A stretch of 64,000 nt of DNA, from the NCBI RefSeq assembly GCF_014698015.1, contig NZ_JACXBS010000001.1, positions 744,001 through 808,000 of the forward strand, given 5' to 3'. Position 1 is the first letter of the stretch. Each line of letters opens with the position of its first letter. Below are positions 1 through 64,000 of the stretch, piece by piece. The position numbers were made by a program, and so were the translations under genes. The stretch comes from Kocuria sp. cx-455. GTDB taxonomy: Bacteria > Actinomycetota > Actinomycetes > Actinomycetales > Micrococcaceae. The notes below the pieces were generated by a model. That model ran no database searches, had not been told where the DNA came from, and was given only the letters and a program-made list of their open reading frames with translations.

Positions 1-987
1 GTGCGCACGCGTGCCGGTTTCGACGAGGATCTCATCCGGCATGCCCAGGGCGCCGGCGCCACCGTGATCGAACACCGTTCCGTGCAGGACGTGTTACGCG
101 ATGACACCGGTCGGATCGTGGGCCTGCGAACCACCGTGATGGACCCCGCCACCGGGCGCCGGACCTCGCAGACCGAGGATCACCACGCGGATCTCGTGAT
201 GGCCGCGGACGGCAACTCGACCCGCACAGCGGTCGCGGCCGGTCTGCACCGCCGCAAGGACCGGCCCATGGGTGTGGCCGTGCGCACCTATTACCGCTCT
301 CCGCGTTCGGAACTGGACTGGATGGAGGGCTGGCTCGAACTCGTGGACGGCACCGATCCCAAGCGGTCACTGCTGCCCGGCTACGGCTGGGTTTTCGGCG
401 TGGGGGACGGCACCGCCAACGTGGGCCTGGGCATCCTGGACACCTCACCCGCGTTCGGCACCCTCGACTATCGCGCCGTGCTGCGCGACTGGGCGGCGTC
501 CACGCCCGCCGAGTGGACCTTCGACCCCGAGCATCAAGAGGGCCGCGTGGGTTCGGCCGCCCTGCCCATGGCCGCCAACCGCACTCCGCACTACGTTCCC
601 GGCCTCATGCTGCTCGGTGATTCCGCCGGATTGGTGTCCCCGTTCAACGGCGAGGGCATCTCCAACGCCATGGAATCGGCGCTGTTCGCGGCCTCCTGCG
701 TGGTGGATGCCGCAGCGGCCCACGGACCCCAACAGCGCGAGAATGCGCTGGCTCGCTATCCGCAGCTGGTACAGCACGAATGGGGCGCCCACTTCGTGCA
801 GGGCCGCGCGCTCGCCGAACTCATCGGGCACCCGGCTTTATTGAGCGCGGGGGTGCGCGCGGGGATGCGCATGCCCCAGTTGATGCGGTTCGCGGTGCAG
901 ATCATGACAGAGCTCTCGGACCGCCCCGCCCGAACCGTGACCGACCGTGCCGTAGCGCTCATCGATGCGCTAACACCGGCCCGCTGA
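1..987 (+). CDS. menJ: Geranylgeranyl reductase family FAD oxidoreductase (MenJ-type), 5'-truncated by window
   Basis: This is the C-terminal 328 residues of a flavoprotein whose start lies before the window: the N-terminal dinucleotide-binding GxGxxG segment is missing and the frame is open at base 1. A conserved FAD-contacting segment reading LLGDSAGLVSPFNGEGIS lies near residue 206, typical of geranylgeranyl reductases and PHBH-fold hydroxylases. In mycobacteria MenJ saturates one isoprene unit of menaquinone and sits beside a polyprenyl diphosphate synthase (grcC1) and htpX. The next gene here is a polyprenyl synthase and htpX lies 9 kb on, so menaquinone side-chain reduction at the membrane is the best inference. 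The family is certain; the exact substrate is inferred from context. Confidence 0.8.
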   Translation: MRTRAGFDEDLIRHAQGAGATVIEHRSVQDVLRDDTGRIVGLRTTVMDPATGRRTSQTEDHHADLVMAADGNSTRTAVAAGLHRRKDRPMGVAVRTYYRSPRSELDWMEGWLELVDGTDPKRSLLPGYGWVFGVGDGTANVGLGILDTSPAFGTLDYRAVLRDWAASTPAEWTFDPEHQEGRVGSAALPMAANRTPHYVPGLMLLGDSAGLVSPFNGEGISNAMESALFAASCVVDAAAAHGPQQRENALARYPQLVQHEWGAHFVQGRALAELIGHPALLSAGVRAGMRMPQLMRFAVQIMTELSDRPARTVTDRAVALIDALTPAR

Positions 988-995
988 ATTGTCGA

Positions 996-1001
996 TAGAG
1001 T
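996..1001 (+). promoter_or_regulatory. -10 box TAGAGT for leaderless polyprenyl synthase mRNA
   Basis: TAGAGT ends 8 nt before the GTG at 1010 and no Shine-Dalgarno is visible between. This is the arrangement expected when transcription starts at the start codon. The same TAGNNT-start spacing recurs at several other genes in the window. Inferred from sequence only. Confidence 0.5.
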
Positions 1002-1009
1002 GGTACACC

Positions 1010-2059
1010 GTGACTGAAACCAGCCGACTGAATGGCTCATTGCGTTTGCCCGGAGGATTTGAGCTCATTGCCCGGGACGACCGCCTGGGTCCGCTCGTCG
1101 TGGAATCACTCGCGCAGATCGAAACGCGGCTGGAAGAGGCCCTGCGCTCGACCGATCACCTGGCGGACGTCACCGCGCGTCATCTGCTGCAAGCCGGCGG
1201 CAAACGCGTGCGCCCGCTGCTCACACTGCTTGCCGCGGAGGTGGCCGGCCAGGTCAATCAAAAGGTGATCGAGGCTGCGGCCGTAGTGGAAATGACGCAC
1301 CTGGCCACGCTCTACCACGACGACGTGATGGATTCCGCCCCCCTGCGACGCGGTGTCGAGACCGCGCAGACGGTGTGGGGCAACTCCGTGGCGATCCTCA
1401 CCGGTGACCTGATCTTTGCCCGCGCCTCCGCCATGGTCTCCGCACTGGGCCAGGAGCCCTTGCTGATCCAGGCTAAGACGTTCGAGCGGCTGGTCATCGG
1501 GCAGCTGCAGGAAACCACGGGCCCCACGCAGGGCGAGGATCCCGTGGCCCATTACCTCAAGGTGTTGGCGGGTAAGACCGGTTCCCTGATTGCCGCCAGC
1601 GGTCAGTACGGTTCCCTGTTGGGCGGAGCCCCGGGAGACGTCATCGACATGCTGGTCGAGTACGGCGAGAAGGTGGGCCTGGCCTTCCAGCTCGCGGACG
1701 ACATCATTGATCTCACGGGACACGACGACGTCTCCGGCAAGACCCCGGGCACCGACCTGCGCGAAGGCGTGGACACGCTGCCCGTGCTCCTGCTGCGCCG
1801 GGATGCGAAGAGCGAGAACCCGTCGGTTGCGGATGCCGCCCGGGAGGTCCTGGACCTCATCGACGGTGACCTGGCCAGCGATGACGCACTGGCCCGAGCG
1901 GTGGCGGCCGTGGCCGCCCATCCCGTGTCCGAGGAGGCGTGGGACACGGCCAACCGGTGGGCCGATGATGCCATTGCCGCGATCCGGCCCCTGCCGGACA
2001 CCGTGGCCAAGGCGGCACTGATCGAATTCGCCCACGCGGTGGTGCACAGAGAAGGCTGA
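1010..2059 (+). CDS. Polyprenyl (heptaprenyl/octaprenyl-type) diphosphate synthase
   Basis: Trans-isoprenyl diphosphate synthase of 349 residues that condenses isopentenyl diphosphate units into the menaquinone side-chain precursor in the cytosol. Both aspartate-rich motifs are present: DDVMD at about residues 104-108 and DDIID at 230-234; the GGKRVRP substrate-binding segment is near residue 64. The frame is also open to a TTG at 989, but GTG 1010 is preferred because TAGAGT lies 8 nt upstream and fits a leaderless transcript. It follows the MenJ-type reductase by 22 nt, so the two probably serve quinone synthesis together. Chain length cannot be read from the sequence by eye. Confidence 0.88.
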   Translation: MTETSRLNGSLRLPGGFELIARDDRLGPLVVESLAQIETRLEEALRSTDHLADVTARHLLQAGGKRVRPLLTLLAAEVAGQVNQKVIEAAAVVEMTHLATLYHDDVMDSAPLRRGVETAQTVWGNSVAILTGDLIFARASAMVSALGQEPLLIQAKTFERLVIGQLQETTGPTQGEDPVAHYLKVLAGKTGSLIAASGQYGSLLGGAPGDVIDMLVEYGEKVGLAFQLADDIIDLTGHDDVSGKTPGTDLREGVDTLPVLLLRRDAKSENPSVADAAREVLDLIDGDLASDDALARAVAAVAAHPVSEEAWDTANRWADDAIAAIRPLPDTVAKAALIEFAHAVVHREG

Positions 2060-2159
2060 CACGTCAGTAAGCTGGGGACCATCCAAGAACCGCCCCGCTT
2101 TTCGCTGTGATCCAGTCGGATGCTCGGGCGGCATGTGTTCCCCCTGTGAGGATCATTGA

Positions 2160-3935
2160 ATGTCCACTAAATCTTTGCGTGGTGGCGCTTCCAACGAGGC
2201 TTTCTCCGGACGCACCATGTTCATCTTTGCCGCCATCGGTTCCGCCGTTGGTCTGGGCAATATCTGGCGTTTCCCCTATGTCGCGTACGACAACGGTGGC
2301 GGCGCATTCCTTATCCCTTACCTGGTCGCGCTGCTGACCGCGGGCATCCCGCTGTTGATGCTCGACTACGCGGTGGGCCACCGCTATCGGGGCTCCGCTC
2401 CGTTGGCGTACCGCCGGCTGCATCCCAAGCTCGAGGCCATCGGGTGGTGGCAGCTGGGCATCTGCGTGGTCATCGCACTGTATTACGCCGTGATTTTGGC
2501 GTGGGCCATGCAGTACACGATCTTCTCCTTCACCAAGGCGTGGGGGGATGATCCGGCGGCCTTCTTCATGTCCGACTACATGCGGGTCTCGGAAGAAGTC
2601 ACCATTGGCTTCAACTTCATCTGGCCGGTCTTCATCGCCACGGCCATTGCCTGGTTGGCCGTGCTGGTCGTGCTCACGATGGGTGTGCAGAAGGGCATCG
2701 GCCGGATCAACGCAATCCTCATCCCGCTGCTCGTGGTCATGTTCCTGATCATGGTGGGCATCGCTCTGACCCTGCCCGGTGCCGCCGGCGGTCTCAACGC
2801 CCTGTTCACCCCGTCCTGGGAGGCCCTGGGTGACTCATCGGTGTGGGTTGCCGCGTACGGGCAGATCTTCTTCTCCCTGTCGGTGGGCTTCGGCATCATG
2901 ATCACCTACGCCGCCTACCTCAAGCCCAAGTCGGACCTGACCGGGTCCGCGCTGGTGGTTGGTTTCGCCAACTCGAGTTTCGAGATCCTGGCGGGTATCG
3001 GCGTGTTCGCGGCACTGGGCTTCATGGCCTCGGCCGCGGGCACCGGCGTGGACGAGGTCGCGACCTCCGGTATCGGCCTGGCGTTCATCGCGTTCCCGAC
3101 CATCATTTCGGAAGCGCCGTTCGGCGTGCTGATCGGTGTGTTGTTCTTCGGCGCGCTGGCCTTCGCGGGTTTCACGTCCATGATCTCGATCGTGGAAGTG
3201 ATCGTGGCCGGTATTCGCGACAAGCTGGGCCTGAGCCGTCGCACCGCGGTGGCCGTGGTGGTGATCCCGTTGGCGGTCGTGTCGCTGCTGTTCTTCCCCA
3301 CCACCACGGGTCTGAACCTGCTGGACGTCACCGACGCATTCGTCAACAACTTCGGCATTGTGGCGGCATCGCTGGTGTCGGTGCTCATGTTGACCGCCGG
3401 ATTCTCCGCGCTACCCACCCTGCGAGATCACCTCAACTCGGTGTCCTCATTCAAATTGGGCCGCACCTGGATGATCGTGGCCGGTGCCGTGACACCCGTG
3501 GTGCTCGGGTACATGCTGATCGACCAGCTCACCCTGAACCTGGCCGAGGGTTACAACGACATGCCCGCGTGGTTCGTCAACGTGTTCGGCTGGGGCATGG
3601 CCGGCGGCCTGGTGGTCATCGCGTACCTGCTGTCCAAGCTGCCCTGGTCCCGTCGCACGGCGGCCGCCTTCACCAGCCCCGCGCCCAGCGTGCAGGACGC
3701 CTACCTGGACCGCGACCTGCTGACCCAGGACAGATCCTTCACCCACTACCGGGACACCGCCATGCGCAGCCCGGCGCTGGACCAGGATTACTCGCTGCGT
3801 GCTATCCAGCACGGCACGGTTGTCCGCCAGCGGGCTCCGTGGGAAGACGACAGGACAGTCACCAACGACGCCGCCGCGGCGTCCCGTTCCGCGGGTCAGC
3901 CCACCCGTGACAACCACGAAGGAGGTGCCCGATGA
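2160..3935 (+). CDS. Sodium-dependent NSS transporter, methionine/alanine importer large subunit (MetP-like)
   Basis: Neurotransmitter:sodium symporter family protein of 591 residues with about twelve hydrophobic segments. The N-terminus carries the family signature around TM1 (AAIGSAVGLGNIWRFPYVAY, about residues 22-41), where sodium and substrate bind. The C-terminal 80 residues are hydrophilic and probably cytoplasmic. A 64-residue single-span protein overlaps its stop by 4 nt. That pairing matches the MetP/MetS system of Corynebacterium glutamicum, which imports methionine and alanine with sodium. The start ATG has GAGGAT about 8 nt upstream. Family assignment is firm; substrate is inferred from the small-subunit partner. 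Confidence 0.85.
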   Translation: MSTKSLRGGASNEAFSGRTMFIFAAIGSAVGLGNIWRFPYVAYDNGGGAFLIPYLVALLTAGIPLLMLDYAVGHRYRGSAPLAYRRLHPKLEAIGWWQLGICVVIALYYAVILAWAMQYTIFSFTKAWGDDPAAFFMSDYMRVSEEVTIGFNFIWPVFIATAIAWLAVLVVLTMGVQKGIGRINAILIPLLVVMFLIMVGIALTLPGAAGGLNALFTPSWEALGDSSVWVAAYGQIFFSLSVGFGIMITYAAYLKPKSDLTGSALVVGFANSSFEILAGIGVFAALGFMASAAGTGVDEVATSGIGLAFIAFPTIISEAPFGVLIGVLFFGALAFAGFTSMISIVEVIVAGIRDKLGLSRRTAVAVVVIPLAVVSLLFFPTTTGLNLLDVTDAFVNNFGIVAASLVSVLMLTAGFSALPTLRDHLNSVSSFKLGRTWMIVAGAVTPVVLGYMLIDQLTLNLAEGYNDMPAWFVNVFGWGMAGGLVVIAYLLSKLPWSRRTAAAFTSPAPSVQDAYLDRDLLTQDRSFTHYRDTAMRSPALDQDYSLRAIQHGTVVRQRAPWEDDRTVTNDAAAASRSAGQPTRDNHEGGAR

Positions 3936-4126
3936 GCACCACCGCCATTGTCATGTTGATCGTTGCCATCGTGTTGGTGTGGGGTGGGCTACTGCTGTCC
4001 ATCGTCAACATCCGGCGCTCACCGGAAGAAGTCGACGAGCTGGACCCTGACTACCCGGAGCAGCCCGACGAATTCGGTCACCCGGAACCGGAGGAGCGCT
4101 CCCGAGTGGGTGAACCGAGCCGCTGA
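3932..4126 (+). CDS. MetS-like small subunit of NSS methionine/alanine importer
   Basis: 64-residue protein with one N-terminal membrane span (about residues 4-26) followed by a charged, proline- and glutamate-rich cytoplasmic tail. The N-terminal pattern MSTTAIVMLIVAIVLVWGG is characteristic of the methionine/alanine importer small-subunit family (MetS). Its ATG overlaps the transporter stop codon (ATGA), indicating translational coupling and roughly equal synthesis, and a GGAGG sequence lies just upstream. In C. glutamicum the small subunit is needed for full transport by MetP. A bidirectional-looking terminator follows. Confidence 0.85.
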   Translation: MSTTAIVMLIVAIVLVWGGLLLSIVNIRRSPEEVDELDPDYPEQPDEFGHPEPEERSRVGEPSR

Positions 4127-4158
4127 CCGGGCGTCGGCACCCGGCGAACATATGAGCG

Positions 4159-4210
4159 AAGGCCGGGGCGCACCCGGATCCCACGAGGGAGGCAGGTGCG
4201 CCCCGGCCTT
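4159..4210. terminator. Bidirectional intrinsic terminator between metS-like gene and rarD
   Basis: Perfect 16-bp inverted repeat (arms 4159-4174 and 4195-4210, 20-nt loop) bounded by AA and TT, lying between two convergent genes. It can end transcription from both sides. Confidence 0.8.
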
Positions 4211-4235
4211 TGTGCTACCCAAGAAAGAACGGTGC

Positions 4236-5186
4236 TTAAGCGGTAGCCCGCTTTCGTTGCAGCCGGCGTGCGCGGGGCGCGCGAACGGCGTCGAGAATCA
4301 TGAGGAGCACGGCGCACCAGACGATACCGAACCCGATCCAGCGTTCCAACGGCATGGATTCGCCCAGGACGGCGATAGCCAGAATGAACTGACCGATGGG
4401 GGCCACATATTGGATCATGCCCACGGTGCTCAGGGGAAGCCGGGCGGCTGCGGAACCGAACAGCAGCAGGGGCACCGCGGTGATGATGCCAGAGGAGGCC
4501 AGCAGCCAGAAGTGGCCGGCGCCTTCGGAGAACAGCGTGACCTGGCCCTGCGAGTTCAACAAGATCATGCCGGCCAGGGCCAGGGGGGCGATGGCGACGG
4601 TTTCGCCGGTGAGTGTCACGAGTGCCGGGTAGCGGCCGCCGATGGTGGACTTCACCAGTCCGTAGAATCCGAACGAGAACGCGAGCCCCAGGGACAGCCA
4701 CGGCACGGAACCGTAAAACACGGACATCACCAGCACCGCCAGGAACCCCATGACAATGGCGGCCCATTGCAAGGGCCGCAGTTTTTCACGCAACACGATG
4801 ACACCCAGCAGCACGGCCACGATGGGGTTGATGAAGTATCCCAGGGAAGCTTCCAACGTGCGCTCGGTGGTGGTGGCCACGGTGTAGAGCAGCCAGTTCC
4901 CGGCGATCAGCAACCCCGCAATCATGAGAGCGATGACCGCCTTGCCATCCCGGAAGAGCTGCTTCATGGTGCCCAGGGAGCGCGTGAGCGCCAGCAGAAT
5001 CAGGCAGAAGCTCAGGGAGAACAGCACGCGCGCCGATACGATCTCGTACGCGGTGGCGGGCAACAGCAGAATGAAATGCAGGGGTAGCAGACCCCAGATG
5101 CCGTAGGCACCAAAACCATAGAGAAAACCGGCCCGGGTCCTTTTCTTCCGATCAGGTCCCGGACCGGTTTCCACGTTGTAAGTCAC
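4236..5186 (-). CDS. rarD: RarD-type EamA/DMT family permease
   Basis: Ten-helix drug/metabolite transporter superfamily protein of about 316 residues. The N-terminal segment GFLYGFGAYGIWGLLPLHF is typical of RarD ('chloramphenicol-sensitive protein'), and two EamA repeats fill the length. The natural substrate of RarD proteins is not established. The start is taken as GTG 5186 because TAGGAT (5193-5198, complement) lies exactly 6 nt upstream, fitting a leaderless transcript; ATG 5189 one codon earlier is the alternative. It is convergent with the MetP/MetS unit and shares its terminator. Confidence 0.85.
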   Translation of the reverse strand: MTYNVETGPGPDRKKRTRAGFLYGFGAYGIWGLLPLHFILLLPATAYEIVSARVLFSLSFCLILLALTRSLGTMKQLFRDGKAVIALMIAGLLIAGNWLLYTVATTTERTLEASLGYFINPIVAVLLGVIVLREKLRPLQWAAIVMGFLAVLVMSVFYGSVPWLSLGLAFSFGFYGLVKSTIGGRYPALVTLTGETVAIAPLALAGMILLNSQGQVTLFSEGAGHFWLLASSGIITAVPLLLFGSAAARLPLSTVGMIQYVAPIGQFILAIAVLGESMPLERWIGFGIVWCAVLLMILDAVRAPRARRLQRKRATA

Positions 5187-5192
5187 CATCCG

Positions 5193-5198
5193 ATCCTA
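5193..5198 (-). promoter_or_regulatory. -10 box TAGGAT of rarD (leaderless)
   Basis: The complement strand reads TAGGAT 6 nt before GTG 5186. The same bases could also act as a weak AGGA ribosome site, so promoter versus RBS cannot be separated by inspection. Confidence 0.4.
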
Positions 5199-5217
5199 AC
5201 GGTGGACGGCCCTACGG

Positions 5218-6639
5218 TCACACACCGAAGAAGCGGCTGAAGAATCCCTTCTTCTTCTCGCCCTTCTTCTCCAACTGCTCATTGGTCTCGACCTCTTCGC
5301 CGTCGACCACGGCGGGTGCGGAGATGTCCTCGACCGCGTCGGGGCCGGCCACGGTTTCGCGGCGGGCGGCGGTGTCGTGCCCGCGTTCCTCCCGGACTTC
5401 GGTAATGCGAGGCTCGTCACGGGTCGCGCGCTCGTCGCGGTCAACCATGGCGGGCTCCTCCTCCCGGGAGACACCCGGCTGAGAGGCCGCGAGGTCCGGC
5501 TCGGGGATACGCGCCATGGTGGTGGTGTTCGGCTGCGGAGAAGCCTCGGGGCCCGCGGTGGTTTCGGGCACCTCTTCCGGGTCCGGCAGCACGGTGGTCT
5601 GCACCCGACCGGGGACGGCCGGCTCCCGGGTGGGTTCCTGGTCGAAGGGGCGGTCGCCGTCGCGCAGCTCGCCGGCGGCAACGGCAACGTCCTCCGCGGG
5701 CTGTTCCGGTTCCGGGGCGGAGATGTCCTCCGCGGACAGTTCCTCGGGCAGGGGCTCCTCTTCCGGGGCCGACGCCGCCTTGGCCGCCTCGCGCTCGCGG
5801 CGCTCGTTCTCCGCGGACTCGCGTTCCCGCTCGTTCTGCTCCTCTGCCTCGGCGCGTTGGAGTTCACCCAACTGCACGGCGAGCTTCATGGCGACCCGGC
5901 GGTCCTCGCTCAGTGCCTCCCGGTGGGTCTCGGCCTGACGCTCCAGATCTTCGAGTTCCGCACTGCCCACGGAGGGCTCCGCGGGTTCCACACCGGTAAT
6001 CTGGTGGTCGTCGAACCAGAAGCGCTGAGCGCCGTCGTGAACGGTGACCACGCAGGTGGCGTCCGTGTCCCACTCGACGTGGGCGCCGCGCAGGGCGGCG
6101 TAACTGTTCACGGCCAGGTTGTGGTCCACGGCGGTGTCGGTGGTCAGAGACTCACCGATGACCTGCATCATGCGCTGTTCGCTCAAACGTGGCAGCTGGA
6201 AGGCCTCACCCTCGAGGAGCAGCCACGCGGTGATGTTGCCGCCGGCGCGGGCAGGGTAGTGGGCGTACAGGCCCGTGACCGCTTTGGCCGCCAACGTGAG
6301 GCGGCGGGCAAGCCCGTCCTGGAGGGGCTGCTCATCGGTGGTCAGCTCGTCGACCTCCAGCCGCTGGCCGGCCTCCTTGGCCTGGACGGCGGCGGAGACG
6401 ACCTCCGGGTTGAAATGGCCCAGCTCCTGCCAGGACCAGATCCAGCTACCGCGCGACGCGGATTCCGTGCCCAGCAGGTACGGGGTGAGCGTGACCGGCG
6501 GGGTGGTTTGCAGGGTGAACGACGGCGCGGAAAAATCCACGTCCCAATCCGCACCCTGAGACAGCTCCGCCAGCACTGCCTGGTATTCGGTGGAGATGAA
6601 AATAGAAGCGTCGATCAGCTCCTGCAACGTTTTTGTCAT
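5218..6639 (-). CDS. DUF6882-like protein with long acidic, proline-rich tail
   Basis: 473-residue protein. The first ~200 residues look folded and carry a GSWIWSW motif near residue 60, reminiscent of DUF6882 proteins of unknown function. From about residue 225 the sequence turns into a low-complexity tail rich in Glu, Pro, Ala and Arg, with a probable coiled-coil stretch around residues 225-285. The last 15 residues are strongly basic and end KKGFFSRFFGV, a possible membrane- or nucleic-acid-contacting amphipathic tip. Start ATG 6639 has TAGCCT 7 nt upstream. No catalytic residues can be named, so function is unknown. Confidence 0.65.
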   Translation of the reverse strand: MTKTLQELIDASIFISTEYQAVLAELSQGADWDVDFSAPSFTLQTTPPVTLTPYLLGTESASRGSWIWSWQELGHFNPEVVSAAVQAKEAGQRLEVDELTTDEQPLQDGLARRLTLAAKAVTGLYAHYPARAGGNITAWLLLEGEAFQLPRLSEQRMMQVIGESLTTDTAVDHNLAVNSYAALRGAHVEWDTDATCVVTVHDGAQRFWFDDHQITGVEPAEPSVGSAELEDLERQAETHREALSEDRRVAMKLAVQLGELQRAEAEEQNERERESAENERREREAAKAASAPEEEPLPEELSAEDISAPEPEQPAEDVAVAAGELRDGDRPFDQEPTREPAVPGRVQTTVLPDPEEVPETTAGPEASPQPNTTTMARIPEPDLAASQPGVSREEEPAMVDRDERATRDEPRITEVREERGHDTAARRETVAGPDAVEDISAPAVVDGEEVETNEQLEKKGEKKKGFFSRFFGV

Positions 6640-6646
6640 AGCACCC

Positions 6647-6652
6647 AGGCTA
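6647..6652 (-). promoter_or_regulatory. -10 box TAGCCT of DUF6882-like gene (leaderless)
   Basis: TAGCCT on the complement strand ends 7 nt before ATG 6639, with no ribosome site between. Same layout as other leaderless candidates in this window. Confidence 0.5.
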
Positions 6653-6828
6653 ACAACTGGCACGGCACCTCCGCGCAGCTCCTGCCGGTTTTCACCTCCT
6701 CTGGCAGAAACATCCCAGGCTGCAGACCCTCCCGCCGCGTTGGATAGGGTTGCTGCACAAGGACCGCGGGGAAGCCCGCTTCAGCCAACGGGCACCGGAC
6801 GGCCGGGCCGAAGGGAACAAAACGAACC

Positions 6829-8196
6829 ATGACCTCAGCTCCGCACACCGAACAGGACCCGGGTACACGCAGCGAACGCGAGCTGGTGGCGGAGATCGGA
6901 CGTTGGGTTTTGTCGGTCCTGCGGACCGAGCCCGGATGGGATTCCACACGCGTCGATTTCAAACCGCAGGGCGACCGGGTGTATTTGCGGGTCGCCGAAA
7001 ACCGGGGCGGAACGGCGATCTTCGGTGCAGCGGGACCCATTAAGCAGGGCAGCCCCGTGCTGGAATCTCTGGCCGAATTGCAGCGCAGTTGTTACTTGAA
7101 GGGCCGTGGAACGTGGTTCACCGTCACCATCACGATTATCGCCGTGGGGTGGCCCGAACCCGACTATCGCTTTGCCGCGCGGTACAACTTCCACGATCTG
7201 CCGCAGCCGTTCTTGGATGAGGGCCGCTACGAGGCTCAGGACATCGCCGCGCATCTGGGTGAGTTCCCTCGCACTGCGGCACGCACACCGGAGTGGGCTA
7301 CCGAGATCGCCGCAGAACAGGGCATCGATCTCGAGTACGTGGACCCGAGCGAGGACCACAGTGCCCAGGCTGAGCACGCCCACCCCCGCTTGCGCGCGGC
7401 GATCGCCGAGTACGTGGCACACCCCGTGGACCAGGCAATGGCCAACGTCCTGCGAGAGGCCATGACCGGCACGGTACTGCTGGACATCACCGGGTCGGAC
7501 TTGGTGCCGGGTGAGGGCGGTCAACCGGTGGGGCCGGAATCGCACATCCGGGTGCAGGCACTGAGCCAGAAAGAGGGCACTCGTGCCTTGGCGGTGTATA
7601 CGACCACGGACGAGGCGCGCACAGTGTTCAGGGAGAACAACAAGGATCCCGAGAGGACGGAACCGGTGTTGTTCCGGCAGCAGTCCGCGGCCGTGCTCAA
7701 CATGGTGGCCACGGACCCGCAGTACGACGAACTGGTCCTCGATCCCGGGGGAGAGAACCCCATGCGCATCGGGCGGGAACAAATTCAATGGGTCAACCGG
7801 ACCCCGCACAACCGCGCGGTCAAGGAAGCCCTGCTGGACAACAACATGTCCGGGTTGCTGGCGGCGCTCCTCAATCCCAACGGTCAGTTGCTCTTCGGCA
7901 CGCGCGACCGTGACGGAAAATCCATGCCCGTCATGGTCCAACCCAAGAATCCGAACGCCGCACCGGACACCATCATGGTGTTCACCTCGGCCGCGGAAAT
8001 CGCCGCACTGGACACCAGCCTTCAGGTTCGTGCCGCGCCGTCACGTGAAGTCCTCAAGTTCGCGGTGGACTCTGGGGCGGCCGGGGTGTGCGTCAACGCT
8101 CTGCCCCCGGTGGCCACCATCCCCGCGCAGCAGGTACGAGAGCTCCTGGATCTCGTGGCCCAGCAGGAGAAGCAGCGGCACGACGAACAGCGTTAA
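6829..8196 (+). CDS. YezG-like domain fused to two SseB-like domains, function unknown
   Basis: 455-residue soluble protein without signal peptide. Residues ~15-125 resemble the YezG/DUF600 fold seen in immunity proteins of polymorphic toxin systems (WxxxRVDF near residue 40, then a RGTWFTVTITI strand). Residues ~190-320 and ~325-450 each resemble an SseB N-terminal domain, so the protein looks like an N-terminal immunity-type domain plus a tandem SseB pair. No toxin gene is adjacent: the divergent neighbour is the DUF6882-like gene, leaving 189 nt for promoters. Domain calls rest on visual pattern only; YezG is the less certain of the two. Confidence 0.6.
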   Translation: MTSAPHTEQDPGTRSERELVAEIGRWVLSVLRTEPGWDSTRVDFKPQGDRVYLRVAENRGGTAIFGAAGPIKQGSPVLESLAELQRSCYLKGRGTWFTVTITIIAVGWPEPDYRFAARYNFHDLPQPFLDEGRYEAQDIAAHLGEFPRTAARTPEWATEIAAEQGIDLEYVDPSEDHSAQAEHAHPRLRAAIAEYVAHPVDQAMANVLREAMTGTVLLDITGSDLVPGEGGQPVGPESHIRVQALSQKEGTRALAVYTTTDEARTVFRENNKDPERTEPVLFRQQSAAVLNMVATDPQYDELVLDPGGENPMRIGREQIQWVNRTPHNRAVKEALLDNNMSGLLAALLNPNGQLLFGTRDRDGKSMPVMVQPKNPNAAPDTIMVFTSAAEIAALDTSLQVRAAPSREVLKFAVDSGAAGVCVNALPPVATIPAQQVRELLDLVAQQEKQRHDEQR

Positions 8197-8749
8197 TCCC
8201 CGCGCTGCCGGTTCATGCGGCCATGACTGCGTTCCTGATCCGGGCCACCAGCATCTTGTCCGGGGAAATCACCGTTCGCTATGGCTACGTTCAGGTCGCG
8301 CCGTGTATCTGGGGATCCCTGCTCGCCGAACGCAACGTGCTTTCCCCCCTGGTCGCCGTGGGCGTCTCAACGAAGGTTTCAAAATTTCTTTCTAATCTCG
8401 CGTCACGATTCGGGTGCCGGGCTGTCTACATAGTGAATCGCGCGCGGGCTGCACGCGATTCCGGACGGTCTTAGCGCTCGGGGGCCGACGTACCGCCGCA
8501 GTTGGAGCATGAGGACCGGGGAGGGCCCTGCGCAGCGGTGGGCTAGAGCGACCACATTCCGAGCGGGCTGCTCGGAAGGGGGGAGGGACGGGTGAGATAG
8601 GAGACGGGGGTGCGGGTCTGGGGAGTAACCGCACCCCCGGCCCACCTTCCGGGCTGAATAGTCTCAGTTGTGTCACAGTCGGTATCCCGGCCTGACAACC
8701 GCCGATGTGCTGACACAATGGGTGGACCCGTCAGCACTGCGAAGGCGCC
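8197..8749. other. 553-bp intergenic region with one strong hairpin; no gene recognised
   Basis: No open frame here has a plausible start, ribosome site or recognisable product. A perfect 11-bp stem (arms 8605-8615 and 8629-8639, 13-nt loop) stands about 110 bp before the sigma-factor gene, and a short AT-rich patch lies at 8376-8398. It may hold the terminator of the upstream gene and the promoter and 5' leader of the sigma gene. Confidence 0.5.
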
Positions 8750-11065
8750 ATGGAAGACACTCGACGACCCGCCCCGCGGGATGGCCAACAAAATTCGACA
8801 TCAGCGGCCAATGATGAGCCATTACTCGATGCTGTCCGCAGCGGCGATCGTCAGGCCTTCGCGGAACTGTACAAGCGCCACTGCGGGGCTGTGTTCGCCG
8901 TTGCCCGCCTTCACACCAACAGCCACGCCGAGGCGGAGGACATTACCTCGGAGGCCTTCACCCGGGTACTTGCCCTCCTGCAGTCCGGTGGTGGTCCACA
9001 GCAGTTCTTGCGCGCATATCTGGTCACCGCTGTGTCCCGCCTGGCGGCCGATCGCGCAAATGACCTCAATCGGGCCCAGCCTCAGGAGCCCCACGAGCAG
9101 GGCAAACTGGACCGGGTCCAACTCTTCGACGACATCGTGGTGCGTCAAGTGGACGCCGCTGTCGTCGCGCGGGCCTTCGCATCCCTGCCCGAGCGTTGGC
9201 AAGAGGTGCTCTGGTACCTCGAGATCGAGGGTTATCGGCCGCGCCAAGTGGCCTCCGTGGTGGGCATTCGACCCAACGCCGTCTCCGCACTGGGCAAGCG
9301 CGCTCGCGAGGGCCTCCGGACGGCGTACATGCAACAACACGTATCTGCGCAGGCCCTTGAGGAGTGCGGCGAATACTCCACGCAGTTGGGGGCCTTCGTG
9401 CGTGGCACGCTCACACCGTCCAAGATGAAGCTCATGCAGGACCACCTTGATTCCTGCCAACGATGCACGGCGGAGTACCTTCAACTGCAGGATCTGGGTG
9501 TGGGTCTGCGCGGTTGGATCCTGCCCGTCCTGGCGGGTCTGCCGCTCTGGGGTGATGCCCCTGATCGCTTGATTGCCGCACTCGGCACGGCGGGTGCCGG
9601 CAGCGCCGCCGGTGCTTCCGGCGTAATGTCCGCTACCACGACGCCGCTCGGGGCCTACGCCCCAGGGGCCTCGGTTCCCGCTGCGGCAACAGCAACCACG
9701 GCGGCGTCGGCAACGGCAGCGTCCACCGCCTCGGTTTCGGCAGTCACCGCTGCGGCGGGCGGAGTCATCACCGGTTCGACCACAAAGGTCATTCTTGCGG
9801 CCGCCGGAGTGGCCGTTGCGGGGACCGGCACCGCCGGCATCGTGGCCACCGCCCAGCAGGACTCGTCAGAGGTGGTGAACTCTCAACCGGCGCAACCGGC
9901 CACGAACGGCCATGGCGGCGGTTCTATGGGTTCTGTGGGAGATCCGCATAGTACGGGCGCTCCCGACAGAGGCGACGAATCCATCGGGTCGTTGCGGTCC
10001 CCGGCGCCTGAACCCTCGGCCGCTAGAGACGACCCTTCAGGAATCCGTCTACCCGCAGCCCGTGAAGATTCGGTGGTCCCGCAGCTCGAGGTGCCGTTGA
10101 CGCCCGTGCTGCCCGGCCCCGTGGCGCTCGGTGAATCTCCGGGCCCAGAAGTTGCAGGCCCGCCTGACAACCCGGCCGAAGACTCGTCCGATGACGTCGG
10201 GGACGGTGGGACGCCCGAGGTCCCCGGACCCGTCGAGACGTCGGATCCGGTGGTGCCTTCGATCCCCGAGGTGCCCGGGCCCGTTGAAACTCCGGATCCG
10301 TTGATCACCCCCGTCCCCGAGATTCTCGAGCCGGTCGAGACATCGGATTCGGTGGTGCCTTCGGTCCCGGAGGTTCTCGAGCCGGTTGAGACGCCGGGTC
10401 CGGTGGTGCCTTCGGTCCCGGAGGTTCTCGAGCCGGTTGAGACGCCGGGTCCGGTGGTGCCTTCGGTCCCGGAGGTTCCCGGACCCGTCGAGACGCCGGA
10501 TTCGGTGGTATCTCCGGTCCCCGAGATTCCCGGGCTGGTTGAGACGCCGGATTCGGTGGTGCCTTCGGTTCCGGAGGCTCCCGGGTCGGCTGAGATGCCG
10601 GATCCGGTGGTGCCTCTAGTCCCCGAGGTTCCCGGTACAGATGATGCCGGCACGGATGATCCCGGTCCGGCCGATCCGAACGGCACGAGCGGGAACGAAA
10701 ACCGCACCGACACCCCCGTCACGCCCGACACCTCGGTAATTTCCGACACTCCCGGAGCCCAGCCGAGCACGCCGGAAATCGAAGCCCCTGCGACGCCCGG
10801 AGCGCCGTCGTTGCCCGAGGAACCGCCGCTAACCGGGCCGGATACCGAGCCGGCGGTTCCAGCCATCGACCCAACCGTGTCGTCGCCGACTGTTCCGGTG
10901 ACCGAACCAACGCAACCCGCGCCGAATCCCACTGACTCGTTGGCTGCCCCGGACGTGACGGTGCCCGAGAATCCCAGCGACGTCACAGGGCGGTGGGGAA
11001 CAGTTCCCAGCGGATGGACGTTGACTGATTGGATCGCGTATTTACTCACCGGTGTGCGCCCGTAA
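8750..11065 (+). CDS. Membrane-anchored ECF sigma factor: sigma2-sigma4, zinc finger, TM, 17-residue repeats
   Basis: 771-residue fusion. Residues ~23-85 form sigma region 2 (DAVRSGDRQAFAELYKRH, then an AEAEDITSEAF helix); ~140-195 form region 4 (LPERWQEVLWYLEIEGY...). A zf-HC2-like zinc site follows: H232, C236 and C239 are visible. After an Ala/Thr/Ser-rich linker comes one hydrophobic span (~346-368), then ~400 residues of Pro/Val/Glu-rich sequence holding eight 17-residue repeats (491-626). The expected topology is sigma domain inside and repeats outside the membrane. Linking sigma factor and anti-sigma-like sensor in one chain suggests release by proteolysis or signalling in cis, but that is inference. 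Target promoters are unknown. Confidence 0.82.
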   Translation: MEDTRRPAPRDGQQNSTSAANDEPLLDAVRSGDRQAFAELYKRHCGAVFAVARLHTNSHAEAEDITSEAFTRVLALLQSGGGPQQFLRAYLVTAVSRLAADRANDLNRAQPQEPHEQGKLDRVQLFDDIVVRQVDAAVVARAFASLPERWQEVLWYLEIEGYRPRQVASVVGIRPNAVSALGKRAREGLRTAYMQQHVSAQALEECGEYSTQLGAFVRGTLTPSKMKLMQDHLDSCQRCTAEYLQLQDLGVGLRGWILPVLAGLPLWGDAPDRLIAALGTAGAGSAAGASGVMSATTTPLGAYAPGASVPAAATATTAASATAASTASVSAVTAAAGGVITGSTTKVILAAAGVAVAGTGTAGIVATAQQDSSEVVNSQPAQPATNGHGGGSMGSVGDPHSTGAPDRGDESIGSLRSPAPEPSAARDDPSGIRLPAAREDSVVPQLEVPLTPVLPGPVALGESPGPEVAGPPDNPAEDSSDDVGDGGTPEVPGPVETSDPVVPSIPEVPGPVETPDPLITPVPEILEPVETSDSVVPSVPEVLEPVETPGPVVPSVPEVLEPVETPGPVVPSVPEVPGPVETPDSVVSPVPEIPGLVETPDSVVPSVPEAPGSAEMPDPVVPLVPEVPGTDDAGTDDPGPADPNGTSGNENRTDTPVTPDTSVISDTPGAQPSTPEIEAPATPGAPSLPEEPPLTGPDTEPAVPAIDPTVSSPTVPVTEPTQPAPNPTDSLAAPDVTVPENPSDVTGRWGTVPSGWTLTDWIAYLLTGVRP
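10220..10627 (+). repeat. Eight tandem 51-bp (17-aa) coding repeats in sigma-factor fusion
   Basis: Units of 51 bp begin at 10220, 10271, 10322, 10373, 10424, 10475, 10526 and 10577. The consensus peptide is VPGPVETPDPVVPSVPE. Units four and five (10373-10423, 10424-10474) are identical in DNA, pointing to recent duplication. The array stays in frame, so copy number can change without breaking the protein. Confidence 0.9.
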
Positions 11066-11103
11066 TTGCTGCGCGGTAGGCCCGGTGCGGAGGAGAAGGT
11101 GGA

Positions 11104-12003
11104 ATGCATAAGCATTACAACGGGCTGAAAACCGTGTTGCTACTGGGCGGCATGTGGGCGGTGTTGCTGGTGATCGGCGCGGTCATTGCCGGAGCGACCC
11201 GTAGCTCGGTGTTCATCGTGATTTTCGCGGTGGTCGGTCTGATCGGCACGGCCTACAGCTATTGGAACTCGGATAAACTGGCCATCCGTTCCATGCGGGC
11301 AATTCAGGTGACACCGCAGCAAGCACCCAGCATGTACCGCATCGTGCATGAACTGTCGCAGCGGGCGGGTCAGCCCATGCCGCGTTTGTACATTGCCCCC
11401 ACCATGAGTCCCAATGCGTTTGCGACCGGCCGAAACCCGGAGAACGCTGCCGTGTGCTGCACGGAAGGAATCCTCCAGATCTTGGACGAGCGCGAGCTGC
11501 GCGGGGTCCTGGGCCACGAGCTGATGCATGTTTACAACCGCGATATTTTGACCTCTTCGGTGGCGGCGGCCGTGGCGGGGCTCATCACGTCAGCCGCGCA
11601 ATTCCTGCAGTTCGCCGCCATCTTCGGTGGCCGCGGCGGGGATCGCGGCGGCAACCCGCTGGTGACCTTGCTCATGGCCTTCTTGGCTCCCGTTGCCGCC
11701 ATGGTCATCCAAATGGCCATCTCACGGACCCGCGAATACGACGCCGACCAGGACGGCTCGCAGCTCACCGGTGACCCGCTGGCGCTCGCATCCGCACTGC
11801 GCAAAATCGAGGGCGGCGCCTCCCAACGCCCGATGAATCCTGACGATCAAAAACTCGTCAACACCTCGCACCTGATGATCGCCAACCCGTTCCGGGGTGG
11901 CGGACTCAAGAGCATGTTCCGCACCCACCCGTCGACCGATGACCGCGTGGCTCGGTTGGAGAACATGGCGCGCAGCGGAGGTTTTTACGGCCGCACCAAC
12001 TGA
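11104..12003 (+). CDS. htpX: HtpX-type membrane zinc metalloprotease
   Basis: M48-family integral membrane protease of 299 residues involved in membrane-protein quality control. Two N-terminal spans (about residues 12-28 and 32-52) precede the catalytic part; two more lie around 155-205. The zinc motif HELMH is at residues 138-142, with the third ligand expected in REYDADQDG near E211. A strong GGAGGAG sequence lies upstream of ATG 11104. It is close downstream of the membrane-anchored sigma factor, which is suggestive given that membrane proteases often cleave anchored regulators, but no direct link is shown. Confidence 0.93.
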   Translation: MHKHYNGLKTVLLLGGMWAVLLVIGAVIAGATRSSVFIVIFAVVGLIGTAYSYWNSDKLAIRSMRAIQVTPQQAPSMYRIVHELSQRAGQPMPRLYIAPTMSPNAFATGRNPENAAVCCTEGILQILDERELRGVLGHELMHVYNRDILTSSVAAAVAGLITSAAQFLQFAAIFGGRGGDRGGNPLVTLLMAFLAPVAAMVIQMAISRTREYDADQDGSQLTGDPLALASALRKIEGGASQRPMNPDDQKLVNTSHLMIANPFRGGGLKSMFRTHPSTDDRVARLENMARSGGFYGRTN

Positions 12004-12020
12004 CCAGTGAGCATCCGCAG

Positions 12021-12058
12021 AAGGAAGCCGTGACCAGAATCCGGGTCACGGCTTCCTT
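12021..12058. terminator. Intrinsic terminator between htpX and yajQ
   Basis: Perfect 15-bp stem (12021-12035 and 12044-12058, 8-nt loop) followed by a pyrimidine-rich run, placed between convergent genes. Likely works in both directions. Confidence 0.85.
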
Positions 12059-12083
12059 CTTTCCCGCCGAGGGCGGGCTCATC

Positions 12084-12575
12084 TCAGCGGTAATTGACGA
12101 ACTGCAAATCCACGTCGAGTTCTGCTCCCTTGAGCAGGGCAATGATGTCCTGCAAATCATCGCGAGACTTGGAGGACACGCGTAGCTCGTCGCCCTGGAT
12201 GGTGGCCTTCACTCCCTTGGGCCCTTCATCACGAATGAGCTTGGTGATCTTCTTGGCCTGGTCCTGGGCGATGCCCTCCTTGATGGTGGACTCGATGCGG
12301 TACTCCTTGCCGGAGGCGTAAGGTTCACCGTCGTCCAAGGACTTGAGGGAAATGCCGCGTTTGACGAGCTTGGACTGGAACACGTCCAGAACGGCCTGGG
12401 CTCGTTCCTCGGAGTTGGCTTTGATCAAGATCTTCTCGCCTGAGAAGTCGATCTCGGCACCCACCCCGCGGAAGTCGTAGCGCTGGGACACCTCTTTCTG
12501 GGCCTGATTGAGGGCATTGGAAACTTCTTGCTTGTCTACCTTGCTGACCACGTCGAATGAAGATTCTGAAGCCAC
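12084..12575 (-). CDS. YajQ family nucleotide-binding protein
   Basis: 163-residue protein, the usual YajQ length. The N-terminal [20 protein letters not shown] and the RYDFRG motif are characteristic. Some YajQ proteins bind cyclic di-GMP or RNA; the role in actinobacteria is not established. The frame stays open upstream, but GTG 12575 is chosen because AAAGGA lies 6 nt before it and the product then matches family length. It converges on htpX. Confidence 0.9.
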
Positions 12576-12714
12576 GATGTTCCTTTCACTGGGTGTTGGA
12601 GGCATTCTGCTGACTCTTACGGACCAGCCTAGTGCTCGTCCCGGTCCCGCCGTCGTTATCAACTTGTCACCGGGAGCACAGGCGGGGTTCAGGACCACGG
12701 GTAAGGATGAGTCC

Positions 12715-13101
12715 ATGACTCAGATCGACCGTAGCCGTTCTGCTTCTGCCCCGCATTCTTCCTTGTCAGGACGGGTTTTACCCATGAAAAAGCCGCGTAT
12801 CCGTGTGCCCGGTGTCAAGGCGTCCAAGTCCGCACTCCGCCGGGGCAGTGGCGCCCTCGCGGGAACTGCGCTTGCCGCGGGACTCATCGTCGGCGGTTCC
12901 GGAGCGGCCCAGGCCCAACCATCCCGCGCGCTGCCAACTGCTCCCGCTGTTCAGCCCAATTCGGTGACCGTCCAGAGCGTGGCGGTGCAGCGGCGCCTGG
13001 CCGGCATTCGTCAGGACCTGGATCGCGCGGTCGCTGTGGGTGATGTCACTCGGGAGCAGGCGGATGCTTTTGCGGCCAAAATTGTTCGTCATATGAACTG
13101 A
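12715..13101 (+). CDS. Small exported protein of unknown function
   Basis: 128 residues from ATG 12715 (AAGGA 8 nt upstream), or 105 residues if translation begins at the internal ATG 12784. The segment from [10 protein letters not shown] onward looks like a signal peptide: basic residues, a hydrophobic Ala/Gly/Leu core around residues 44-60 and an AQA-type cleavage site. The mature part is about 65 residues, predicted helical near the C-terminus ([18 protein letters not shown]...). No family was recognised. It stands alone between the divergent yajQ and tRNA-Tyr. Confidence 0.6.
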
Positions 13102-13113
13102 TCGGGCCCAATT

Positions 13114-13142
13114 TTGGACTCGGGGTCATCCCTGTGTAAAGT
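13114..13142 (+). promoter_or_regulatory. tRNA-Tyr promoter (TTGGAC-17-TAAAGT)
   Basis: A -35 TTGGAC (13114-13119) and -10 TAAAGT (13137-13142) are separated by 17 nt. The start would be near 13149, giving about 50 nt of 5' leader to be trimmed. Confidence 0.7.
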
Positions 13143-13198
13143 TGAGGTGCTCCCGCTGGCGGGGGCACTTTATTGCTCATTCACGTGAGTGATGCCGC

Positions 13199-13280
13199 GG
13201 CAGATTACCCGAGCGGCCAAAGGGGGCTGACTGTAAATCAGCTGGCTATGCCTACGGGGGTTCGAATCCCTCATCTGCCA
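13199..13280 (+). tRNA. tRNA-Tyr (anticodon GTA)
   Basis: 82-nt class II tRNA. The acceptor GGCAGAT pairs with ATCTGCC at 13273-13279, the anticodon GTA is at 13233-13235, and a long variable arm follows as expected for tyrosine. CCA is not encoded. A strong terminator begins 6 nt after the end. Confidence 0.95.
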
Positions 13281-13285
13281 CAGCG

Positions 13286-13315
13286 AAAAACCCGGACCGG
13301 ACGGCCCGGGTTTTT
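13286..13315 (+). terminator. Intrinsic terminator of tRNA-Tyr
   Basis: Stem AAAAACCCGG/CCGGGTTTTT (13286-13295 and 13306-13315) followed by further T residues to 13317. Classic rho-independent form. Confidence 0.92.
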
Positions 13316-13402
13316 TTCATGTCCGCCCTCTGCGACCTTTCAGTCGGGTGTTCAGTCTGAACGGTCAAAAACCGTGCGGGGGAGCAGCACGTCGGTAATG
13401 AG

Positions 13403-14487
13403 TCATCCGTGACGGCCCGGCGAGTCCCGGCCGTGCATGTGCTTTTCGCGTAGCTGCGGCAGCACCTGGTCACCCAGCAGACGAACCGTACGGATAGCCG
13501 TGTCATGGGGTAGCCCGTTGATGTCCACACGCAGCAAGATCCGTTCCAGGTCCAGTTCACGATGCAGCATGGAGAGCTTCTCGACCACGTCGCTCACGCC
13601 GCCCACCAGAAGCGAACCGGCCGGAGCGCACTGAGCGGCAAATTCCTCGAGGCTCCATGTCGGGTCCTCCGGAGAGGCCGCCCCGTAGGTGCGGGCCCCC
13701 GCCGAGAAGTAGGGGTGCGCCAGCTCGACGGCCGCTTGCCAGGGGTCGGTTGTGATGTTGTCGGGGGCCACCAAGGCGGGTAAGGCGAGACCCCCGCGCG
13801 CCGAGGTGTGATCCCCGAAACCGCGCAGGGCTTCGCGGTAGGCCTTGACGTACGGCACGAGGTTGCGCCATTCGCCCTCCATGACGTTGAGCATGACACC
13901 GAGTCCGTGCCCCGCCGCGCGCAGTACCGACCTGGGTGAGCCCGACGACGCCGCCCACACCAGATCTTGTGGGTCCCGCCCGGTAGCGGGTAGTTCGACG
14001 TTGTGGGCATGGTCGCGGAACTCGCCGAGCAACTCGGACGGGCCCGGACGAAGTAAGTCCAGGAGCTGATCAAGGCGTTCTTCGAAAATTTCTTCCTGCA
14101 GGTGCGACTCGACGGCAAACAAGTCCAGGTCCCGGGGGAGTGCGCCCCTTCCGGCCACGAGGTCCGCGCGCCCGTTGGAGAGTAATGACAGGAGGCTGAG
14201 CTGTTCGGCAGTGCGAACCGGGTCAGCGGTCGTGAGCACGCTGGCGGTGGTGCTCAACCGGATCCGCTCGGTCACTTGGCAGAGCGCGGCAAGCAGCAGG
14301 AAAGGGTGCTGATTGATCCGATGAGGCCCGTGACCCTCACCGATACCCACAATGTGTAGGCCCACCGATTCTGCCGTTCTGGCCAACTCCAACACGTTCG
14401 CAAGGCGTTTCGTGGGACTCGGGCGTGACCCGTCGAAAGATCCGGGGCGATCTCTCCCCACGTCATGATGCCAAGCTGTGGGTTCAC
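13403..14487 (-). pseudogene. LLM-class flavin-dependent oxidoreductase with apparent 1-nt frameshift
   Basis: Luciferase-like monooxygenase fold (F420- or FMN-dependent family), about 361 residues once repaired. The N-terminus MNPQLGIMTWGEIAPDLSTG is read from GTG 14487, which has AAAGGA 5 nt upstream. The body (from RPSPTKRLANVLELARTAES, then SVGLHIVGIGE) is in the next frame. Adding one base to the three-base run at 14429-14431 joins the two perfectly. As given, the gene is broken after about 20 codons. Either it is a true recent pseudogene or the base call is wrong. The downstream part is otherwise intact to the stop, which argues for a recent event or an error. Confidence 0.75.
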
Positions 14488-14566
14488 GCGGTTCCTTTCG
14501 GGATCGCTTATCGGGCGGGCTCTTGTGCCAGCAGTGAACGCTCTGGGGTTGCGGGTGCCGGCGTTT

Positions 14567-14572
14567 TAGGCT
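14567..14572 (+). promoter_or_regulatory. -10 box TAGGCT of trxA (leaderless)
   Basis: TAGGCT ends 6 nt before ATG 14579, so transcription should start at the initiation codon. No Shine-Dalgarno is present. Confidence 0.55.
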
Positions 14573-14578
14573 GGGTCC

Positions 14579-14959
14579 ATGGCTACTGTAGACATCACCC
14601 AAGACACTCTGGGCCAGACCATCTCCGACAATGACATCGTGTTGTTGGACTGGTGGGCGGACTGGTGCGGACCCTGCAAGCAGTTTGCTCCCACCTACGA
14701 GGCCGCTTCCGAGCAGCACTCGGACATCGTGTTCGGCAAGGTGGACACCGAGGACCAGCAGGGGCTGGCTGCCGCCGCACAGATTTCCTCCATTCCCACT
14801 CTCATGGCGTTCCGCGAGGGCATCCTGGTCTTCTCACAGCCCGGTGCCATGCCGGGCAACGCTTTGGACCAGGTCATTGATGCGGTCAAGGGTTTGGACA
14901 TGGAAGAGGTTCGCGCCGAGGTCGAGAAGCAGGCCGCCGAGGGCGAGCAGGCCAACTGA
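14579..14959 (+). CDS. trxA: Thioredoxin
   Basis: 126-residue cytosolic thiol-disulfide oxidoreductase. The active site WCGPC is at residues 29-33, and the cis-proline loop SIPT follows around residues 72-75. The C-terminal ~20 residues (EEVRAEVEKQAAEGEQAN) extend the standard fold as an acidic helix. Electrons would come from thioredoxin reductase, which is not in this window. It is divergent from the LLM oxidoreductase gene and closed by a strong terminator, so it is monocistronic. Confidence 0.95.
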   Translation: MATVDITQDTLGQTISDNDIVLLDWWADWCGPCKQFAPTYEAASEQHSDIVFGKVDTEDQQGLAAAAQISSIPTLMAFREGILVFSQPGAMPGNALDQVIDAVKGLDMEEVRAEVEKQAAEGEQAN

Positions 14960-14980
14960 CCCAGCACAAAATTTAAACCC

Positions 14981-15014
14981 CGCGGGGCGCTCTCCAATTG
15001 GAGAGCGCCCCGCG
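14981..15014 (+). terminator. Intrinsic terminator after trxA
   Basis: Perfect 15-bp GC-rich stem (14981-14995, 15000-15014) with AATT loop. No clear T-run follows, as is common in actinobacteria. Confidence 0.8.
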
Positions 15015-15084
15015 TCTGTCCACGGTCGAACTCTGTGGATTCATCGACACCTGCCCGCCCATCTCTCGAGTTCACGAACGGTGA

Positions 15085-15798
15085 CTAGGCAACAGTGACG
15101 CCCAGCAATGATCCGATGAGGAACGTGGCTCCGAGGGCGAGTGCGCCGCCTATGACCACGCGAGCGGCCGCGCGCCCCACGTGCGGGGTGCCACCCAGTC
15201 GGGCGCCCAAAGTACCCGTGATTGCCAGGGCAGCGAGCACGGCAACGAATGTGACGGGGATCCGCCCTTCCTGCGGGGGTAGCAGGATGGCGAGCATGGG
15301 GAGGATCGAGCCGAGCAGAAAAGCCAGCGCCGATGCCCACGCCGCAGCCCACGGGCTGGGGATGTCCTCGGGATCGATGCCCAACTCGGCATCCAGGTGC
15401 GCGAGTAGGGCATTGCGTTCGGTGAGTTCAACCGCCACTTGCCGGGCTGTGTCGCGAGACAGGCCCCGAGACCGGTAAATGTCGGTCAGCTCTTCCAGCT
15501 CAGCCTCCGGCATCTGCTGGAGCTCCAGCACTTCTTTGGCGATCAAGGCCTCTTGTGAGTCCCTTTGGCTGGACACCGACACGTATTCACCCAGGGCCAT
15601 GGACAGGGCGCCGCCGATGACCGCAGCTGAGCCGGCAACGAGAACCGGCCAAGAATCGGCAGTCGCACCGGCGACACCGACCACCGTGGCAGCCACAGAC
15701 ACAATGCCGTCGTTCGCGCCCAGGACACCGGCGCGGAGCTTGTTGAGTTTATCGGCGTACTTGTCGTTGTGGGGTTCGGTGAGAACATGCTCGCTCAT
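15085..15798 (-). CDS. VIT1/CCC1 family transporter (iron/manganese)
   Basis: 237-residue membrane protein of the VIT1/CCC1 family, which moves ferrous iron or manganese. The family start EPHNDKYADKLNKLRAGVLGANDGIVS is intact, with the metal-path region in TM1. A cytosolic helical segment (~85-140, acidic) matches the metal-binding domain between TM2 and TM3, and three C-terminal spans follow. ATG 15798 is preferred; an in-frame GTG at 15819 adds seven residues. Bacterial VIT proteins are often unlinked to other genes, as here. Substrate cannot be decided from sequence alone. Confidence 0.85.
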   Translation of the reverse strand: MSEHVLTEPHNDKYADKLNKLRAGVLGANDGIVSVAATVVGVAGATADSWPVLVAGSAAVIGGALSMALGEYVSVSSQRDSQEALIAKEVLELQQMPEAELEELTDIYRSRGLSRDTARQVAVELTERNALLAHLDAELGIDPEDIPSPWAAAWASALAFLLGSILPMLAILLPPQEGRIPVTFVAVLAALAITGTLGARLGGTPHVGRAAARVVIGGALALGATFLIGSLLGVTVA

Positions 15799-15889
15799 GC
15801 GCCAAGTCTGCTCCGGCACCCCACGTTTAGCTAGCTAGGTTACCCAACCCTCACTTGGCTCGGGATCGGAGGCAATGCCACCGCCACCG

Positions 15890-16876
15890 TCAATGGCGGC
15901 GGTGGTCCGCGGGAGTCAATCGTGGTCCGAACGCCGGTTTACGGTGGCCGCTGGCCTTGATCAACCGCACCACGCGCTGACGGTGCCCCCGCCACGGTTC
16001 CAGCAATTCCTCCATCCGATCATCCGAACCCGGGGCGCCATCGAAGAACCAGCACACGTAATCCGCCAAGTGGTAGTCACGCACGCTGATGCCATCCGGG
16101 TCCGCGTGCGTGCACTGTGTGATCTCCGCAGCCGTCCACACCCCTATGCCGTTAAGTGTTTGAAGCGTGGCGCGCACCCGCGCGGGATCAGCAAGCGTGC
16201 CCAGTCTCTCCAATGCACTCGCGCGCTGCACCGTTCGCATGACGGTGGCGGAGCGTCGCGGATCCACACCCGCTCGGTGCCACTGCCACGAGGGAATGCT
16301 CCGCCATTGCTCCGCGGTGGGAGGTACGTACATCCCGGTCGGGGCGGGACCCGGTGCGCGCTCACCGGCCAGGCGCACCAGGTAGCGGTAGGCCCTGATG
16401 GCCTCGATGGCCGTCACACGCTGCTCAATGATGGAGATGACCGCCCGGTCGGTTACCGCACCGGTTGCGGGCAGCCTCAAACCGGGATGCCGACGCCGCG
16501 CCAGTTGTAATCGCTCCGGCAACAGGTGGTATGCGGCGGAGGTTTCGAAAACCGTCCAGTCGTCTGCGGCGCCGCACCAGTTGGGGGCACTGTCGATCCA
16601 CGTGGCCGCGCCCGGTCCCCACGCGTCCACCACGATGTCCCGTTCCAAGGGGGCGCTTCCCGCGCCGGCGGGTGCCCGAGTGAAGCGAGCAGAGACGGCC
16701 AGATCGTGATGTCTGGTGGTGACCCATGCGCACTCGGGGGACACCACGCGCACCGTGGGGTCAGTGCTACCGCGCCCGAGCACGGAGAGGGTCTGCCCCA
16801 GATGGACAGCTCCTGCCGGCGACCATTGGAGCCGGACGGACTCCACCACGGGGACAACGGTCGCGCGCAAGGACAT
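15890..16876 (-). CDS. AlkA-type DNA-3-methyladenine glycosylase
   Basis: 328-residue base-excision repair enzyme that removes alkylated bases. The helix-hairpin-helix motif LNGIGVWTAA is at residues 241-250, followed by the catalytic aspartate in ISVRDYH (D267), the expected HhH-GPD spacing. The N-terminal ~130 residues are less conserved. ATG 16876 is chosen because GGAAAG lies 8-10 nt upstream; the frame continues further upstream without start signals. Methylation-type glycosylase is firm, precise substrate range is not. Confidence 0.88.
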   Translation of the reverse strand: MSLRATVVPVVESVRLQWSPAGAVHLGQTLSVLGRGSTDPTVRVVSPECAWVTTRHHDLAVSARFTRAPAGAGSAPLERDIVVDAWGPGAATWIDSAPNWCGAADDWTVFETSAAYHLLPERLQLARRRHPGLRLPATGAVTDRAVISIIEQRVTAIEAIRAYRYLVRLAGERAPGPAPTGMYVPPTAEQWRSIPSWQWHRAGVDPRRSATVMRTVQRASALERLGTLADPARVRATLQTLNGIGVWTAAEITQCTHADPDGISVRDYHLADYVCWFFDGAPGSDDRMEELLEPWRGHRQRVVRLIKASGHRKPAFGPRLTPADHRRH

Positions 16877-17048
16877 GCCCACATCTTTCCACGTACCCAC
16901 GACATGCACAGGCCTCGGGCGCCTTTGAGGACAGGCCGGGGCGGAGAGTGCCCCGCGCGACAAGAACGATCCGCCGCATGCGTATCCACCGGCGCAAGGG
17001 GCCGCTGGGATATCCTGCCCACGACCGCACCCCACGTCAGGAAGTCCC

Positions 17049-18629
17049 GTGTCCGCAGCGCTTGAGTATTCCGCGTCCCCGACGGCTGTGTTCTTCGGGC
17101 GTAACTCAGGGGTCCGTGGTCGCCGGCGCTGGTGGCCGGTCGGGATGGGCGTGGCCTTCACGCTGCTCTACACGCTGTTATCCCTCACACAATGGCACCA
17201 GTGGGAGGTGCCTTCGTGGGACAACGCGATCTTCACGCAGCTGCTGAAGTCCTACGCTGCCGGACAGCCACCAGTGGCGAATATCAAGGGCCATGATTTC
17301 ATCTTGCTCGGCGATCACTTCCACCCGTTGCTGGCGGTGCTTGCGCCCGCCTATTGGCTGTTTCCGTCCGCTCTGGCGCTGATGATCCTTCAGGACGTCC
17401 TGCTGGGATGGTCCGTGGGTGTGGTTTCCTGGTGCGCCGCTCGTGCTTTGCGGCCCGCGCCGGCCGGGGCCCTGTCGGTGGCCTACGGATTGAGTTTCGG
17501 GCTGCAGAGCGCGGTGGCCGTGCAGTTTCATGAGGTCGCGCTGGCGGTGCCGCTGCTTGCCCTCTCCCTGTGCGCCCTGAGGCAACGGCGCTGGCCGTCG
17601 GCGGTTTTGTGGGCCGCCCCGGTCGCCCTTGTGAAGGAAGACCTGGGGATGACCGTCGCCGCTGTGGGGGCCGTGATGGTGGGGCACGCATTCCTGCCCA
17701 CCGCGCGGGCGTCAGTGCGGTGGTTGCATCGCGTGTTCGAACCGCCAGGCCGCGCCGCGGGAGGTGGGCCGGCGGCGTCGTCGGCCAAAGAATTTGCCAC
17801 GGCACTGAGCCGCACCTCGCAGCAACCGGCCGTGCTCGGAGCGCTCCTGATGGCGTGGGGAATCGGGTTGAGTCTGCTGGCGGTCTGGGTGATCCTGCCG
17901 GGGCTGAACCCGCACGGTGCGTTCGCGTACGCGGACACCTTGGATGTTGCCGGTGCCCTGCGTGACCCGACCGGGGCGGTGATCACGTTGTTCGTGCCCG
18001 ACCAGAAACTCGGCACGTGGTTGCTCACCCTTGCGGCCGGGGCGGTGGTCGCGGTGCGCTCCCCGCTGGCTCTGGTGGCCCTGCCCACGCTCGCGTGGAG
18101 AATGCTCTCACCCAATCACGGATACTGGGGCCCGGGGTGGCATTACAACGCGGTGATCATGCCCATTGTGTTCATCGCTGTAATCGACGCGGTGGTGAGA
18201 CTCCGGGCGGGGGGCACCCGTTCTCGGACCGCACGGGCAACGGCTGAGCTCGCTCCGTGGGTTGTGCTGGTCGTGGCGCTCGCGGTCGCTACGCAGCAAC
18301 CGCTCGCCCAACTGGTGACGGGGGAGGCCTGGCGCCAGGACCCCCGAGCGGACATCAAGGCCGCCACGGTCCAGGCCGTCCCGGAAGGAGCATCGGTGGC
18401 CACGGACCTGACACTGATCAATGGGCTGGTGTCCCGAGCGGACGTGCATTGGATCGGCAATGCGGACGATCCTGCCCCCGACTTCGTGGTGATCGACCGC
18501 GAAAGTGGCACGTGGGGGGAAAATCCTCCGGAGGATCCCGCAGCGTATGCCCAAGAACTGTATGGCGAGCAGTATGCCACCCAACGTGACGAGGGGAACA
18601 TCATTCTGCTGCGGCGGGAGTCTCCGTAA
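17049..18629 (+). CDS. DUF2079 family integral membrane protein
   Basis: 526-residue polytopic membrane protein with about ten hydrophobic segments. The early signature SWDNAIFTQLLKSYA...GDHFHPLLAVLAPAYWL (~55-100) is diagnostic of DUF2079, a family related in topology to GT-C glycosyltransferases. DxxxF and GDHF residues near the first extracellular loop could be catalytic by analogy, but no activity is proven. The C-terminal ~100 residues are soluble. The start GTG 17049 has AGGAAG 6-7 nt upstream. It stands divergent from the glycosylase. Confidence 0.85.
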   Translation: MSAALEYSASPTAVFFGRNSGVRGRRRWWPVGMGVAFTLLYTLLSLTQWHQWEVPSWDNAIFTQLLKSYAAGQPPVANIKGHDFILLGDHFHPLLAVLAPAYWLFPSALALMILQDVLLGWSVGVVSWCAARALRPAPAGALSVAYGLSFGLQSAVAVQFHEVALAVPLLALSLCALRQRRWPSAVLWAAPVALVKEDLGMTVAAVGAVMVGHAFLPTARASVRWLHRVFEPPGRAAGGGPAASSAKEFATALSRTSQQPAVLGALLMAWGIGLSLLAVWVILPGLNPHGAFAYADTLDVAGALRDPTGAVITLFVPDQKLGTWLLTLAAGAVVAVRSPLALVALPTLAWRMLSPNHGYWGPGWHYNAVIMPIVFIAVIDAVVRLRAGGTRSRTARATAELAPWVVLVVALAVATQQPLAQLVTGEAWRQDPRADIKAATVQAVPEGASVATDLTLINGLVSRADVHWIGNADDPAPDFVVIDRESGTWGENPPEDPAAYAQELYGEQYATQRDEGNIILLRRESP

Positions 18630-18644
18630 CGCAACGAAGTGCGC

Positions 18645-18785
18645 TAGACTTTGGCGTTATCATCCCGGTTTTTCTGTCCTCATTAAATCGTTTCGCCGTA
18701 GCAGGCATGTCGATCAGGGGCACACGCGGTAGGACCGCACGCACCGGTGTCAATCATTTCCACCCCACCGAAGCGAGGTTCACCC
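18645..18785 (+). promoter_or_regulatory. Promoter box and ~130-nt 5' leader of deaD-type helicase
   Basis: TAGACT at 18645-18650 is the only good -10 before the helicase gene. A start near 18657 gives about 130 nt of untranslated leader with a C-rich end. Long leaders are usual for cold-shock helicase mRNAs in other bacteria. Structure and function are inferred. Confidence 0.45.
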
Positions 18786-20768
18786 ATGCCCACGGAATCC
18801 ACTCCCGAAACTGCTGCAGAGCTTGAGACGCCCACTACTATCGAGGCTCCCCAGGGCACCGAAGGCGCCGCTGAGCCCGCCGCAGCCAAGCCCGACACTC
18901 CCACCTTCGCCGAACTCGGCGTCGACGGCCGCATTCTGGCCGCACTCGACGACGTCGGGTACGAGTACCCCTCGCCCATCCAGGCAGCCACCATTCCCGC
19001 TCTGCTGAGCGGCCGCGACGTGGTGGGTCTGGCGCAGACCGGTACCGGCAAGACCGCTGCCTTCGCGGTTCCCGCGCTGTCCAAGTTGGCGGAGCTGTCC
19101 GACCTGCACGGTCCCCAGCGCTCCACCCGTGTGCTGGTGCTGGCGCCAACGCGTGAGCTCGCACTGCAGGTGGCCGAGGCCTTTGGTTCCTACGCGACCC
19201 ACCTTGACGACTTCACCGTGCTGCCCGTGTACGGCGGTTCTTCCTACGGCCCGCAGCTGGCCGGTCTGCGCCGCGGCGCCCAGGTTGTGGTGGGTACCCC
19301 CGGTCGCGTGATCGATCACCTAAGCAAGGGTTCGCTCAAGCTCGACGACATTGCCTACGTGGTGCTCGACGAGGCCGACGAGATGCTTCGCATGGGCTTC
19401 TCCGAGGACGTCGAGAAGATCCTCAGCCAGACCCCGGAGGAGAAGCAGGTCGCCCTGTTCTCCGCCACGATGCCCAAAGCCATCCGCCGGATCGCGCAGC
19501 AGTACTTGCGCGATCCCAAGGAGATCACGGTCAAGGCCAAGACCACCACGGGCACCAACACGCGTCAGCGCTTCATGCAGGTCATGGGCCCGCACAAGTT
19601 GGACGCCATGACCCGCGTGCTCGAGGTCGAGGACTACGACGGCGTGATCGTCTTCGTCCGTACCAAGGCCGCGACCGAGGAGATTGCCGACAAGCTCAAG
19701 GCCCGCGGTTACACCGCAGCTGCGATCAACGGCGACATCCCGCAGAATCTGCGCGAGCGTACCGTGGACTCGTTGCGTGAGGGCAAGGTGGACATCCTGG
19801 TCGCCACAGACGTTGCCGCGCGCGGTCTGGACGTCGAGCGCATCTCCCTGGTCGTCAACTACGACATTCCCCACGACACCGAGTCTTACGTGCACCGCAT
19901 CGGCCGCACCGGCCGCGCGGGCCGCAAGGGCGAGGCCATTCTCTTCATGACCCCGCGGGAGAAGTACCTGCTGCGCGCCATCGAGAAGGCCACACGTCAG
20001 CCTGTCGAGCAGATGCGCATGCCGTCCGTCGAGGACGTCAACCGCACCCGCAAGGAGAACTTCGCCAACCAGATCGCGGAGACCATCGAGTCCGAGGACC
20101 TGTCCTTGTTCCGTGAGCTCGTGGAGCACTACGAGAACGAGCACGACGTGGACGCCGCCGAGATCGCAGCAGCCCTGGCCGTCATTGCCCAGGACGGTCG
20201 CCCGTTCCTGGCCGAAGAGCTTCCCGAGGTCCCGCAGCGTAAGCGCGACCGTGACCGCCGTGAGCGCCCCGACGGCCCGCGTGGCGGCGGCCGCCGCGGC
20301 CCCGAGGCTGGCATGCGCACCTACAAGCTGGCCGTCGGACACCGTGACCGCGTGGCACCGGGTGCCATTGTGGGCGCGCTGACGCACGAGGGTGGCCTGA
20401 ACGGTTCGCAGATCGGCGCGATCGACATCCACCCCAACTTCACGTTGGTGGGCCTGTCCGAGAACCTGCCCGCGGGCACCATGGACAAGCTGTCCAACAC
20501 CCGTATCAACGGCGCCCCGATCCGGATCCAGGAGGACCGCGGCCCCGGTGGTGGCGGCTCTCGTGGTGGCTCCCGTGAGGGCGGCCGGTTCCGTGACCGT
20601 GATGGTGACCGCGGTGGCCGGTTCGACCGTGGTGATCGCTCCGATCGCGGCGGTGACCGCGGCGGTTTCCGCGGTGGCGATCGTTCCCGTGGTGGTGGCT
20701 CCTCGTACCAGGACCGCCCCCGCAAGAAGGGCTTCCCCAAGGGCAACGGTGGCTTTCGCGACCGCTGA
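18786..20768 (+). CDS. deaD: DEAD-box RNA helicase, DeaD/CsdA type
   Basis: 660-residue ATP-dependent RNA helicase for ribosome assembly and mRNA unwinding. After a ~40-residue acidic N-terminus come motif I AQTGTGKT (83-90), DEAD (195-198), SAT (near 234) and the HRIGRTGRAGR motif VI. A DbpA-type RNA-binding domain spans ~510-582 (MRTYKLAVGHRDRV...). The C-terminus is a run of RGG/RDR repeats to the end. ATG 18786 with GAGG 7 nt upstream is chosen over an upstream in-frame ATG at 18747 that would add 13 atypical residues. A terminator follows directly. Confidence 0.93.
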   Translation: MPTESTPETAAELETPTTIEAPQGTEGAAEPAAAKPDTPTFAELGVDGRILAALDDVGYEYPSPIQAATIPALLSGRDVVGLAQTGTGKTAAFAVPALSKLAELSDLHGPQRSTRVLVLAPTRELALQVAEAFGSYATHLDDFTVLPVYGGSSYGPQLAGLRRGAQVVVGTPGRVIDHLSKGSLKLDDIAYVVLDEADEMLRMGFSEDVEKILSQTPEEKQVALFSATMPKAIRRIAQQYLRDPKEITVKAKTTTGTNTRQRFMQVMGPHKLDAMTRVLEVEDYDGVIVFVRTKAATEEIADKLKARGYTAAAINGDIPQNLRERTVDSLREGKVDILVATDVAARGLDVERISLVVNYDIPHDTESYVHRIGRTGRAGRKGEAILFMTPREKYLLRAIEKATRQPVEQMRMPSVEDVNRTRKENFANQIAETIESEDLSLFRELVEHYENEHDVDAAEIAAALAVIAQDGRPFLAEELPEVPQRKRDRDRRERPDGPRGGGRRGPEAGMRTYKLAVGHRDRVAPGAIVGALTHEGGLNGSQIGAIDIHPNFTLVGLSENLPAGTMDKLSNTRINGAPIRIQEDRGPGGGGSRGGSREGGRFRDRDGDRGGRFDRGDRSDRGGDRGGFRGGDRSRGGGSSYQDRPRKKGFPKGNGGFRDR

Positions 20769-20776
20769 CAGACCCC

Positions 20777-20804
20777 GCTGACCGCCCGGATTCGGGCGGT
20801 CAGC
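20777..20804 (+). terminator. Intrinsic terminator after deaD
   Basis: Perfect 12-bp stem (20777-20788, 20793-20804) with GATT loop, 8 nt after the stop codon. Confidence 0.82.
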
Positions 20805-20846
20805 ACCCCGCGGATACTCTGCGGATTCGGTGGGTTCAGCTCGTTT

Positions 20847-20874
20847 TTGCAACTCGACGAAATGCTGTTAGAGT
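20847..20874 (+). promoter_or_regulatory. tRNA-Thr promoter (TTGCAA-16-TAGAGT)
   Basis: -35 TTGCAA (20847-20852) and -10 TAGAGT (20869-20874), 16 nt apart. The tRNA begins 10 nt beyond the -10. Confidence 0.65.
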
Positions 20875-20884
20875 TTTCCGCGTT

Positions 20885-20956
20885 GCCCCGATAGCTCAGT
20901 GGTAGAGCGCCATCTTGGTAAGATGGAGGTCCCGGGATCGATTCCCGGTCGGGGCT
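20885..20956 (+). tRNA. tRNA-Thr (anticodon GGT)
   Basis: 72-nt tRNA. Acceptor GCCCCGA pairs with TCGGGGC (20949-20955); anticodon GGT at 20917-20919; T-arm CCGGG/CCCGG. CCA not encoded. A GC-rich inverted repeat between this and the next tRNA (about 20972-21000) may separate or process the transcripts. Confidence 0.95.
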
Positions 20957-21007
20957 CTCATGATGAGGGCCTGCGGCTTGTGTACACGAGCCGCAGGTTC
21001 ATTCGTG

Positions 21008-21085
<78 letters not shown>

Positions 21086-21090
21086 CTTCC

Positions 21091-21120
21091 AAGACGTCGT
21101 TCCATGTGGAACGGCGTCTT
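21091..21120 (+). terminator. Intrinsic terminator after tRNA-Met
   Basis: 14-bp stem (21091-21104, 21107-21120) with one G-T pair and a 2-nt loop by count, followed by TGTCTTT. It closes the tRNA-Thr/tRNA-Met unit. Confidence 0.82.
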
Positions 21121-21184
21121 TGTCTTTGCCCGGACGATCCGCCCAGTAGGCTGGGGGAAAATTTCCGCCCGACCGAGGAGAGCC

Positions 21185-21634
21185 ATGGCCATTTCAGAAG
21201 AGGTGGTGGGCCGCACGTATCCGGCTGCGCCCGCCTACCAGGTGTCCCGAGAAAAGATCCGCGAGTTCGCCTCCGCGGTCAAGGCCACGGACAACGTCCA
21301 TTTCGACGTCGAGTCCGCTCGGGCCGCCGGGTACGACGATCTCGTGGCCCCGCCCACTTTTGCGATCATCGTGTCCCAGCGCGCCGACGCCGCCCTGATC
21401 CAGGATCCGAGCGCGGGTATCGATTTCTCCCGCGTGGTGCACACCGAGCAGCGTTTCACACATCACCGCCCCATCGTGGCCGGTGACGAGCTCCTGGCGG
21501 CCGTCACGGTCGACCAGGTGCGTCCCATGGGATCGGGCGCCATGATCACCTCCCGGGTGGAAATCACCACCGTGGCGGGCGAGCAGGTGGCCACCACTAC
21601 GTCGTCGTTGTTGGTACGCGGGGAGGATCAGTAA
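21185..21634 (+). CDS. FAS1-like/MaoC dehydratase subunit (HadA-type)
   Basis: 149-residue hot-dog-fold protein related to HadA/HadC of mycobacterial fatty-acid elongation. The motif KATDNVHFD (near residues 36-44) marks the family; HadA-type subunits lack the catalytic dyad and bind the acyl chain. The start ATG 21185 has GGAG 5 nt upstream. The next gene encodes the catalytic partner and overlaps by one base (TAATG), so a heterodimeric (3R)-hydroxyacyl dehydratase is expected. These pairs commonly precede murB in actinobacteria, as here. Its physiological pathway is not certain. Confidence 0.85.
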   Translation: MAISEEVVGRTYPAAPAYQVSREKIREFASAVKATDNVHFDVESARAAGYDDLVAPPTFAIIVSQRADAALIQDPSAGIDFSRVVHTEQRFTHHRPIVAGDELLAAVTVDQVRPMGSGAMITSRVEITTVAGEQVATTTSSLLVRGEDQ

Positions 21635-22110
21635 TGAATGTCGCATTCGAGCAGCTCGACAAGGGCCAATCCATCGGTGACCGCACCGTCTCGGTGTCCC
21701 GCGCGGATCTCGTGAAATACGCCGGTGCCTCCGGTGACTTCAATCCGATCCACTGGAACCAGGACTTCGCCCAGAACGTGGGCCTTCCCAACGTGATCGC
21801 CCACGGGATGTTCACCATGGGTGCCGCTGTGGGTCTGGTGACCGAGTGGGCAGGTGACGCGGGCGCCGTGGTCGATTATCAAACTCGGTTCACCAAGCCC
21901 GTGGTCGTCCCCAACCGTTTCGACACGGAAGTCCGATCCAGCACCGAGTTGTCCGTGAGCGGCGCGATCGGTGCGGTGGACCAGGAGGCCCGCACCGTGC
22001 GCGTAGACCTCACGGTGACGGCACCCGACCTGGCCGAGGAGGGTACGGATCCGGCCGAGGCCAAGGCGCTCAAGGTCTTGGTCAAGGCTCAGGTTGTTGT
22101 GAAGTTCTAG
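21634..22110 (+). CDS. MaoC family (3R)-hydroxyacyl dehydratase subunit (HadB-type)
   Basis: 158-residue hot-dog protein with the R-hydratase signature YAGASGDFNPIHW (residues ~30-42), which contains the catalytic Asp and His. The HGMFTMG helix follows. It overlaps the preceding HadA-like gene by 1 nt, so the two are translationally coupled and probably form one enzyme. The following gene (murB) has its own leaderless promoter only 4 nt after this stop codon. Confidence 0.88.
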   Translation: MNVAFEQLDKGQSIGDRTVSVSRADLVKYAGASGDFNPIHWNQDFAQNVGLPNVIAHGMFTMGAAVGLVTEWAGDAGAVVDYQTRFTKPVVVPNRFDTEVRSSTELSVSGAIGAVDQEARTVRVDLTVTAPDLAEEGTDPAEAKALKVLVKAQVVVKF

Positions 22111-22113
22111 CAC

Positions 22114-22119
22114 TAGAGT
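22114..22119 (+). promoter_or_regulatory. -10 box TAGAGT of murB (leaderless)
   Basis: TAGAGT ends 8 nt before ATG 22128; no ribosome site is present. It lies directly after the hadB-type stop codon, so murB can be transcribed separately. Confidence 0.55.
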
Positions 22120-22127
22120 TAACGATC

Positions 22128-23246
22128 ATGAATGCACCCCGACTGGCCGATCTGACCACCACCGCGGTGGGCGGCCCCGCTTCCTGCTACGTCAAGGCGG
22201 AGACCGAAGAGCAACTGATTCACGCGGTGGCCACGGCGGACGACGCCGGCGAGCCGATTCTGATCGTGGGCGGGGGCTCCAACATTCTTGCCTCGGACAA
22301 TGGCTTCGAGGGGACCGTGGTGCACGTGGCCACGGAGGGTATCCAGGTGGTGGAGACATCGCCCGCCCACAGCTGTCTGGTCGAGTTCCAGGCCGGGCAC
22401 TCGTGGGAGCAGGCGGTTCAATGGAGCGTTCAACGGGGCCTGGCGGGCCTGGAAACGCTGTCCGGCATTCCCGGGACCACGGGAGCCACTCCCGTGCAGA
22501 ATGTGGGTGCGTACGGCACGGAGGTGTCGCAGACCATCCACAGCGTTCGCACCTGGGATCGGCAGGCCCGTGAGCTGCGCACTTTCGGCACCGATGACCT
22601 CGAGTTCTCCTACCGCGATTCCGTGCTCAAGCGCAGTATGAAACACGGGTCCCCGCGTTACGTGGTGCTCACCGTGACATTCCGGTTGCTGCCCCAGGAC
22701 GTGGGGTTGCCCGTGCGCTACGGGCAGCTGGCCTCGGCACTGGGCGTGGAGATCGGTGAGTGTGCACCACTGGAAACAGTGCGCGAGACCGTACTGCGGT
22801 TGCGAGCCTCCAAGGGAATGGTGCTCAACCCGGAGGACCGGGACACGTACAGCACCGGTTCATTTTTCACGAACCCCATCGTGGATGATCCCGCCCGATT
22901 GGAGAGCATCCCGGACGATGCCCCGCGCTATCCCGTGCTCGATGCCTCGGGGCAAGAAATCCCCGGGTCCACCAAGCTCTCCGCAGCATGGCTCATCGAT
23001 CATTCCGGGTTCGCCAAGGGGTTCGGATTGCCCGGTTCCCGCAATCAGCAACTCGACCTGGACGGTGAATCCGTGGCGAACGGCCGTGCCGCGCTCTCGA
23101 CCAAGCACACACTGGCGATGACCAATCGCGGCGGAGCATCATCCGAGGATCTTGCAGCACTGGCTCGCACCGTGCGCGACGGCGTGGAGCGCGTGTACGG
23201 CGTGCGTCTGGTTCCCGAGCCGGTCCTGGTGGGGCTGAATCTATAG
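22128..23246 (+). CDS. murB: UDP-N-acetylenolpyruvoylglucosamine reductase
   Basis: 372-residue FAD enzyme that reduces UDP-GlcNAc-enolpyruvate to UDP-MurNAc with NADPH, the second committed step of peptidoglycan synthesis. It begins with TTTAVGGPASCYVKAETEE; the FAD-binding loop is ILIVGGGSNIL near residues 44-54. The catalytic serine lies in YSTGSFFTNP (near 241-250), typical of type I MurB with its Tyr loop. No Shine-Dalgarno exists; the -10 box upstream suggests a leaderless mRNA. Confidence 0.94.
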   Translation: MNAPRLADLTTTAVGGPASCYVKAETEEQLIHAVATADDAGEPILIVGGGSNILASDNGFEGTVVHVATEGIQVVETSPAHSCLVEFQAGHSWEQAVQWSVQRGLAGLETLSGIPGTTGATPVQNVGAYGTEVSQTIHSVRTWDRQARELRTFGTDDLEFSYRDSVLKRSMKHGSPRYVVLTVTFRLLPQDVGLPVRYGQLASALGVEIGECAPLETVRETVLRLRASKGMVLNPEDRDTYSTGSFFTNPIVDDPARLESIPDDAPRYPVLDASGQEIPGSTKLSAAWLIDHSGFAKGFGLPGSRNQQLDLDGESVANGRAALSTKHTLAMTNRGGASSEDLAALARTVRDGVERVYGVRLVPEPVLVGLNL

Positions 23247-23260
23247 GTGCTAGCGACACG

Positions 23261-23671
23261 ATGAGCTCCGAACTTCACGAGGAGATCCGTCGCGGCGAAG
23301 AAGGCGGGCGCATCCACCGGGCCGTCCTTCGTGTCCGGGCGTTCTCCAACCGCCACCCCGCACTCCGCGTCCTTCACAAGGGCGTGGTTACTGTCCTGGG
23401 CGGGGTGTTCGTGCTCCTGGGCATCATCATGTTGGTGACGCCGGGGCCGGGATGGCTCGCTATTTTCCTGGGTATCGGGCTGTGGAGCACCGAGTTCGCG
23501 TGGGCGCACCGGCTCAATCAGCGGGTCAAGCGGCTGGCCCTCAAGGCCTGGCGCTGGTGGTCGAACATTGTGGCCGAGTGGCGGTTCCGCCGCGCCCGTG
23601 ACAAACCACATCACCTACTCCAAGGGCCGCGACACCTGCGTGTCGCGGCCCTTGGAACGAGCGCGAAATAG
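23261..23671 (+). CDS. PGPGW-motif membrane protein
   Basis: 136-residue protein with a basic cytoplasmic N-terminus and two close spans around residues 41-75 joined by TPGPGWLAIFLGIGLWS, the signature of the putative transmembrane (PGPGW) family of unknown function. The C-terminal third is basic. A perfect 16-bp hairpin sits inside its last 17 codons, so the final residues are dictated by a terminator; the original stop may have been earlier. It follows murB by 14 nt. Confidence 0.8.
   Translation: MSSELHEEIRRGEEGGRIHRAVLRVRAFSNRHPALRVLHKGVVTVLGGVFVLLGIIMLVTPGPGWLAIFLGIGLWSTEFAWAHRLNQRVKRLALKAWRWWSNIVAEWRFRRARDKPHHLLQGPRHLRVAALGTSAK
23620..23655. terminator. Terminator-like hairpin inside the 3' end of the PGPGW gene
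   Basis: Perfect 16-bp stem (23620-23635, 23640-23655) with a 4-nt loop. It lies 27 bp outside the stop of the convergent asd gene, so it can serve asd from the minus side and the murB unit from the plus side. Confidence 0.75.
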
Positions 23672-23681
23672 GCGGCGAGGC

Positions 23682-24818
23682 CTACAGCGTGCCGGTCACG
23701 ATCTTGAGCATGCGACGCAGGGGTTCTGCGGCACCCCACAGCAATTGATCTCCCACGGTGAAGGCGGAGATGTACTCCGGGCCCATGGAGAGTTTGCGGA
23801 TGCGGCCCACCGGGATGTCCAGCGAACCGGAGGCGGCCACCGGCGTCAGGTCCTGCATGCTGGCTTCCTTGGTATTGGGAATGACCTTGGCCCACTGGTT
23901 CTCGGCGTCGATGATCCGCTCGATCTCCGCCACCGGAAGGTCCTCGCGCAACTTGATGGTCAGCGCCTGGGAGTGGCTGCGCATTGCGGCGATGCGCACG
24001 CACAACCCGTCCACGGGAATCAAGTCATCGCCGGAGCGACCCAGGATCTTGTTGGTCTCGGCCTCGGCCTTCCATTCCTCGCGGGACTGGCCGTTGCCCA
24101 GATCGGCGTCGATCCATGGAATGAGCGAACCGGACAGCGGGACCCCGAACTGTGAGGCGTCCAAATCACCGGAACGCTGCTTGGCGAGCACGGCGCGGTC
24201 GATCTCGAGAATGGCCGAGGCGGCGTCGGTGAGCTGATCCGAGACGGAACCGTGGATGTCCCCGAACTGTTGAATGACCTCGCGCATGTGGCGGGCGCCG
24301 CCACCGGACGCGGCCTGGTAGGTCATGGAGGTGGTCCACTCCACCAGGTTGTTGTTGAACAGCCCGCCCAGGCCCATGAGCATGCACGAGACCGTGCAAT
24401 TACCGCCGGTGAAGTCCTTCACTCCGCGTGCCAGACCCGCATCGATCACGTCGCGGTTGACCGGATCCAACGGGATGATGGAGGACTCTTCCATGCGCAG
24501 GGTGGAGGCCGCGTCGATCCAGATGCCGTCCCAGCCGGCCTCGCGCAACTTGGAGTGCACGGCCTTCGTGTAGTCGCCACCCTGGGCGGTCACCAGAATG
24601 GGAAGTGCGGACAGCGCCTCAATGTCGTAGGCGTCCTGCAACGTCCCGGCGTCACCCATGCCCTCAATGGTGGGTGCGGTGCCTCCGGCATTGGAGGTGG
24701 AGAAAAAGACGGGGTCGAGGCTTGCGAAGTCGTTTTCGACGCGCAGTCGGTCCATCAGAACGGAACCGACCATGCCGCGCCAGCCAATGAAGCCTACGGC
24801 TGAGGGTTGTGAAGTCAT
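23682..24818 (-). CDS. asd: Aspartate-semialdehyde dehydrogenase, proteobacterial (E. coli-like) type
   Basis: 378-residue NADPH enzyme converting aspartyl phosphate to aspartate semialdehyde for lysine, diaminopimelate, threonine and methionine synthesis. The N-terminal [15 protein letters not shown] nucleotide-binding segment and the catalytic C141 in GGNCTVS match the E. coli Asd clade closely, including the inserted [14 protein letters not shown] region. Most Gram-positive Asd enzymes are of another type, so an ancient transfer is possible. The active-site His is expected in RSHSQ near residue 288. Start ATG 24818 has TAGACT 7 nt upstream, hence leaderless. Confidence 0.95.
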
Positions 24819-24825
24819 GCCGCCC

Positions 24826-24831
24826 AGTCTA
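24826..24831 (-). promoter_or_regulatory. -10 box TAGACT of asd (leaderless)
   Basis: On the complement strand TAGACT ends 7 nt before ATG 24818, with no ribosome site between. Confidence 0.55.
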
Positions 24832-24859
24832 TGACCCGGAGATCGGGCGTGCCCCACGG

Positions 24860-25204
24860 TTACTCCTGGTTGCGCGGATCCGGGGTTTCGGCCACCAGAT
24901 CCTGATAGCTCGGGAAGCGCCGCAGGTAGTCGAGCACGTACGTGCATGTGGGGCGGATCTGCACGCCCTGTTCACGGAACTGGTCGAGGACGAAGGTCAC
25001 CAGGGTTCGGGCGTAGCCCTGACGGCCGAAAGCCTCGGCCACAATGGTGTGCTGCACGTCCACGGTGCCGTCCTCAAGGATTTCAACCCCCAGGAAGCCG
25101 ATGAACTGCTGATCGTCCCACAGCTCATAGCGGCCACGATCGGGATTGGCGCGGAGCTCGAGCGTGGGGCTCTCATGGATGCTCGGTGTGGGGCCAGTGG
25201 TCAC
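24860..25204 (-). CDS. Small GNAT-fold acetyltransferase (YjdJ-like)
   Basis: 114-residue single-domain protein of the short GNAT group. The acetyl-CoA loop is degenerate but visible in [13 protein letters not shown] (residues ~57-69), and the C-terminal [20 protein letters not shown] is diagnostic of this family (N-acetyltransferase domain of the YjdJ type). Substrate is unknown. The gene lies 28 nt upstream of the asd promoter region, in the same direction. Confidence 0.8.
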
Positions 25205-25289
25205 GGCAGCTCAATCCTCCAAGATAGAAGTGGTCAAGATCACGCTATCTCATGTTCCGTCGAGGTGCCGTGGCACCTTTCACGGGGAC

Positions 25290-25862
25290 TTATCCGCGCG
25301 TGTACTCGTCCACGCGGAAACGGGGCCCCTTGCTGGACTCGGCCCAGTCGGCCAGTTCGCATTGGTGCCATGTGTCATCCAGCCGCGGCGCTACGGTGTC
25401 GCCGTCCACCGCGAGGTCCACGGTGGTCACGTAGGCGCGTGTCAACGGCAGCGTTTCGTGGGCGAGGGCGTCTGCCCAGATCCGGGTCCCGCCAATGGCC
25501 CAGATCTCGCCGTTCGGGTCCTCGAGCAGCGACAGCGCAAGTTCCAGGGCTTGCGCGTACGACGCCGCCGTCCACACGTTTTCACGCTCGCTCGCCACGG
25601 TCTCGGGGCGGCTGGTCACCACGATGTTGGCCCGCCCCGGAAGCGGTCGGAATCGGGGGGGGAACGATTCCCAGGTGCGGCGCCCCATGATCACCGGGTG
25701 GCCGGTGGTGGTGCTCGAGAAGAACCGCAGGTCCTCCGGTACGTGCCAGGGGATCGTACCGTCCTTGCCGATGATGCCCTGGGGATTTTGGGCCCAGATA
25801 GCACCCACGGTGGGGCCGTTCCGGCTCGTCGCGGGTCGAGACGCGGATCGTGCGGCGCTCAT
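25290..25862 (-). CDS. folA: Dihydrofolate reductase
   Basis: 190-residue NADPH enzyme regenerating tetrahydrofolate. Landmarks are [20 protein letters not shown] (catalytic acidic residue in PEDL) and the NADPH-binding [12 protein letters not shown]. Its ATG overlaps the thyA stop (ATGA), so the two are translated together, which fits the need to recycle the dihydrofolate that ThyA makes. The N-terminus begins about 25 residues before the first core strand. Confidence 0.94.
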
Positions 25863-26680
25863 ACCGCCACCGGTGCCTTGATGCCGGGGTGGTGCTGGTA
25901 GTTGACCACTTCGAAGTCCTCGTACTCGTAGTCGAAGATGGAATCCGGGGTGCGCAGGATCTTCAATTGCGGATACGGGTAGGGTTCGCGGGCCAGTTGC
26001 CGGGTGACCTGCTCCACATGATTGGTGTAGATGTGGCAGTCTCCTCCGGTCCAGATGAACTCACCGGGGACCAGATTGCATTGCTGGGCCACCATCATGG
26101 TGAGCAGCGCGTAGGAAGCAATATTGAAGGGCACGCCCAGGAAAAGGTCCGCAGAACGCTGGTACAGCTGGCAACTGAGGGCGTCGGGCCCGTCCTCGCG
26201 GGGTTGCACGTAGAACTGGAACAGGGCGTGGCACGGCGGCAATGCCATGCTCTCGACCTCGGCGGGGTTCCACGCGGTCACCACGTGACGGCGAGAATGC
26301 GGCGAGTTCCTGATGGATTCCACCACGCGCGCGATCTGGTCGATGCTCTCACCGTGACTGGCCGGCCAGCTGCGCCACTGCACGCCGTACACGGGGCCGA
26401 GGTCACCGTTCTCGTCCGCCCATTCGTCCCAGATGCTCACACCCCGTTCCTGCAACCAGCGCACGTTGGAGGACCCGGACAGGAACCACAACAGTTCCAG
26501 GGCAAGAGATTTGAAGTGCACGCGTTTAGTGGTCAGCAGGGGAAACGATTCGGAGAGGTCGTAGCGGATCTGCCGGCCGAACACGGAGCGCGTACCCGTG
26601 CCGGTCCGGTCGGACTTCAGGGCACCGTGGGCCATGACTTCGGCCAGAAGATCTTCGTAGGGCGTGGGAATGGCAGACAT
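25859..26680 (-). CDS. thyA: Thymidylate synthase
   Basis: 273-residue folate-dependent enzyme methylating dUMP to dTMP. The catalytic cysteine is C150 in [11 protein letters not shown]; the dUMP phosphate arginines are in the RRH motif near 130-132. The C-terminus ends APVAV, as in active ThyA. AAAGGA precedes ATG 26680 by 6 nt. It is followed by folA with a 4-nt overlap. Confidence 0.96.
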
Positions 26681-26773
26681 GGTTTCCTTTGTGCTGAATA
26701 CGGGCCCGCAGACCGGCCACGGGTCCGGTCGGTGTTACCGGGCCGGAGGCCGCCGGCCGCACTGACTCACGGG

Positions 26774-27721
26774 TCAGTCGTCGAACGGGGTGATGATCTC
26801 ACAACTCACGGCCCGGCCCTTGTGGTTCCGTGGCATCTGAAGCACGATCATTTGACCGGGGGAAAGGTACGGATCCGCATCGGGTAACTGCTCGACCATG
26901 GAGCCGGGCATGTGACGGGCAAGTACTTTGAGCACCGTGGGTAGGACCGGACGATGGGTGCACAGCACCGCGGGGTGCTCCGTGTCGAAAAGCTGCTCGA
27001 CCACCGCTGCGGCCTTCTTGGGGGAGCGCTTGTGGGCCGCCTCCGTCAACTGCGAGCGTTCCTTGACCTTGGCGTTGTACTTCTTGGCGTACGGAATCAC
27101 CGTGGACATGCAACGCAACCACGGGGAGGTGTGAACCCTCCTGGGTTGCCAGGCGGCCAACAACCGTGTGACGGCCAGGGCCTGCCGCTTGCCGGTGGCC
27201 GCCAGGGGACGATCGCCCTCCGCGCGCTGCCAGGAGGAACGGGGCTTCGCCTTGGCGTGACGCACAATGATGACGGGGCGGGTCGCCAGGGTGCCGTTGC
27301 GATGCAGGGCCACCAGTTCGTCGAGGGGTTCACGGTCGGCCGCGTTGCTGAGCATTGTGTGAGCCCGGTCCGCACTCACCCACCGCAGCTCGTCCACCTC
27401 ACCGTGATCCGGTGTGGCCCGCGCGGAAGCCGAGATCTCCGCGGCCCAGTACTTCACCAGTTTGGCCTGGTCCTTGACCTGGTAACGGATCGCCGGCAGC
27501 GGCACACCCAAGCGCACGGACAGGCCTACTTCTTCGCGCAGTTCACGCACAGCGGTCTCCGGGAGGGTCTCACCGTTGTCCTGTTTGCCTTTGGGCCAGG
27601 ACCAGTCGTCATAACGCGGCCGGTGGATGACCAGCACCTGAAGCTCGCCCGCACTGCGGCGCCAACACAGACAGCCTGCGGCGTAGACGTCAAACTTTCC
27701 GGAGGCATTACTTCTTGCCAT
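26774..27721 (-). CDS. mutT1: MutT1-type Nudix hydrolase with C-terminal histidine phosphatase domain
   Basis: 315-residue two-domain protein that cleans oxidised nucleotides (8-oxo-dGTP and related) in mycobacterial homologues. The complete Nudix box runs from G45 to L67 (E51, R59, E60, E63, E64). The second domain starts at about residue 148 with the phosphohistidine motif RHA (154-156) in place of RHG. The fusion is typical of actinobacterial MutT1. It is upstream of thyA-folA in the same direction, 93 nt apart. Confidence 0.88.
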   Translation of the reverse strand: MARSNASGKFDVYAAGCLCWRRSAGELQVLVIHRPRYDDWSWPKGKQDNGETLPETAVRELREEVGLSVRLGVPLPAIRYQVKDQAKLVKYWAAEISASARATPDHGEVDELRWVSADRAHTMLSNAADREPLDELVALHRNGTLATRPVIIVRHAKAKPRSSWQRAEGDRPLAATGKRQALAVTRLLAAWQPRRVHTSPWLRCMSTVIPYAKKYNAKVKERSQLTEAAHKRSPKKAAAVVEQLFDTEHPAVLCTHRPVLPTVLKVLARHMPGSMVEQLPDADPYLSPGQMIVLQMPRNHKGRAVSCEIITPFDD

Positions 27722-27797
27722 GACCCGCTCTCTGTCTGATGGACCAAGGTGGCACGCGTTCCTTCACCCGATGGGGCGGGACGGCGCCTCTCAGATG

Positions 27798-28721
27798 TTA
27801 TCCGGTGATCTCGCCCCGGAACATCACATCCAGGTGCCACCGTTCGAAACCAAGCTTTTCGTACAGGGCCATGGCGGCAGTGTTGTCCCCATCCACGTAC
27901 AACATCACGTTCTCAAGGTCCTGGTCGGCCAGGTAATTGACGCCCGCGGCGGTCAGCGCCTTGCCGAGTCCTCGGCCCTGTTGTTCCGGGGCGATACCCA
28001 CGGCGTAGACCTCACCCATCGCGGGGGAGCCGTCCGATGCGGGGTGGATCTTGGTCCAGTGAAAGCCCTGAATGTCCTCGGGGTCATCGGCCCTTACGGC
28101 CAGTAGGAATCCGGGCGCGTCGAACCATTCCTCGGCCTCTCGCTGATGGAGGTCGTCCAGGGTCATTTTGCCCTGCTCCGGGTGATCCGAGAACGCCTGT
28201 GCATTGACTCTCAGCCACCCGTTCTCGTCGCGGCCCGGTTCGAACGGCCGGATCTCGAGATCCTCGGTCAGATCCACCGGCAAGGGAAGGTCGGAGGACC
28301 CGCGCAGTTGTCGCCTCAAACGGTGCAGGTCGCGTACCGCCGTCAGCCCGTAGGTCTCGGCGAGTCGCCGGGCCCCCGGATGATCACCGTGGCCCCAGGC
28401 TTCCACCGTGCCCTCGACCTGCCCGCGCACCTCTCGTACCAGGGCTGTGCCGATCCCGGCGCCGCGACGTTCGGGGTCCACCACGAGTTCCACGGTGAAG
28501 GTGGAGGCCTGGTCCGAGTCCGGGTTGATGACCGCGACACCCACCAGGGCGCCGTCCTCGGTCGCGATAACCGAGCGAAGCCCCGCCCTGGCCGACCGCA
28601 CGTCAACGAGCGTCTGATCCGAGAACGGGGGATCGCCGTCGGCGCGGGTGGCTCGTTGAGCCAGATCCGTCAAGGCTGCGGGATCGGGAACCCCGTCCTG
28701 ACTGAGAATGGTCACGGCCAT
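27798..28721 (-). CDS. mshD: Mycothiol synthase (acetyl-CoA:Cys-GlcN-Ins acetyltransferase)
   Basis: 307-residue protein with two GNAT domains (about 1-140 and 150-307), the layout of MshD, which adds acetyl to cysteinyl-glucosaminyl-inositol in the last step of mycothiol synthesis. The active C-terminal domain shows VGIAPEQQGRGLGKALTAAG, the acetyl-CoA loop, and ends in LYEKLGFERWHLDVMF. GGAGG lies 6 nt before ATG 28721. Placement next to a GlnR-type regulator is conserved in mycobacteria. Mycothiol is confined to actinobacteria, which supports the host assignment. Confidence 0.92.
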   Translation of the reverse strand: MAVTILSQDGVPDPAALTDLAQRATRADGDPPFSDQTLVDVRSARAGLRSVIATEDGALVGVAVINPDSDQASTFTVELVVDPERRGAGIGTALVREVRGQVEGTVEAWGHGDHPGARRLAETYGLTAVRDLHRLRRQLRGSSDLPLPVDLTEDLEIRPFEPGRDENGWLRVNAQAFSDHPEQGKMTLDDLHQREAEEWFDAPGFLLAVRADDPEDIQGFHWTKIHPASDGSPAMGEVYAVGIAPEQQGRGLGKALTAAGVNYLADQDLENVMLYVDGDNTAAMALYEKLGFERWHLDVMFRGEITG

Positions 28722-28755
28722 GACATACCTCCACTGTGAGCGGTTGGACGGCGCG

Positions 28756-29439
28756 TCAGGACTCGCTGTCCCGGCCCGCCGTGAAGCTGTACCCCACGTT
28801 ACGCACCGTGGTGATCAGGTGTTCGTGATCGGCCCCCAATTTCGCGCGCAGCCTTCGAATGTGGACATCCACCGTGCGTGTACCGCCGTAATAGTCGTAC
28901 CCCCACACCTGCGACAACAACTGGGCGCGGGTGAAGACACGGCCCACGTTCTGTGCAAGGTATTTGAGCAGCTCGAACTCCTTGTACGTGAGGTTCAGCG
29001 GGGCACCGCCGATCTTGACGGTGTACGAGCCGTCGTCGATGGTCACGTTACCGGCCCTGATCACGGACTCGTCCTGCGCCTCGTCCGGGCCTCGGACGCT
29101 CGCCAGTCGCAATCTGGCCTCGATCTCCGCGGGCCCGGCAGTGTGCAGCACCACGTCCGTGACACACCACGACGCCGCCACGGCCGCCATCCCGCCCTCG
29201 GTCAAAGCCAGGAGCACGGGAACGGATGTGTCTCGGGCGGCCAAACTCTGGGCGGTGTTGCGCGCGGCCACCATGTTGGTGGTGCCGTCCAGGACCACGA
29301 CATCCGGTTGCCGCACGCGTTTAAGGGCCCCCGAGGAACTGAGCGGCACTACGTCTATTTGGTGCGAGAGGAGTTCCAAACCGGGAAGAACAGTGGCGAG
29401 CGCATTGGTTTCATCGCTGAGCAGCACAATCTGGAGCAC
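28756..29439 (-). CDS. glnR: GlnR-like orphan OmpR-family regulator
   Basis: 227-residue regulator. The N-terminal domain has a receiver-like shape, but the usual acidic pair is reduced to SDE near residue 8 and the conserved Lys is absent; only the VVVLD aspartate near residue 50 is clear. The C-terminal winged helix (~125-220) has the OmpR signature FTRAQLLSQVWGYDYYGGTRTVDVHIRRLRAKL. Together with its place beside mshD (as Rv0818-Rv0819 in M. tuberculosis) this indicates GlnR, the nitrogen regulator that works without a kinase. Start is GTG 29439 with GGGATGATCC upstream. Confidence 0.78.
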   Translation of the reverse strand: MLQIVLLSDETNALATVLPGLELLSHQIDVVPLSSSGALKRVRQPDVVVLDGTTNMVAARNTAQSLAARDTSVPVLLALTEGGMAAVAASWCVTDVVLHTAGPAEIEARLRLASVRGPDEAQDESVIRAGNVTIDDGSYTVKIGGAPLNLTYKEFELLKYLAQNVGRVFTRAQLLSQVWGYDYYGGTRTVDVHIRRLRAKLGADHEHLITTVRNVGYSFTAGRDSES

Positions 29440-29503
29440 GGATCATCCCGTTGATGGTGAGGGGAGTCCACCAAGGGAATTCCCCCGGGCGGCTATGACG
29501 ACC

Positions 29504-29509
29504 ATTATA
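29504..29509 (-). promoter_or_regulatory. Consensus -10 TATAAT upstream of glnR-mshD
   Basis: The complement strand reads exactly TATAAT about 65 nt before the glnR start, in an AT-rich patch that is exceptional for this region. No convincing -35 is visible at 16-18 nt. On the other strand TAGGCT at 29603-29608 can serve the divergent membrane-protein gene with a ~34-nt leader. Confidence 0.5.
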
Positions 29510-29648
29510 AATATTTCACCGGTGCCGTAACTTTCACGGACATGGGGAACCTCGTTGCCCGGGCCAGTAGGCGTGCTGACCCGTTCCCACGTTCGGGGCG
29601 GTTAGGCTGAAGGGAACATCTGCCCCAGACCGTGCGCGGAGGACACCC

Positions 29649-30257
29649 ATGAGATACGCAAGGATCATCGGCGCGGCTGCCGGCTCGCTGATTCTTGCCC
29701 TCGGTGCCAGTGTGCTGGGTGGGTTGCTTCCGCTGATGGTGTCCGTGGTGATGGCCGTGGTGATCGCGGTGGGGTGGCCCGCGGCTACAGGGATCAAGGC
29801 CCGCCGCCGGCACAACGTGATCATTGCCGCGGCCGGCGTGGGCGCGTGTTCCCTGGTGAATTTCGTCCCGGATCAGCAGCTCATCTGGCTCCCGGCCGTG
29901 GTGGGCGTGGCCTTCATGATCGTGTGCGTGGCCGAGTTGGTGCGGGGTGAAGGAGCCACGGGCCGGTTGGAATCCACCCTGGCCTCCGTGACGGGTGTCC
30001 TGGCCGCCGTGAGCGCCTCGGGCTGGATCGGGCTCAGTCACGTGGAGGAGCTCTACGGGCTGGGCACCTGGGTCACCATGGCCGGTGTGGGTTTACCGCT
30101 CGCCCTCATCATCGGTGTGGTGGGTGTGCGGATCATTTCGGCGGCACCGGAGACACCTGAGCGCAGGGGCTTGCTGACCCTGGGCGTAACACCCGTTGCA
30201 CTACTCGGTGTGGCAGCGCTGTTCGCCGGTCGGATACTGGCCTCCGTGGTAGCTTAG
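29649..30257 (+). CDS. Hypothetical six-span membrane protein
   Basis: 202-residue, strongly hydrophobic protein with about six spans and short loops; a basic loop KARRRHN lies after the second. No family motif is recognised. GGAGG lies 6 nt before ATG 29649. It is followed 4 nt later by a 35-codon membrane protein gene whose promoter box overlaps its stop codon, and divergent from glnR. Function unknown. Confidence 0.7.
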   Translation: MRYARIIGAAAGSLILALGASVLGGLLPLMVSVVMAVVIAVGWPAATGIKARRRHNVIIAAAGVGACSLVNFVPDQQLIWLPAVVGVAFMIVCVAELVRGEGATGRLESTLASVTGVLAAVSASGWIGLSHVEELYGLGTWVTMAGVGLPLALIIGVVGVRIISAAPETPERRGLLTLGVTPVALLGVAALFAGRILASVVA

Positions 30258-30261
30258 AACC

Positions 30262-30369
30262 ATGCTTGCACTCGAAATCTTTTACCTCGTCCTGTTGGTT
30301 CTGGCCGGTCTCGCGATCGGCGGTATTGCTCTGAAGGTCATCACCGGTCTCTTCAAGGGCCAGCTCTAA
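30262..30369 (+). CDS. 35-residue single-span membrane protein
   Basis: Short frame encoding MLALEIFYLVLLVLAGLAIG... ending KGQL: one membrane helix (about residues 4-28) with a C-terminal basic tip. ATG 30262 has TAGCTT 6 nt upstream (30250-30255), the same leaderless spacing seen elsewhere, and that box overlaps the stop of the preceding gene. The next gene starts 4 nt after its stop. High hydrophobicity and tight packing between two real genes argue that it is translated. Family and role unknown. Confidence 0.6.
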   Translation: MLALEIFYLVLLVLAGLAIGGIALKVITGLFKGQL

Positions 30370-30373
30370 ACTC

Positions 30374-30982
30374 ATGCCCGTTGAGATCCCCACCAATCTC
30401 ACTCCGGAGCTCGTGCCGTTCGCTTGGCTCCTGGGGACCTGGGAGGGCGAGGGCTTCATGGGATACGGAGACGCCGAACAGCGCGCGTTCCGGCAGCGGG
30501 TCACGTTCGAGCAACACAATCTGCCGTTCGTCGTGTACCGCGCGCAGACCACGCTCCTCAATGACGAGGGCGAACCCCAACGCGAAGCCACCTACGAACA
30601 GGGTTTCTGGGAACTCGCTCGCCCTCGCGAGGACGGGGATATCGGCCCCGGCATGCTGCCTCCCGACCCCGTGCCGGTCCTGAAGACCGCTCAGGACGTC
30701 GAGGACCTGCGTAATGCTGACGGTGGTTTCGACATCTCCGTCTCCATGCTTCACCCGGGTGGTATTTCCGAGCTCTACCTCGGGCAGATCAAGGGACCCC
30801 GTGTGGACCTCGCCACGGACGCCGTGATGCGTGCCCAGGGGTCCAAGGAGTACGCCTCCGGAACCAGGCTGTACGGCTTGGTCAACGGGAACCTCATGTG
30901 GGCGTGGGACATGGCCGCCAACGGTCATGAATTGGCCACGCACGCCTCCGCCGAACTGAAAAAGGTTGATTCGCACCAGTGA
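30374..30982 (+). CDS. FABP-like/nitrobindin family heme-binding protein
   Basis: 202-residue beta-barrel protein of the nitrobindin (THAP4-C-like, DUF1794) family. The opening strand motif AWLLGTWEGEG (residues ~17-27) is the family GTWxGxG signature. A histidine near the C-terminus (ELATHASAEL) is where nitrobindins bind heme, allowing peroxynitrite isomerisation in characterised members. An extra acidic/proline-rich insertion (ARPREDGDIGPGMLPPDPVP) sits in the middle. It overlaps the next gene by 4 nt (GTGA), giving a coupled pair with YgfZ. Confidence 0.82.
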   Translation: MPVEIPTNLTPELVPFAWLLGTWEGEGFMGYGDAEQRAFRQRVTFEQHNLPFVVYRAQTTLLNDEGEPQREATYEQGFWELARPREDGDIGPGMLPPDPVPVLKTAQDVEDLRNADGGFDISVSMLHPGGISELYLGQIKGPRVDLATDAVMRAQGSKEYASGTRLYGLVNGNLMWAWDMAANGHELATHASAELKKVDSHQ

Positions 30983-32184
30983 CTTCCGCTGATTCCTCGT
31001 ACCGATCCGTTCTCCTCTCGCGCCCCGGCGCTGTGGCGGCAGACAACCTGGACGAGGGGGTGGCCGGCCACTACGGGGACCCCGTTCCCGAACAGCGCGC
31101 GCTGGACCGCGGCACGGGGTACGTGGACCAATCCCAGCGCGGGGTTGTGACGGTGACCGGCGCGGACCGGCTCAGCTGGCTCACCACGCTGTCCTCGCAG
31201 GTGCTCACGGGTCTCCAGCCCGGGCAGAGCACCGAGACAATGTTCCTCAGCATCCAGGGCAGGGTCGAGTTCGCGCCCCACGCCGTGGACGACGGAACCA
31301 CCACGTGGCTCATTGCCGAGGCTCAGGAGGCTCCCGGGCTCGCGGCGTGGTTGGAGTCCATGAGGTTCGCCATGCGCGTCGAGGTCGCGGACGTCAGCTC
31401 CCAGTGGGCCGTGATCGCCGCGACCAAGGACCTGAGCGCGCAATTGACCGCCGCGCTGGAAGGCCCGCGGGCGGCGTCGGAGGCCGTGGTCGTGTGGCGC
31501 GACCCCTGGCCTGAGATCTCCCCCGGCGGCTATGCCTACAGCGCGGCCCCGGACCATCCCGGGTTCGAACGCCCGTGGTTCGAACACCTGGTCCCCATGA
31601 ACGCTCTGGAGACCGCAGCCGCGGCCCTGGAGGAGCAGGGTTGCACCCCGGCCGGGTCCTGGGCGGCGGAGGCGCTGCGCATTGCGGCGTGGCGACCACG
31701 CTGGGGCGCCGAGACGGACGCCAAGACCATTCCCCACGAGCTCGACTGGATGCGCACCGCGGTGCACCTGTCCAAGGGGTGCTACAAGGGCCAGGAGACC
31801 GTGGCCCGCGTGCACAACCTGGGGCACCCGCCGCGCAGACTCACGTTCCTGGACCTGGACGGTTCCCAGCACACGCTGCCGGCAGCCGGCGCGGACGTGG
31901 TCCTCAACGACAAGGTGGTCGGGCGCGTGACGTCCGCCCGGTTGCATCACGAAGCCGGCCCCATTGCCCTGGCGGTGCTCAAGCGCAACGTGGACCCGCA
32001 GGCCGACCTGCTGGTGCGGGACACGGTCGAGGAGCACCCGGAGCAAGAAGGCACCCGGGGCAGCGATGTGGCCGAACAATGGTCTGCCGCTCAAACCGTG
32101 GTGGTTCAGCCGGATGCCGGTTCGGTGGTTGGCCGACCCAAGAATCTCATGCGGGGTCCGCGCGATGGTGGGATGCGACTCTGA
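30979..32184 (+). CDS. ygfZ: Folate-binding protein YgfZ (Fe-S cluster maintenance)
   Basis: 401-residue protein of the GcvT-like aminomethyltransferase fold. The YgfZ signature KGCYKGQETVARVHNLG lies near residue 263, with its conserved cysteine. YgfZ/IBA57 proteins bind tetrahydrofolate and support repair or assembly of certain iron-sulfur enzymes. Start GTG overlaps the stop of the nitrobindin-like gene. A terminator follows 17 nt after the stop. Confidence 0.9.
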   Translation: MTSADSSYRSVLLSRPGAVAADNLDEGVAGHYGDPVPEQRALDRGTGYVDQSQRGVVTVTGADRLSWLTTLSSQVLTGLQPGQSTETMFLSIQGRVEFAPHAVDDGTTTWLIAEAQEAPGLAAWLESMRFAMRVEVADVSSQWAVIAATKDLSAQLTAALEGPRAASEAVVVWRDPWPEISPGGYAYSAAPDHPGFERPWFEHLVPMNALETAAAALEEQGCTPAGSWAAEALRIAAWRPRWGAETDAKTIPHELDWMRTAVHLSKGCYKGQETVARVHNLGHPPRRLTFLDLDGSQHTLPAAGADVVLNDKVVGRVTSARLHHEAGPIALAVLKRNVDPQADLLVRDTVEEHPEQEGTRGSDVAEQWSAAQTVVVQPDAGSVVGRPKNLMRGPRDGGMRL

Positions 32185-32201
32185 CGTCACACGGAAACGC
32201 C

Positions 32202-32239
32202 ATTGCGGCGGATCGGGACTATTCCTGATCCGCCGCAAT
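32202..32239. terminator. Terminator between ygfZ and pfkA
   Basis: Perfect 13-bp stem (32202-32214, 32227-32239), 12-nt loop, between convergent genes. A second 7-bp hairpin (32249-32267) lies just beyond. Confidence 0.78.
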
Positions 32240-32330
32240 TCATTGTGAGCGCGGTTCGTGACCGCGCGGAGGTACGGCGGGACTCGCGATCGCTCTGGGG
32301 CCACCGTGCCCGCCGACGCCGCCGGGGGGC

Positions 32331-33362
32331 CTACCGGCCGAACAGCACCTTGGCTTCTTCGTAACGCTCCAGTGGGACGGCTTTGAGGCCGTCGAGCGCC
32401 TCACTGAAGTCCACGCGGACCACGTCCGTGCCGCGCAGGGCGCACATCTTTCCCCACTCGTGTTCGGCGGCCATGCTGGCGGCAGCCATGCCCAGGCGGG
32501 TGGCGAGCACGCGGTCGAAACCGGTGGGGGCACCTCCGCGCTGGATGTGGCCCAGCGTGGTGTTGCGGGTTTCGATCCCGGTGATCTCCTCGATCTGCTG
32601 GGTCACGAAGTCACCCGCCCCGCCAAGGCGCGGCCGGCCGGAGGCCTCTTGTCCCTTACCGGCAATGGCCTCGTCGTAGCCCTCGGGGATGAACCCCTCG
32701 GCAACGACCACCAGGGGGGCACGACCTCGGTCGTACACTTCCTTGGCCCATTTGGAGACCTGTTCCATGGACTCGCGGTGCTCCGGGATCAGGATCGCGT
32801 GGGCGCCGGCGGCCATCCCCGAATGCAGGGCGATCCAGCCCACGTGGCGGCCCATGACCTCTGCCACCATGCAGCGGTGATGGGATTCGCCGGTGGTGCG
32901 CAACCGGTCCATGGCGTCGGTTGCGATGGACACGGCGGTGTCGAAACCGAACGTGTAGTCGGTGGCCTTCAAATCGTTGTCAATGGTCTTGGGGACGCCC
33001 ACCACGGGCAATCCCGCGTCCGCCAAGCGCTTGGCACCCGCAAGGGTGCCCTCGCCGCCGATAGCCACGATCGCATCGATCCGGTTGGCCTCAAGGACCT
33101 TGGCGATGTTCTCCGGGCCACCATGGGGGCCGTCGAAGGGGTTGGTCCGCGAGGTGCCCAGAATGGTGCCGCCCTGGCGTGCGAGGCCACGAACGCTTTG
33201 GCGGGGGAGCTCCATGATGTCCCCCTCGACCACACCGCGCCAACCGTCACGGAACCCCACGAAATCGTGATCGTAGGACTTGATCCCGTGCAGAACAGCA
33301 CCGCGGATCACGGCGTTCAATCCGGGGCAATCTCCGCCGCTCGTCATCAGGCCAATTCTCAT
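32331..33362 (-). CDS. pfkA: 6-phosphofructokinase, actinobacterial group III type
   Basis: 343-residue glycolytic enzyme. GGDCPGLNAVIRG near the start and the catalytic TIDND (residues 126-130) are intact. At the donor-specificity positions it has Gly (G105 in GGEGT), typical of ATP users, together with Lys (K125 in PKTIDND), usually linked to pyrophosphate users. That Gly/Lys combination occurs in ATP-dependent Streptomyces PFKs, so ATP is the likely donor. An upstream TAGACT (33411-33416, complement) suggests a promoter with ~42-nt leader containing GAGGAG. Confidence 0.92.
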   Translation of the reverse strand: MRIGLMTSGGDCPGLNAVIRGAVLHGIKSYDHDFVGFRDGWRGVVEGDIMELPRQSVRGLARQGGTILGTSRTNPFDGPHGGPENIAKVLEANRIDAIVAIGGEGTLAGAKRLADAGLPVVGVPKTIDNDLKATDYTFGFDTAVSIATDAMDRLRTTGESHHRCMVAEVMGRHVGWIALHSGMAAGAHAILIPEHRESMEQVSKWAKEVYDRGRAPLVVVAEGFIPEGYDEAIAGKGQEASGRPRLGGAGDFVTQQIEEITGIETRNTTLGHIQRGGAPTGFDRVLATRLGMAAASMAAEHEWGKMCALRGTDVVRVDFSEALDGLKAVPLERYEEAKVLFGR

Positions 33363-33544
33363 GCGTGCTTCAGCGCTCCTCGGTGATCGAGTGTTGAATC
33401 TTCACCGCTCAGTCTAATGAGTCGCGGGTGGGGCCGATAAGGAGAGCTACCGCGCCGTGTTCAAGACTCGTTAACCCCGCCACCTAGAATTGCTGGGGAG
33501 ACGCACACAGGTGCCGCCCGCGGCACAAGCCACTAGGAGGACAT

Positions 33545-34456
33545 ATGACCCCGCAGCAGGAACCGGCACGGGAGAACCTCCGCGAGTTCATCGACAAACT
33601 TGTGGAACAGGGGTACACGGTGCGGGACGGTCAATCCCCGGACCCGGACCTCATTGATCCAGGTGGAAGCGCCGTGGAGACGTGGCGCGAGGGCTACCCG
33701 TACGACGAGCGGATGTCCCGGGAAGATTACGAGCTTGAGAAGTATCAGCTCCAGATCGAGTTGCTGAAGTTCCAGTACTGGGGCCAGGACAACGACCTCA
33801 AGCACGTGATCGTGTTCGAGGGCCGCGATGCCGCCGGCAAGGGTGGCACCATCAAGCGCTTCACCGAACACCTCAACCCGCGTGCCGCGCGTACTGTGGC
33901 GCTGAACAAGCCCTCGGACCGGGAACTGGGTCAGTGGTATTTCCAGCGCTACATCCAGCACCTGCCCACCAACGGTGAGATTGTGCTGTTCGACCGCTCG
34001 TGGTACAACCGGGCCAACGTGGAACGCGTCATGGGTTTCTGCACCGATGAGGAGTACGAGAGTTTCATGAAGCAGGCCCCCACGTTCGAGAAGATGCTCG
34101 TGGATGACGGTATCCACCTGACCAAGTTCTGGTTCTCCGTGACCCAGCACGAACAGCGCACACGCTTTGCCATCCGCCAGATCGATCCGGTGCGCCGCTG
34201 GAAACTCTCGCCCATGGACCTGGCGTCCCTGGACCGCTGGGAGGATTACACCGTGGCCAAGGAAGAGACCTTCCGGCGCACGGACACGGACCACGCACCG
34301 TGGATCACCATCAAGTCCAATGACAAGAAGCGCGCTCGCCTCAACGCCATGCGCTACTTCCTCAACCAGTTCGACTACGAGGACAAGGACACCTCGGTGG
34401 TCTACCCGCCGGACCCGCTGATCGTCCGTCGTGGCCGCGACGCCGTGGACGACTGA
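33545..34456 (+). CDS. ppk2: Polyphosphate kinase 2
   Basis: 303-residue single-domain PPK2, which transfers phosphate between polyphosphate and nucleotides. The Walker A loop GRDAAGKGG is at residues 93-101 and the Walker B region IVLFDRSWYNR near 142-152; the lid RRWKLSPMD follows. Length and motifs fit class I PPK2 (nucleoside diphosphate to triphosphate), but class cannot be proved by eye. AGGAGG lies 5 nt before ATG 33545, and TAGAAT at 33485-33490 is a plausible -10. Confidence 0.93.
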   Translation: MTPQQEPARENLREFIDKLVEQGYTVRDGQSPDPDLIDPGGSAVETWREGYPYDERMSREDYELEKYQLQIELLKFQYWGQDNDLKHVIVFEGRDAAGKGGTIKRFTEHLNPRAARTVALNKPSDRELGQWYFQRYIQHLPTNGEIVLFDRSWYNRANVERVMGFCTDEEYESFMKQAPTFEKMLVDDGIHLTKFWFSVTQHEQRTRFAIRQIDPVRRWKLSPMDLASLDRWEDYTVAKEETFRRTDTDHAPWITIKSNDKKRARLNAMRYFLNQFDYEDKDTSVVYPPDPLIVRRGRDAVDD

Positions 34457-34480
34457 CGGCTACCGGTCGTGAACTACAAG

Positions 34481-34512
34481 CTGGGCCCCGCACCACGTGG
34501 TGCGGGGCCCAG
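34481..34512. terminator. Perfect 32-nt palindrome, bidirectional terminator
   Basis: Arms 34481-34496 and 34497-34512 are exactly complementary (centre ACGT), between convergent genes. Confidence 0.82.
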
Positions 34513-34543
34513 CCCGTGTTGGGGGTCGCTCGGGCGAGCTCGT

Positions 34544-34915
34544 TCAGTGCTTCACCGTTCGGGCAAAGTTATGGCGGTCCACCAGGAACCAGGATGCCGC
34601 AGCGTTACCGGCGGCCACACCGAACACGGAGGGCCACGCGCCGATCTTCTTGGCCAGCGGGTGGGATACTCCGAAGCCCGCGAGGTACAGCACACTGAGT
34701 CCCGCGGTGGTGGCGGGCCCGGCCGATGTGTACCAGGTGCGCCCGGCCAGCACGCCGTTGGCCAGGAGCACCACTCCACCCAGGGCCCGAACCCTGGTCC
34801 ACCGGGCCACGGCGTAACCGCCGGTCAGACCCCCGGCCACCACGGCCGCACTGGGCAGTTGCACGGGGGAGGGCAACTGCTGGTCCACGGCGTGCAGTGT
34901 TTGCTTGAGGTTCAT
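34544..34915 (-). CDS. Small hypothetical membrane protein
   Basis: 123-residue protein with three or four weak hydrophobic segments separated by basic turns (WTRVRALGG, HPLAKKIG). No family recognised. Its ATG at 34915 abuts the stop of the aminotransferase gene (starting base directly before 34916), so it is read in one operon with it. No role can be deduced from the neighbour. Confidence 0.68.
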   Translation of the reverse strand: MNLKQTLHAVDQQLPSPVQLPSAAVVAGGLTGGYAVARWTRVRALGGVVLLANGVLAGRTWYTSAGPATTAGLSVLYLAGFGVSHPLAKKIGAWPSVFGVAAGNAAASWFLVDRHNFARTVKH

Positions 34916-36124
34916 TTACTTGGCTCCCAGAACGTTCTGCAGGCGGGACAAGCCCTCGGCGAGGTCGTCGTCGCCCAGAGCGTAGGACAGGCGCAAATAC
35001 CCGGACGGGCCGAATGCCTCTCCCGGGACCACGGCCACTTCCGCGCGCTCCAAGATCATGTTGGCGAGCTCTGCACTGGTTCGGGGCGTGACACCGTCGA
35101 ACTCGCGGCCCAGCAATCCGGTCACGTCGGGGTACGCGTAGAAAGCGCCGGTGGGAGTGGGGCAGACTACGCCGTCAATGGCATTGAGACCGTCCACGAT
35201 CATCCGCCGACGTCGATCGAAGGCCTCGCGCATCCGCGTCACCTGGTCCGTGGGCCCGTTCAGGGCGGCCAGCGCCGCCCGTTGGGCCACATTGTTCACG
35301 TTGGAACTGAGGTGGGACTGCAGATTGGTGGCGGCCTTGATGACGTCCTTGGGGCCGACCATCCAGCCCACGCGCCAGCCGGTCATTGCATATGTTTTGG
35401 CCACGCCGTTGAGCAGGATCAGGTGCTCGCCCAGCTCGGGAGCGGCCTGGGCGATGGAGGTGAACTCCACGCCGTCGTAGGTGAGGCGCTGGTAGATCTC
35501 GTCGCTGATCACAAAGATGCCCTTGGACGCGGCCCATTCGCCCACAGCCTTGGTCTCCTCGGCGGTGTACACGGAACCCGTCGGGTTGGACGGTGAGCAG
35601 AACAGCAGCGCCTTGGTTTTCTCGGTGTGGGCGGCCTCGAGCTGCTCCGGGGTGACTTTGTAATCCTGATCCGCGCCGGCGAAGACCTCAACGGGGTTGC
35701 CGCCGGCCAGGCGGATGGCCTCCGGGTAGGTGGTCCAGTACGGGGCGGGCAACAGGACATCGTCGCCCTCGTCCACCACGGTCTGGAACGCCTCGTAGAC
35801 CGCCTGCTTGCCCCCGTTGGTGACCAGCACCTGTGAGGGGTCCACGCTCCACCCGGAATCGCGGGCGGTGGCGTCCGCAATGGCCTGGCGCAACTCGGGA
35901 AGACCCGCGGCGGGGCTGTATCGGAAGTTCTTGGGGTCCTCGAGTGCCTGCGCCGCGGCCTCGACAATGTAATCGGGGGTCGAGAAGTCCGGCTCGCCGG
36001 CCCCGAAACCGATCACGGGCCGCCCTTCGGCCTTGAGTGCCTTGGCCTTGGCGTCCACCGCGAGGGTCGCGGACTCGGCAATTGCGCCGATCTTGCGAGA
36101 AATTCGCTGCTGAGCTGGGGGCAT
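34916..36124 (-). CDS. Class I/II pyridoxal-phosphate aminotransferase (aspartate-aminotransferase type)
   Basis: 402-residue PLP enzyme of the AspC/AatA subgroup Ib, transferring amino groups between aspartate and 2-oxoglutarate or related acids. PLP lysine is K243 in [16 protein letters not shown]; the SNPTG motif at 179-183 and SDEIY at 207-211 are in place. ATG 36124 with GAGGAG about 9 nt upstream is chosen; the frame continues upstream without support. TAGNNT-like TAAACT (36195-36200, complement) could be its -10. It is divergent from tRNA-Trp-secE. Confidence 0.9.
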
Positions 36125-36366
36125 GGTGGTCAACTCTCCTCGGTTCGGTGACAGCGTCCGCCTTGACTGCGCAGCCAGAAGGCGCTCGCGTCTCAGTTTA
36201 GGCGGGCATCCGCATTCTTTGCACGATAGCGGCCGTACGCGTAAGATCATTTGTTGGTGCGTTTACTTTCGCGCGCCCGGATGCGGACCCGTGCCGGATC
36301 CCTCGTGCGGAAGTGCTAAGCTCATGCACCGTGTTCGTGGTTTTGTGTGAGCAAGCCGCAAACTGA

Positions 36367-36439
36367 AGGGCAGTGGCGCAATTGGTAGCGCAGCGGTCTC
36401 CAAAACCGCAGGTTGCAGGTTCGAGTCCTGTCTGCCCTG
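36367..36439 (+). tRNA. tRNA-Trp (anticodon CCA)
   Basis: 73-nt tRNA. Acceptor AGGGCAG pairs with CTGCCCT (36432-36438); anticodon CCA at 36400-36402. Location directly before secE-nusG is the conserved bacterial arrangement. CCA end not encoded. Confidence 0.96.
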
Positions 36440-36500
36440 CTTCAGACCTACAACGGCACATAAACCACCGCCGGGAACCAATCCACGCAGGGGAGAGCCG

Positions 36501-36764
36501 ATGTCGCACACCGTTACCGGAGAAACCTCGGACCAACCCGCTGGATCGGACCAGCAGCGGGGCTTTTTTGGTCGCATCTGGTTGTTCTTTCGACAGGTCA
36601 TCGGCGAGCTCAAGAAGGTCGTCGCGCCGTCGCGTCGCGAACTCGTCAACTTCGTTCTGGTCGTGCTGGTCTTTGTGGCCTTCATGATGTTGTTGATCTC
36701 CCTTCTGGATCTGGGCTTCGGCCAGGTAGCCATCTGGGTCTTCGGCAACGGCGACCAGGCCTGA
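36501..36764 (+). CDS. secE: Protein translocase subunit SecE
   Basis: 87-residue single-span subunit of the SecYEG channel. A hydrophilic N-terminus of ~28 residues precedes the amphipathic helix [19 protein letters not shown] and the membrane helix (~50-72). GGGGAGAG lies before ATG 36501. It lies between tRNA-Trp and nusG in conserved order. Confidence 0.95.
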
Positions 36765-36808
36765 GACCACCCCAACTTCTAGCCGTCCACAGAAAGCAGG
36801 AATCTCCA

Positions 36809-37651
36809 GTGACCGACCACGAGCTCGAAAACGAAGCCACCGGGCCAGCGCAGCCCGAGTCCGCCGCCGCGGATGCTGCGCAGTCGGAGGCTGCCGAGAG
36901 CGTGTCCGCCACTGCCGATGAGGTCGAGCAGACCCCGGCTGAGAACGAGACCGCTGACGCGGACCAGGCAGAGCCCTCGAACCCCGAGGATCAGGACGCC
37001 GAGGACCAGGACGCCGTCGACGAAGTGGACCCCGTGGAGGAATTCAAGTCCCAGCTGCGCCGCCAGGAAGGCGACTGGTTCGTGATCCACACCTACGCCG
37101 GCTACGAGAACCGTGTGAAGACCAACCTGGAAACCCGTATCCAGTCCCTCAACATGGAAGAGGACATCTTCCAGATCGAGGTGCCCATGGAAGAGGTCGT
37201 GGAGATCAAGAACGCACAGCGCAAGACCGTGCGCCGCGTTCGCATCCCCGGATACGTGCTGGTTCGGATGAACCTCACCGACGCCTCGTGGGGTGCCGTC
37301 CGCCACACCCCGGGCGTCACCGGATTCGTGGGCCAGGACGCCTACAACCCCGTGCCGCTGCGCATGGACGAAGTGTTCGAGATGCTCGCACCGGTCTTCG
37401 AGACCCCGGAAAAGGCCAAAGGTCTGGGCGAGACTTCCGGTGGCGGTGCCGCTTCCGGCGCCGCGGAGCCCGCGGTCACCGTGGACTTCGAGGTCGGCGA
37501 GTCCGTGATCGTGAAGGAAGGCCCGTTCGAGACCCTCCCGGCCACGATCTCCGAGATCAAGGTGGAATCCCAGCAGCTCGTGGTGCTGGTGTCCATTTTC
37601 GAGCGCGAAACCCCGGTCACCCTGGGCTTCCACCAGGTCACCAAGATCTGA
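36809..37651 (+). CDS. nusG: Transcription termination/antitermination factor NusG
   Basis: 280-residue factor that binds RNA polymerase and couples transcription with translation or Rho. The NGN domain begins near residue 88 ([21 protein letters not shown]). It is followed by a GGGAASG linker around 211-219 and a KOW domain ([19 protein letters not shown]...). The ~80-residue acidic N-terminal extension (rich in E, D, A) is larger than in E. coli and common in actinobacteria. Start GTG 36809 follows secE by 44 nt. Confidence 0.95.
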
Positions 37652-37786
37652 TCTCGGCCCCAGTTTTCGGACACCCCCGGATGAGCTTTGGTCCGGGGCG
37701 TTTCCGTTCGGTCACCGCGCCACGGTGACCACCCGCCGTCGTACGCTCCTGTGCGGCGGTACGTACAGCAAGCAAAGGACCATCAC

Positions 37787-38215
37787 ATGGCTCCCAAGAA
37801 GAAGGTCGCTGGCCTGATCAAGCTGCAGATCCAGGCAGGTGCCGCCAACCCGGCCCCTCCCGTGGGTCCCGCACTCGGTCAGCACGGCGTCAACATCATG
37901 GAATTCTGCAAGGCCTACAACGCGGCCACGGAATCCCAGCGCGGCAACATCGTGCCGGTGGAAATCACCGTGTACGAGGACCGTTCGTTCACTTTCGTCA
38001 CCAAGACCCCGCCGGCTGCGCAGCTGATCAAGAAGGCTGCTGGCGTCGCCAAGGGTTCCGGTGTGCCTCACACCAACAAGGTCGGCAAGATCACCATGGA
38101 CCAGGTCCGTGAAATCGCCGAGACCAAGAAGGAAGACCTCAACGCCAACGATGTCGAGGCAGCTGCCAAGATCATCGCCGGCACCGCCCGTTCCATGGGC
38201 ATCGAGGTTGCCTGA
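37787..38215 (+). CDS. rplK: 50S ribosomal protein L11
   Basis: 142-residue L11 with the N-terminal [28 protein letters not shown] and the rRNA-binding C-terminal domain. It forms the GTPase-associated centre base with L10-L12. ATG 37787 (AAAGGA 8 nt upstream) is chosen; the upstream extension of the frame is not L11-like. A weak hairpin followed by T-rich sequence (37675-37698) separates it from nusG. Confidence 0.97.
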
Positions 38216-38305
38216 GCGCTCTAGCCGGCTCTCAGTACCAGACATTTTCCCGTGGCAGGGCCGAGCGCGGTCCGCAGACCACAACTGCACAAGGAGAACA
38301 AGCAG

Positions 38306-39016
38306 ATGGCAAAGCGCAGCAAGGCATACCAGGCGGCTGCCGCCAAGATCGAAGAGGGCAAGTTCTACGCCCCCGCCGAGGCAGTCGCACTGGCCAAGGA
38401 ATTGGCCGCAGGCAGCAAGTCCGACCCCACCGTCGAGGTGGCCATGCGACTGGGCGTTGACCCCCGCAAGGCCGATCAAATGGTTCGCGGCACCGTGAAC
38501 CTGCCCCACGGCACCGGTAAGACCGCCCGCGTGGTCGTCTTCGCAACCGGTGACAAGGCTGCGGCTGCCGAGGCAGCCGGCGCCGATTACGTGGGTTCCG
38601 ATGACCTGATCGCCAGGGTCCAGGACGGCTGGGTGGATTTCGACGCCGCCGTGGCCACCCCGGACATGATGGGCAAGGTCGGTCGTCTGGGTAAGGTTCT
38701 GGGTCCCCGTAACCTCATGCCGAACCCCAAGACCGGCACCGTGACCATGGACGTGGCCAAGGCTGTCGGTGACATCAAGGGCGGCAAGATCGACTTCCGT
38801 GTCGACAAGCACTCCAACTTGCACTTCATCATTGGCAAGGCGTCTTTCGACACCCAGAAGTTGGCGGAGAACTACGGTGCGGCTCTGGAAGAGGTGCTTC
38901 GTTTGAAGCCTTCCGCTTCCAAGGGTCGTTACGTCACCAAGGCCACCGTGGCCACCACGTTCGGCCCGGGTGTTCCCGTGGATCCGAATGCCACAGAGGT
39001 GGTCAACGAGGCGTGA
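38306..39016 (+). CDS. rplA: 50S ribosomal protein L1
   Basis: 236-residue L1, start ATG 38306 with AAGGAG 9 nt upstream. Contains the [26 protein letters not shown] signature (near 131-155). L1 binds 23S rRNA at the L1 stalk and in many bacteria represses its own rplKA mRNA; no such site was identified here. A terminator follows, separating it from the next gene. Confidence 0.97.
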
Positions 39017-39057
39017 TCCTCGTTCGTGCCGGTGAACGGCCCGTTTGAAAAGCGTGA

Positions 39058-39094
39058 CGGAAGGGCTCGGACCAATCATGGCCGGGCCCTTCCG
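39058..39094 (+). terminator. Intrinsic terminator after rplKA
   Basis: 13-bp stem with one wobble (39058-39070, 39082-39094), 11-nt loop, 41 nt after the rplA stop codon. Confidence 0.75.
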
Positions 39095-39218
39095 CCGCAC
39101 CATGGAGGGCCACGGTAAACTGAGCAGTACGCTTGCTATCTTGTGCCGAATGCAATGACGCATGATCGGCGGAGAGCGGGTTCGTTCCGAACAGGTCGGA
39201 ACGCGGAAGGAGTTCCAC

Positions 39219-40373
39219 GTGAGTCAGACATCAGCGCTGACCATTGAGCTGCTGCGTATCCCTGACGGGTTCGATGAGGCTGCACAGGATCAACTCGGGC
39301 AAGTGGCGGCCCTGGTGCAGCTGTCGAGACGTTACGTGTGGGGTACCGCGGAGCTCAGCAACGACGCCCACGACATTTTCCGGGACCTCAAGGACCCCTA
39401 TGAACGCGTCAATATTCTGTGCGCCTACATGGACGGCCGACTGGTCGGCCGCGCCGAGGTGCGCATGCCCCTGATCGCCGATACGGACAGCGCGCAGATC
39501 GTGGTGGATGTCGACCCGGATGAATTGTCCGAAGGCATCGGGCGTTCCCTGCTGTCCGCGGCCGAACAGCTGGCCCACGGCGAGTCGCGGCGCGTGATCC
39601 GTCTCATCACCGAGCACCCGGCCTCCGAGCTACGGGCCCCGTCGGGGCCCGGTGACGGCAGTGTCATGGGTGGGGAGAGCAACGGGGTGGGCGTCCAATG
39701 GCTTAGCGCCGCGGACGGCTCCGGCCAACTGCCCGCGAGCCATCGTCAAACGCGTTTCGCGCAACACGCCGGTTACGAGCTGCAGACGGTCAGCAGCTTT
39801 GCTCTGCTGGACGTGCCGCTGTCCCAGGACCGTCTCGACTCCATTGAAAGCTCATTGCAAGACGTTCCCTTCGCGGAACGCTACGCGCTTCACACGTGGG
39901 TGGGTTCCGCCCCGGAAGAACTGCTGGAGCCACTGGCTCGTCTGCATGCCCGCCTCCCCAGTGATTCATTCGTCAAACCGATCGTGAGCGATCCGGATCC
40001 CTGGGATGCGGAACGCGTACGTCGCACCGAGCGGCTGCGCGCGGAGGACGGCGACCGCTCGCTCATGGCCGTGGCCGAGGACCGCGAGAGCGGCGAACTG
40101 GTGGGCATGACCGAGCTCATTCTGGCGCAACACCGTCCCACGCTGGCGTTGCAGGACGAGACCCTGGTGATCCGTGAGCATCGTGGGCGCAGGCTGGGGA
40201 TGCGTCTGAAGATCACCAACCTCAAGCAGCTTTCCGAGGTGCAGCCGGAAGTGGACACGGTGTACTCGTGGACCCACACCGGTAATGACCGCATGAACTG
40301 GGTCAACGCGCAGCTGGGTTTCCAGGACGCCGGCCAGTCAGCCGTGTGGCTGCGGGACTTCCGAGCCGACTGA
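39219..40373 (+). CDS. Two-domain GNAT family acetyltransferase
   Basis: 384-residue protein with a degenerate N-terminal GNAT half and a C-terminal one that has REHRGRRLGMRLKITNL, an acetyl-CoA loop, and a QLGFQDAG final strand. The layout resembles MshD-like tandem acetyltransferases, but it is not MshD. Substrate unknown. GTG 39219 has GGAAGGAG 6 nt upstream and is preferred over an ATG at 39162. It is convergent with moeA with 6 nt between stops, and no terminator fits there. Confidence 0.82.
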   Translation: MSQTSALTIELLRIPDGFDEAAQDQLGQVAALVQLSRRYVWGTAELSNDAHDIFRDLKDPYERVNILCAYMDGRLVGRAEVRMPLIADTDSAQIVVDVDPDELSEGIGRSLLSAAEQLAHGESRRVIRLITEHPASELRAPSGPGDGSVMGGESNGVGVQWLSAADGSGQLPASHRQTRFAQHAGYELQTVSSFALLDVPLSQDRLDSIESSLQDVPFAERYALHTWVGSAPEELLEPLARLHARLPSDSFVKPIVSDPDPWDAERVRRTERLRAEDGDRSLMAVAEDRESGELVGMTELILAQHRPTLALQDETLVIREHRGRRLGMRLKITNLKQLSEVQPEVDTVYSWTHTGNDRMNWVNAQLGFQDAGQSAVWLRDFRAD

Positions 40374-40379
40374 CCCGTC

Positions 40380-41633
40380 CTACCAGGGCAGAACCAGCGC
40401 GGTGGTCCGGGCGCCCGCCGACAAACCCTCCACGGGCACGCTCAGCAGGGCATCGGCGCGGGACAATCCGCTGAGCATGTTGGCGCCGGTGTCCCGACAC
40501 AGTGACCACGCGCCGTCGGCCCCCTGCACCGCGGGGAGTAGCCGTTCGCGGGGTGCCCCCGGAATGTCATGCGCCACGCACACGCGGGGGTTGGCCGGAA
40601 CCGGTCGACCCAGGACTCCGTGCAGGAACGGAATCGCCAACAGGGTCAGCGCGGTCATGGCGGCCAGGGGGTTACCGGGCAGGGCCAGGACCGCGGTGCC
40701 GGGAGAACATGCCGCAAACACTGTGGGGTGGCCCGGTTGTAGATCCAGCTCGTCGATGATCGCGGTCGCGTGCCGCTCGAGATGGGCCCGCACGTGGTCG
40801 GTCCGTGAGTGAGCAGTGCCGCCGGTGGTGATCACCAGGGGCAGGTGATGGGCCACAGCGTCTTCGAGAGCGGATGCAAAGGCCGCCGCGTCATCGGGGA
40901 TGCGTTCCACGGCAGCCACGCGGGCCCCCAGGGTCTCGAGGACGGCGGGCAAGGACGGCGAGAAGGCATCACGGACAAACCCCGGTGCAGGAACCCCCGA
41001 CACCTGCACCTCCGAGCCCGTGAGGAGCAAGCGCGCGGCGGGCACCGGCGCCACCGGCAGGGTGTCCACTCCGCTCACCGCGGCGAAAGCCACGTCCGCG
41101 GGAGTCACCACCGTGCCGGCGGTGAGGATGACGTCACCGGCGGAACACTCGGCGCCCGCCTGCCGGATATGCCGCCCCGCCAGTTCCGAGCGGGGCCCGG
41201 ATTCGTCGAATCTCAGCGCGTTCCCGGAGCGCACCGCGTACTCGTCGCGAATAATGGTTTCGGCCGCTGCGGGGATCACACCGCCGGTGACCACGGGAAC
41301 GGCCTGTCCGGGGGTCAACCGGACGGCAGCGGTCGAGGCGGCGTCATGGACAGTGGGATCACCGTCGACCAGTCGCCAGGGCCCGGAACCGCAGACCGCG
41401 TAGCCGTCCATTGCACTGGAGGTGTAGTGCGGTACGGGGCACAGCGCCCGCACATCCTGGGCGAGGGTGGCCCCCACTGCCGCGGGGAGTCCCACGGACG
41501 TGCTGGGAGGCAGGGTGGCGGCCACCGCTCGGCCCAGTTCATGGGCCAGCTGCTGCGCTTGAGCGCGGCGGGCGTGGGCGGCCGGGGTGATCCCGCGCCA
41601 CCACGCGTGCGGGACCGGAGCGGGCTCAGCCAC
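40380..41633 (-). CDS. moeA: Molybdopterin molybdenumtransferase MoeA (first copy)
   Basis: 417-residue protein that inserts molybdate into adenylated molybdopterin. SSAMDGYAVCG near residue 74 and LPGNPLAAMTAL near 319 are MoeA hallmarks. The usual GGVSVGDYD loop is altered to GGTAHSRTDH, so this copy may be specialised. The start GTG 41633 overlaps moaD by 8 nt (GTGGCTGA), chosen over a longer frame. It forms a moaA-moaD-moeA operon reading leftwards. Confidence 0.88.
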   Translation of the reverse strand: MAEPAPVPHAWWRGITPAAHARRAQAQQLAHELGRAVAATLPPSTSVGLPAAVGATLAQDVRALCPVPHYTSSAMDGYAVCGSGPWRLVDGDPTVHDAASTAAVRLTPGQAVPVVTGGVIPAAAETIIRDEYAVRSGNALRFDESGPRSELAGRHIRQAGAECSAGDVILTAGTVVTPADVAFAAVSGVDTLPVAPVPAARLLLTGSEVQVSGVPAPGFVRDAFSPSLPAVLETLGARVAAVERIPDDAAAFASALEDAVAHHLPLVITTGGTAHSRTDHVRAHLERHATAIIDELDLQPGHPTVFAACSPGTAVLALPGNPLAAMTALTLLAIPFLHGVLGRPVPANPRVCVAHDIPGAPRERLLPAVQGADGAWSLCRDTGANMLSGLSRADALLSVPVEGLSAGARTTALVLPW

Positions 41634-41907
41634 CGGCGAAGGGCGGCAGCACGTCCACGGTGGACGCCGGGGCAATGGTGGATTCCGGATCCTGGTGGCG
41701 CACCCCGTTGACCAGCCAGGAACACTGCGGCAGCACCTGCGCGAGGGTTTTCTCCCCGGGAGGGGCCACCGGGTGCAGAGTGGTGAGCACCTGCTGCAGT
41801 TCGGAGCGGGTCATGGTCGCGTGAGCGACCACTTCTTCCTGCTCGGTACCGGCGGATGCGGCCGCGGCCGCGAAGTAGCGAACGAGCACTGCTGTGTCAG
41901 CCTCCAA
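41626..41907 (-). CDS. moaD: Molybdopterin synthase small subunit MoaD
   Basis: 93-residue ubiquitin-like sulfur carrier ending in the required Gly-Gly (PPFAGG). It is thiocarboxylated and donates sulfur in molybdopterin synthase with MoaE. It overlaps moaA by 11 nt and moeA by 8 nt. MoaE is encoded separately, fused to MogA, in the opposite-strand operon. Confidence 0.9.
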   Translation of the reverse strand: MEADTAVLVRYFAAAAASAGTEQEEVVAHATMTRSELQQVLTTLHPVAPPGEKTLAQVLPQCSWLVNGVRHQDPESTIAPASTVDVLPPFAGG

Positions 41908-42973
41908 TGGCGCTCATGCTGCGGTCTGGTTGCATGTAGTCCTCGGAGTCGAGTCCCGCGTGGTCCATGCCGTGGGCCCGAGGTTTGACCCACATGGCGG
42001 CGCGCCAGCGTTGGGCAATGTCCTGATCGGTGGCATTGGAACGCAGTAACTGCATGAGGTCCGTCTCGTGGTGGGAGAACAGGCAGGATCGCACGCGGCC
42101 TTCCGCCGTGACGCGGGTGCGGGTGCAGTCCGCGCAGAACGGCTCGGTCACGGAGGCAATGATGCCCACGGTGCCGAGCATTTCGGTGCCGCCGCGTTCG
42201 CGCACGAGCATCTTCTCGGCGGGGGCACCGTTGCGGGGGGTCTGATCCGGGCTCAGGTCGAAGTGCTCACTCAACTGATCCCGGATCTCGGCCGCCGTGA
42301 CCATGTTGGTGCGGGTCCAGCCGTGGTCCGCGTCCAGCGGCATTTGTTCAATGAACCGCAGGGAGCATTGGTGCTCGAGCGCCCAGCGCAGCAGTTCGGG
42401 TGCCTCGCGATCGTTGACGCCGCGCATGAGCACGGCATTGAGCTTCACGGGGGCCAAACCCGCGGCCTGCGCGGCGGCGACACCCTCGAGAGCCTCGCTG
42501 AGCTTGTGGCGGCGCGCGAGTTTCGCGTAGGTCTCGGCGCACAGGGTGTCCAGGGATACGTTCACGCGGGTCAGCCCGGCGGCGACCAGCCCCCGGGCGC
42601 GGTGGGCCAGCCCGATGCCGTTGGTGGTCATGGACACGGGAAACCCGGGCAGCGCCTCGGTCACCGCGGCCACGATCTCTTCGAGGTCGGGTCGGATCAG
42701 GGGCTCACCTCCGGTGAGGCGCAGTTCTTTGACCCCGAACTCCTGGGCGGCAATGCGGGTGAGCCGCACGATTTCTTCCGTGGTCATGAGGGACGTCTTG
42801 GGCAGCCATGCCATGCCCTCCGCGGGCATGCAGTAGGTGCACCGCAAATTGCATTTGTCCGTGATGGAAATGCGCAGGTCCGTGGCCACGCGCCCGAAAC
42901 GATCCGCCAGGGGGCCGTGATCGGGCACGCCCTGGACCGGTAGCGCCTGGGGGATACCGAGGAAAACGGACAT
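41897..42973 (-). CDS. moaA: GTP 3',8-cyclase (radical SAM) MoaA
   Basis: 358-residue radical-SAM enzyme making the first intermediate of molybdenum cofactor from GTP. The CxxxCxxC cluster is C41, C45, C48 in DKCNLRCTYCM; the second cluster lies in FCADCTRTRVTAEGRVRSC near residues 284-302. The C-terminus ends in Gly-Gly, as in active MoaA. Start ATG 42973 has TAGACT 6 nt upstream (leaderless). It begins the leftward moaA-moaD-moeA operon. Confidence 0.94.
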   Translation of the reverse strand: MSVFLGIPQALPVQGVPDHGPLADRFGRVATDLRISITDKCNLRCTYCMPAEGMAWLPKTSLMTTEEIVRLTRIAAQEFGVKELRLTGGEPLIRPDLEEIVAAVTEALPGFPVSMTTNGIGLAHRARGLVAAGLTRVNVSLDTLCAETYAKLARRHKLSEALEGVAAAQAAGLAPVKLNAVLMRGVNDREAPELLRWALEHQCSLRFIEQMPLDADHGWTRTNMVTAAEIRDQLSEHFDLSPDQTPRNGAPAEKMLVRERGGTEMLGTVGIIASVTEPFCADCTRTRVTAEGRVRSCLFSHHETDLMQLLRSNATDQDIAQRWRAAMWVKPRAHGMDHAGLDSEDYMQPDRSMSAIGG

Positions 42974-42979
42974 GTGACC

Positions 42980-43011
42980 AGTCTAAAGCGTCTGTCCACC
43001 CCGCTTAGGGT
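42980..43011. promoter_or_regulatory. Back-to-back leaderless promoters of moaA and moeA2
   Basis: In the 44-nt gap, TAGACT (42980-42985, complement) lies 6 nt before moaA and TAGGGT (43006-43011) 6 nt before moeA2. The -10 boxes are only 20 nt apart and each -35 zone would overlap the other promoter, so joint regulation is likely. Confidence 0.55.
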
Positions 43012-43017
43012 AGGAGT

Positions 43018-44319
43018 ATGAGTCGCAGCATCGAACACCACGCCTCAGCCGTCCGGGCAACGCTCGAGCTCGGGTACGACGCCGCCGCGGCCACTGTCGA
43101 ATTACCCCTCGCCCGGGCGCGGGGCGCCATTCTCGCGCGGGATCTCAGGGCGCCTATCCCCTTGCCGCCGTTCACCAATTCGCAGATGGACGGTTACGCG
43201 GTGTGCGCCGCCGATCTTCGGTCGGCGGGTCCTGCCGAGTCCGCCATTACCCTGCCCGTGTCGGGAATACAGGCCGCCGGGTCCGCACCGTCCGTGCTCG
43301 CGCCCGCGACCGCCGTGGCCGTAATGACCGGGGCCGCCCTGCCCCGCGGCGCTGATGCGGTGATCCCCGTGGAACGAGTGACTCCACCCTCCTTCGACAC
43401 GGATCGCATTGTCATTTCGGCGGCGGTGGCCGCCGGCTCGCTGCCCGGAACGTTCGTGCGCGCCGAGGGCAGCGACGTCGCCCGCGGCGCCGTGGCCCTA
43501 CCCGCCGGTACCGTCCTGGGGCCCGCAGCTCTGGGCGCGTGTGCGGCCCTGGGAATGGACGACACGGCAACCGTTACCGTGCAGCGCGGCCCGTCGGTGC
43601 TGGTGATCACCGGCGGAGACGAGGTCCTCGGACCCGGCGAACCGCTGAAGCCGGGGGCCATTCATGACGCCAACGGCCCGCTGCTCACCTCGTGGCTCGG
43701 GGACGCGGGAGCTTCTTCGGTCACCACGCTCAGCGTCACGGACGACCCGGACGAGTTCTCCCGGCGGCTCCGCGAGTGCGTGGAGAGCTCCGCCGTTCAC
43801 TTGATCGTCACGAGCGGAGGGATCAGCGCCGGTGCTTTCGAAGTGGTTCGCGTGAGCCTGGAGCGTGCGGCGCACATGTGGTTCGGGCACGTGGCCATGC
43901 AACCGGGCGGGCCGCAGGGATGCGGTCAGTACCGGGGCGTACCGGTGATCTGCCTCCCGGGAAACCCCGTGAGCACCTGGGTCTCGTGCGAAGCATTCCT
44001 GCGACCGGCGTTCGCGCGCGTGTGGGGCTGCTGTGCTCCACCGTTATGGGCTTCTGCCGTCCTCACCGAACCGGTCCGGGGCCTGCCCGGCCGCACTCAG
44101 CTCCGGCGGGGTGTCCTCCAAACCACGGCGGAGGGCACCGCCGAGGAACCGGCCGTACGCTGTGTGGGGGGAGCGTCGTCGCACCTGCTGATGTCAGCCG
44201 CACGCGCTAACGTGTTGGTTCGGATCCCGGCGGGGGACCACGAGCTCCCGGCCGGAACACGCGTACACATTTTGCCCGTCCATGGCGGGACGATCGGACA
44301 GGAGGCGGCCAGTGAATGA
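43018..44319 (+). CDS. Molybdopterin molybdenumtransferase MoeA (second copy)
   Basis: 433-residue MoeA paralogue with [14 protein letters not shown] near residue 55, [14 protein letters not shown] near 262 and LPGNPVSTW near 317. The catalytic loop is closer to standard MoeA than that of the first copy. ATG 43018 follows TAGGGT by 6 nt. It leads the rightward operon moeA2-moaC-mogA/moaE-fdhD. Two MoeA proteins may handle different steps or metals. Confidence 0.88.
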
Positions 44320-44794
44320 GAACCAGGACCGATTGACGCACGTGCGCGAGGACGGCACAGCGCACATGGTGGATGTGAGCGAGAAAGCGGTGACCTCCCG
44401 CGAGGCCACGGCCGTGGCCCACGTGATCACCCGACCGGACGTCATTGAGCTGCTGGCCACCGGCGAACTGCCCAAGGGTGACGCTCTGGCCGTCGCGCGG
44501 ATCGCCGGGATCATGGCGGCCAAACGCACCCCCGACCTGATCCCGCTGTGCCACCCGCTGCCGCTGTCCAAAGTGACGGTGGACCTGGCCCCGGGAGAGG
44601 ACCGGGTGAGCATCACGGCCACGGTCAAGACGCGTGGCGTCACCGGTGTGGAGATGGAAGCCCTGACGGCCGCCAGCGTTGCGGGACTCACCCTGTACGA
44701 CATGATCAAGGCCGTGGACAAGGCTGCTCAGATCACGGGCGTTCAGGTCGTGGCCAAGTCCGGTGGTAAGAGCGGCGACTGGAGCAGGCCGTGA
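44312..44794 (+). CDS. moaC: Cyclic pyranopterin monophosphate synthase MoaC
   Basis: 160-residue second enzyme of molybdenum cofactor synthesis, working after Moa[13 protein letters not shown] (near 77-88) and [11 protein letters not shown] are diagnostic. The GTG 44312 start overlaps the moeA2 stop by 8 nt and has AGGAGG 6 nt upstream; the frame extends a little further upstream without support. It overlaps the next gene by 4 nt. Confidence 0.93.
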
Positions 44795-45879
44795 ACCGGG
44801 ATCACCGAGCGGTCGGTGAGCACCGGGCCACCTCGCGCACGGTCAAGGACCACGGGTCGCACCGGGACGAGTCGCACGGACTGCATTTGTCCGGGCGCCG
44901 CGCCGTGGTCGTGATCGTGTCCTCCTCCGCCGCGCGCGGTGCGGCCCAGGACCTGTGCGGGCCCGTCCTGCATGAATGGCTGGCGGGCCTGGGGCTGAGC
45001 GTGGACCCGGTGCGTGTGATCGCGGACGGCCCCGATGTGGAGGCAACCCTGCGGGAACTGACCGAACACACTCCACGGGCCGAGCGCCCTCGGTTCATCG
45101 TGACCAGCGGCGGTACCGGGCTGAACTCGGACGACGTCACCCCGGAGGCCACTGCCCGCATCCTGGAACGACAATCCCCAGGGATCATGTATGCCCTGTG
45201 GGCCGAGGGCTTGGCCAAGACCCCCACCGCCGTGATGAGCCGCGGGGTGGCGGGCCACACGGGCATGACGTTCGTGGTGAACCTGCCCGGCTCCAAGGGC
45301 GGTGTCAAAGACGGGATGGCGGTACTCGAGCCGCTGTTGGATCACATCAGCGCTCAGCTGGAGGACGTCCACGGGCATGGCGACCCACGCGGTACCGGTC
45401 CGAGCGAGTCATCCGGCGGCGCACCGACCGCGGTGCGTGACCCTGCGGTGACGTCGGGAGTCCTGCACGCGCACATCACCACCGAGCCCCTCGACGCCGC
45501 CCGGGCACAGGATGCGGTGACCGCCGCCGAGTGTGGGGCCGTGGTGGGATTCAGCGGGGTCATCCGCGACCACGACGGCGGCCGCACCGGTGTGACCGGG
45601 CTGGAGTACAGCGCCCACCCGGACGCGGACACCGTGATGCGTCAGGTCGCGGAGGAAATCGCCGCGCAGTTCCCGGGCGTCAGGATCTGGGCCGAGCATC
45701 GCATCGGCGCCCTGGTCGTGGGGGACAGCGCCCTGGAGGCTGCGGTGGCCTCGGCCCACCGCAAGGAAGCCTTCACCGCGTGTGACGCGTTGGTGGATCG
45801 GATCAAGGCGCGCGTGCCCATCTGGAAACGACAGACGTACACGGACGGAACCCATTCGTGGGTGGGACTGGACGGATAA
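44791..45879 (+). CDS. MogA/MoaB - MoaE fusion protein
   Basis: 362-residue bifunctional protein. Residues ~30-190 form a MogA/MoaB domain (TSGGTG motif near 108) that adenylates molybdopterin; a ~35-residue linker follows. Residues ~228-362 form MoaE, the large subunit of molybdopterin synthase, including the [12 protein letters not shown] segment with catalytic lysine. One polypeptide thus joins the sulfur-insertion and adenylation steps. The gene starts with GTG overlapping moaC. The ~30-residue N-terminus is basic and His-rich. Confidence 0.9.
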
Positions 45880-45885
45880 GTTCTC

Positions 45886-46719
45886 ATGGTCAGCAGAATC
45901 GTGGTTCCGGCTCGCGTGCGCAGATTATCCGCCGCCGGTGAGGAGTTCACCGGCCCGGACAAACTCGCGGGGGAGGAGCCGCTGGAGATCCGGCTCAACG
46001 GCGAGCAGTTCACCGTGACCATGCGGACCCCCGGACATGACTTCGAACTGGTTCCCGGATACCTGCTGAGCGAGGCCGTGGTACGAGACATGGCCCATAT
46101 TGCGGGCATGGATTACAGCTCCGGAGTGGACCAGGACGGCCACCGCACCTACAACGTGATCGACGTGCGGCTCGTACCGGGCGCACCGGGCCCCACGAGG
46201 ACCGCGGCGCGCAACGTATACACCTCGTCCTCGTGCGGGGTGTGCGGGACGTCGTCAATGGAGGAGATCGTCAAACCCAGTTCGTACCCCGTGCCTCCCG
46301 TACGCCCGGTCATGGGTGCCCGGCGACTCGTGGAGTTACCCGATGAACTGCGCACCCACCAGCGAGTCTTCGAGGCCACCGGGGGAGTGCACGCCGCGGG
46401 ATTGTTCCTGGCGTCCTCGTCCGAGCCGCTCGTGGTCCGCGAGGACGTGGGCAGGCACAACGCGGTGGACAAAGTGATCGGCTGGGCCATGCATCACGAC
46501 CGGCTACCCCTCAACGACTGCGTGCTGCAGGTCTCCGCCCGCGCATCCTTCGAACTGGTCAGCAAGGCCGCGATGGCGGGGATCCCGGTGCTGTCCGCGG
46601 TCAGTGCGCCCTCGGCGCTCGCGGTGAAACACGGCCGGGAACACGGCGTGACCGTGGTGGGCTTCAACCGCCGGGGTACCTGCAACGTCTACACGCACCC
46701 GGAGCGGATCACGGACTAG
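45886..46719 (+). CDS. fdhD: Formate dehydrogenase accessory sulfurtransferase FdhD
   Basis: 277-residue protein that passes sulfur to bis-molybdopterin formate dehydrogenase. The conserved cysteine loop is SSCGVCG near residue 111, and [13 protein letters not shown] near 186 is typical. It ends the molybdenum cofactor operon, 6 nt after the fusion gene. Its presence predicts a formate dehydrogenase elsewhere in the genome. Confidence 0.92.
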
Positions 46720-46768
46720 GATCGCCCCGCGCCGCCGGATCCGCTGCAGCAACGGCCGCGTTCCCGAT

Positions 46769-46798
46769 TTGGCGCGGCCGGAACTGGTCGGGTACATT
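46769..46798 (+). promoter_or_regulatory. rplJL promoter (TTGGCG-18-TACATT)
   Basis: -35 TTGGCG (46769-46774) and -10 TACATT (46793-46798), spacing 18. Transcription would begin near 46805, well upstream of rplJ. Confidence 0.65.
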
Positions 46799-46804
46799 GG
46801 GACG

Positions 46805-46982
46805 TACCTAAGACCGCCGGTCATCACGCGTGCGCAAGCATGCGGGATCGAAGAGTTCTCCGGAAACGGGGAATGGCCAGCGCAGGTGAACCAGCACGAA
46901 TCTTTTCAACAGCGTCTCGCGGTGCACACCGCGTGCGATGTGTATCAGGTCGAGCCCCGGGCATCTGCGCGGGGCTTTTTTG
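46805..46982 (+). promoter_or_regulatory. L10 leader with intrinsic attenuator before rplJ
   Basis: The ~230-nt untranslated leader of rplJL. It ends in a strong terminator (stem 46953-46959/46970-46976, then six T to 46981) about 54 nt before rplJ. This is the layout of ribosomal protein leader L10, where free L10-L12 complex binds the leader and lowers expression. The helix details were not folded. A terminator placed before the first gene supports attenuation. Confidence 0.7.
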
Positions 46983-47035
46983 TGTTCCGAAGCGGATCAC
47001 GAGAATCCGGCATACACAAGCAAGGAAGGAGCACC

Positions 47036-47569
47036 ATGGCGAATCCTGAAAAGGCTGCCGCGGTTGCGGAGTTGAAGGAATTCTTCTCCAACTCGCACGC
47101 TGCCGTCCTGACGGAGTACCGCGGGCTCACCGTGGCTCAGCTGAAGACGCTGCGCCGCACGCTCGGTGAGAACGCTGAATACGCCGTGGTGAAGAACACG
47201 CTGACCGCAATTGCGGCCAAGGAAGTCGGCATTGACGCGTTCGAGGGCCAGCTCAACGGCCCCTCGGCCATCGCGTTCATCTCGGGTGACCCCGTCGAAG
47301 CTGCCAAGAGCTTGCGTGACTTCGCCAAGGACAACCCGGAGCTGATCGTCAAGGGCGGTTACCTCGACGGCGTCGCAATGGACGAAGCGGAGATCAAGAA
47401 GCTTGCGGACCTCGAGTCCCGCGAGGTTCTGCTGGCCAAGGTTGCAGGCGCTGCCAAGGCGTCCCTGTCCAAGGCTGCCGCGCTGTTCCAGGCCCCGCTG
47501 TCCAAGACCGTACGCACCGCAGAAGCCCTGCGTGCCAAGGTCGAGGAACAGGGCGAGAACGCCGCCTGA
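47036..47569 (+). CDS. rplJ: 50S ribosomal protein L10
   Basis: 177-residue L10, the stalk base that carries L7/L12 dimers. [36 protein letters not shown] is the standard N-terminus, and the C-terminal helix for L12 binding is present. ATG 47036 is preceded by AAGGAAGGAG 5 nt upstream. The frame is open far upstream, but that part lies in the leader RNA. Confidence 0.97.
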
Positions 47570-47695
47570 TCCCTCACGGGATCCCCTGGGTTTCGGGTTC
47601 CGGTTCCGGCCGGGCGAACCCGTGTTCTATCACCACGCAAAACCTCGTCGGTGCCCGCGGGTACTGACAATCACGTAAAAGAAGGAGCCAACACC

Positions 47696-48082
47696 ATGGC
47701 TAAGCTGACCACCGAAGAATTGATCGAGGCTTTCAAGGAGCTCTCCCTCATCGAGCTGTCCGAGTTCGTCAAGGCCTTCGAAGAGACCTTCGACGTTACC
47801 GCTGCCGCCCCCGTGGCCGTGGCCGGTGGCGCTCCCGCAGCCGGCGGCGAAGCCGCTGCTGAGGAAGAGCAGACCGAGTTCGACGTCGTCCTGGAAGCCG
47901 CAGGCGAGAAGAAGATCCAGGTCATCAAGGAAGTTCGTGCCCTGACCTCCCTCGGTCTGAAGGAAGCCAAGGACCTCGTGGACGGCGCTCCCAAGCCCGT
48001 TCTGGAAGGTGCCACCAAGGAAGCCGCGGACAAGGCCAAGGAATCCCTCGAGGCTGCCGGCGCTACCGTCACCCTCAAGTAA
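47696..48082 (+). CDS. rplL: 50S ribosomal protein L7/L12
   Basis: 128-residue L7/L12: N-terminal dimer domain, an Ala/Gly hinge around residues 37-58 and the C-terminal factor-binding domain ([26 protein letters not shown]). Start ATG 47696, GAAGGAG 7 nt upstream. A strong terminator follows, so the unit rplJL does not read into gcvP. Confidence 0.97.
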
Positions 48083-48154
48083 TTGCCCGCGCTTCGCGCG
48101 CAGGTCGTCCCGCGTAGTTCGACCCGTCAGGGCCGCTGCCGGTGACATCACTTC

Positions 48155-48191
48155 GCAAAGCCCCGCATCATTTTTCGGTGCGGGGCTTTGC
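48155..48191 (+). terminator. Intrinsic terminator after rplJL
   Basis: Perfect 13-bp stem (48155-48167, 48179-48191), 11-nt T-rich loop. Confidence 0.85.
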
Positions 48192-48240
48192 GCTGCCCGG
48201 GGTTGTGCGAAACTAGGGGTGACCATCTTGGCCGTCACAG

Positions 48241-48455
48241 TGCGGCGGGAGAGCATGGCGGGTGCGCTCGCACCGCGTCATCGCCGAAGGAGCAAACCCT
48301 CCCCGGGAATCTCTCAGGCACCCGTACCGCCGCACCAGGCCACTCTGAAGAGCTCGCCCGCCACGGTTGTGTGGGCCGACACCGACGGGGCAAGCGGGTA
48401 CGCACGGTTCATGGTGCGTACCGGTGAAATCTCTCAGGTTGACGTACAGAGCGGG
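48241..48455 (+). promoter_or_regulatory. Tandem glycine riboswitch controlling gcvPT
   Basis: Two glycine aptamers in a row. The first (48241-48334) has an 8-bp closing stem, GGGAGAG near 48247 and the core AATCTCTCAGGCACC. The second (about 48343-48451) repeats the core as AAATCTCTCAGGTTGACG. Both conserved CTCTCAGG strings are seen at 48310 and 48430. A linker of ~8 nt joins them. No terminator stands between aptamer 2 and gcvP, so control may be at translation or by a non-canonical terminator. TAGGGG at 48214-48219 may be its -10. Confidence 0.93.
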
Positions 48456-48507
48456 GAGGAACTCACCGGGACTTAGCACGCCCTCAAGTAACCCAGGAGA
48501 CCCTCAC

Positions 48508-51401
<2,894 letters not shown>

Positions 51402-51402
<1 letters not shown>

Positions 51403-52547
51403 TGAGCGAGAAGAAAACGGCCCTGTACGCCGCCCACGAGGAACTGGGTGCCCGGTTCACCGATTTCGGCGGCTGGTCCATGCCGGTGCGCTACGCCAGC
51501 GACACCGCCGAGCACCACGCCGTGCGGCGCGGCGCCGGAATTTTCGACCTCTCGCACATGGGCGAGGTCGAGGTCTCCGGCCCGCAGGCGGGGGCCTTCC
51601 TGGACTTCGCCCTGGTGGGCGTGCTGTCCGCGGTCTCCGTGGGCCGCGCCAAGTACTCGGTGATCGTGGATTCCGAGGGCCGTGTGCTCGACGACCTGAT
51701 CACCTACCGGCTCGACGAGGACCGCTTCCTGGTGGTGCCCAACGCGGGTAATCAAGAAGTGGTCGTGCGTGAACTCACCGCTCGCGCCGAGGGTTTCGAC
51801 GTCGCCGTGACCGACCAGGGTGCCGAGACCTCCCTGATCGCAGTTCAGGGGCCCCGAGCCCTCGAGGTCCTCAAGGCCACGGACCTGGACCCCAGCGACG
51901 TCGTCGAGAACCTCAAGTACTACGCCGCCGCACCGGCGCGTTGTGCCGGCGTCGACGTCTTGACCGCCCGCACCGGCTACACCGGTGAGGACGGATTCGA
52001 GCTGTACTGCAGCAATCAGGACGCCCCGCAACTGTGGAACGCGCTGCTGGCAACGGCGGAGGAACGGTCCACCGAGGACGCGCCGGTCTCCGCCGCGGGA
52101 CTGGCCGCGCGTGACTCGCTTCGCCTGGAAGCGGGCATGCCGTTGTACGGGCACGAGCTCTCCACGGAGATCACCCCGGCCGAGGCAGGCCTGGGTAAGC
52201 TCGTGGAGATCTCCCTGCGCAAGAAGGGCGAGGCGGGCACGGACACCGTGGGCCGTGAGGCCCTCACGGCCGTGACCGAATCCGACCCCGAGCGCACCCT
52301 GGTCGGGCTGGAAGGCGTGGGGCGCAAGCCGATCCGGGCCGACTACACCGTGGTCTCAGGGGGTGAGACGGTGGGTGTGGTCACCAGTGGTCTCCCCTCG
52401 CCCACGCTCGGCAAGCCCATTGCCATGGCGCTGGTGGCCACCGCCGCGCTGCCCCGGATCGCCCAGGGCGATGTCAGCGTTCGGGACGCCCGCGGCCGCG
52501 AGATCGAGGTCAAGCACACGGAGCTGCCGTTCTACAAGCGCGGCTGA
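51402..52547 (+). CDS. gcvT: Aminomethyltransferase, T-protein
   Basis: 381-residue tetrahydrofolate-dependent T-protein, producing methylene-THF and ammonia. GGWSMPVRYASDTAEHHAVRRGAGIFDLSHMGEVEV is the typical N-terminus (folate-site Asp in FDLSHMGE). The start ATG overlaps the gcvP stop (TGATG), so they are coupled. The frame upstream overlaps gcvP and is not used. A long terminator ends the operon without gcvH, which must be elsewhere. Confidence 0.95.
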
Positions 52548-52587
52548 TCGGCGCCTCAAACGCGCCCTGCGGAAGCGGCCGTCACGA

Positions 52588-52627
52588 CCACGGGTCGGGC
52601 ACCTCGTTGGAGGTGTCCGACCCGTGG
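52588..52627 (+). terminator. Intrinsic terminator after gcvPT
   Basis: 18-bp stem with one wobble (52588-52605, 52610-52627), 4-nt loop, followed by TGTTTT. Confidence 0.9.
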
Positions 52628-52696
52628 TGTTTTCGGCGTGCATGCTCCGGGCACGTGGGTGGCCGGCGGAACGAGGGACCTTTCGGGCTCGGTGGT

Positions 52697-53011
52697 TCAG
52701 TCCCGGTCCTTACGGGGCATGAAGGCGCGCACCGAGGCCAGCTTGTGAGAGCCGTCGCAGTGCGGGGCTATGCTGGTCATCCCGCAGCGGCACAGGGCAA
52801 TCACCGCGCGCTCGGACGGCCGCGGTTCGGCCCCGGGCTCGGAGGCCAAGAGAAAATCTCCGCGAACCAGCAGCGGGCCCCTGGGGCACACGGTGATGAC
52901 GGCGGGGTCCTCGGCCGGGGTCGGCGCCTGCGGCTCACACGGGGCGGGTGCATCGGCGCGCTCGACCTCCTCGTGGGCGCGTGCTGCATCGTCGGAGGAA
53001 TCCGCGCTCAT
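52697..53011 (-). CDS. CDGSH-type iron-sulfur protein
   Basis: 104-residue protein with the 2Fe-2S binding sequence CRCGMTSIAPHCDGSH near residues 76-91 (three Cys and one His). The N-terminal ~40 residues are acidic and proline-rich, then a short PRGPLLVRGDF strand. CDGSH proteins bind redox-active, acid-labile clusters. ATG 53011 overlaps the stop of the upstream iron-containing redox enzyme gene by 4 nt (ATGA), so the two act together, possibly as electron donor and oxidase. Confidence 0.88.
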   Translation of the reverse strand: MSADSSDDAARAHEEVERADAPAPCEPQAPTPAEDPAVITVCPRGPLLVRGDFLLASEPGAEPRPSERAVIALCRCGMTSIAPHCDGSHKLASVRAFMPRKDRD

Positions 53012-54057
53012 GTCCGGGGTTCCGGGGTGCGCAGCGAAGACCGGCCCGAGGACCAGGCCTCCAGCATGTGATCGCCCGCGCGTCCGTCCACGTAGAGGCA
53101 CGCGGCCGCCCCGAAGAAAATGTCCTCGGTCAGGTGAGGTTCGTCATCGACGAGGTTTCCCACGAGGTCTCGCGCGGCCAACTGTTCATGCACGGCGTCG
53201 GCCTCGACGTGCTCGTCGAAGTACCAGGTGACGTCCTGGCCGTAACCGTTCTTGCGGAACGCGTTGCCGTAGTGCTTGTTGGGGATGGTCGAGGTCATCT
53301 CAAAGGCCGCCAGGTGGCCCACATTGGCACCGCGCAAGCGGCGGTGGAGACCGAACATGCTGATGAGGTTGGTCGACGCCAGGGTGCTGGCCGGTACCAG
53401 ATCCACGTACGCCTCAGGGGTGTCGTCCAGGCCGAAGTTGCGCATGGTGCGGGCAAAGATCTCGGAGTGCACCTTGTCCGGGTGGCCGCCACCGTATTCG
53501 TCGGCCTGGATCTCCACCATGGCTGCCTTGGCGCGTCCCTGGAGTTTGGGAATGGACCACGTGTGCGGATCCGCTTCGCGCAGGGTGTAAATGGATCGCT
53601 GAATGAGGAACTCACGCAGTAGTTCCTCGGTGGCGTTCTTGGCCAGCCAGATGGCGGTGCTCGGCTTGGCGGCGGGCTGGGTCATCTCGAAGAGAGCTTC
53701 CGCGGCGTCCTTGCCGTCGCGGGGCAACGGCGAGGGCAGCACCACGTGCGCGCGCAATTGCGCTTCAAAGCGTTCCTCGATCAGGGACCGTAACCGAATC
53801 AGCTCCGGATCCCATTCCCAGTCGCCACGCAGGAAATCGACCGGACCGTAGTGCAGCAGGTACAGCAGGAACAGGGTGAGCTGTAGGTCTTCGTCACCCA
53901 AGATGTCGTGGCACTCGTTCAGCGCTCGTTCGACCGCGGCACCTAATCCGAGCGTTGCATCGGGGGATTGCTGCCCTCCGGTCAATACGGCAATCAGTGC
54001 AGAGCTCACAGGCCCTCGGGCAGTGGGAGTCTCGGTTTTTTCCGTCAATGTGGTCAC
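53008..54057 (-). CDS. Iron-containing redox enzyme (heme-oxygenase-like fold)
   Basis: 349-residue protein of the 'iron-containing redox enzyme' group, an HDO-type (heme-oxygenase-like diiron) fold. Acidic and histidine residues typical of metal binding appear in EIQADEYGGGHPDKVHSEIF (about 188-207) and in WYFDEHVEADAVHEQ (about 277-291). GTG 54057 is chosen as start because the sequence upstream in frame lacks family features, but the RBS is weak and this start is tentative. It is coupled with a CDGSH protein. Substrate is unknown. Confidence 0.75.
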   Translation of the reverse strand: MTTLTEKTETPTARGPVSSALIAVLTGGQQSPDATLGLGAAVERALNECHDILGDEDLQLTLFLLYLLHYGPVDFLRGDWEWDPELIRLRSLIEERFEAQLRAHVVLPSPLPRDGKDAAEALFEMTQPAAKPSTAIWLAKNATEELLREFLIQRSIYTLREADPHTWSIPKLQGRAKAAMVEIQADEYGGGHPDKVHSEIFARTMRNFGLDDTPEAYVDLVPASTLASTNLISMFGLHRRLRGANVGHLAAFEMTSTIPNKHYGNAFRKNGYGQDVTWYFDEHVEADAVHEQLAARDLVGNLVDDEPHLTEDIFFGAAACLYVDGRAGDHMLEAWSSGRSSLRTPEPRT

Positions 54058-54266
54058 CGGTCTCAACTTTCTGTCACTTACAGCGTCCCATGCGTCTACA
54101 CGGACCCAACAGTGTGGCCCGTCATGCGTGACACCGCAGATGACGGACCGTAACCTATTGTAAGACGGCTTAGCGTGGGCCTGGTCGTCCACCGACAGTA
54201 TGTGGTCCGAACTTCGCTCCGGGCGGGTCTGTCTGTGCACGGGTTACGGGCCGGGAGGGAAAAATC

Positions 54267-55010
54267 ATGTTCTTGAAAAATGTGGCCCCTGGGATCCATA
54301 TGATCCAAAGCCATAACGTCAACTGCTACCTGCTCGAGGATGATCAGGGGCTCACCCTGGTGGACGCGGGTCTTCCGAGGGTCTGGACCGAACTGGGGCA
54401 CGCGATCCGCGAACTCGGGCGAGTACCCGCGGACCTCAAGGCGCTGGTGCTGACCCACGCGCACTTCGACCACGTGGGAGTGGCCGCCAAACTCGTTGAG
54501 CGACTCGGTATTCCGGTGTACGCCCACCACGAAGAAGTGACCCTGGCCGCCCACCCCTATCGTTACGCGCATGAGAATCCAGTGGCCGCATATCCCGTGC
54601 AACATCCCCGGGCCATCCCGGTACTGCTGTCCATGGTGTTCGGTGGTGCGGCAGCGGTGAAGGGGGTGACGGTCTCGCGACGGCTCGAGGTGGGGCAGGA
54701 GGTTCCGGTTCCGGGCCGCCCCAGGGTGGTCCTCTCAGCCGGCCACACGTACGGGCACTGCGCCCTGCACTTGCCCCAATCCGACGCCCTCATCACCGGG
54801 GACGCGCTCGTCACGCTCGATCCGTATTCCGGGCTGACCGGACCGCGAATTGTCGCAAAGGCGGCCACTGCGGACAGCGCCATGGCCATCGAGTCCCTCC
54901 ACGCCTTGGCGCAGACCGGTGCCACGGTGGTGCTTCCGGGACACGGGGATCCATGGCTGGGGGGGGTTGAACGAGCGGCCGACGAGGCGCGCCGCAACGG
55001 TGTCGCCTAG
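54267..55010 (+). CDS. MBL-fold metallo-hydrolase
   Basis: 247-residue zinc hydrolase with the motif THAHFDHVG (residues 63-71: H64, H66, D68, H69); later histidines are in SAGHTYGHCALH and the final GHG near 230. It is of the glyoxalase II/lactonase-like subgroup, substrate not predictable. GGAGGG lies upstream of ATG 54267. The stop TAG is part of the CCTAGC target of the transposable element that follows, so the insertion left the protein unaltered. Confidence 0.88.
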   Translation: MFLKNVAPGIHMIQSHNVNCYLLEDDQGLTLVDAGLPRVWTELGHAIRELGRVPADLKALVLTHAHFDHVGVAAKLVERLGIPVYAHHEEVTLAAHPYRYAHENPVAAYPVQHPRAIPVLLSMVFGGAAAVKGVTVSRRLEVGQEVPVPGRPRVVLSAGHTYGHCALHLPQSDALITGDALVTLDPYSGLTGPRIVAKAATADSAMAIESLHALAQTGATVVLPGHGDPWLGGVERAADEARRNGVA

Positions 55011-56020
55011 CTGTAGGAGGCCAGGACGTTGGTGACGCGCGACGGCGTCGCCGAGGCCGGCGGCTCTCCGCCGTGCGCACCGTGGGGCCGGTGGTAGTTG
55101 TAGTGCCGGTTCCATGTTGTGAGCGCACTGGAGCGTTCGGTCTCTGAGCTCCAAGTCCTGGCGTACAGGAACTCTTCGGCCAGGATGCGGTTGTAGCGCT
55201 CGACTTTACCGTTGTGCTTGGGCGTGTACGGCCTCGTGCGGCGGTGCTCTGCGCCGTTGAGAGCATCCGTGAATGCCTGGGCGCGGTAGCAGGCGCCGTT
55301 GTCAGTGACGATCCGCTCGATCTTCGTGATGCCGTGCTGGGCGAACCACTCGCGCGCTCGGCCGAGGAAAGCAACCGCGGTCGCTGCCTGTTCGTTCTCG
55401 AGGGCCTCGGTGTAAGCCAGGCGCGTGTGCCCGTCGATCGCGGAGTGTAGGTAGACGTATCCGCTGCGCGTACCTCGCTCCTTCGTTCGCGCGACGGCTC
55501 TGGCCTGAGCGCTCTCTCTTCCGTGCGCGCGCCAGCCGCCGCCGTCGGGGATGCGGCCCGTCTTCTTCACGTCGAGATGAACCATGTGCCCTGGGCGTGC
55601 CGCGACGATCTTCTGCGGCTGTCGATTTGTTTCGCCGTTCGGGTCGATGAACTTTCTACGGTTCAAGCCGAGCTCGGCGAGGAGCCTCGTGATCGTGCGA
55701 CGGCTGACTGTTGTTCCTGCCTGTTCGAGCTCGAAGACGATGCGGGATGCCGGCCATTTGTGCTCGCGCCGCATCGACTCGATCTTGGCGACGATGTGGC
55801 CTTGTGTGGAGGTCGGCTGCCGCAGGGGTGTGGACGGGCGATCGCGGAGACCGAGCTCCCCGTACTGGCGATACCGGTTCACCCACTTCGATGCGGTTGC
55901 GCGGGAGATGCCCATCTCGGCAGCGACATGCGCGATCGGACGGCCCCGGCAGCGTTCGACGAGCCGGCGGCGTCCTTCAGGGGTGAGCGGTGCGTTGCGG
56001 TGCACCGTGCGGCTCCTCAT
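55007..56020 (-). CDS. IS481 family transposase
   Basis: 337-residue DDE transposase. The N-terminal helix-turn-helix (about residues 10-60, PIAHVAAEMGISRATASKWV) binds the ends; the catalytic residues are D150 (HLDVKK), D240 (VTDNG) and E274 (GKVERYN). ATG 56020 overlaps the serine-hydrolase stop (ATGA), so it is translated last in a three-gene cargo operon. The final sense codon and the TAG stop are completed by target bases (55007-55011), not by the element. It appears intact. Confidence 0.93.
   Translation of the reverse strand: MRSRTVHRNAPLTPEGRRRLVERCRGRPIAHVAAEMGISRATASKWVNRYRQYGELGLRDRPSTPLRQPTSTQGHIVAKIESMRREHKWPASRIVFELEQAGTTVSRRTITRLLAELGLNRRKFIDPNGETNRQPQKIVAARPGHMVHLDVKKTGRIPDGGGWRAHGRESAQARAVARTKERGTRSGYVYLHSAIDGHTRLAYTEALENEQAATAVAFLGRAREWFAQHGITKIERIVTDNGACYRAQAFTDALNGAEHRRTRPYTPKHNGKVERYNRILAEEFLYARTWSSETERSSALTTWNRHYNYHRPHGAHGGEPPASATPSRVTNVLASYS
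55012..55037. repeat. Left terminal inverted repeat and target duplication
   Basis: Begins TGTAGGAGGCCAGG; CCTAGC target copy lies directly outside (55006-55011). The transposase C-terminus (RVTNVLASY) is encoded across this repeat. Confidence 0.82.
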
Positions 56021-57390
56021 GATTCCCGCGGGTGGAGGCGGGCGTTGGTGTGGATGTATTGGGCGCGCCCGTCGTGGAAGCCGAAGATCGCGGCGGTCTG
56101 CATGTCTTCGAGCGGCGTGTTCGGAGGCAGGAGGAAGTGAGTGTCGTCGATGGGGAGCAGGTCGTGGGTGATGCGGTCGGGTGTGCACATGATCGCGGCC
56201 TGCATGGGGTCGACGTCGAGGTGAAGCTGGAGGTGGCCGTGTTCACTGGTGACCTCGAAGCGGGTGCCGGGTCGTTCGTAGACGCCGATGTAGCGGGCCG
56301 GGTCCAGGGTCGGTGCCGGGTCGGGGACCGGCAGGGGCGGGATGGTGGCGGTGCCCAGCCGGGTGAAGATGAGGTCGAAGATCTCCCGGTGGCGTCCTTC
56401 GCGGGAGTCGCCGTTGCTGAGCAGGACGAGGGCGAGGTCGTCGTCGGGCAGGATGCGCATGCGGGCGTTCTGCCCGATCGTGCTCCCGTCGTGCCCGTAG
56501 ACGTCGTGCCCGTGCCAGTTGTCCACGACCAGGCCAAGTGCCCATTCCCGGCCGAGGGTGTAGGGATCGGGGATCGGCACCCGCGAGGTCATCATCTCTC
56601 GTATGGCGGTGGCCGAGACGATGCGCTGTCCGTTCGGGGCGAGACCAGCGTGCAGGTAGACGTGGGCGAGGGCGAGCACGTTGCGGACGGTGGAGGTGAC
56701 TCCGCCGCCGGCCCCGAACGCACGGGGCAGGTCGTCCACCGGCGTAGGGATCGGCCCCTCGTCGAGCGACCGGATCAGATGACCTCGGGCCGCACGGGCC
56801 GGTTCGACCTCTTCGCGCCACGCGTGGGTGCTGGTCGCACCCATCGGGGTGAAGATCCGGTCGGTCATGATCCGATGCCAGGGTTTGCCGTCGATGACTT
56901 CCATGATGCGGGCGAGGATCGCGTAGCCCAGCGCGGCGCTGTATCCGTGGACCGAGCCGAGGGGGCTGACCTGGGGAGCATCCACGATCGCTGCGACCAT
57001 CCGCCCATACACGTCATCGTCTTCGCCGGGGTCACCGTAGGATTCCTCGATCCCGCTCGTGTGATTGAGCAGCTGCCGTGGCGTCACCTGGGCGCTCACG
57101 GCCGGGTCGGCCACCTGAAAGTGCGGCAGGTAGCTTTGCACCGGTTCATCCAGGGCGGCTCTGCCTTCGTCGACAAGTTGCAGGAAGGCCAGCGCCGTCC
57201 ACGACTTCGTCAGCGACCCGCACTGGAACACCATGCCGGATGTCACAGGCTCCCCCGTGGTGATGTCTTGCACGCCGTAGGCGAGTTCGGTCACCTCGCC
57301 ACGGTGCAGGACGCCGATCACAGCGCCGGGCGTCTGATACTCGTCCAGAATCTGCCCGATCCGGAATTCGAGCTCTGCCAGCGGGTTCAC
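56017..57390 (-). CDS. Serine hydrolase, class C beta-lactamase-related (transposon cargo)
   Basis: 457-residue penicillin-binding-protein-like serine hydrolase. The active-site serine is S59 in SLTK (59-62); the second motif is YSA (150-152) in place of YxN, and the third HDG (299-301) in place of KTG. A beta-barrel-like C-terminal domain (~345-457) follows, as in D-aminopeptidases and carboxylesterases (EstB type). No signal peptide is apparent from GTG 57390, suggesting a cytosolic esterase or peptidase rather than a secreted beta-lactamase. GTG follows the previous stop by 8 nt. Confidence 0.82.
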   Translation of the reverse strand: MNPLAELEFRIGQILDEYQTPGAVIGVLHRGEVTELAYGVQDITTGEPVTSGMVFQCGSLTKSWTALAFLQLVDEGRAALDEPVQSYLPHFQVADPAVSAQVTPRQLLNHTSGIEESYGDPGEDDDVYGRMVAAIVDAPQVSPLGSVHGYSAALGYAILARIMEVIDGKPWHRIMTDRIFTPMGATSTHAWREEVEPARAARGHLIRSLDEGPIPTPVDDLPRAFGAGGGVTSTVRNVLALAHVYLHAGLAPNGQRIVSATAIREMMTSRVPIPDPYTLGREWALGLVVDNWHGHDVYGHDGSTIGQNARMRILPDDDLALVLLSNGDSREGRHREIFDLIFTRLGTATIPPLPVPDPAPTLDPARYIGVYERPGTRFEVTSEHGHLQLHLDVDPMQAAIMCTPDRITHDLLPIDDTHFLLPPNTPLEDMQTAAIFGFHDGRAQYIHTNARLHPRES

Positions 57391-57398
57391 ACGTGGGC

Positions 57399-57656
57399 CT
57401 ACTTGCCGAGTCCGATGGCGTTCGCCGCGTCGGCTTCGGTGTACTCGGTCACCGCTGCCGGTCCGGCATATCCGTCGAGCAGATCGCGCACCGCGTCGAT
57501 CGAGTCGTGCCGGATCACGTTCACCGCCCTCGTCCCGTCCGTGCTCGCGACGGCGAACACCCACGCCGCACCTTTGGGCAGGCGGCCATGCGCTTTCTTC
57601 AGCCCGCTCCAGAACCGGTCGCTGTCGTTCACGGTCGAGATCGCCAAGACGTGCAT
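57399..57656 (-). CDS. 85-residue cargo protein of unknown function
   Basis: Small protein beginning MHVLAISTVNDSDRFWSGLKK and containing VRDLLDGYAG, in an alternating strand-helix pattern like ferredoxin-fold (Dabb/EthD-type) proteins; this is only a guess. AAGGAGG lies 6 nt before ATG 57656. It is the first gene of the leftward cargo operon, with the serine hydrolase and transposase following. Confidence 0.72.
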   Translation of the reverse strand: MHVLAISTVNDSDRFWSGLKKAHGRLPKGAAWVFAVASTDGTRAVNVIRHDSIDAVRDLLDGYAGPAAVTEYTEADAANAIGLGK

Positions 57657-57671
57657 GACACCCTCCTTTAT

Positions 57672-57704
57672 GTTTCAGATCACTGAAACGCTACGTTGCG
57701 TTTC
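57672..57704. promoter_or_regulatory. Nested inverted repeats between divergent cargo genes (operator candidate)
   Basis: GTTTCAG/CTGAAAC (57672-57678, 57683-57689; 4-nt spacer) and GAAACGC/GCGTTTC (57685-57691, 57698-57704; 6-nt spacer) overlap in the 145-nt gap. This is the natural place for the divergent regulator to bind. Confidence 0.6.
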
Positions 57705-57801
57705 TTCAGGCGTCAACGTAAAGTGCCAGGAATCAGAAGATCGTTGCGAGACTATGGTGGTGAACGCAATCCTGCGCGTTGCAGTGTGATCGGAGGACGG
57801 A

Positions 57802-58728
57802 ATGGTGGTGAGCCGGCTGAGTCTCGAGGACCGGCAGACGATCGCGGCCGGGCTCGCCGAAGGACGCTCCTACGCGCAGATCGCACGACAGATCGGACGC
57901 CCCACCTCGACCGTCAGCCGCGAGGTAGCCCGCAATGGGCATCGCGACTACGACGCCGCCGACGCGCAACAGACGAAACGGCGGCGCACCTGCAAACGCG
58001 TCACCGTGGCACCGGCGAACAGCGCCGAGGACGTCCAGCACGCATTCATCACGGAACTCGCCTCCACGCTCACCGCGACGGGAATGCCCCGAATGGCCTC
58101 GCGCGTCTTCGCCAGCCTGGCCACGTCCACGACCGACACCATGACGGCTGCCGACCTCGTACGCGGCCTCGGCGTCAGCCCCGCATCGGTGTCGAAAGCG
58201 ATCGGGTATCTCGAGGGCATAGAGCTGGTCGAACGCCACGTCGAGCCCGGGAGTCGCAAAGAGCGATACGGAGTCGGCGACGACGTCTGGACACGAGCGG
58301 TCCGCACTGATTCCAGCGGCCACGCGAGCGTCGCCGACGTGGCCGATCGCGGCATCGCCCTCTTCGGCGACGAAAGCCCGGCTGGCATCCGGCTCGCCCA
58401 CATGGGCCGATTCTTCGCGAGCCTGACTGAGCAACTCCGCGGCAGCAACCTCGCGGACCCGACCGTCGACGACGCCATGACCATCGTCGCCGCGCTCGGC
58501 CACACGCGGCACCGGATGACCCGAGCACAACTGGCCACCACACTCGAATGGAGCACTCGCCGACTCGACGACGCACTACAACAATTACGGCAACATCCGG
58601 TGTTCGCCGACCCGTTCACAGTCCACGAGAACAACGCAGGCTACTGCCTACAAGCCCGGCCCGACCGCCTCTCCGCACAGCAACACGCGGCCCTCCAGAA
58701 GCTGACGGCATCAACCGACGATCAATGA
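57802..58728 (+). CDS. Regulator with IS30-like HTH fused to MarR/GbsR-like winged helix (cargo)
   Basis: 308-residue DNA-binding protein. Residues ~5-47 (LSLEDRQTIAAGLAEGRSYAQIARQIGRPTSTVSREVARNG) match the HTH_38 domain of IS30 transposases, without any DDE domain. Residues ~95-165 form a winged helix (TAADLVRGLGVSPASVSKAIGYLEGIELVERH) like MarR/GbsR regulators; a further helical domain follows. GGAGG lies 6 nt upstream of ATG 57802. It is divergent from the hydrolase operon and stops 6 nt inside the right repeat, so it belongs to the element and probably controls it. Confidence 0.85.
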   Translation: MVVSRLSLEDRQTIAAGLAEGRSYAQIARQIGRPTSTVSREVARNGHRDYDAADAQQTKRRRTCKRVTVAPANSAEDVQHAFITELASTLTATGMPRMASRVFASLATSTTDTMTAADLVRGLGVSPASVSKAIGYLEGIELVERHVEPGSRKERYGVGDDVWTRAVRTDSSGHASVADVADRGIALFGDESPAGIRLAHMGRFFASLTEQLRGSNLADPTVDDAMTIVAALGHTRHRMTRAQLATTLEWSTRRLDDALQQLRQHPVFADPFTVHENNAGYCLQARPDRLSAQQHAALQKLTASTDDQ

Positions 58729-58734
58729 CCCGAC

Positions 58735-58760
58735 CGTCAACAACCTCATGGCCAGCAACA
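58735..58760. repeat. Right terminal inverted repeat and target duplication
   Basis: Complement begins TGTTGCTGGCCATGAGG; CCTAGC target copy at 58761-58766. Beyond it, 58767-58973 is intergenic, with an AT-rich patch (58810-58870) that may hold the ctaD promoter. Confidence 0.82.
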
Positions 58761-58973
58761 CCTAGCGATCCCGTGGCCCGGCGGCGGTGACGATGGTGGC
58801 CTTGGGGCGATATTTAATGGGCGAATAATTAACGCTGTGTAGAAATTGATCAGTAGGGCTATTGAATGCTTGCCGCTCAGGCGTAACGTGGATTACACGA
58901 GACCCTTTGCCCACGATCACACCGGCGGAGCCGCTTCTGTACCCCCAGCAGAAATGCCCGGTTAGGACGCATC

Positions 58974-60698
58974 ATGGTCATCCATGAATACACGGCAACC
59001 GAACGTCGCAGCCGCGCGAAAGTAGCCGCGGGTCCCCGCTCCAAGGGGCGGGTCATTGCCTCCTGGCTCACCTCCACCGATCACAAGACCATCGGGTACA
59101 TGTACCTGATCGCCTCGTTCACGTTCTTCTGCCTAGGCGGCGTCATGGCGCTGCTGATCCGTGTGGAACTCTTCGATCCCGGTTTGCAGATTTTGGAAAC
59201 CAAGGAACAGTACAACCAGTTGTTCACCATGCACGGCACGCTGATGCTGTTGATGTTCGGAACTCCCTTGTTCATTGGTTTCGCCAATGTGCTGGTGCCG
59301 TTGCAGCTCGGTTCACCCGACGTAGCCTTCCCTCGGCTCAATGCGCTCGCATTCTGGTTCTTCCTGTTCGGCTCTTTAGTGGCTATCGCGGGGTTCATCA
59401 CCCCGCAGGGCGCCGCATCGTTTGGTTGGTTCGCGTACGCACCCCTGAATGACACCACGTTCAGTCCCGGGGTGGGTGGGGATCTCTGGACGTTTGGGCT
59501 CGCACTTCAGGGTTTTGGCACCATCATGGGTGGTGTCAACTTCATCACCACCATCCTGTGCATGCGCGCCCCCGGTATGACGATGTGGCGCATGCCCATC
59601 TTCACGTGGAACATTCTTCTCACATCCATGCTCGTGATCATGGCCTTCCCTCCACTGGCCGCAGCGCTCTTCGCGCTCGGCATGGACCGCCGTATGGGCG
59701 GGCACATCTTCGATCCGGAGAACGGCGGTGCCATTCTCTGGCAGCACCTGTTCTGGTTCTTCGGGCACCCCGAGGTGTACATCATCGCGCTGCCGTTCTT
59801 CGGCATCGTCTCCGAAATCATCCCGGTGTTCTCGCGGAAACCGATCTTTGGGTACAAGGGGCTGGTCTTCGCGACTATTGCGATTTCCGCGCTGTCCATC
59901 ACGGTGTGGGCTCACCACATGTTCGTCACCGGCGCGGTGGCACTGAGCTTCTTCGCCTTTATGTCCATGATGATTGCGGTGCCCACCGGCGTGAAATTCT
60001 TCAACTGGATCGGCACCATGTGGCAGGGTTCTGTGACCTTTGAGACACCCATGTTGTGGTCCCTCGGATTCTTGTTCACGTTCCTCTTCGGTGGACTCAC
60101 CGGCATCATCCTGGCCACACCCGTCCTGGATTTCCACGTCTCCGACACGTACTTCGTGGTGGCCCACTTCCACTACGTGGTGTTCGGCACCGTGGTGTTC
60201 TCCATGTTCGCCGGGTTCTACTTCTGGTGGTCCAAGTTCACCGGCAAGATGCTGAACGAGCGGCTGGGAAAAATCCACTTCTGGATGTTGTTCATCGGCT
60301 TCCACATGACCTTTCTCGTTCAGCACTGGCTGGGAGTGAGTGGGATGCCCCGCCGGTACGCGGACTACATGCCGGAGGACGGGTTCACGTGGATGAATCA
60401 GCTGTCGACCGCCGGTGCCATTCTGTTGGGGCTGTCCATGGTTCCGTTCTTCTGGAACGTGTACACCACTCATCGGCACGCGAAGAAGATCGAAGTGGAT
60501 GACCCATGGGGCTTCGGGTGCTCTCTGGAATGGGCCACGTCCTGCCCGCCTCCGCGCCACAACTTTGTTTCTCTGCCGCGCATCCGGTCCGAGCGCCCAG
60601 CTCTGGATCTGCATCACCCGGAGCTGGCGGCGTTCGCAAGTCAGCAGTTCGACGCCGGCATACCGCTGGCCGGAGGTGGCGGGACGCGTGGCAGTTGA
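58974..60698 (+). CDS. ctaD: Cytochrome c oxidase subunit I (stand-alone copy)
   Basis: 574-residue heme-copper oxidase catalytic subunit with twelve spans. HPEVY (crosslinked His-Tyr), the HH of CuB (AHHMFVTG) and the HFHYVVFG heme ligands are all present, and the proton-channel residues are of A-family type. AGGA lies 6 nt before ATG 58974. No ctaC, ctaE or ctaF lies here, so it would need subunits encoded elsewhere and may be a second copy. It sits between the transposable element and rpoB. Confidence 0.92.
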
Positions 60699-61007
60699 CG
60701 AACGCAACAGGCCAAACGCGCCCGCGCGACGGCGTCTTCCTTCGGGATGAATCCCGGCGCGGAAGGCAAGGTAGGTAACCAGAGGGGGGGGGTATCGTAC
60801 GACGAGTTGTCCAGTGCGTCCACTACTGGTGTGGACAACACGCAAAAGAAGCCGTAAACTAATAGCTTGCGTTGTCCCTTATACATGCGTGCCTTCATAT
60901 AGCGGTGGGCGCCACCGGGGCGGGTTGCGCACACAGCCGACACCAGCCCCCAATTCTCATCTCGGGAACCTCGCGAATTCACTGCATGTCTGTGGAAGGA
61001 TCACATC
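60699..61007 (+). promoter_or_regulatory. ctaD-rpoB intergenic region with likely rpoB promoter
   Basis: TGGACA (60832-60837) and TAAACT (60855-60860), 17 nt apart, make the best promoter, giving a ~140-nt leader. GTTGTCCA (60806-60813) and TGGACAAC (60832-60839) form an inverted repeat that overlaps the -35; a third GTTGTCC is at 60871-60877. A run of nine G occurs at 60784-60792. No gene is seen. Confidence 0.6.
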
Positions 61008-64000
61008 TTGGTCGCCTCGAGCACCGATTCGAACGTCACCGCCAATCACCCCACGAGCGATAACATTCCTCGTCGAATTTCTTTCGCAAAGATCCATGAG
61101 CCGCTGGACGTCCCCAACCTGCTTGCACTTCAGACGGACAGCTTCGACCGTCTGGTGGGCAATGAGCGTTGGCAGGCCCGCCTCGCACAGGCTCAAGAGA
61201 CCGGCGAGACCGGGGTGGCCACCACGTCCGGACTGTCGGATATTTTCGAGGAAATCTCTCCCATTGAGGATTTCCAGGGGACCATGTCCCTGTCGTTCTC
61301 CGAACCGGAGTTCTACGACCCCAAATACACCATGGATGAGTGCAAGGACCGCGACGCCACCTACTCGGCGCCGTTGTACGTCAAGGCCGAGTTCATGAAC
61401 AACACCACCGGCGAGATCAAGCAGCAGACCGTGTTCATGGGCGACTTCCCGCTCATGACCGAAAAGGGAACCTTTGTCATCAACGGTTCTGAGCGCGTGG
61501 TCGTCTCGCAGCTGGTGCGTTCCCCCGGTGCCTACTTCGAAAAGGGCCAGGACCGCACGTCGGACAAGGACATCTTCTCCGCGAAGATCATTCCGTCCCG
61601 CGGTGCGTGGTTCGAGCTCGAGATCGACAAGCGCGATCAGGTGGGCGTCCGTCTGGACCGTAAGCGTAAGCAGTCCGTGACCGTGCTGCTCAAGGCTCTG
61701 GGCTGGACCGAGTCCAAGATTCTCGAGGAGTTCGGCGAGTACGACTCGATCCGTGCCACCCTCGAAAAGGACACCACCGAGACCCGCGAAGAAGCTTTGC
61801 TGGACATTTACCGCAAGCTGCGTCCGGGGGAGCCGCCCACGGTTGATGCTGCCCAGTCCCTGCTGGACAACATGTACTTCAACCCCAAGCGTTACGACCT
61901 GGCCAAGGTGGGCCGTTACAAGATCAACCGCAAGCTGGGCCTGGACAAGGCCTTCACTGACGCGGACGCTTCGGTGCTGTCCGTGGACGACATCGTGGCC
62001 ATGATCCGTTACCTGGTCACCCTGCACGCCGGTGGTTCCACCATGCAGGGCACGCGTGACGGTGAACCGCGCGAGATCCACGTGGACGTCGACGACATCG
62101 ACCACTTCGGTAACCGCCGCATCCGCGCGGTGGGTGAGCTGATCGAGAACCAGATCCGCACCGGCCTGTCCCGTATGGAGCGTGTGGTCCGTGAGCGGAT
62201 GACCACCCAGGACGTCGAGGCCATCACGCCGCAGACCCTGATCAACATCCGCCCCGTGGTCGCCGCGATCAAGGAGTTCTTCGGAACCTCCCAGCTGTCG
62301 CAGTTCATGGACCAGAACAACCCGCTGGCCGGTCTGACGCACAAGCGCCGTCTCTCCGCGCTGGGCCCGGGTGGTCTGTCCCGTGACCGCGCCGGCATGG
62401 AAGTCCGTGACGTGCACCCCTCGCACTACGGCCGCATGTGCCCGATTGAAACCCCTGAGGGCTCCAACATCGGCCTGATCGGTTCGTTGGCGACCTACGC
62501 GCGCATCAACCCCTTCGGTTTCATCGAGACCCCCTACCGCAAGGTTGTCAACGGAGTCGTCACCGACGAGGTCAGCTACCTCACCGCGGACGACGAGCGC
62601 GGTGTCACCATTGCGCAGGCCAACGCCCCGTTGACCGAGGACAGCCACTTCGCCGAGGACGCCGTTCTGGCGCGTGCCTCCGATGGTTCCGGTGAAGCCG
62701 TGCTGGTGGAGCCCTCCGACGTCGAGTTCATGGACGTGTCTCCGCGCCAGATGGTGTCGGTGGCCACCGCCCTGATCCCGTACCTCGAGCACGACGACGC
62801 CAACCGCGCGTTGATGGGTGCCAACATGCAGCGTCAGGCTGTGCCGCTGTTGGTCTCGGAAGCACCGTTGGTCGGTACCGGTATGGAGCGTTACGCCGCG
62901 ATGGACGCCGGCGATTCCGTGTTGGCGATCAAGCCCGGTGTGGTCGAGGAGGTCTCCGCCGATCAGGTGAAGGTCCTCAATGACGACGGCACCACCAAGC
63001 TCTACCCGATCAACAAGTTCGTTCGTTCGAACCCGGGTAACACCTACAATCAGCGCGTGATCGTTTCCGAGGGTGAGCGGATCGAGGACCGCACGGTCAT
63101 CGCGGACGGCCCGTCGACCGATCAGGGTGAACTGGCGCTGGGTAAGAACCTGCTGGTTGCCTACATGTCCTGGGAAGGCCTCAACTACGAGGACGCGATC
63201 ATCCTCTCCCAGCGGATGGTTTCCGAGGACGTCCTGACCTCGATCCACATCGAGGAGCACGAGATCGATGCCCGCGACACCAAGCTTGGTGCCGAGGAAA
63301 TCACCCGTGACATCCCCAACGTGTCCGAGGAAGTGCTCTCCGCCCTGGACGAACGCGGCATCATCCACATCGGCGCCGAGGTTCAGGCCGGTGACATCCT
63401 GGTGGGCAAGGTGACCCCCAAAGGTGAGACCGAATTGACCCCCGAGGAGCGCTTGCTGCGCGCCATTTTCGGTGAGAAGTCCCGCGAAGTGCGTGACACC
63501 TCCCTGAAGGTGCCCCACGGCGAGTCCGGTACGGTGATCGGCGTGCGCGTGTTCGACCGCGACGACGAGGACGACGACCTGCCCGCCGGCGTGAACCAGG
63601 TGGTTCGCGTGTACGTTGCGCAGAAGCGCAAGATCACCGACGGCGACAAGCTCGCGGGTCGGCACGGTAACAAGGGTGTGATTTCCAAGATCTTGCCCAT
63701 GGAGGACATGCCGTTCCTCGCGGACGGCACCCCCGTGGACGTGATCCTGAACCCGCTGGGTGTGCCCGGCCGGATGAACTTGGGCCAGGTGCTCGAGGTT
63801 CACACGGGTTGGCTTGCCAAGCAGGGCTGGAACATTGAGGGCAACCCCGAGTGGTTGGACCGCCTGGCCAACTTCCCGAAGAGCTCCGGGCCCACCAACG
63901 TGGCCACCCCGGTGTTCGACGGCGCTCGTGAGGACGAGATCTTCGACCTGTTGGACCACACGAACCCCACCCGTGACGGCGATCGTCTGATCGACCGCAG
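61008..64000 (+). CDS. rpoB: DNA-directed RNA polymerase beta subunit (3'-truncated by window)
   Basis: First ~997 residues of RpoB, open to the window edge. TTG 61008 is the start, with GGAAGGA 8 nt upstream. Landmarks include [28 protein letters not shown] at the N-terminus, the rifampicin region [39 protein letters not shown] (about 425-463; wild-type D, H and S at the usual resistance positions) and GRHGNKGV near 884-891. rpoC should follow outside the window. Confidence 0.97.

What the first reader, a model, noticed from the sequence alone, without database searches (positions are those of the whole stretch)
55006..58766. Complete IS481-family element carrying a hydrolase-regulator cargo module
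Seen: 26-nt inverted ends (20/26), 6-bp direct repeats CCTAGC, intact DDE transposase, and three further genes all inside the repeats. Known: IS481 elements are usually around 1 kb with one gene and duplicate NCTAGN. Inference: this is a mobile unit that moves a serine hydrolase, a small protein and their own regulator, rather than an IS next to host genes.
Basis: partly seen in the sequence, partly recalled or inferred. Interest (0 to 1): 0.88.

Follow-up and report, generated by a model that had tools for sequence, protein, structure and literature searches.

The report
IS481 transposon carrying regulated hydrolase operon
A small mobile DNA element in a Kocuria-like bacterium carries, besides its own mover enzyme, a self-contained set of three genes (an enzyme, a small partner protein and probably their switch) that also exists in bacterial chromosomes without the element; the kind of element is known, this cargo set is a new example.

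Summary
In detail: 26-nt ends (20/26), CCTAGC repeats, open IS481 transposase, three further genes inside. The inference holds too. Kocuria carniphila has the empty site (MBL gene through one CTTAGC to ctaD). The whole unit, 91% identical end to end, lies elsewhere in Agromyces sp. Marseille-P2726 (transposase frameshifted, cargo open). A third genome keeps the cargo (82% nt) with the transposase all but gone.

The cargo is a chromosomal module: serine hydrolase, 85-aa partner (in one frame with the hydrolase in 15 of 23 fetched loci) and divergent HTH_38-MarR regulator, with a conserved 20-bp site between them. The transposase ATG overlaps the hydrolase TGA.

The kind is known: cargo-bearing IS481 elements with NCTAGN duplications are published (TnRErm46, ISArsp12). 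In my sample 29 of 31 delimited elements carry cargo, 13 with a 4-nt overlap between cargo gene and transposase, and 11 of 31 sit at a neighbour's TAG stop (control CTAG sites: 9 of 212). Function (perhaps detoxification) and coupled transposition are inferred, not shown.

The parts
55006..55011 (.). left target-site duplication CCTAGC; holds the transposase stop (TAG on -) and the MBL gene stop (TAG 55008-55010)
55012..55037 (+). transposase-side terminal inverted repeat
   Evidence: ends of the same type in 30 further delimited elements
55007..56020 (-). IS481-family transposase, 337 aa from ATG 56018-56020, which overlaps the hydrolase TGA as ATGA
56017..57390 (-). serine hydrolase of the class C beta-lactamase/esterase fold (PF00144), 457 aa; reaches no curated resistance family
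57399..57656 (-). 85-aa partner protein without significant Pfam or PDB match; in one open frame with the hydrolase in 15 of 23 fetched chromosomal loci
57685..57704 (.). 20-bp near-palindrome GAAACGCTACGTTGCGTTTC in the divergent intergenic region, candidate operator
57802..58728 (+). regulator with HTH_38 and MarR domains, 308 aa, divergent from the hydrolase operon
   Evidence: homologue beside the hydrolase in 23 of 23 fetched module loci
58735..58760 (-). distal terminal inverted repeat, 26/26 identical in 8 other fetched loci
58761..58766 (.). right target-site duplication CCTAGC
54267..55010 (+). host MBL-fold gene, left whole by an insertion at its stop codon

Best explanation
A complete IS481-family transposon of the CTAG-targeting type that moves a self-regulated hydrolase operon. 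Shown by sequence: one unit bounded by inverted ends and a 6-bp duplication, present as a unit in a second genus and absent from the site in a relative; its cargo is a module that also exists without the element. Inferred: the HTH_38-MarR protein controls both divergent units through the conserved site until a small molecule releases it; the hydrolase with its 85-aa partner then destroys or modifies that molecule (about 0.45); the transposase, as last gene of the same operon with an ATGA overlap, is made when the cargo is made (about 0.45). Insertion at CTAG often falls at TAG stop codons and leaves neighbours whole, as here. The confidence below is for the mobile unit with a captured module, not for the inferred steps.
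For: Unit in Agromyces sp. Marseille-P2726: 91.1% nt over the whole 3749 nt, duplication TCTAGG/TCTCGG, no match between flanks. Empty site. Remnant in G1386: cargo at 82.4% over element positions 963-3736, transposase all but gone. dN/dS window against Agromyces 0.12 small, 0.22 hydrolase, 0.34 regulator, all open there, while the transposase lies in three frames. Three genes together in 23 of 23 fetched loci. The 20-bp site with at most 3 mismatches in 22 of the 24 other module loci, shuffles 1 of 9200. 4-nt overlap of cargo gene and transposase in 13 of 29 cargo elements, overlap or gap of at most 7 nt in 22.
Against: Only three related copies of this cargo unit were found and one copy in the own genome, so present activity is not shown. 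The empty site reads CTTAGC, the Agromyces duplication matches 5 of 6. No substrate, ligand or operator binding is known; no sigma-70-like promoter was found. The site is fully palindromic nowhere (18 of 20 in the window, 10-18 elsewhere, mostly 14). In one search the start codon nearest the coupling position was taken, which favours short overlaps. Distant hydrolase homologues (37-38%) in three genomes of the same family stand without partner or regulator, and a regulator homologue (42%) on a Streptomonospora plasmid stands beside a DUF418 gene, so neither protein type is bound to this module.
Confidence: 0.85

Rival explanations
1. A plain 1-kb IS481 beside host genes, with a chance inverted repeat further right.
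For: Short IS481 elements of 1094 and 1120 bp with the distal end about 100 nt before the transposase exist (L062, L053).
Against: Whole unit in a second genus, empty site, distal end identical in 8 loci, no such pair in 20 resamples.
Confidence: 0.02
2. A fossil: the transposon brought the module in once and is now immobile; the cargo is kept as an ordinary host operon and the transposase is on its way out.
For: Single copy in the genome; two relatives with broken or lost transposase and open cargo genes; the two ends agree in only 20 of 26.
Against: In the window the transposase is open, the duplication is perfect, and the distal end matches other delimited elements 26/26.
Confidence: 0.3
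3. The cargo is not for detoxification but is a metabolic, esterase or peptide-processing enzyme.
For: The hydrolase profile matches solved esterases, D-peptidases and the PBP cyclase Ulm16.
Against: Sister elements mostly carry efflux, redox or resistance-type genes with regulators; no biosynthesis genes lie inside.
Confidence: 0.35

Closest known systems
TnRErm46 / ISRe46, Rhodococcus equi (PMC6794481, passages seen)
   Same: IS481 transposase at one end, cargo that includes a TetR regulator, NCTAGN duplications, CTAG supplying the transposase stop and the stop of some target genes, inverted repeat TGTTGCGGGTCATGACGTTG.
   Different: 6919 bp with seven ORFs and erm(46); here 3749 bp with hydrolase, 85-aa protein and HTH_38-MarR regulator.
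ISArsp12, said there to resemble ISPfr21 (PMC6305408, passages seen)
   Same: IS481, 2615 bp, two passenger genes, one an ArsR regulator, duplication CCTAGA.
   Different: Permease instead of hydrolase; other end sequence.
ISLxc2, Leifsonia xyli (PMC2516522, passages seen)
   Same: IS481, NCTAGN duplication, transposase stop inside the insertion site.
   Different: 1105 bp; the passages seen name only the transposase.
IS5564 / Tn5564 with cmx, Corynebacterium (PMC8304765, passages seen)
   Same: IS481 element listed with a chloramphenicol efflux gene, as in my L006 (annotated Cmx/CmrA) and its relatives.
   Different: Other cargo; the passages seen give no element boundaries.
Tn917 (recalled, no paper seen)
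   Same: Resistance operon and transposition induced together.
   Different: Tn3 family; there induction was measured, here it is inferred from a gene overlap.

Membership tests
IS481 family | transposase of the IS481 model | tested here: met
   NF033577 297 bits, cut-off 224; rve and LZ_Tnp_IS481 in Pfam
IS481 family | inverted ends beginning TGT and NCTAGN duplication | tested here: met
   3749 bp, four genes; published IS481 members with passengers exist, so this is not a strict criterion
cargo-bearing IS481 transposon | cargo lies between the ends and is found with them as a unit elsewhere | tested here: met
   same unit in Agromyces, empty site in K. carniphila
cargo-bearing IS481 transposon | transposition observed | not testable with these tools
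   needs an experiment
S12-type serine hydrolase (label recalled) | SxxK, Tyr and HxG/KTG motifs (motif names recalled) | tested here: met
   S61, K64, Y152, H302-D303-G304 invariant in 6 aligned proteins, numbered in the aligned 459-residue stretch
S12-type serine hydrolase (label recalled) | hydrolase activity | not testable with these tools
   needs an assay
class C beta-lactamase | curated family score | tested here: not met
   NF033085 53.6 bits, cut-off 415
MarR-type regulator | winged-helix domain match | tested here: met
   MarR_2 41.8 bits, cut-off 27; also HTH_38 59.8, cut-off 27
MarR-type regulator | binds its operator, released by a ligand | not testable with these tools
   only the conserved site was found
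anti-phage defence cargo | match to a defence model | tested here: not met
   PADLOC: none for hydrolase and small protein; regulator weak hits (E 2.9e-5 and 1.4e-4) to two CARF models over short stretches

The most novel reading that the evidence does not exclude
CTAG-type IS481 elements of actinobacteria are a modular vehicle in which a self-regulated protective operon sits between the distal end and the transposase, with the transposase as translationally coupled last gene, so that the compound sensed by the cargo's own regulator also switches on transposition, into stop codons where it does no harm.
Probability: 0.35. Interest if true: 0.72.

Novelty: new member of a known kind. Interest (0 to 1): 0.48.

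Why it matters
It gives a clean case of an enzyme-plus-regulator module, with its probable operator, packed into a minimal transposon: seen without the element (23 loci), in the mobile form (two genera) and after loss of most of the transposase (one genome). The wider pattern in my sample (29 of 31 elements with cargo, tight overlap with the transposase, insertion at stop codons) makes a testable claim about how small transposons spread regulated traits among actinobacteria at little cost to the host.

Tried and rejected
Structure of the 85-aa protein: AlphaFold2 with two sequences gave mean pLDDT 57.7, too low to use. Pfam and PDB profile searches gave nothing significant (best PDB E 0.19). 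Plasmid collection by protein: no match for the small protein at E 0.01; hydrolase 522 records, all under 60% identity, 37% in the best listed; regulator 88 records, 43% at most among the 20 listed, one unlisted record in the 60-80% band that I did not look up. Viral contigs: no exact copy of the 20-bp site. Defence reading: not supported. Promoter and terminator scan: nothing above chance. tRNA genes in 50000-62000: none. Induced Tn917 transposition: a search listing only, nothing specific in the 10 of 178 listed. A paper on eukaryotic IS481 relatives (PMC10045372, passages) was not used.

Limits of my counts. The 31 elements were found with rules of mine (ends within 8 mismatches of a typed consensus, 0.8-12 kb apart, duplication with at most one mismatch and a TAG or CTA), starting from relatives of this transposase, so cargo-free IS481 members further off are under-sampled. 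In one search the start codon nearest to coupling was taken; 4 of 29 cargo elements (L004, L055, L056, L070) gave no assignment. The stop-codon test uses an open-frame and GC3 rule of mine; at 150 and 250 codons the contrast was 11 of 31 against 15 of 218 and 11 of 31 against 4 of 206. Survival of harmless insertions explains it as well as a preference. The shuffles keep base content only, and many loci there come from one family. Two weak class hits (G522, G744) were not followed. My note gives the transposase start as 56021-56023; 56018-56020 is right.
Full report
What is there. Between two copies of CCTAGC (55006-55011, 58761-58766) the window holds a 3749-bp stretch with 26-nt inverted ends matching 20/26. 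In window 48001-64000 no other pair of positions meets the same test, and 0 of 20 Markov resamples have one. Inside are an IS481 transposase (NF033577 297 bits, cut-off 224), a serine hydrolase of the class C beta-lactamase/esterase fold (PF00144, 213.7 bits) that reaches none of the curated cut-offs listed (25 of 44 families shown), an 85-aa protein without a family and a divergent regulator with HTH_38 and MarR domains.

Where it is. The genome is probably a Kocuria: genome G259, placed in the same genus, has a contig of 180495 bases, the length of K. carniphila CCM 132 NZ_NOIT01000005.1, and a 60-base stretch tested is identical. The unit is single copy; two short weaker matches lie on contig C9.

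Empty site. The MBL gene was found in 22 of 27 genomes of the genus, in some only distantly. Ten close loci were aligned. In K. carniphila (L094) MBL runs through a single CTTAGC to ctaD (94% identical over 430 residues), without element or cargo; L094 is the only one of 19 loci with about 1.5-kb flanks in which ctaD was found (the window's own locus, where the element fills the flank, included). In G295 (MBL 96% identical) the same CTTAGC is followed by other DNA, and neither ctaD nor cargo is in the 10 kb held. In the other 8 MBL ends in TGA and other DNA follows. The MBL stop TAG is the TAG of the target site, so the gene stays whole.

The same unit elsewhere. Agromyces sp. Marseille-P2726 (L071:7270-11011) has it at 91.1% identity over its whole length, with both ends and a 5-of-6 duplication; the 1-kb flanks of the window find no match in the L071 flanks. 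Proteins: hydrolase 88.6%, small 92.9%, regulator 88.3%. dN/dS is 0.22, 0.12 and 0.34 and all three are open, while the transposase there lies in three frames. So the cargo outlives the transposase.

The cargo is a captured module. The small protein was found in 6 of 394 genomes of the class; with a profile in 3 of 396 of the order, the own one included, and in 42 of 297 of one distant family. I fetched 23 loci: three after and 20 of the 41 further hits. In 23 of 23 the hydrolase (57-75% identical), the small domain (62-75%) and the regulator (45-62%) lie together. None has a pair of IS481 ends; one TG-site with 6 mismatches and no CTAG in L141 looks like chance, and L190 has an IS481-like transposase (43%) about 3 kb away. 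In 8 the small gene is separate and lies between regulator and hydrolase, as in the window; in 15 it follows the hydrolase, with open frames of 562-658 residues, two of which I read in full. Such a fusion suggests that the two proteins act together. Not every relative keeps the set: three genomes of the window's own family have a hydrolase homologue of 37-38% without the partners, and the regulator type occurs beside other genes and, mostly as partial weak matches, in 112 of 398 genomes of the family of G1088.

The switch. The divergent intergenic region carries GAAACGCTACGTTGCGTTTC (18 of 20 palindromic). In the 24 other module loci the best match has at most 3 mismatches in 22, 4 in L176 and 6 in L190; shuffles reached 3 once in 9200. 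Elsewhere the site is 10-18 of 20 palindromic, mostly 14. CGTTGC boxes recur. Many loci come from one family and are not independent, but the site is kept between the window and that distant family. It is the best candidate for the regulator's operator.

Coupling to the transposase. The transposase ATG (56018-56020) overlaps the hydrolase TGA (56017-56019) as ATGA. I delimited 31 elements by both ends and a duplication with at most one mismatch: 23 of 53 genome loci, 3 of 5 plasmid stretches then held, 4 of 11 unnamed stretches after leaving out two duplicates, and the window; none in the shorter loci. 29 have further ORFs between transposase and distal end, 28 of them with a Pfam or BLAST-clustered match (L063 has none). 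Of the 29, 13 have a 4-nt overlap between cargo gene and transposase, 1 an 8-nt overlap, 8 a gap of 5-7 nt, 2 of 17, 1 of 58, and 4 could not be assigned. I infer, without proof, that the transposase is made as last gene of the cargo operon.

What sister elements carry. MFS exporters (L006, annotated Cmx/CmrA, L041, and by clustering L042, L122, L124), NAD(P)H-binding proteins with HxlR-like regulators (L048 scanned, L046, L047, L072 by clustering; similar L007), SDR proteins (L080 with TetR, L056 with a MerR-like protein, L043 with no regulator identified), MFS with TetR or ArsR type (L055, L070), an FAD monooxygenase with TetR (L058), OsmC with GntR (L050), another serine hydrolase with MerR (L040), TipA-type MerR with a glyoxalase-like protein (L126, by clustering L127), MerR with an unknown (L045, by clustering L054), DUF1761 with HxlR (L004), a PheS-like protein (L059, by clustering L052), a Clp_N-like stretch (L079), unknown (L063). 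Thirty proteins were scanned; the rest were assigned by BLAST clustering. By my count 19 of 29 carry a recognisable regulator, 7 of these by clustering and 1 (L007) by annotation.

Target choice. In 11 of 31 elements the TAG of the duplication is the stop codon of a long flanking open frame, in two of them on both sides; among other CTAG sites of the same loci it is 9 of 212 (Fisher p = 1.9e-6). This fits harmless insertion, by preference or by survival. CTAG is rare in the window (20 against 39 expected from trinucleotides).

Against the known. TnRErm46 (PMC6794481, passages) is an IS481 transposon with cargo and regulator, NCTAGN duplications and stop codons supplied by CTAG; its authors state that IS481 elements may carry resistance genes and regulators. 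ISArsp12, said to resemble ISPfr21 (PMC6305408, passages), ISLxc2 (PMC2516522, passages) and IS5564 (PMC8304765, passages) complete the picture. So the kind is known. My searches (in one search 15 of 35 papers were listed) showed no title or abstract start that describes this hydrolase cargo; that is not proof that none exists. The element is a new member with a cargo set that I did not see described; the general coupling idea is the more interesting, unproven part.

Noticed in passing
L208:6880-6960 and 9640-9760: In G1386 the decayed cargo unit is flanked by a 21-bp direct repeat (CTCGGCGCGCTCGTCGACTAG) that is the 3' end of a neighbouring open frame with its TAG stop; longer than the usual 6-bp duplication and unexplained.
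   Followed up: partly
L052:8850-9968 and L059:8868-9986: Two Nesterenkonia IS481 elements carry a PheS-like protein (tRNA-synt_2d, L059 scanned) as cargo; perhaps a spare target enzyme.
   Followed up: no
L126 and L127: Genome G083 (same genus) has two 2388-bp IS481 elements with related cargo (TipA-type MerR and glyoxalase-like) and different duplications (GCTAGT, CTTAGT): a sign of movement within the genome; the transposase of L127 matches in four pieces.
   Followed up: no
L005:6006-10484: A Kocuria rhizophila plasmid has four IS481-type ends in 4.5 kb (6006, 8109 with 6 mismatches, 8115, 10484), two of them almost touching: nested or back-to-back elements.
   Followed up: no
L043 and L080: Two IS481 elements with BLAST-related SDR cargo each hold another IS gene inside (IS4/5-type DDE and IS110-type).
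   Followed up: no
G000:C9:13095-13395: Two short weak matches to the transposase on another contig of the own genome, perhaps another IS481 member.
   Followed up: no
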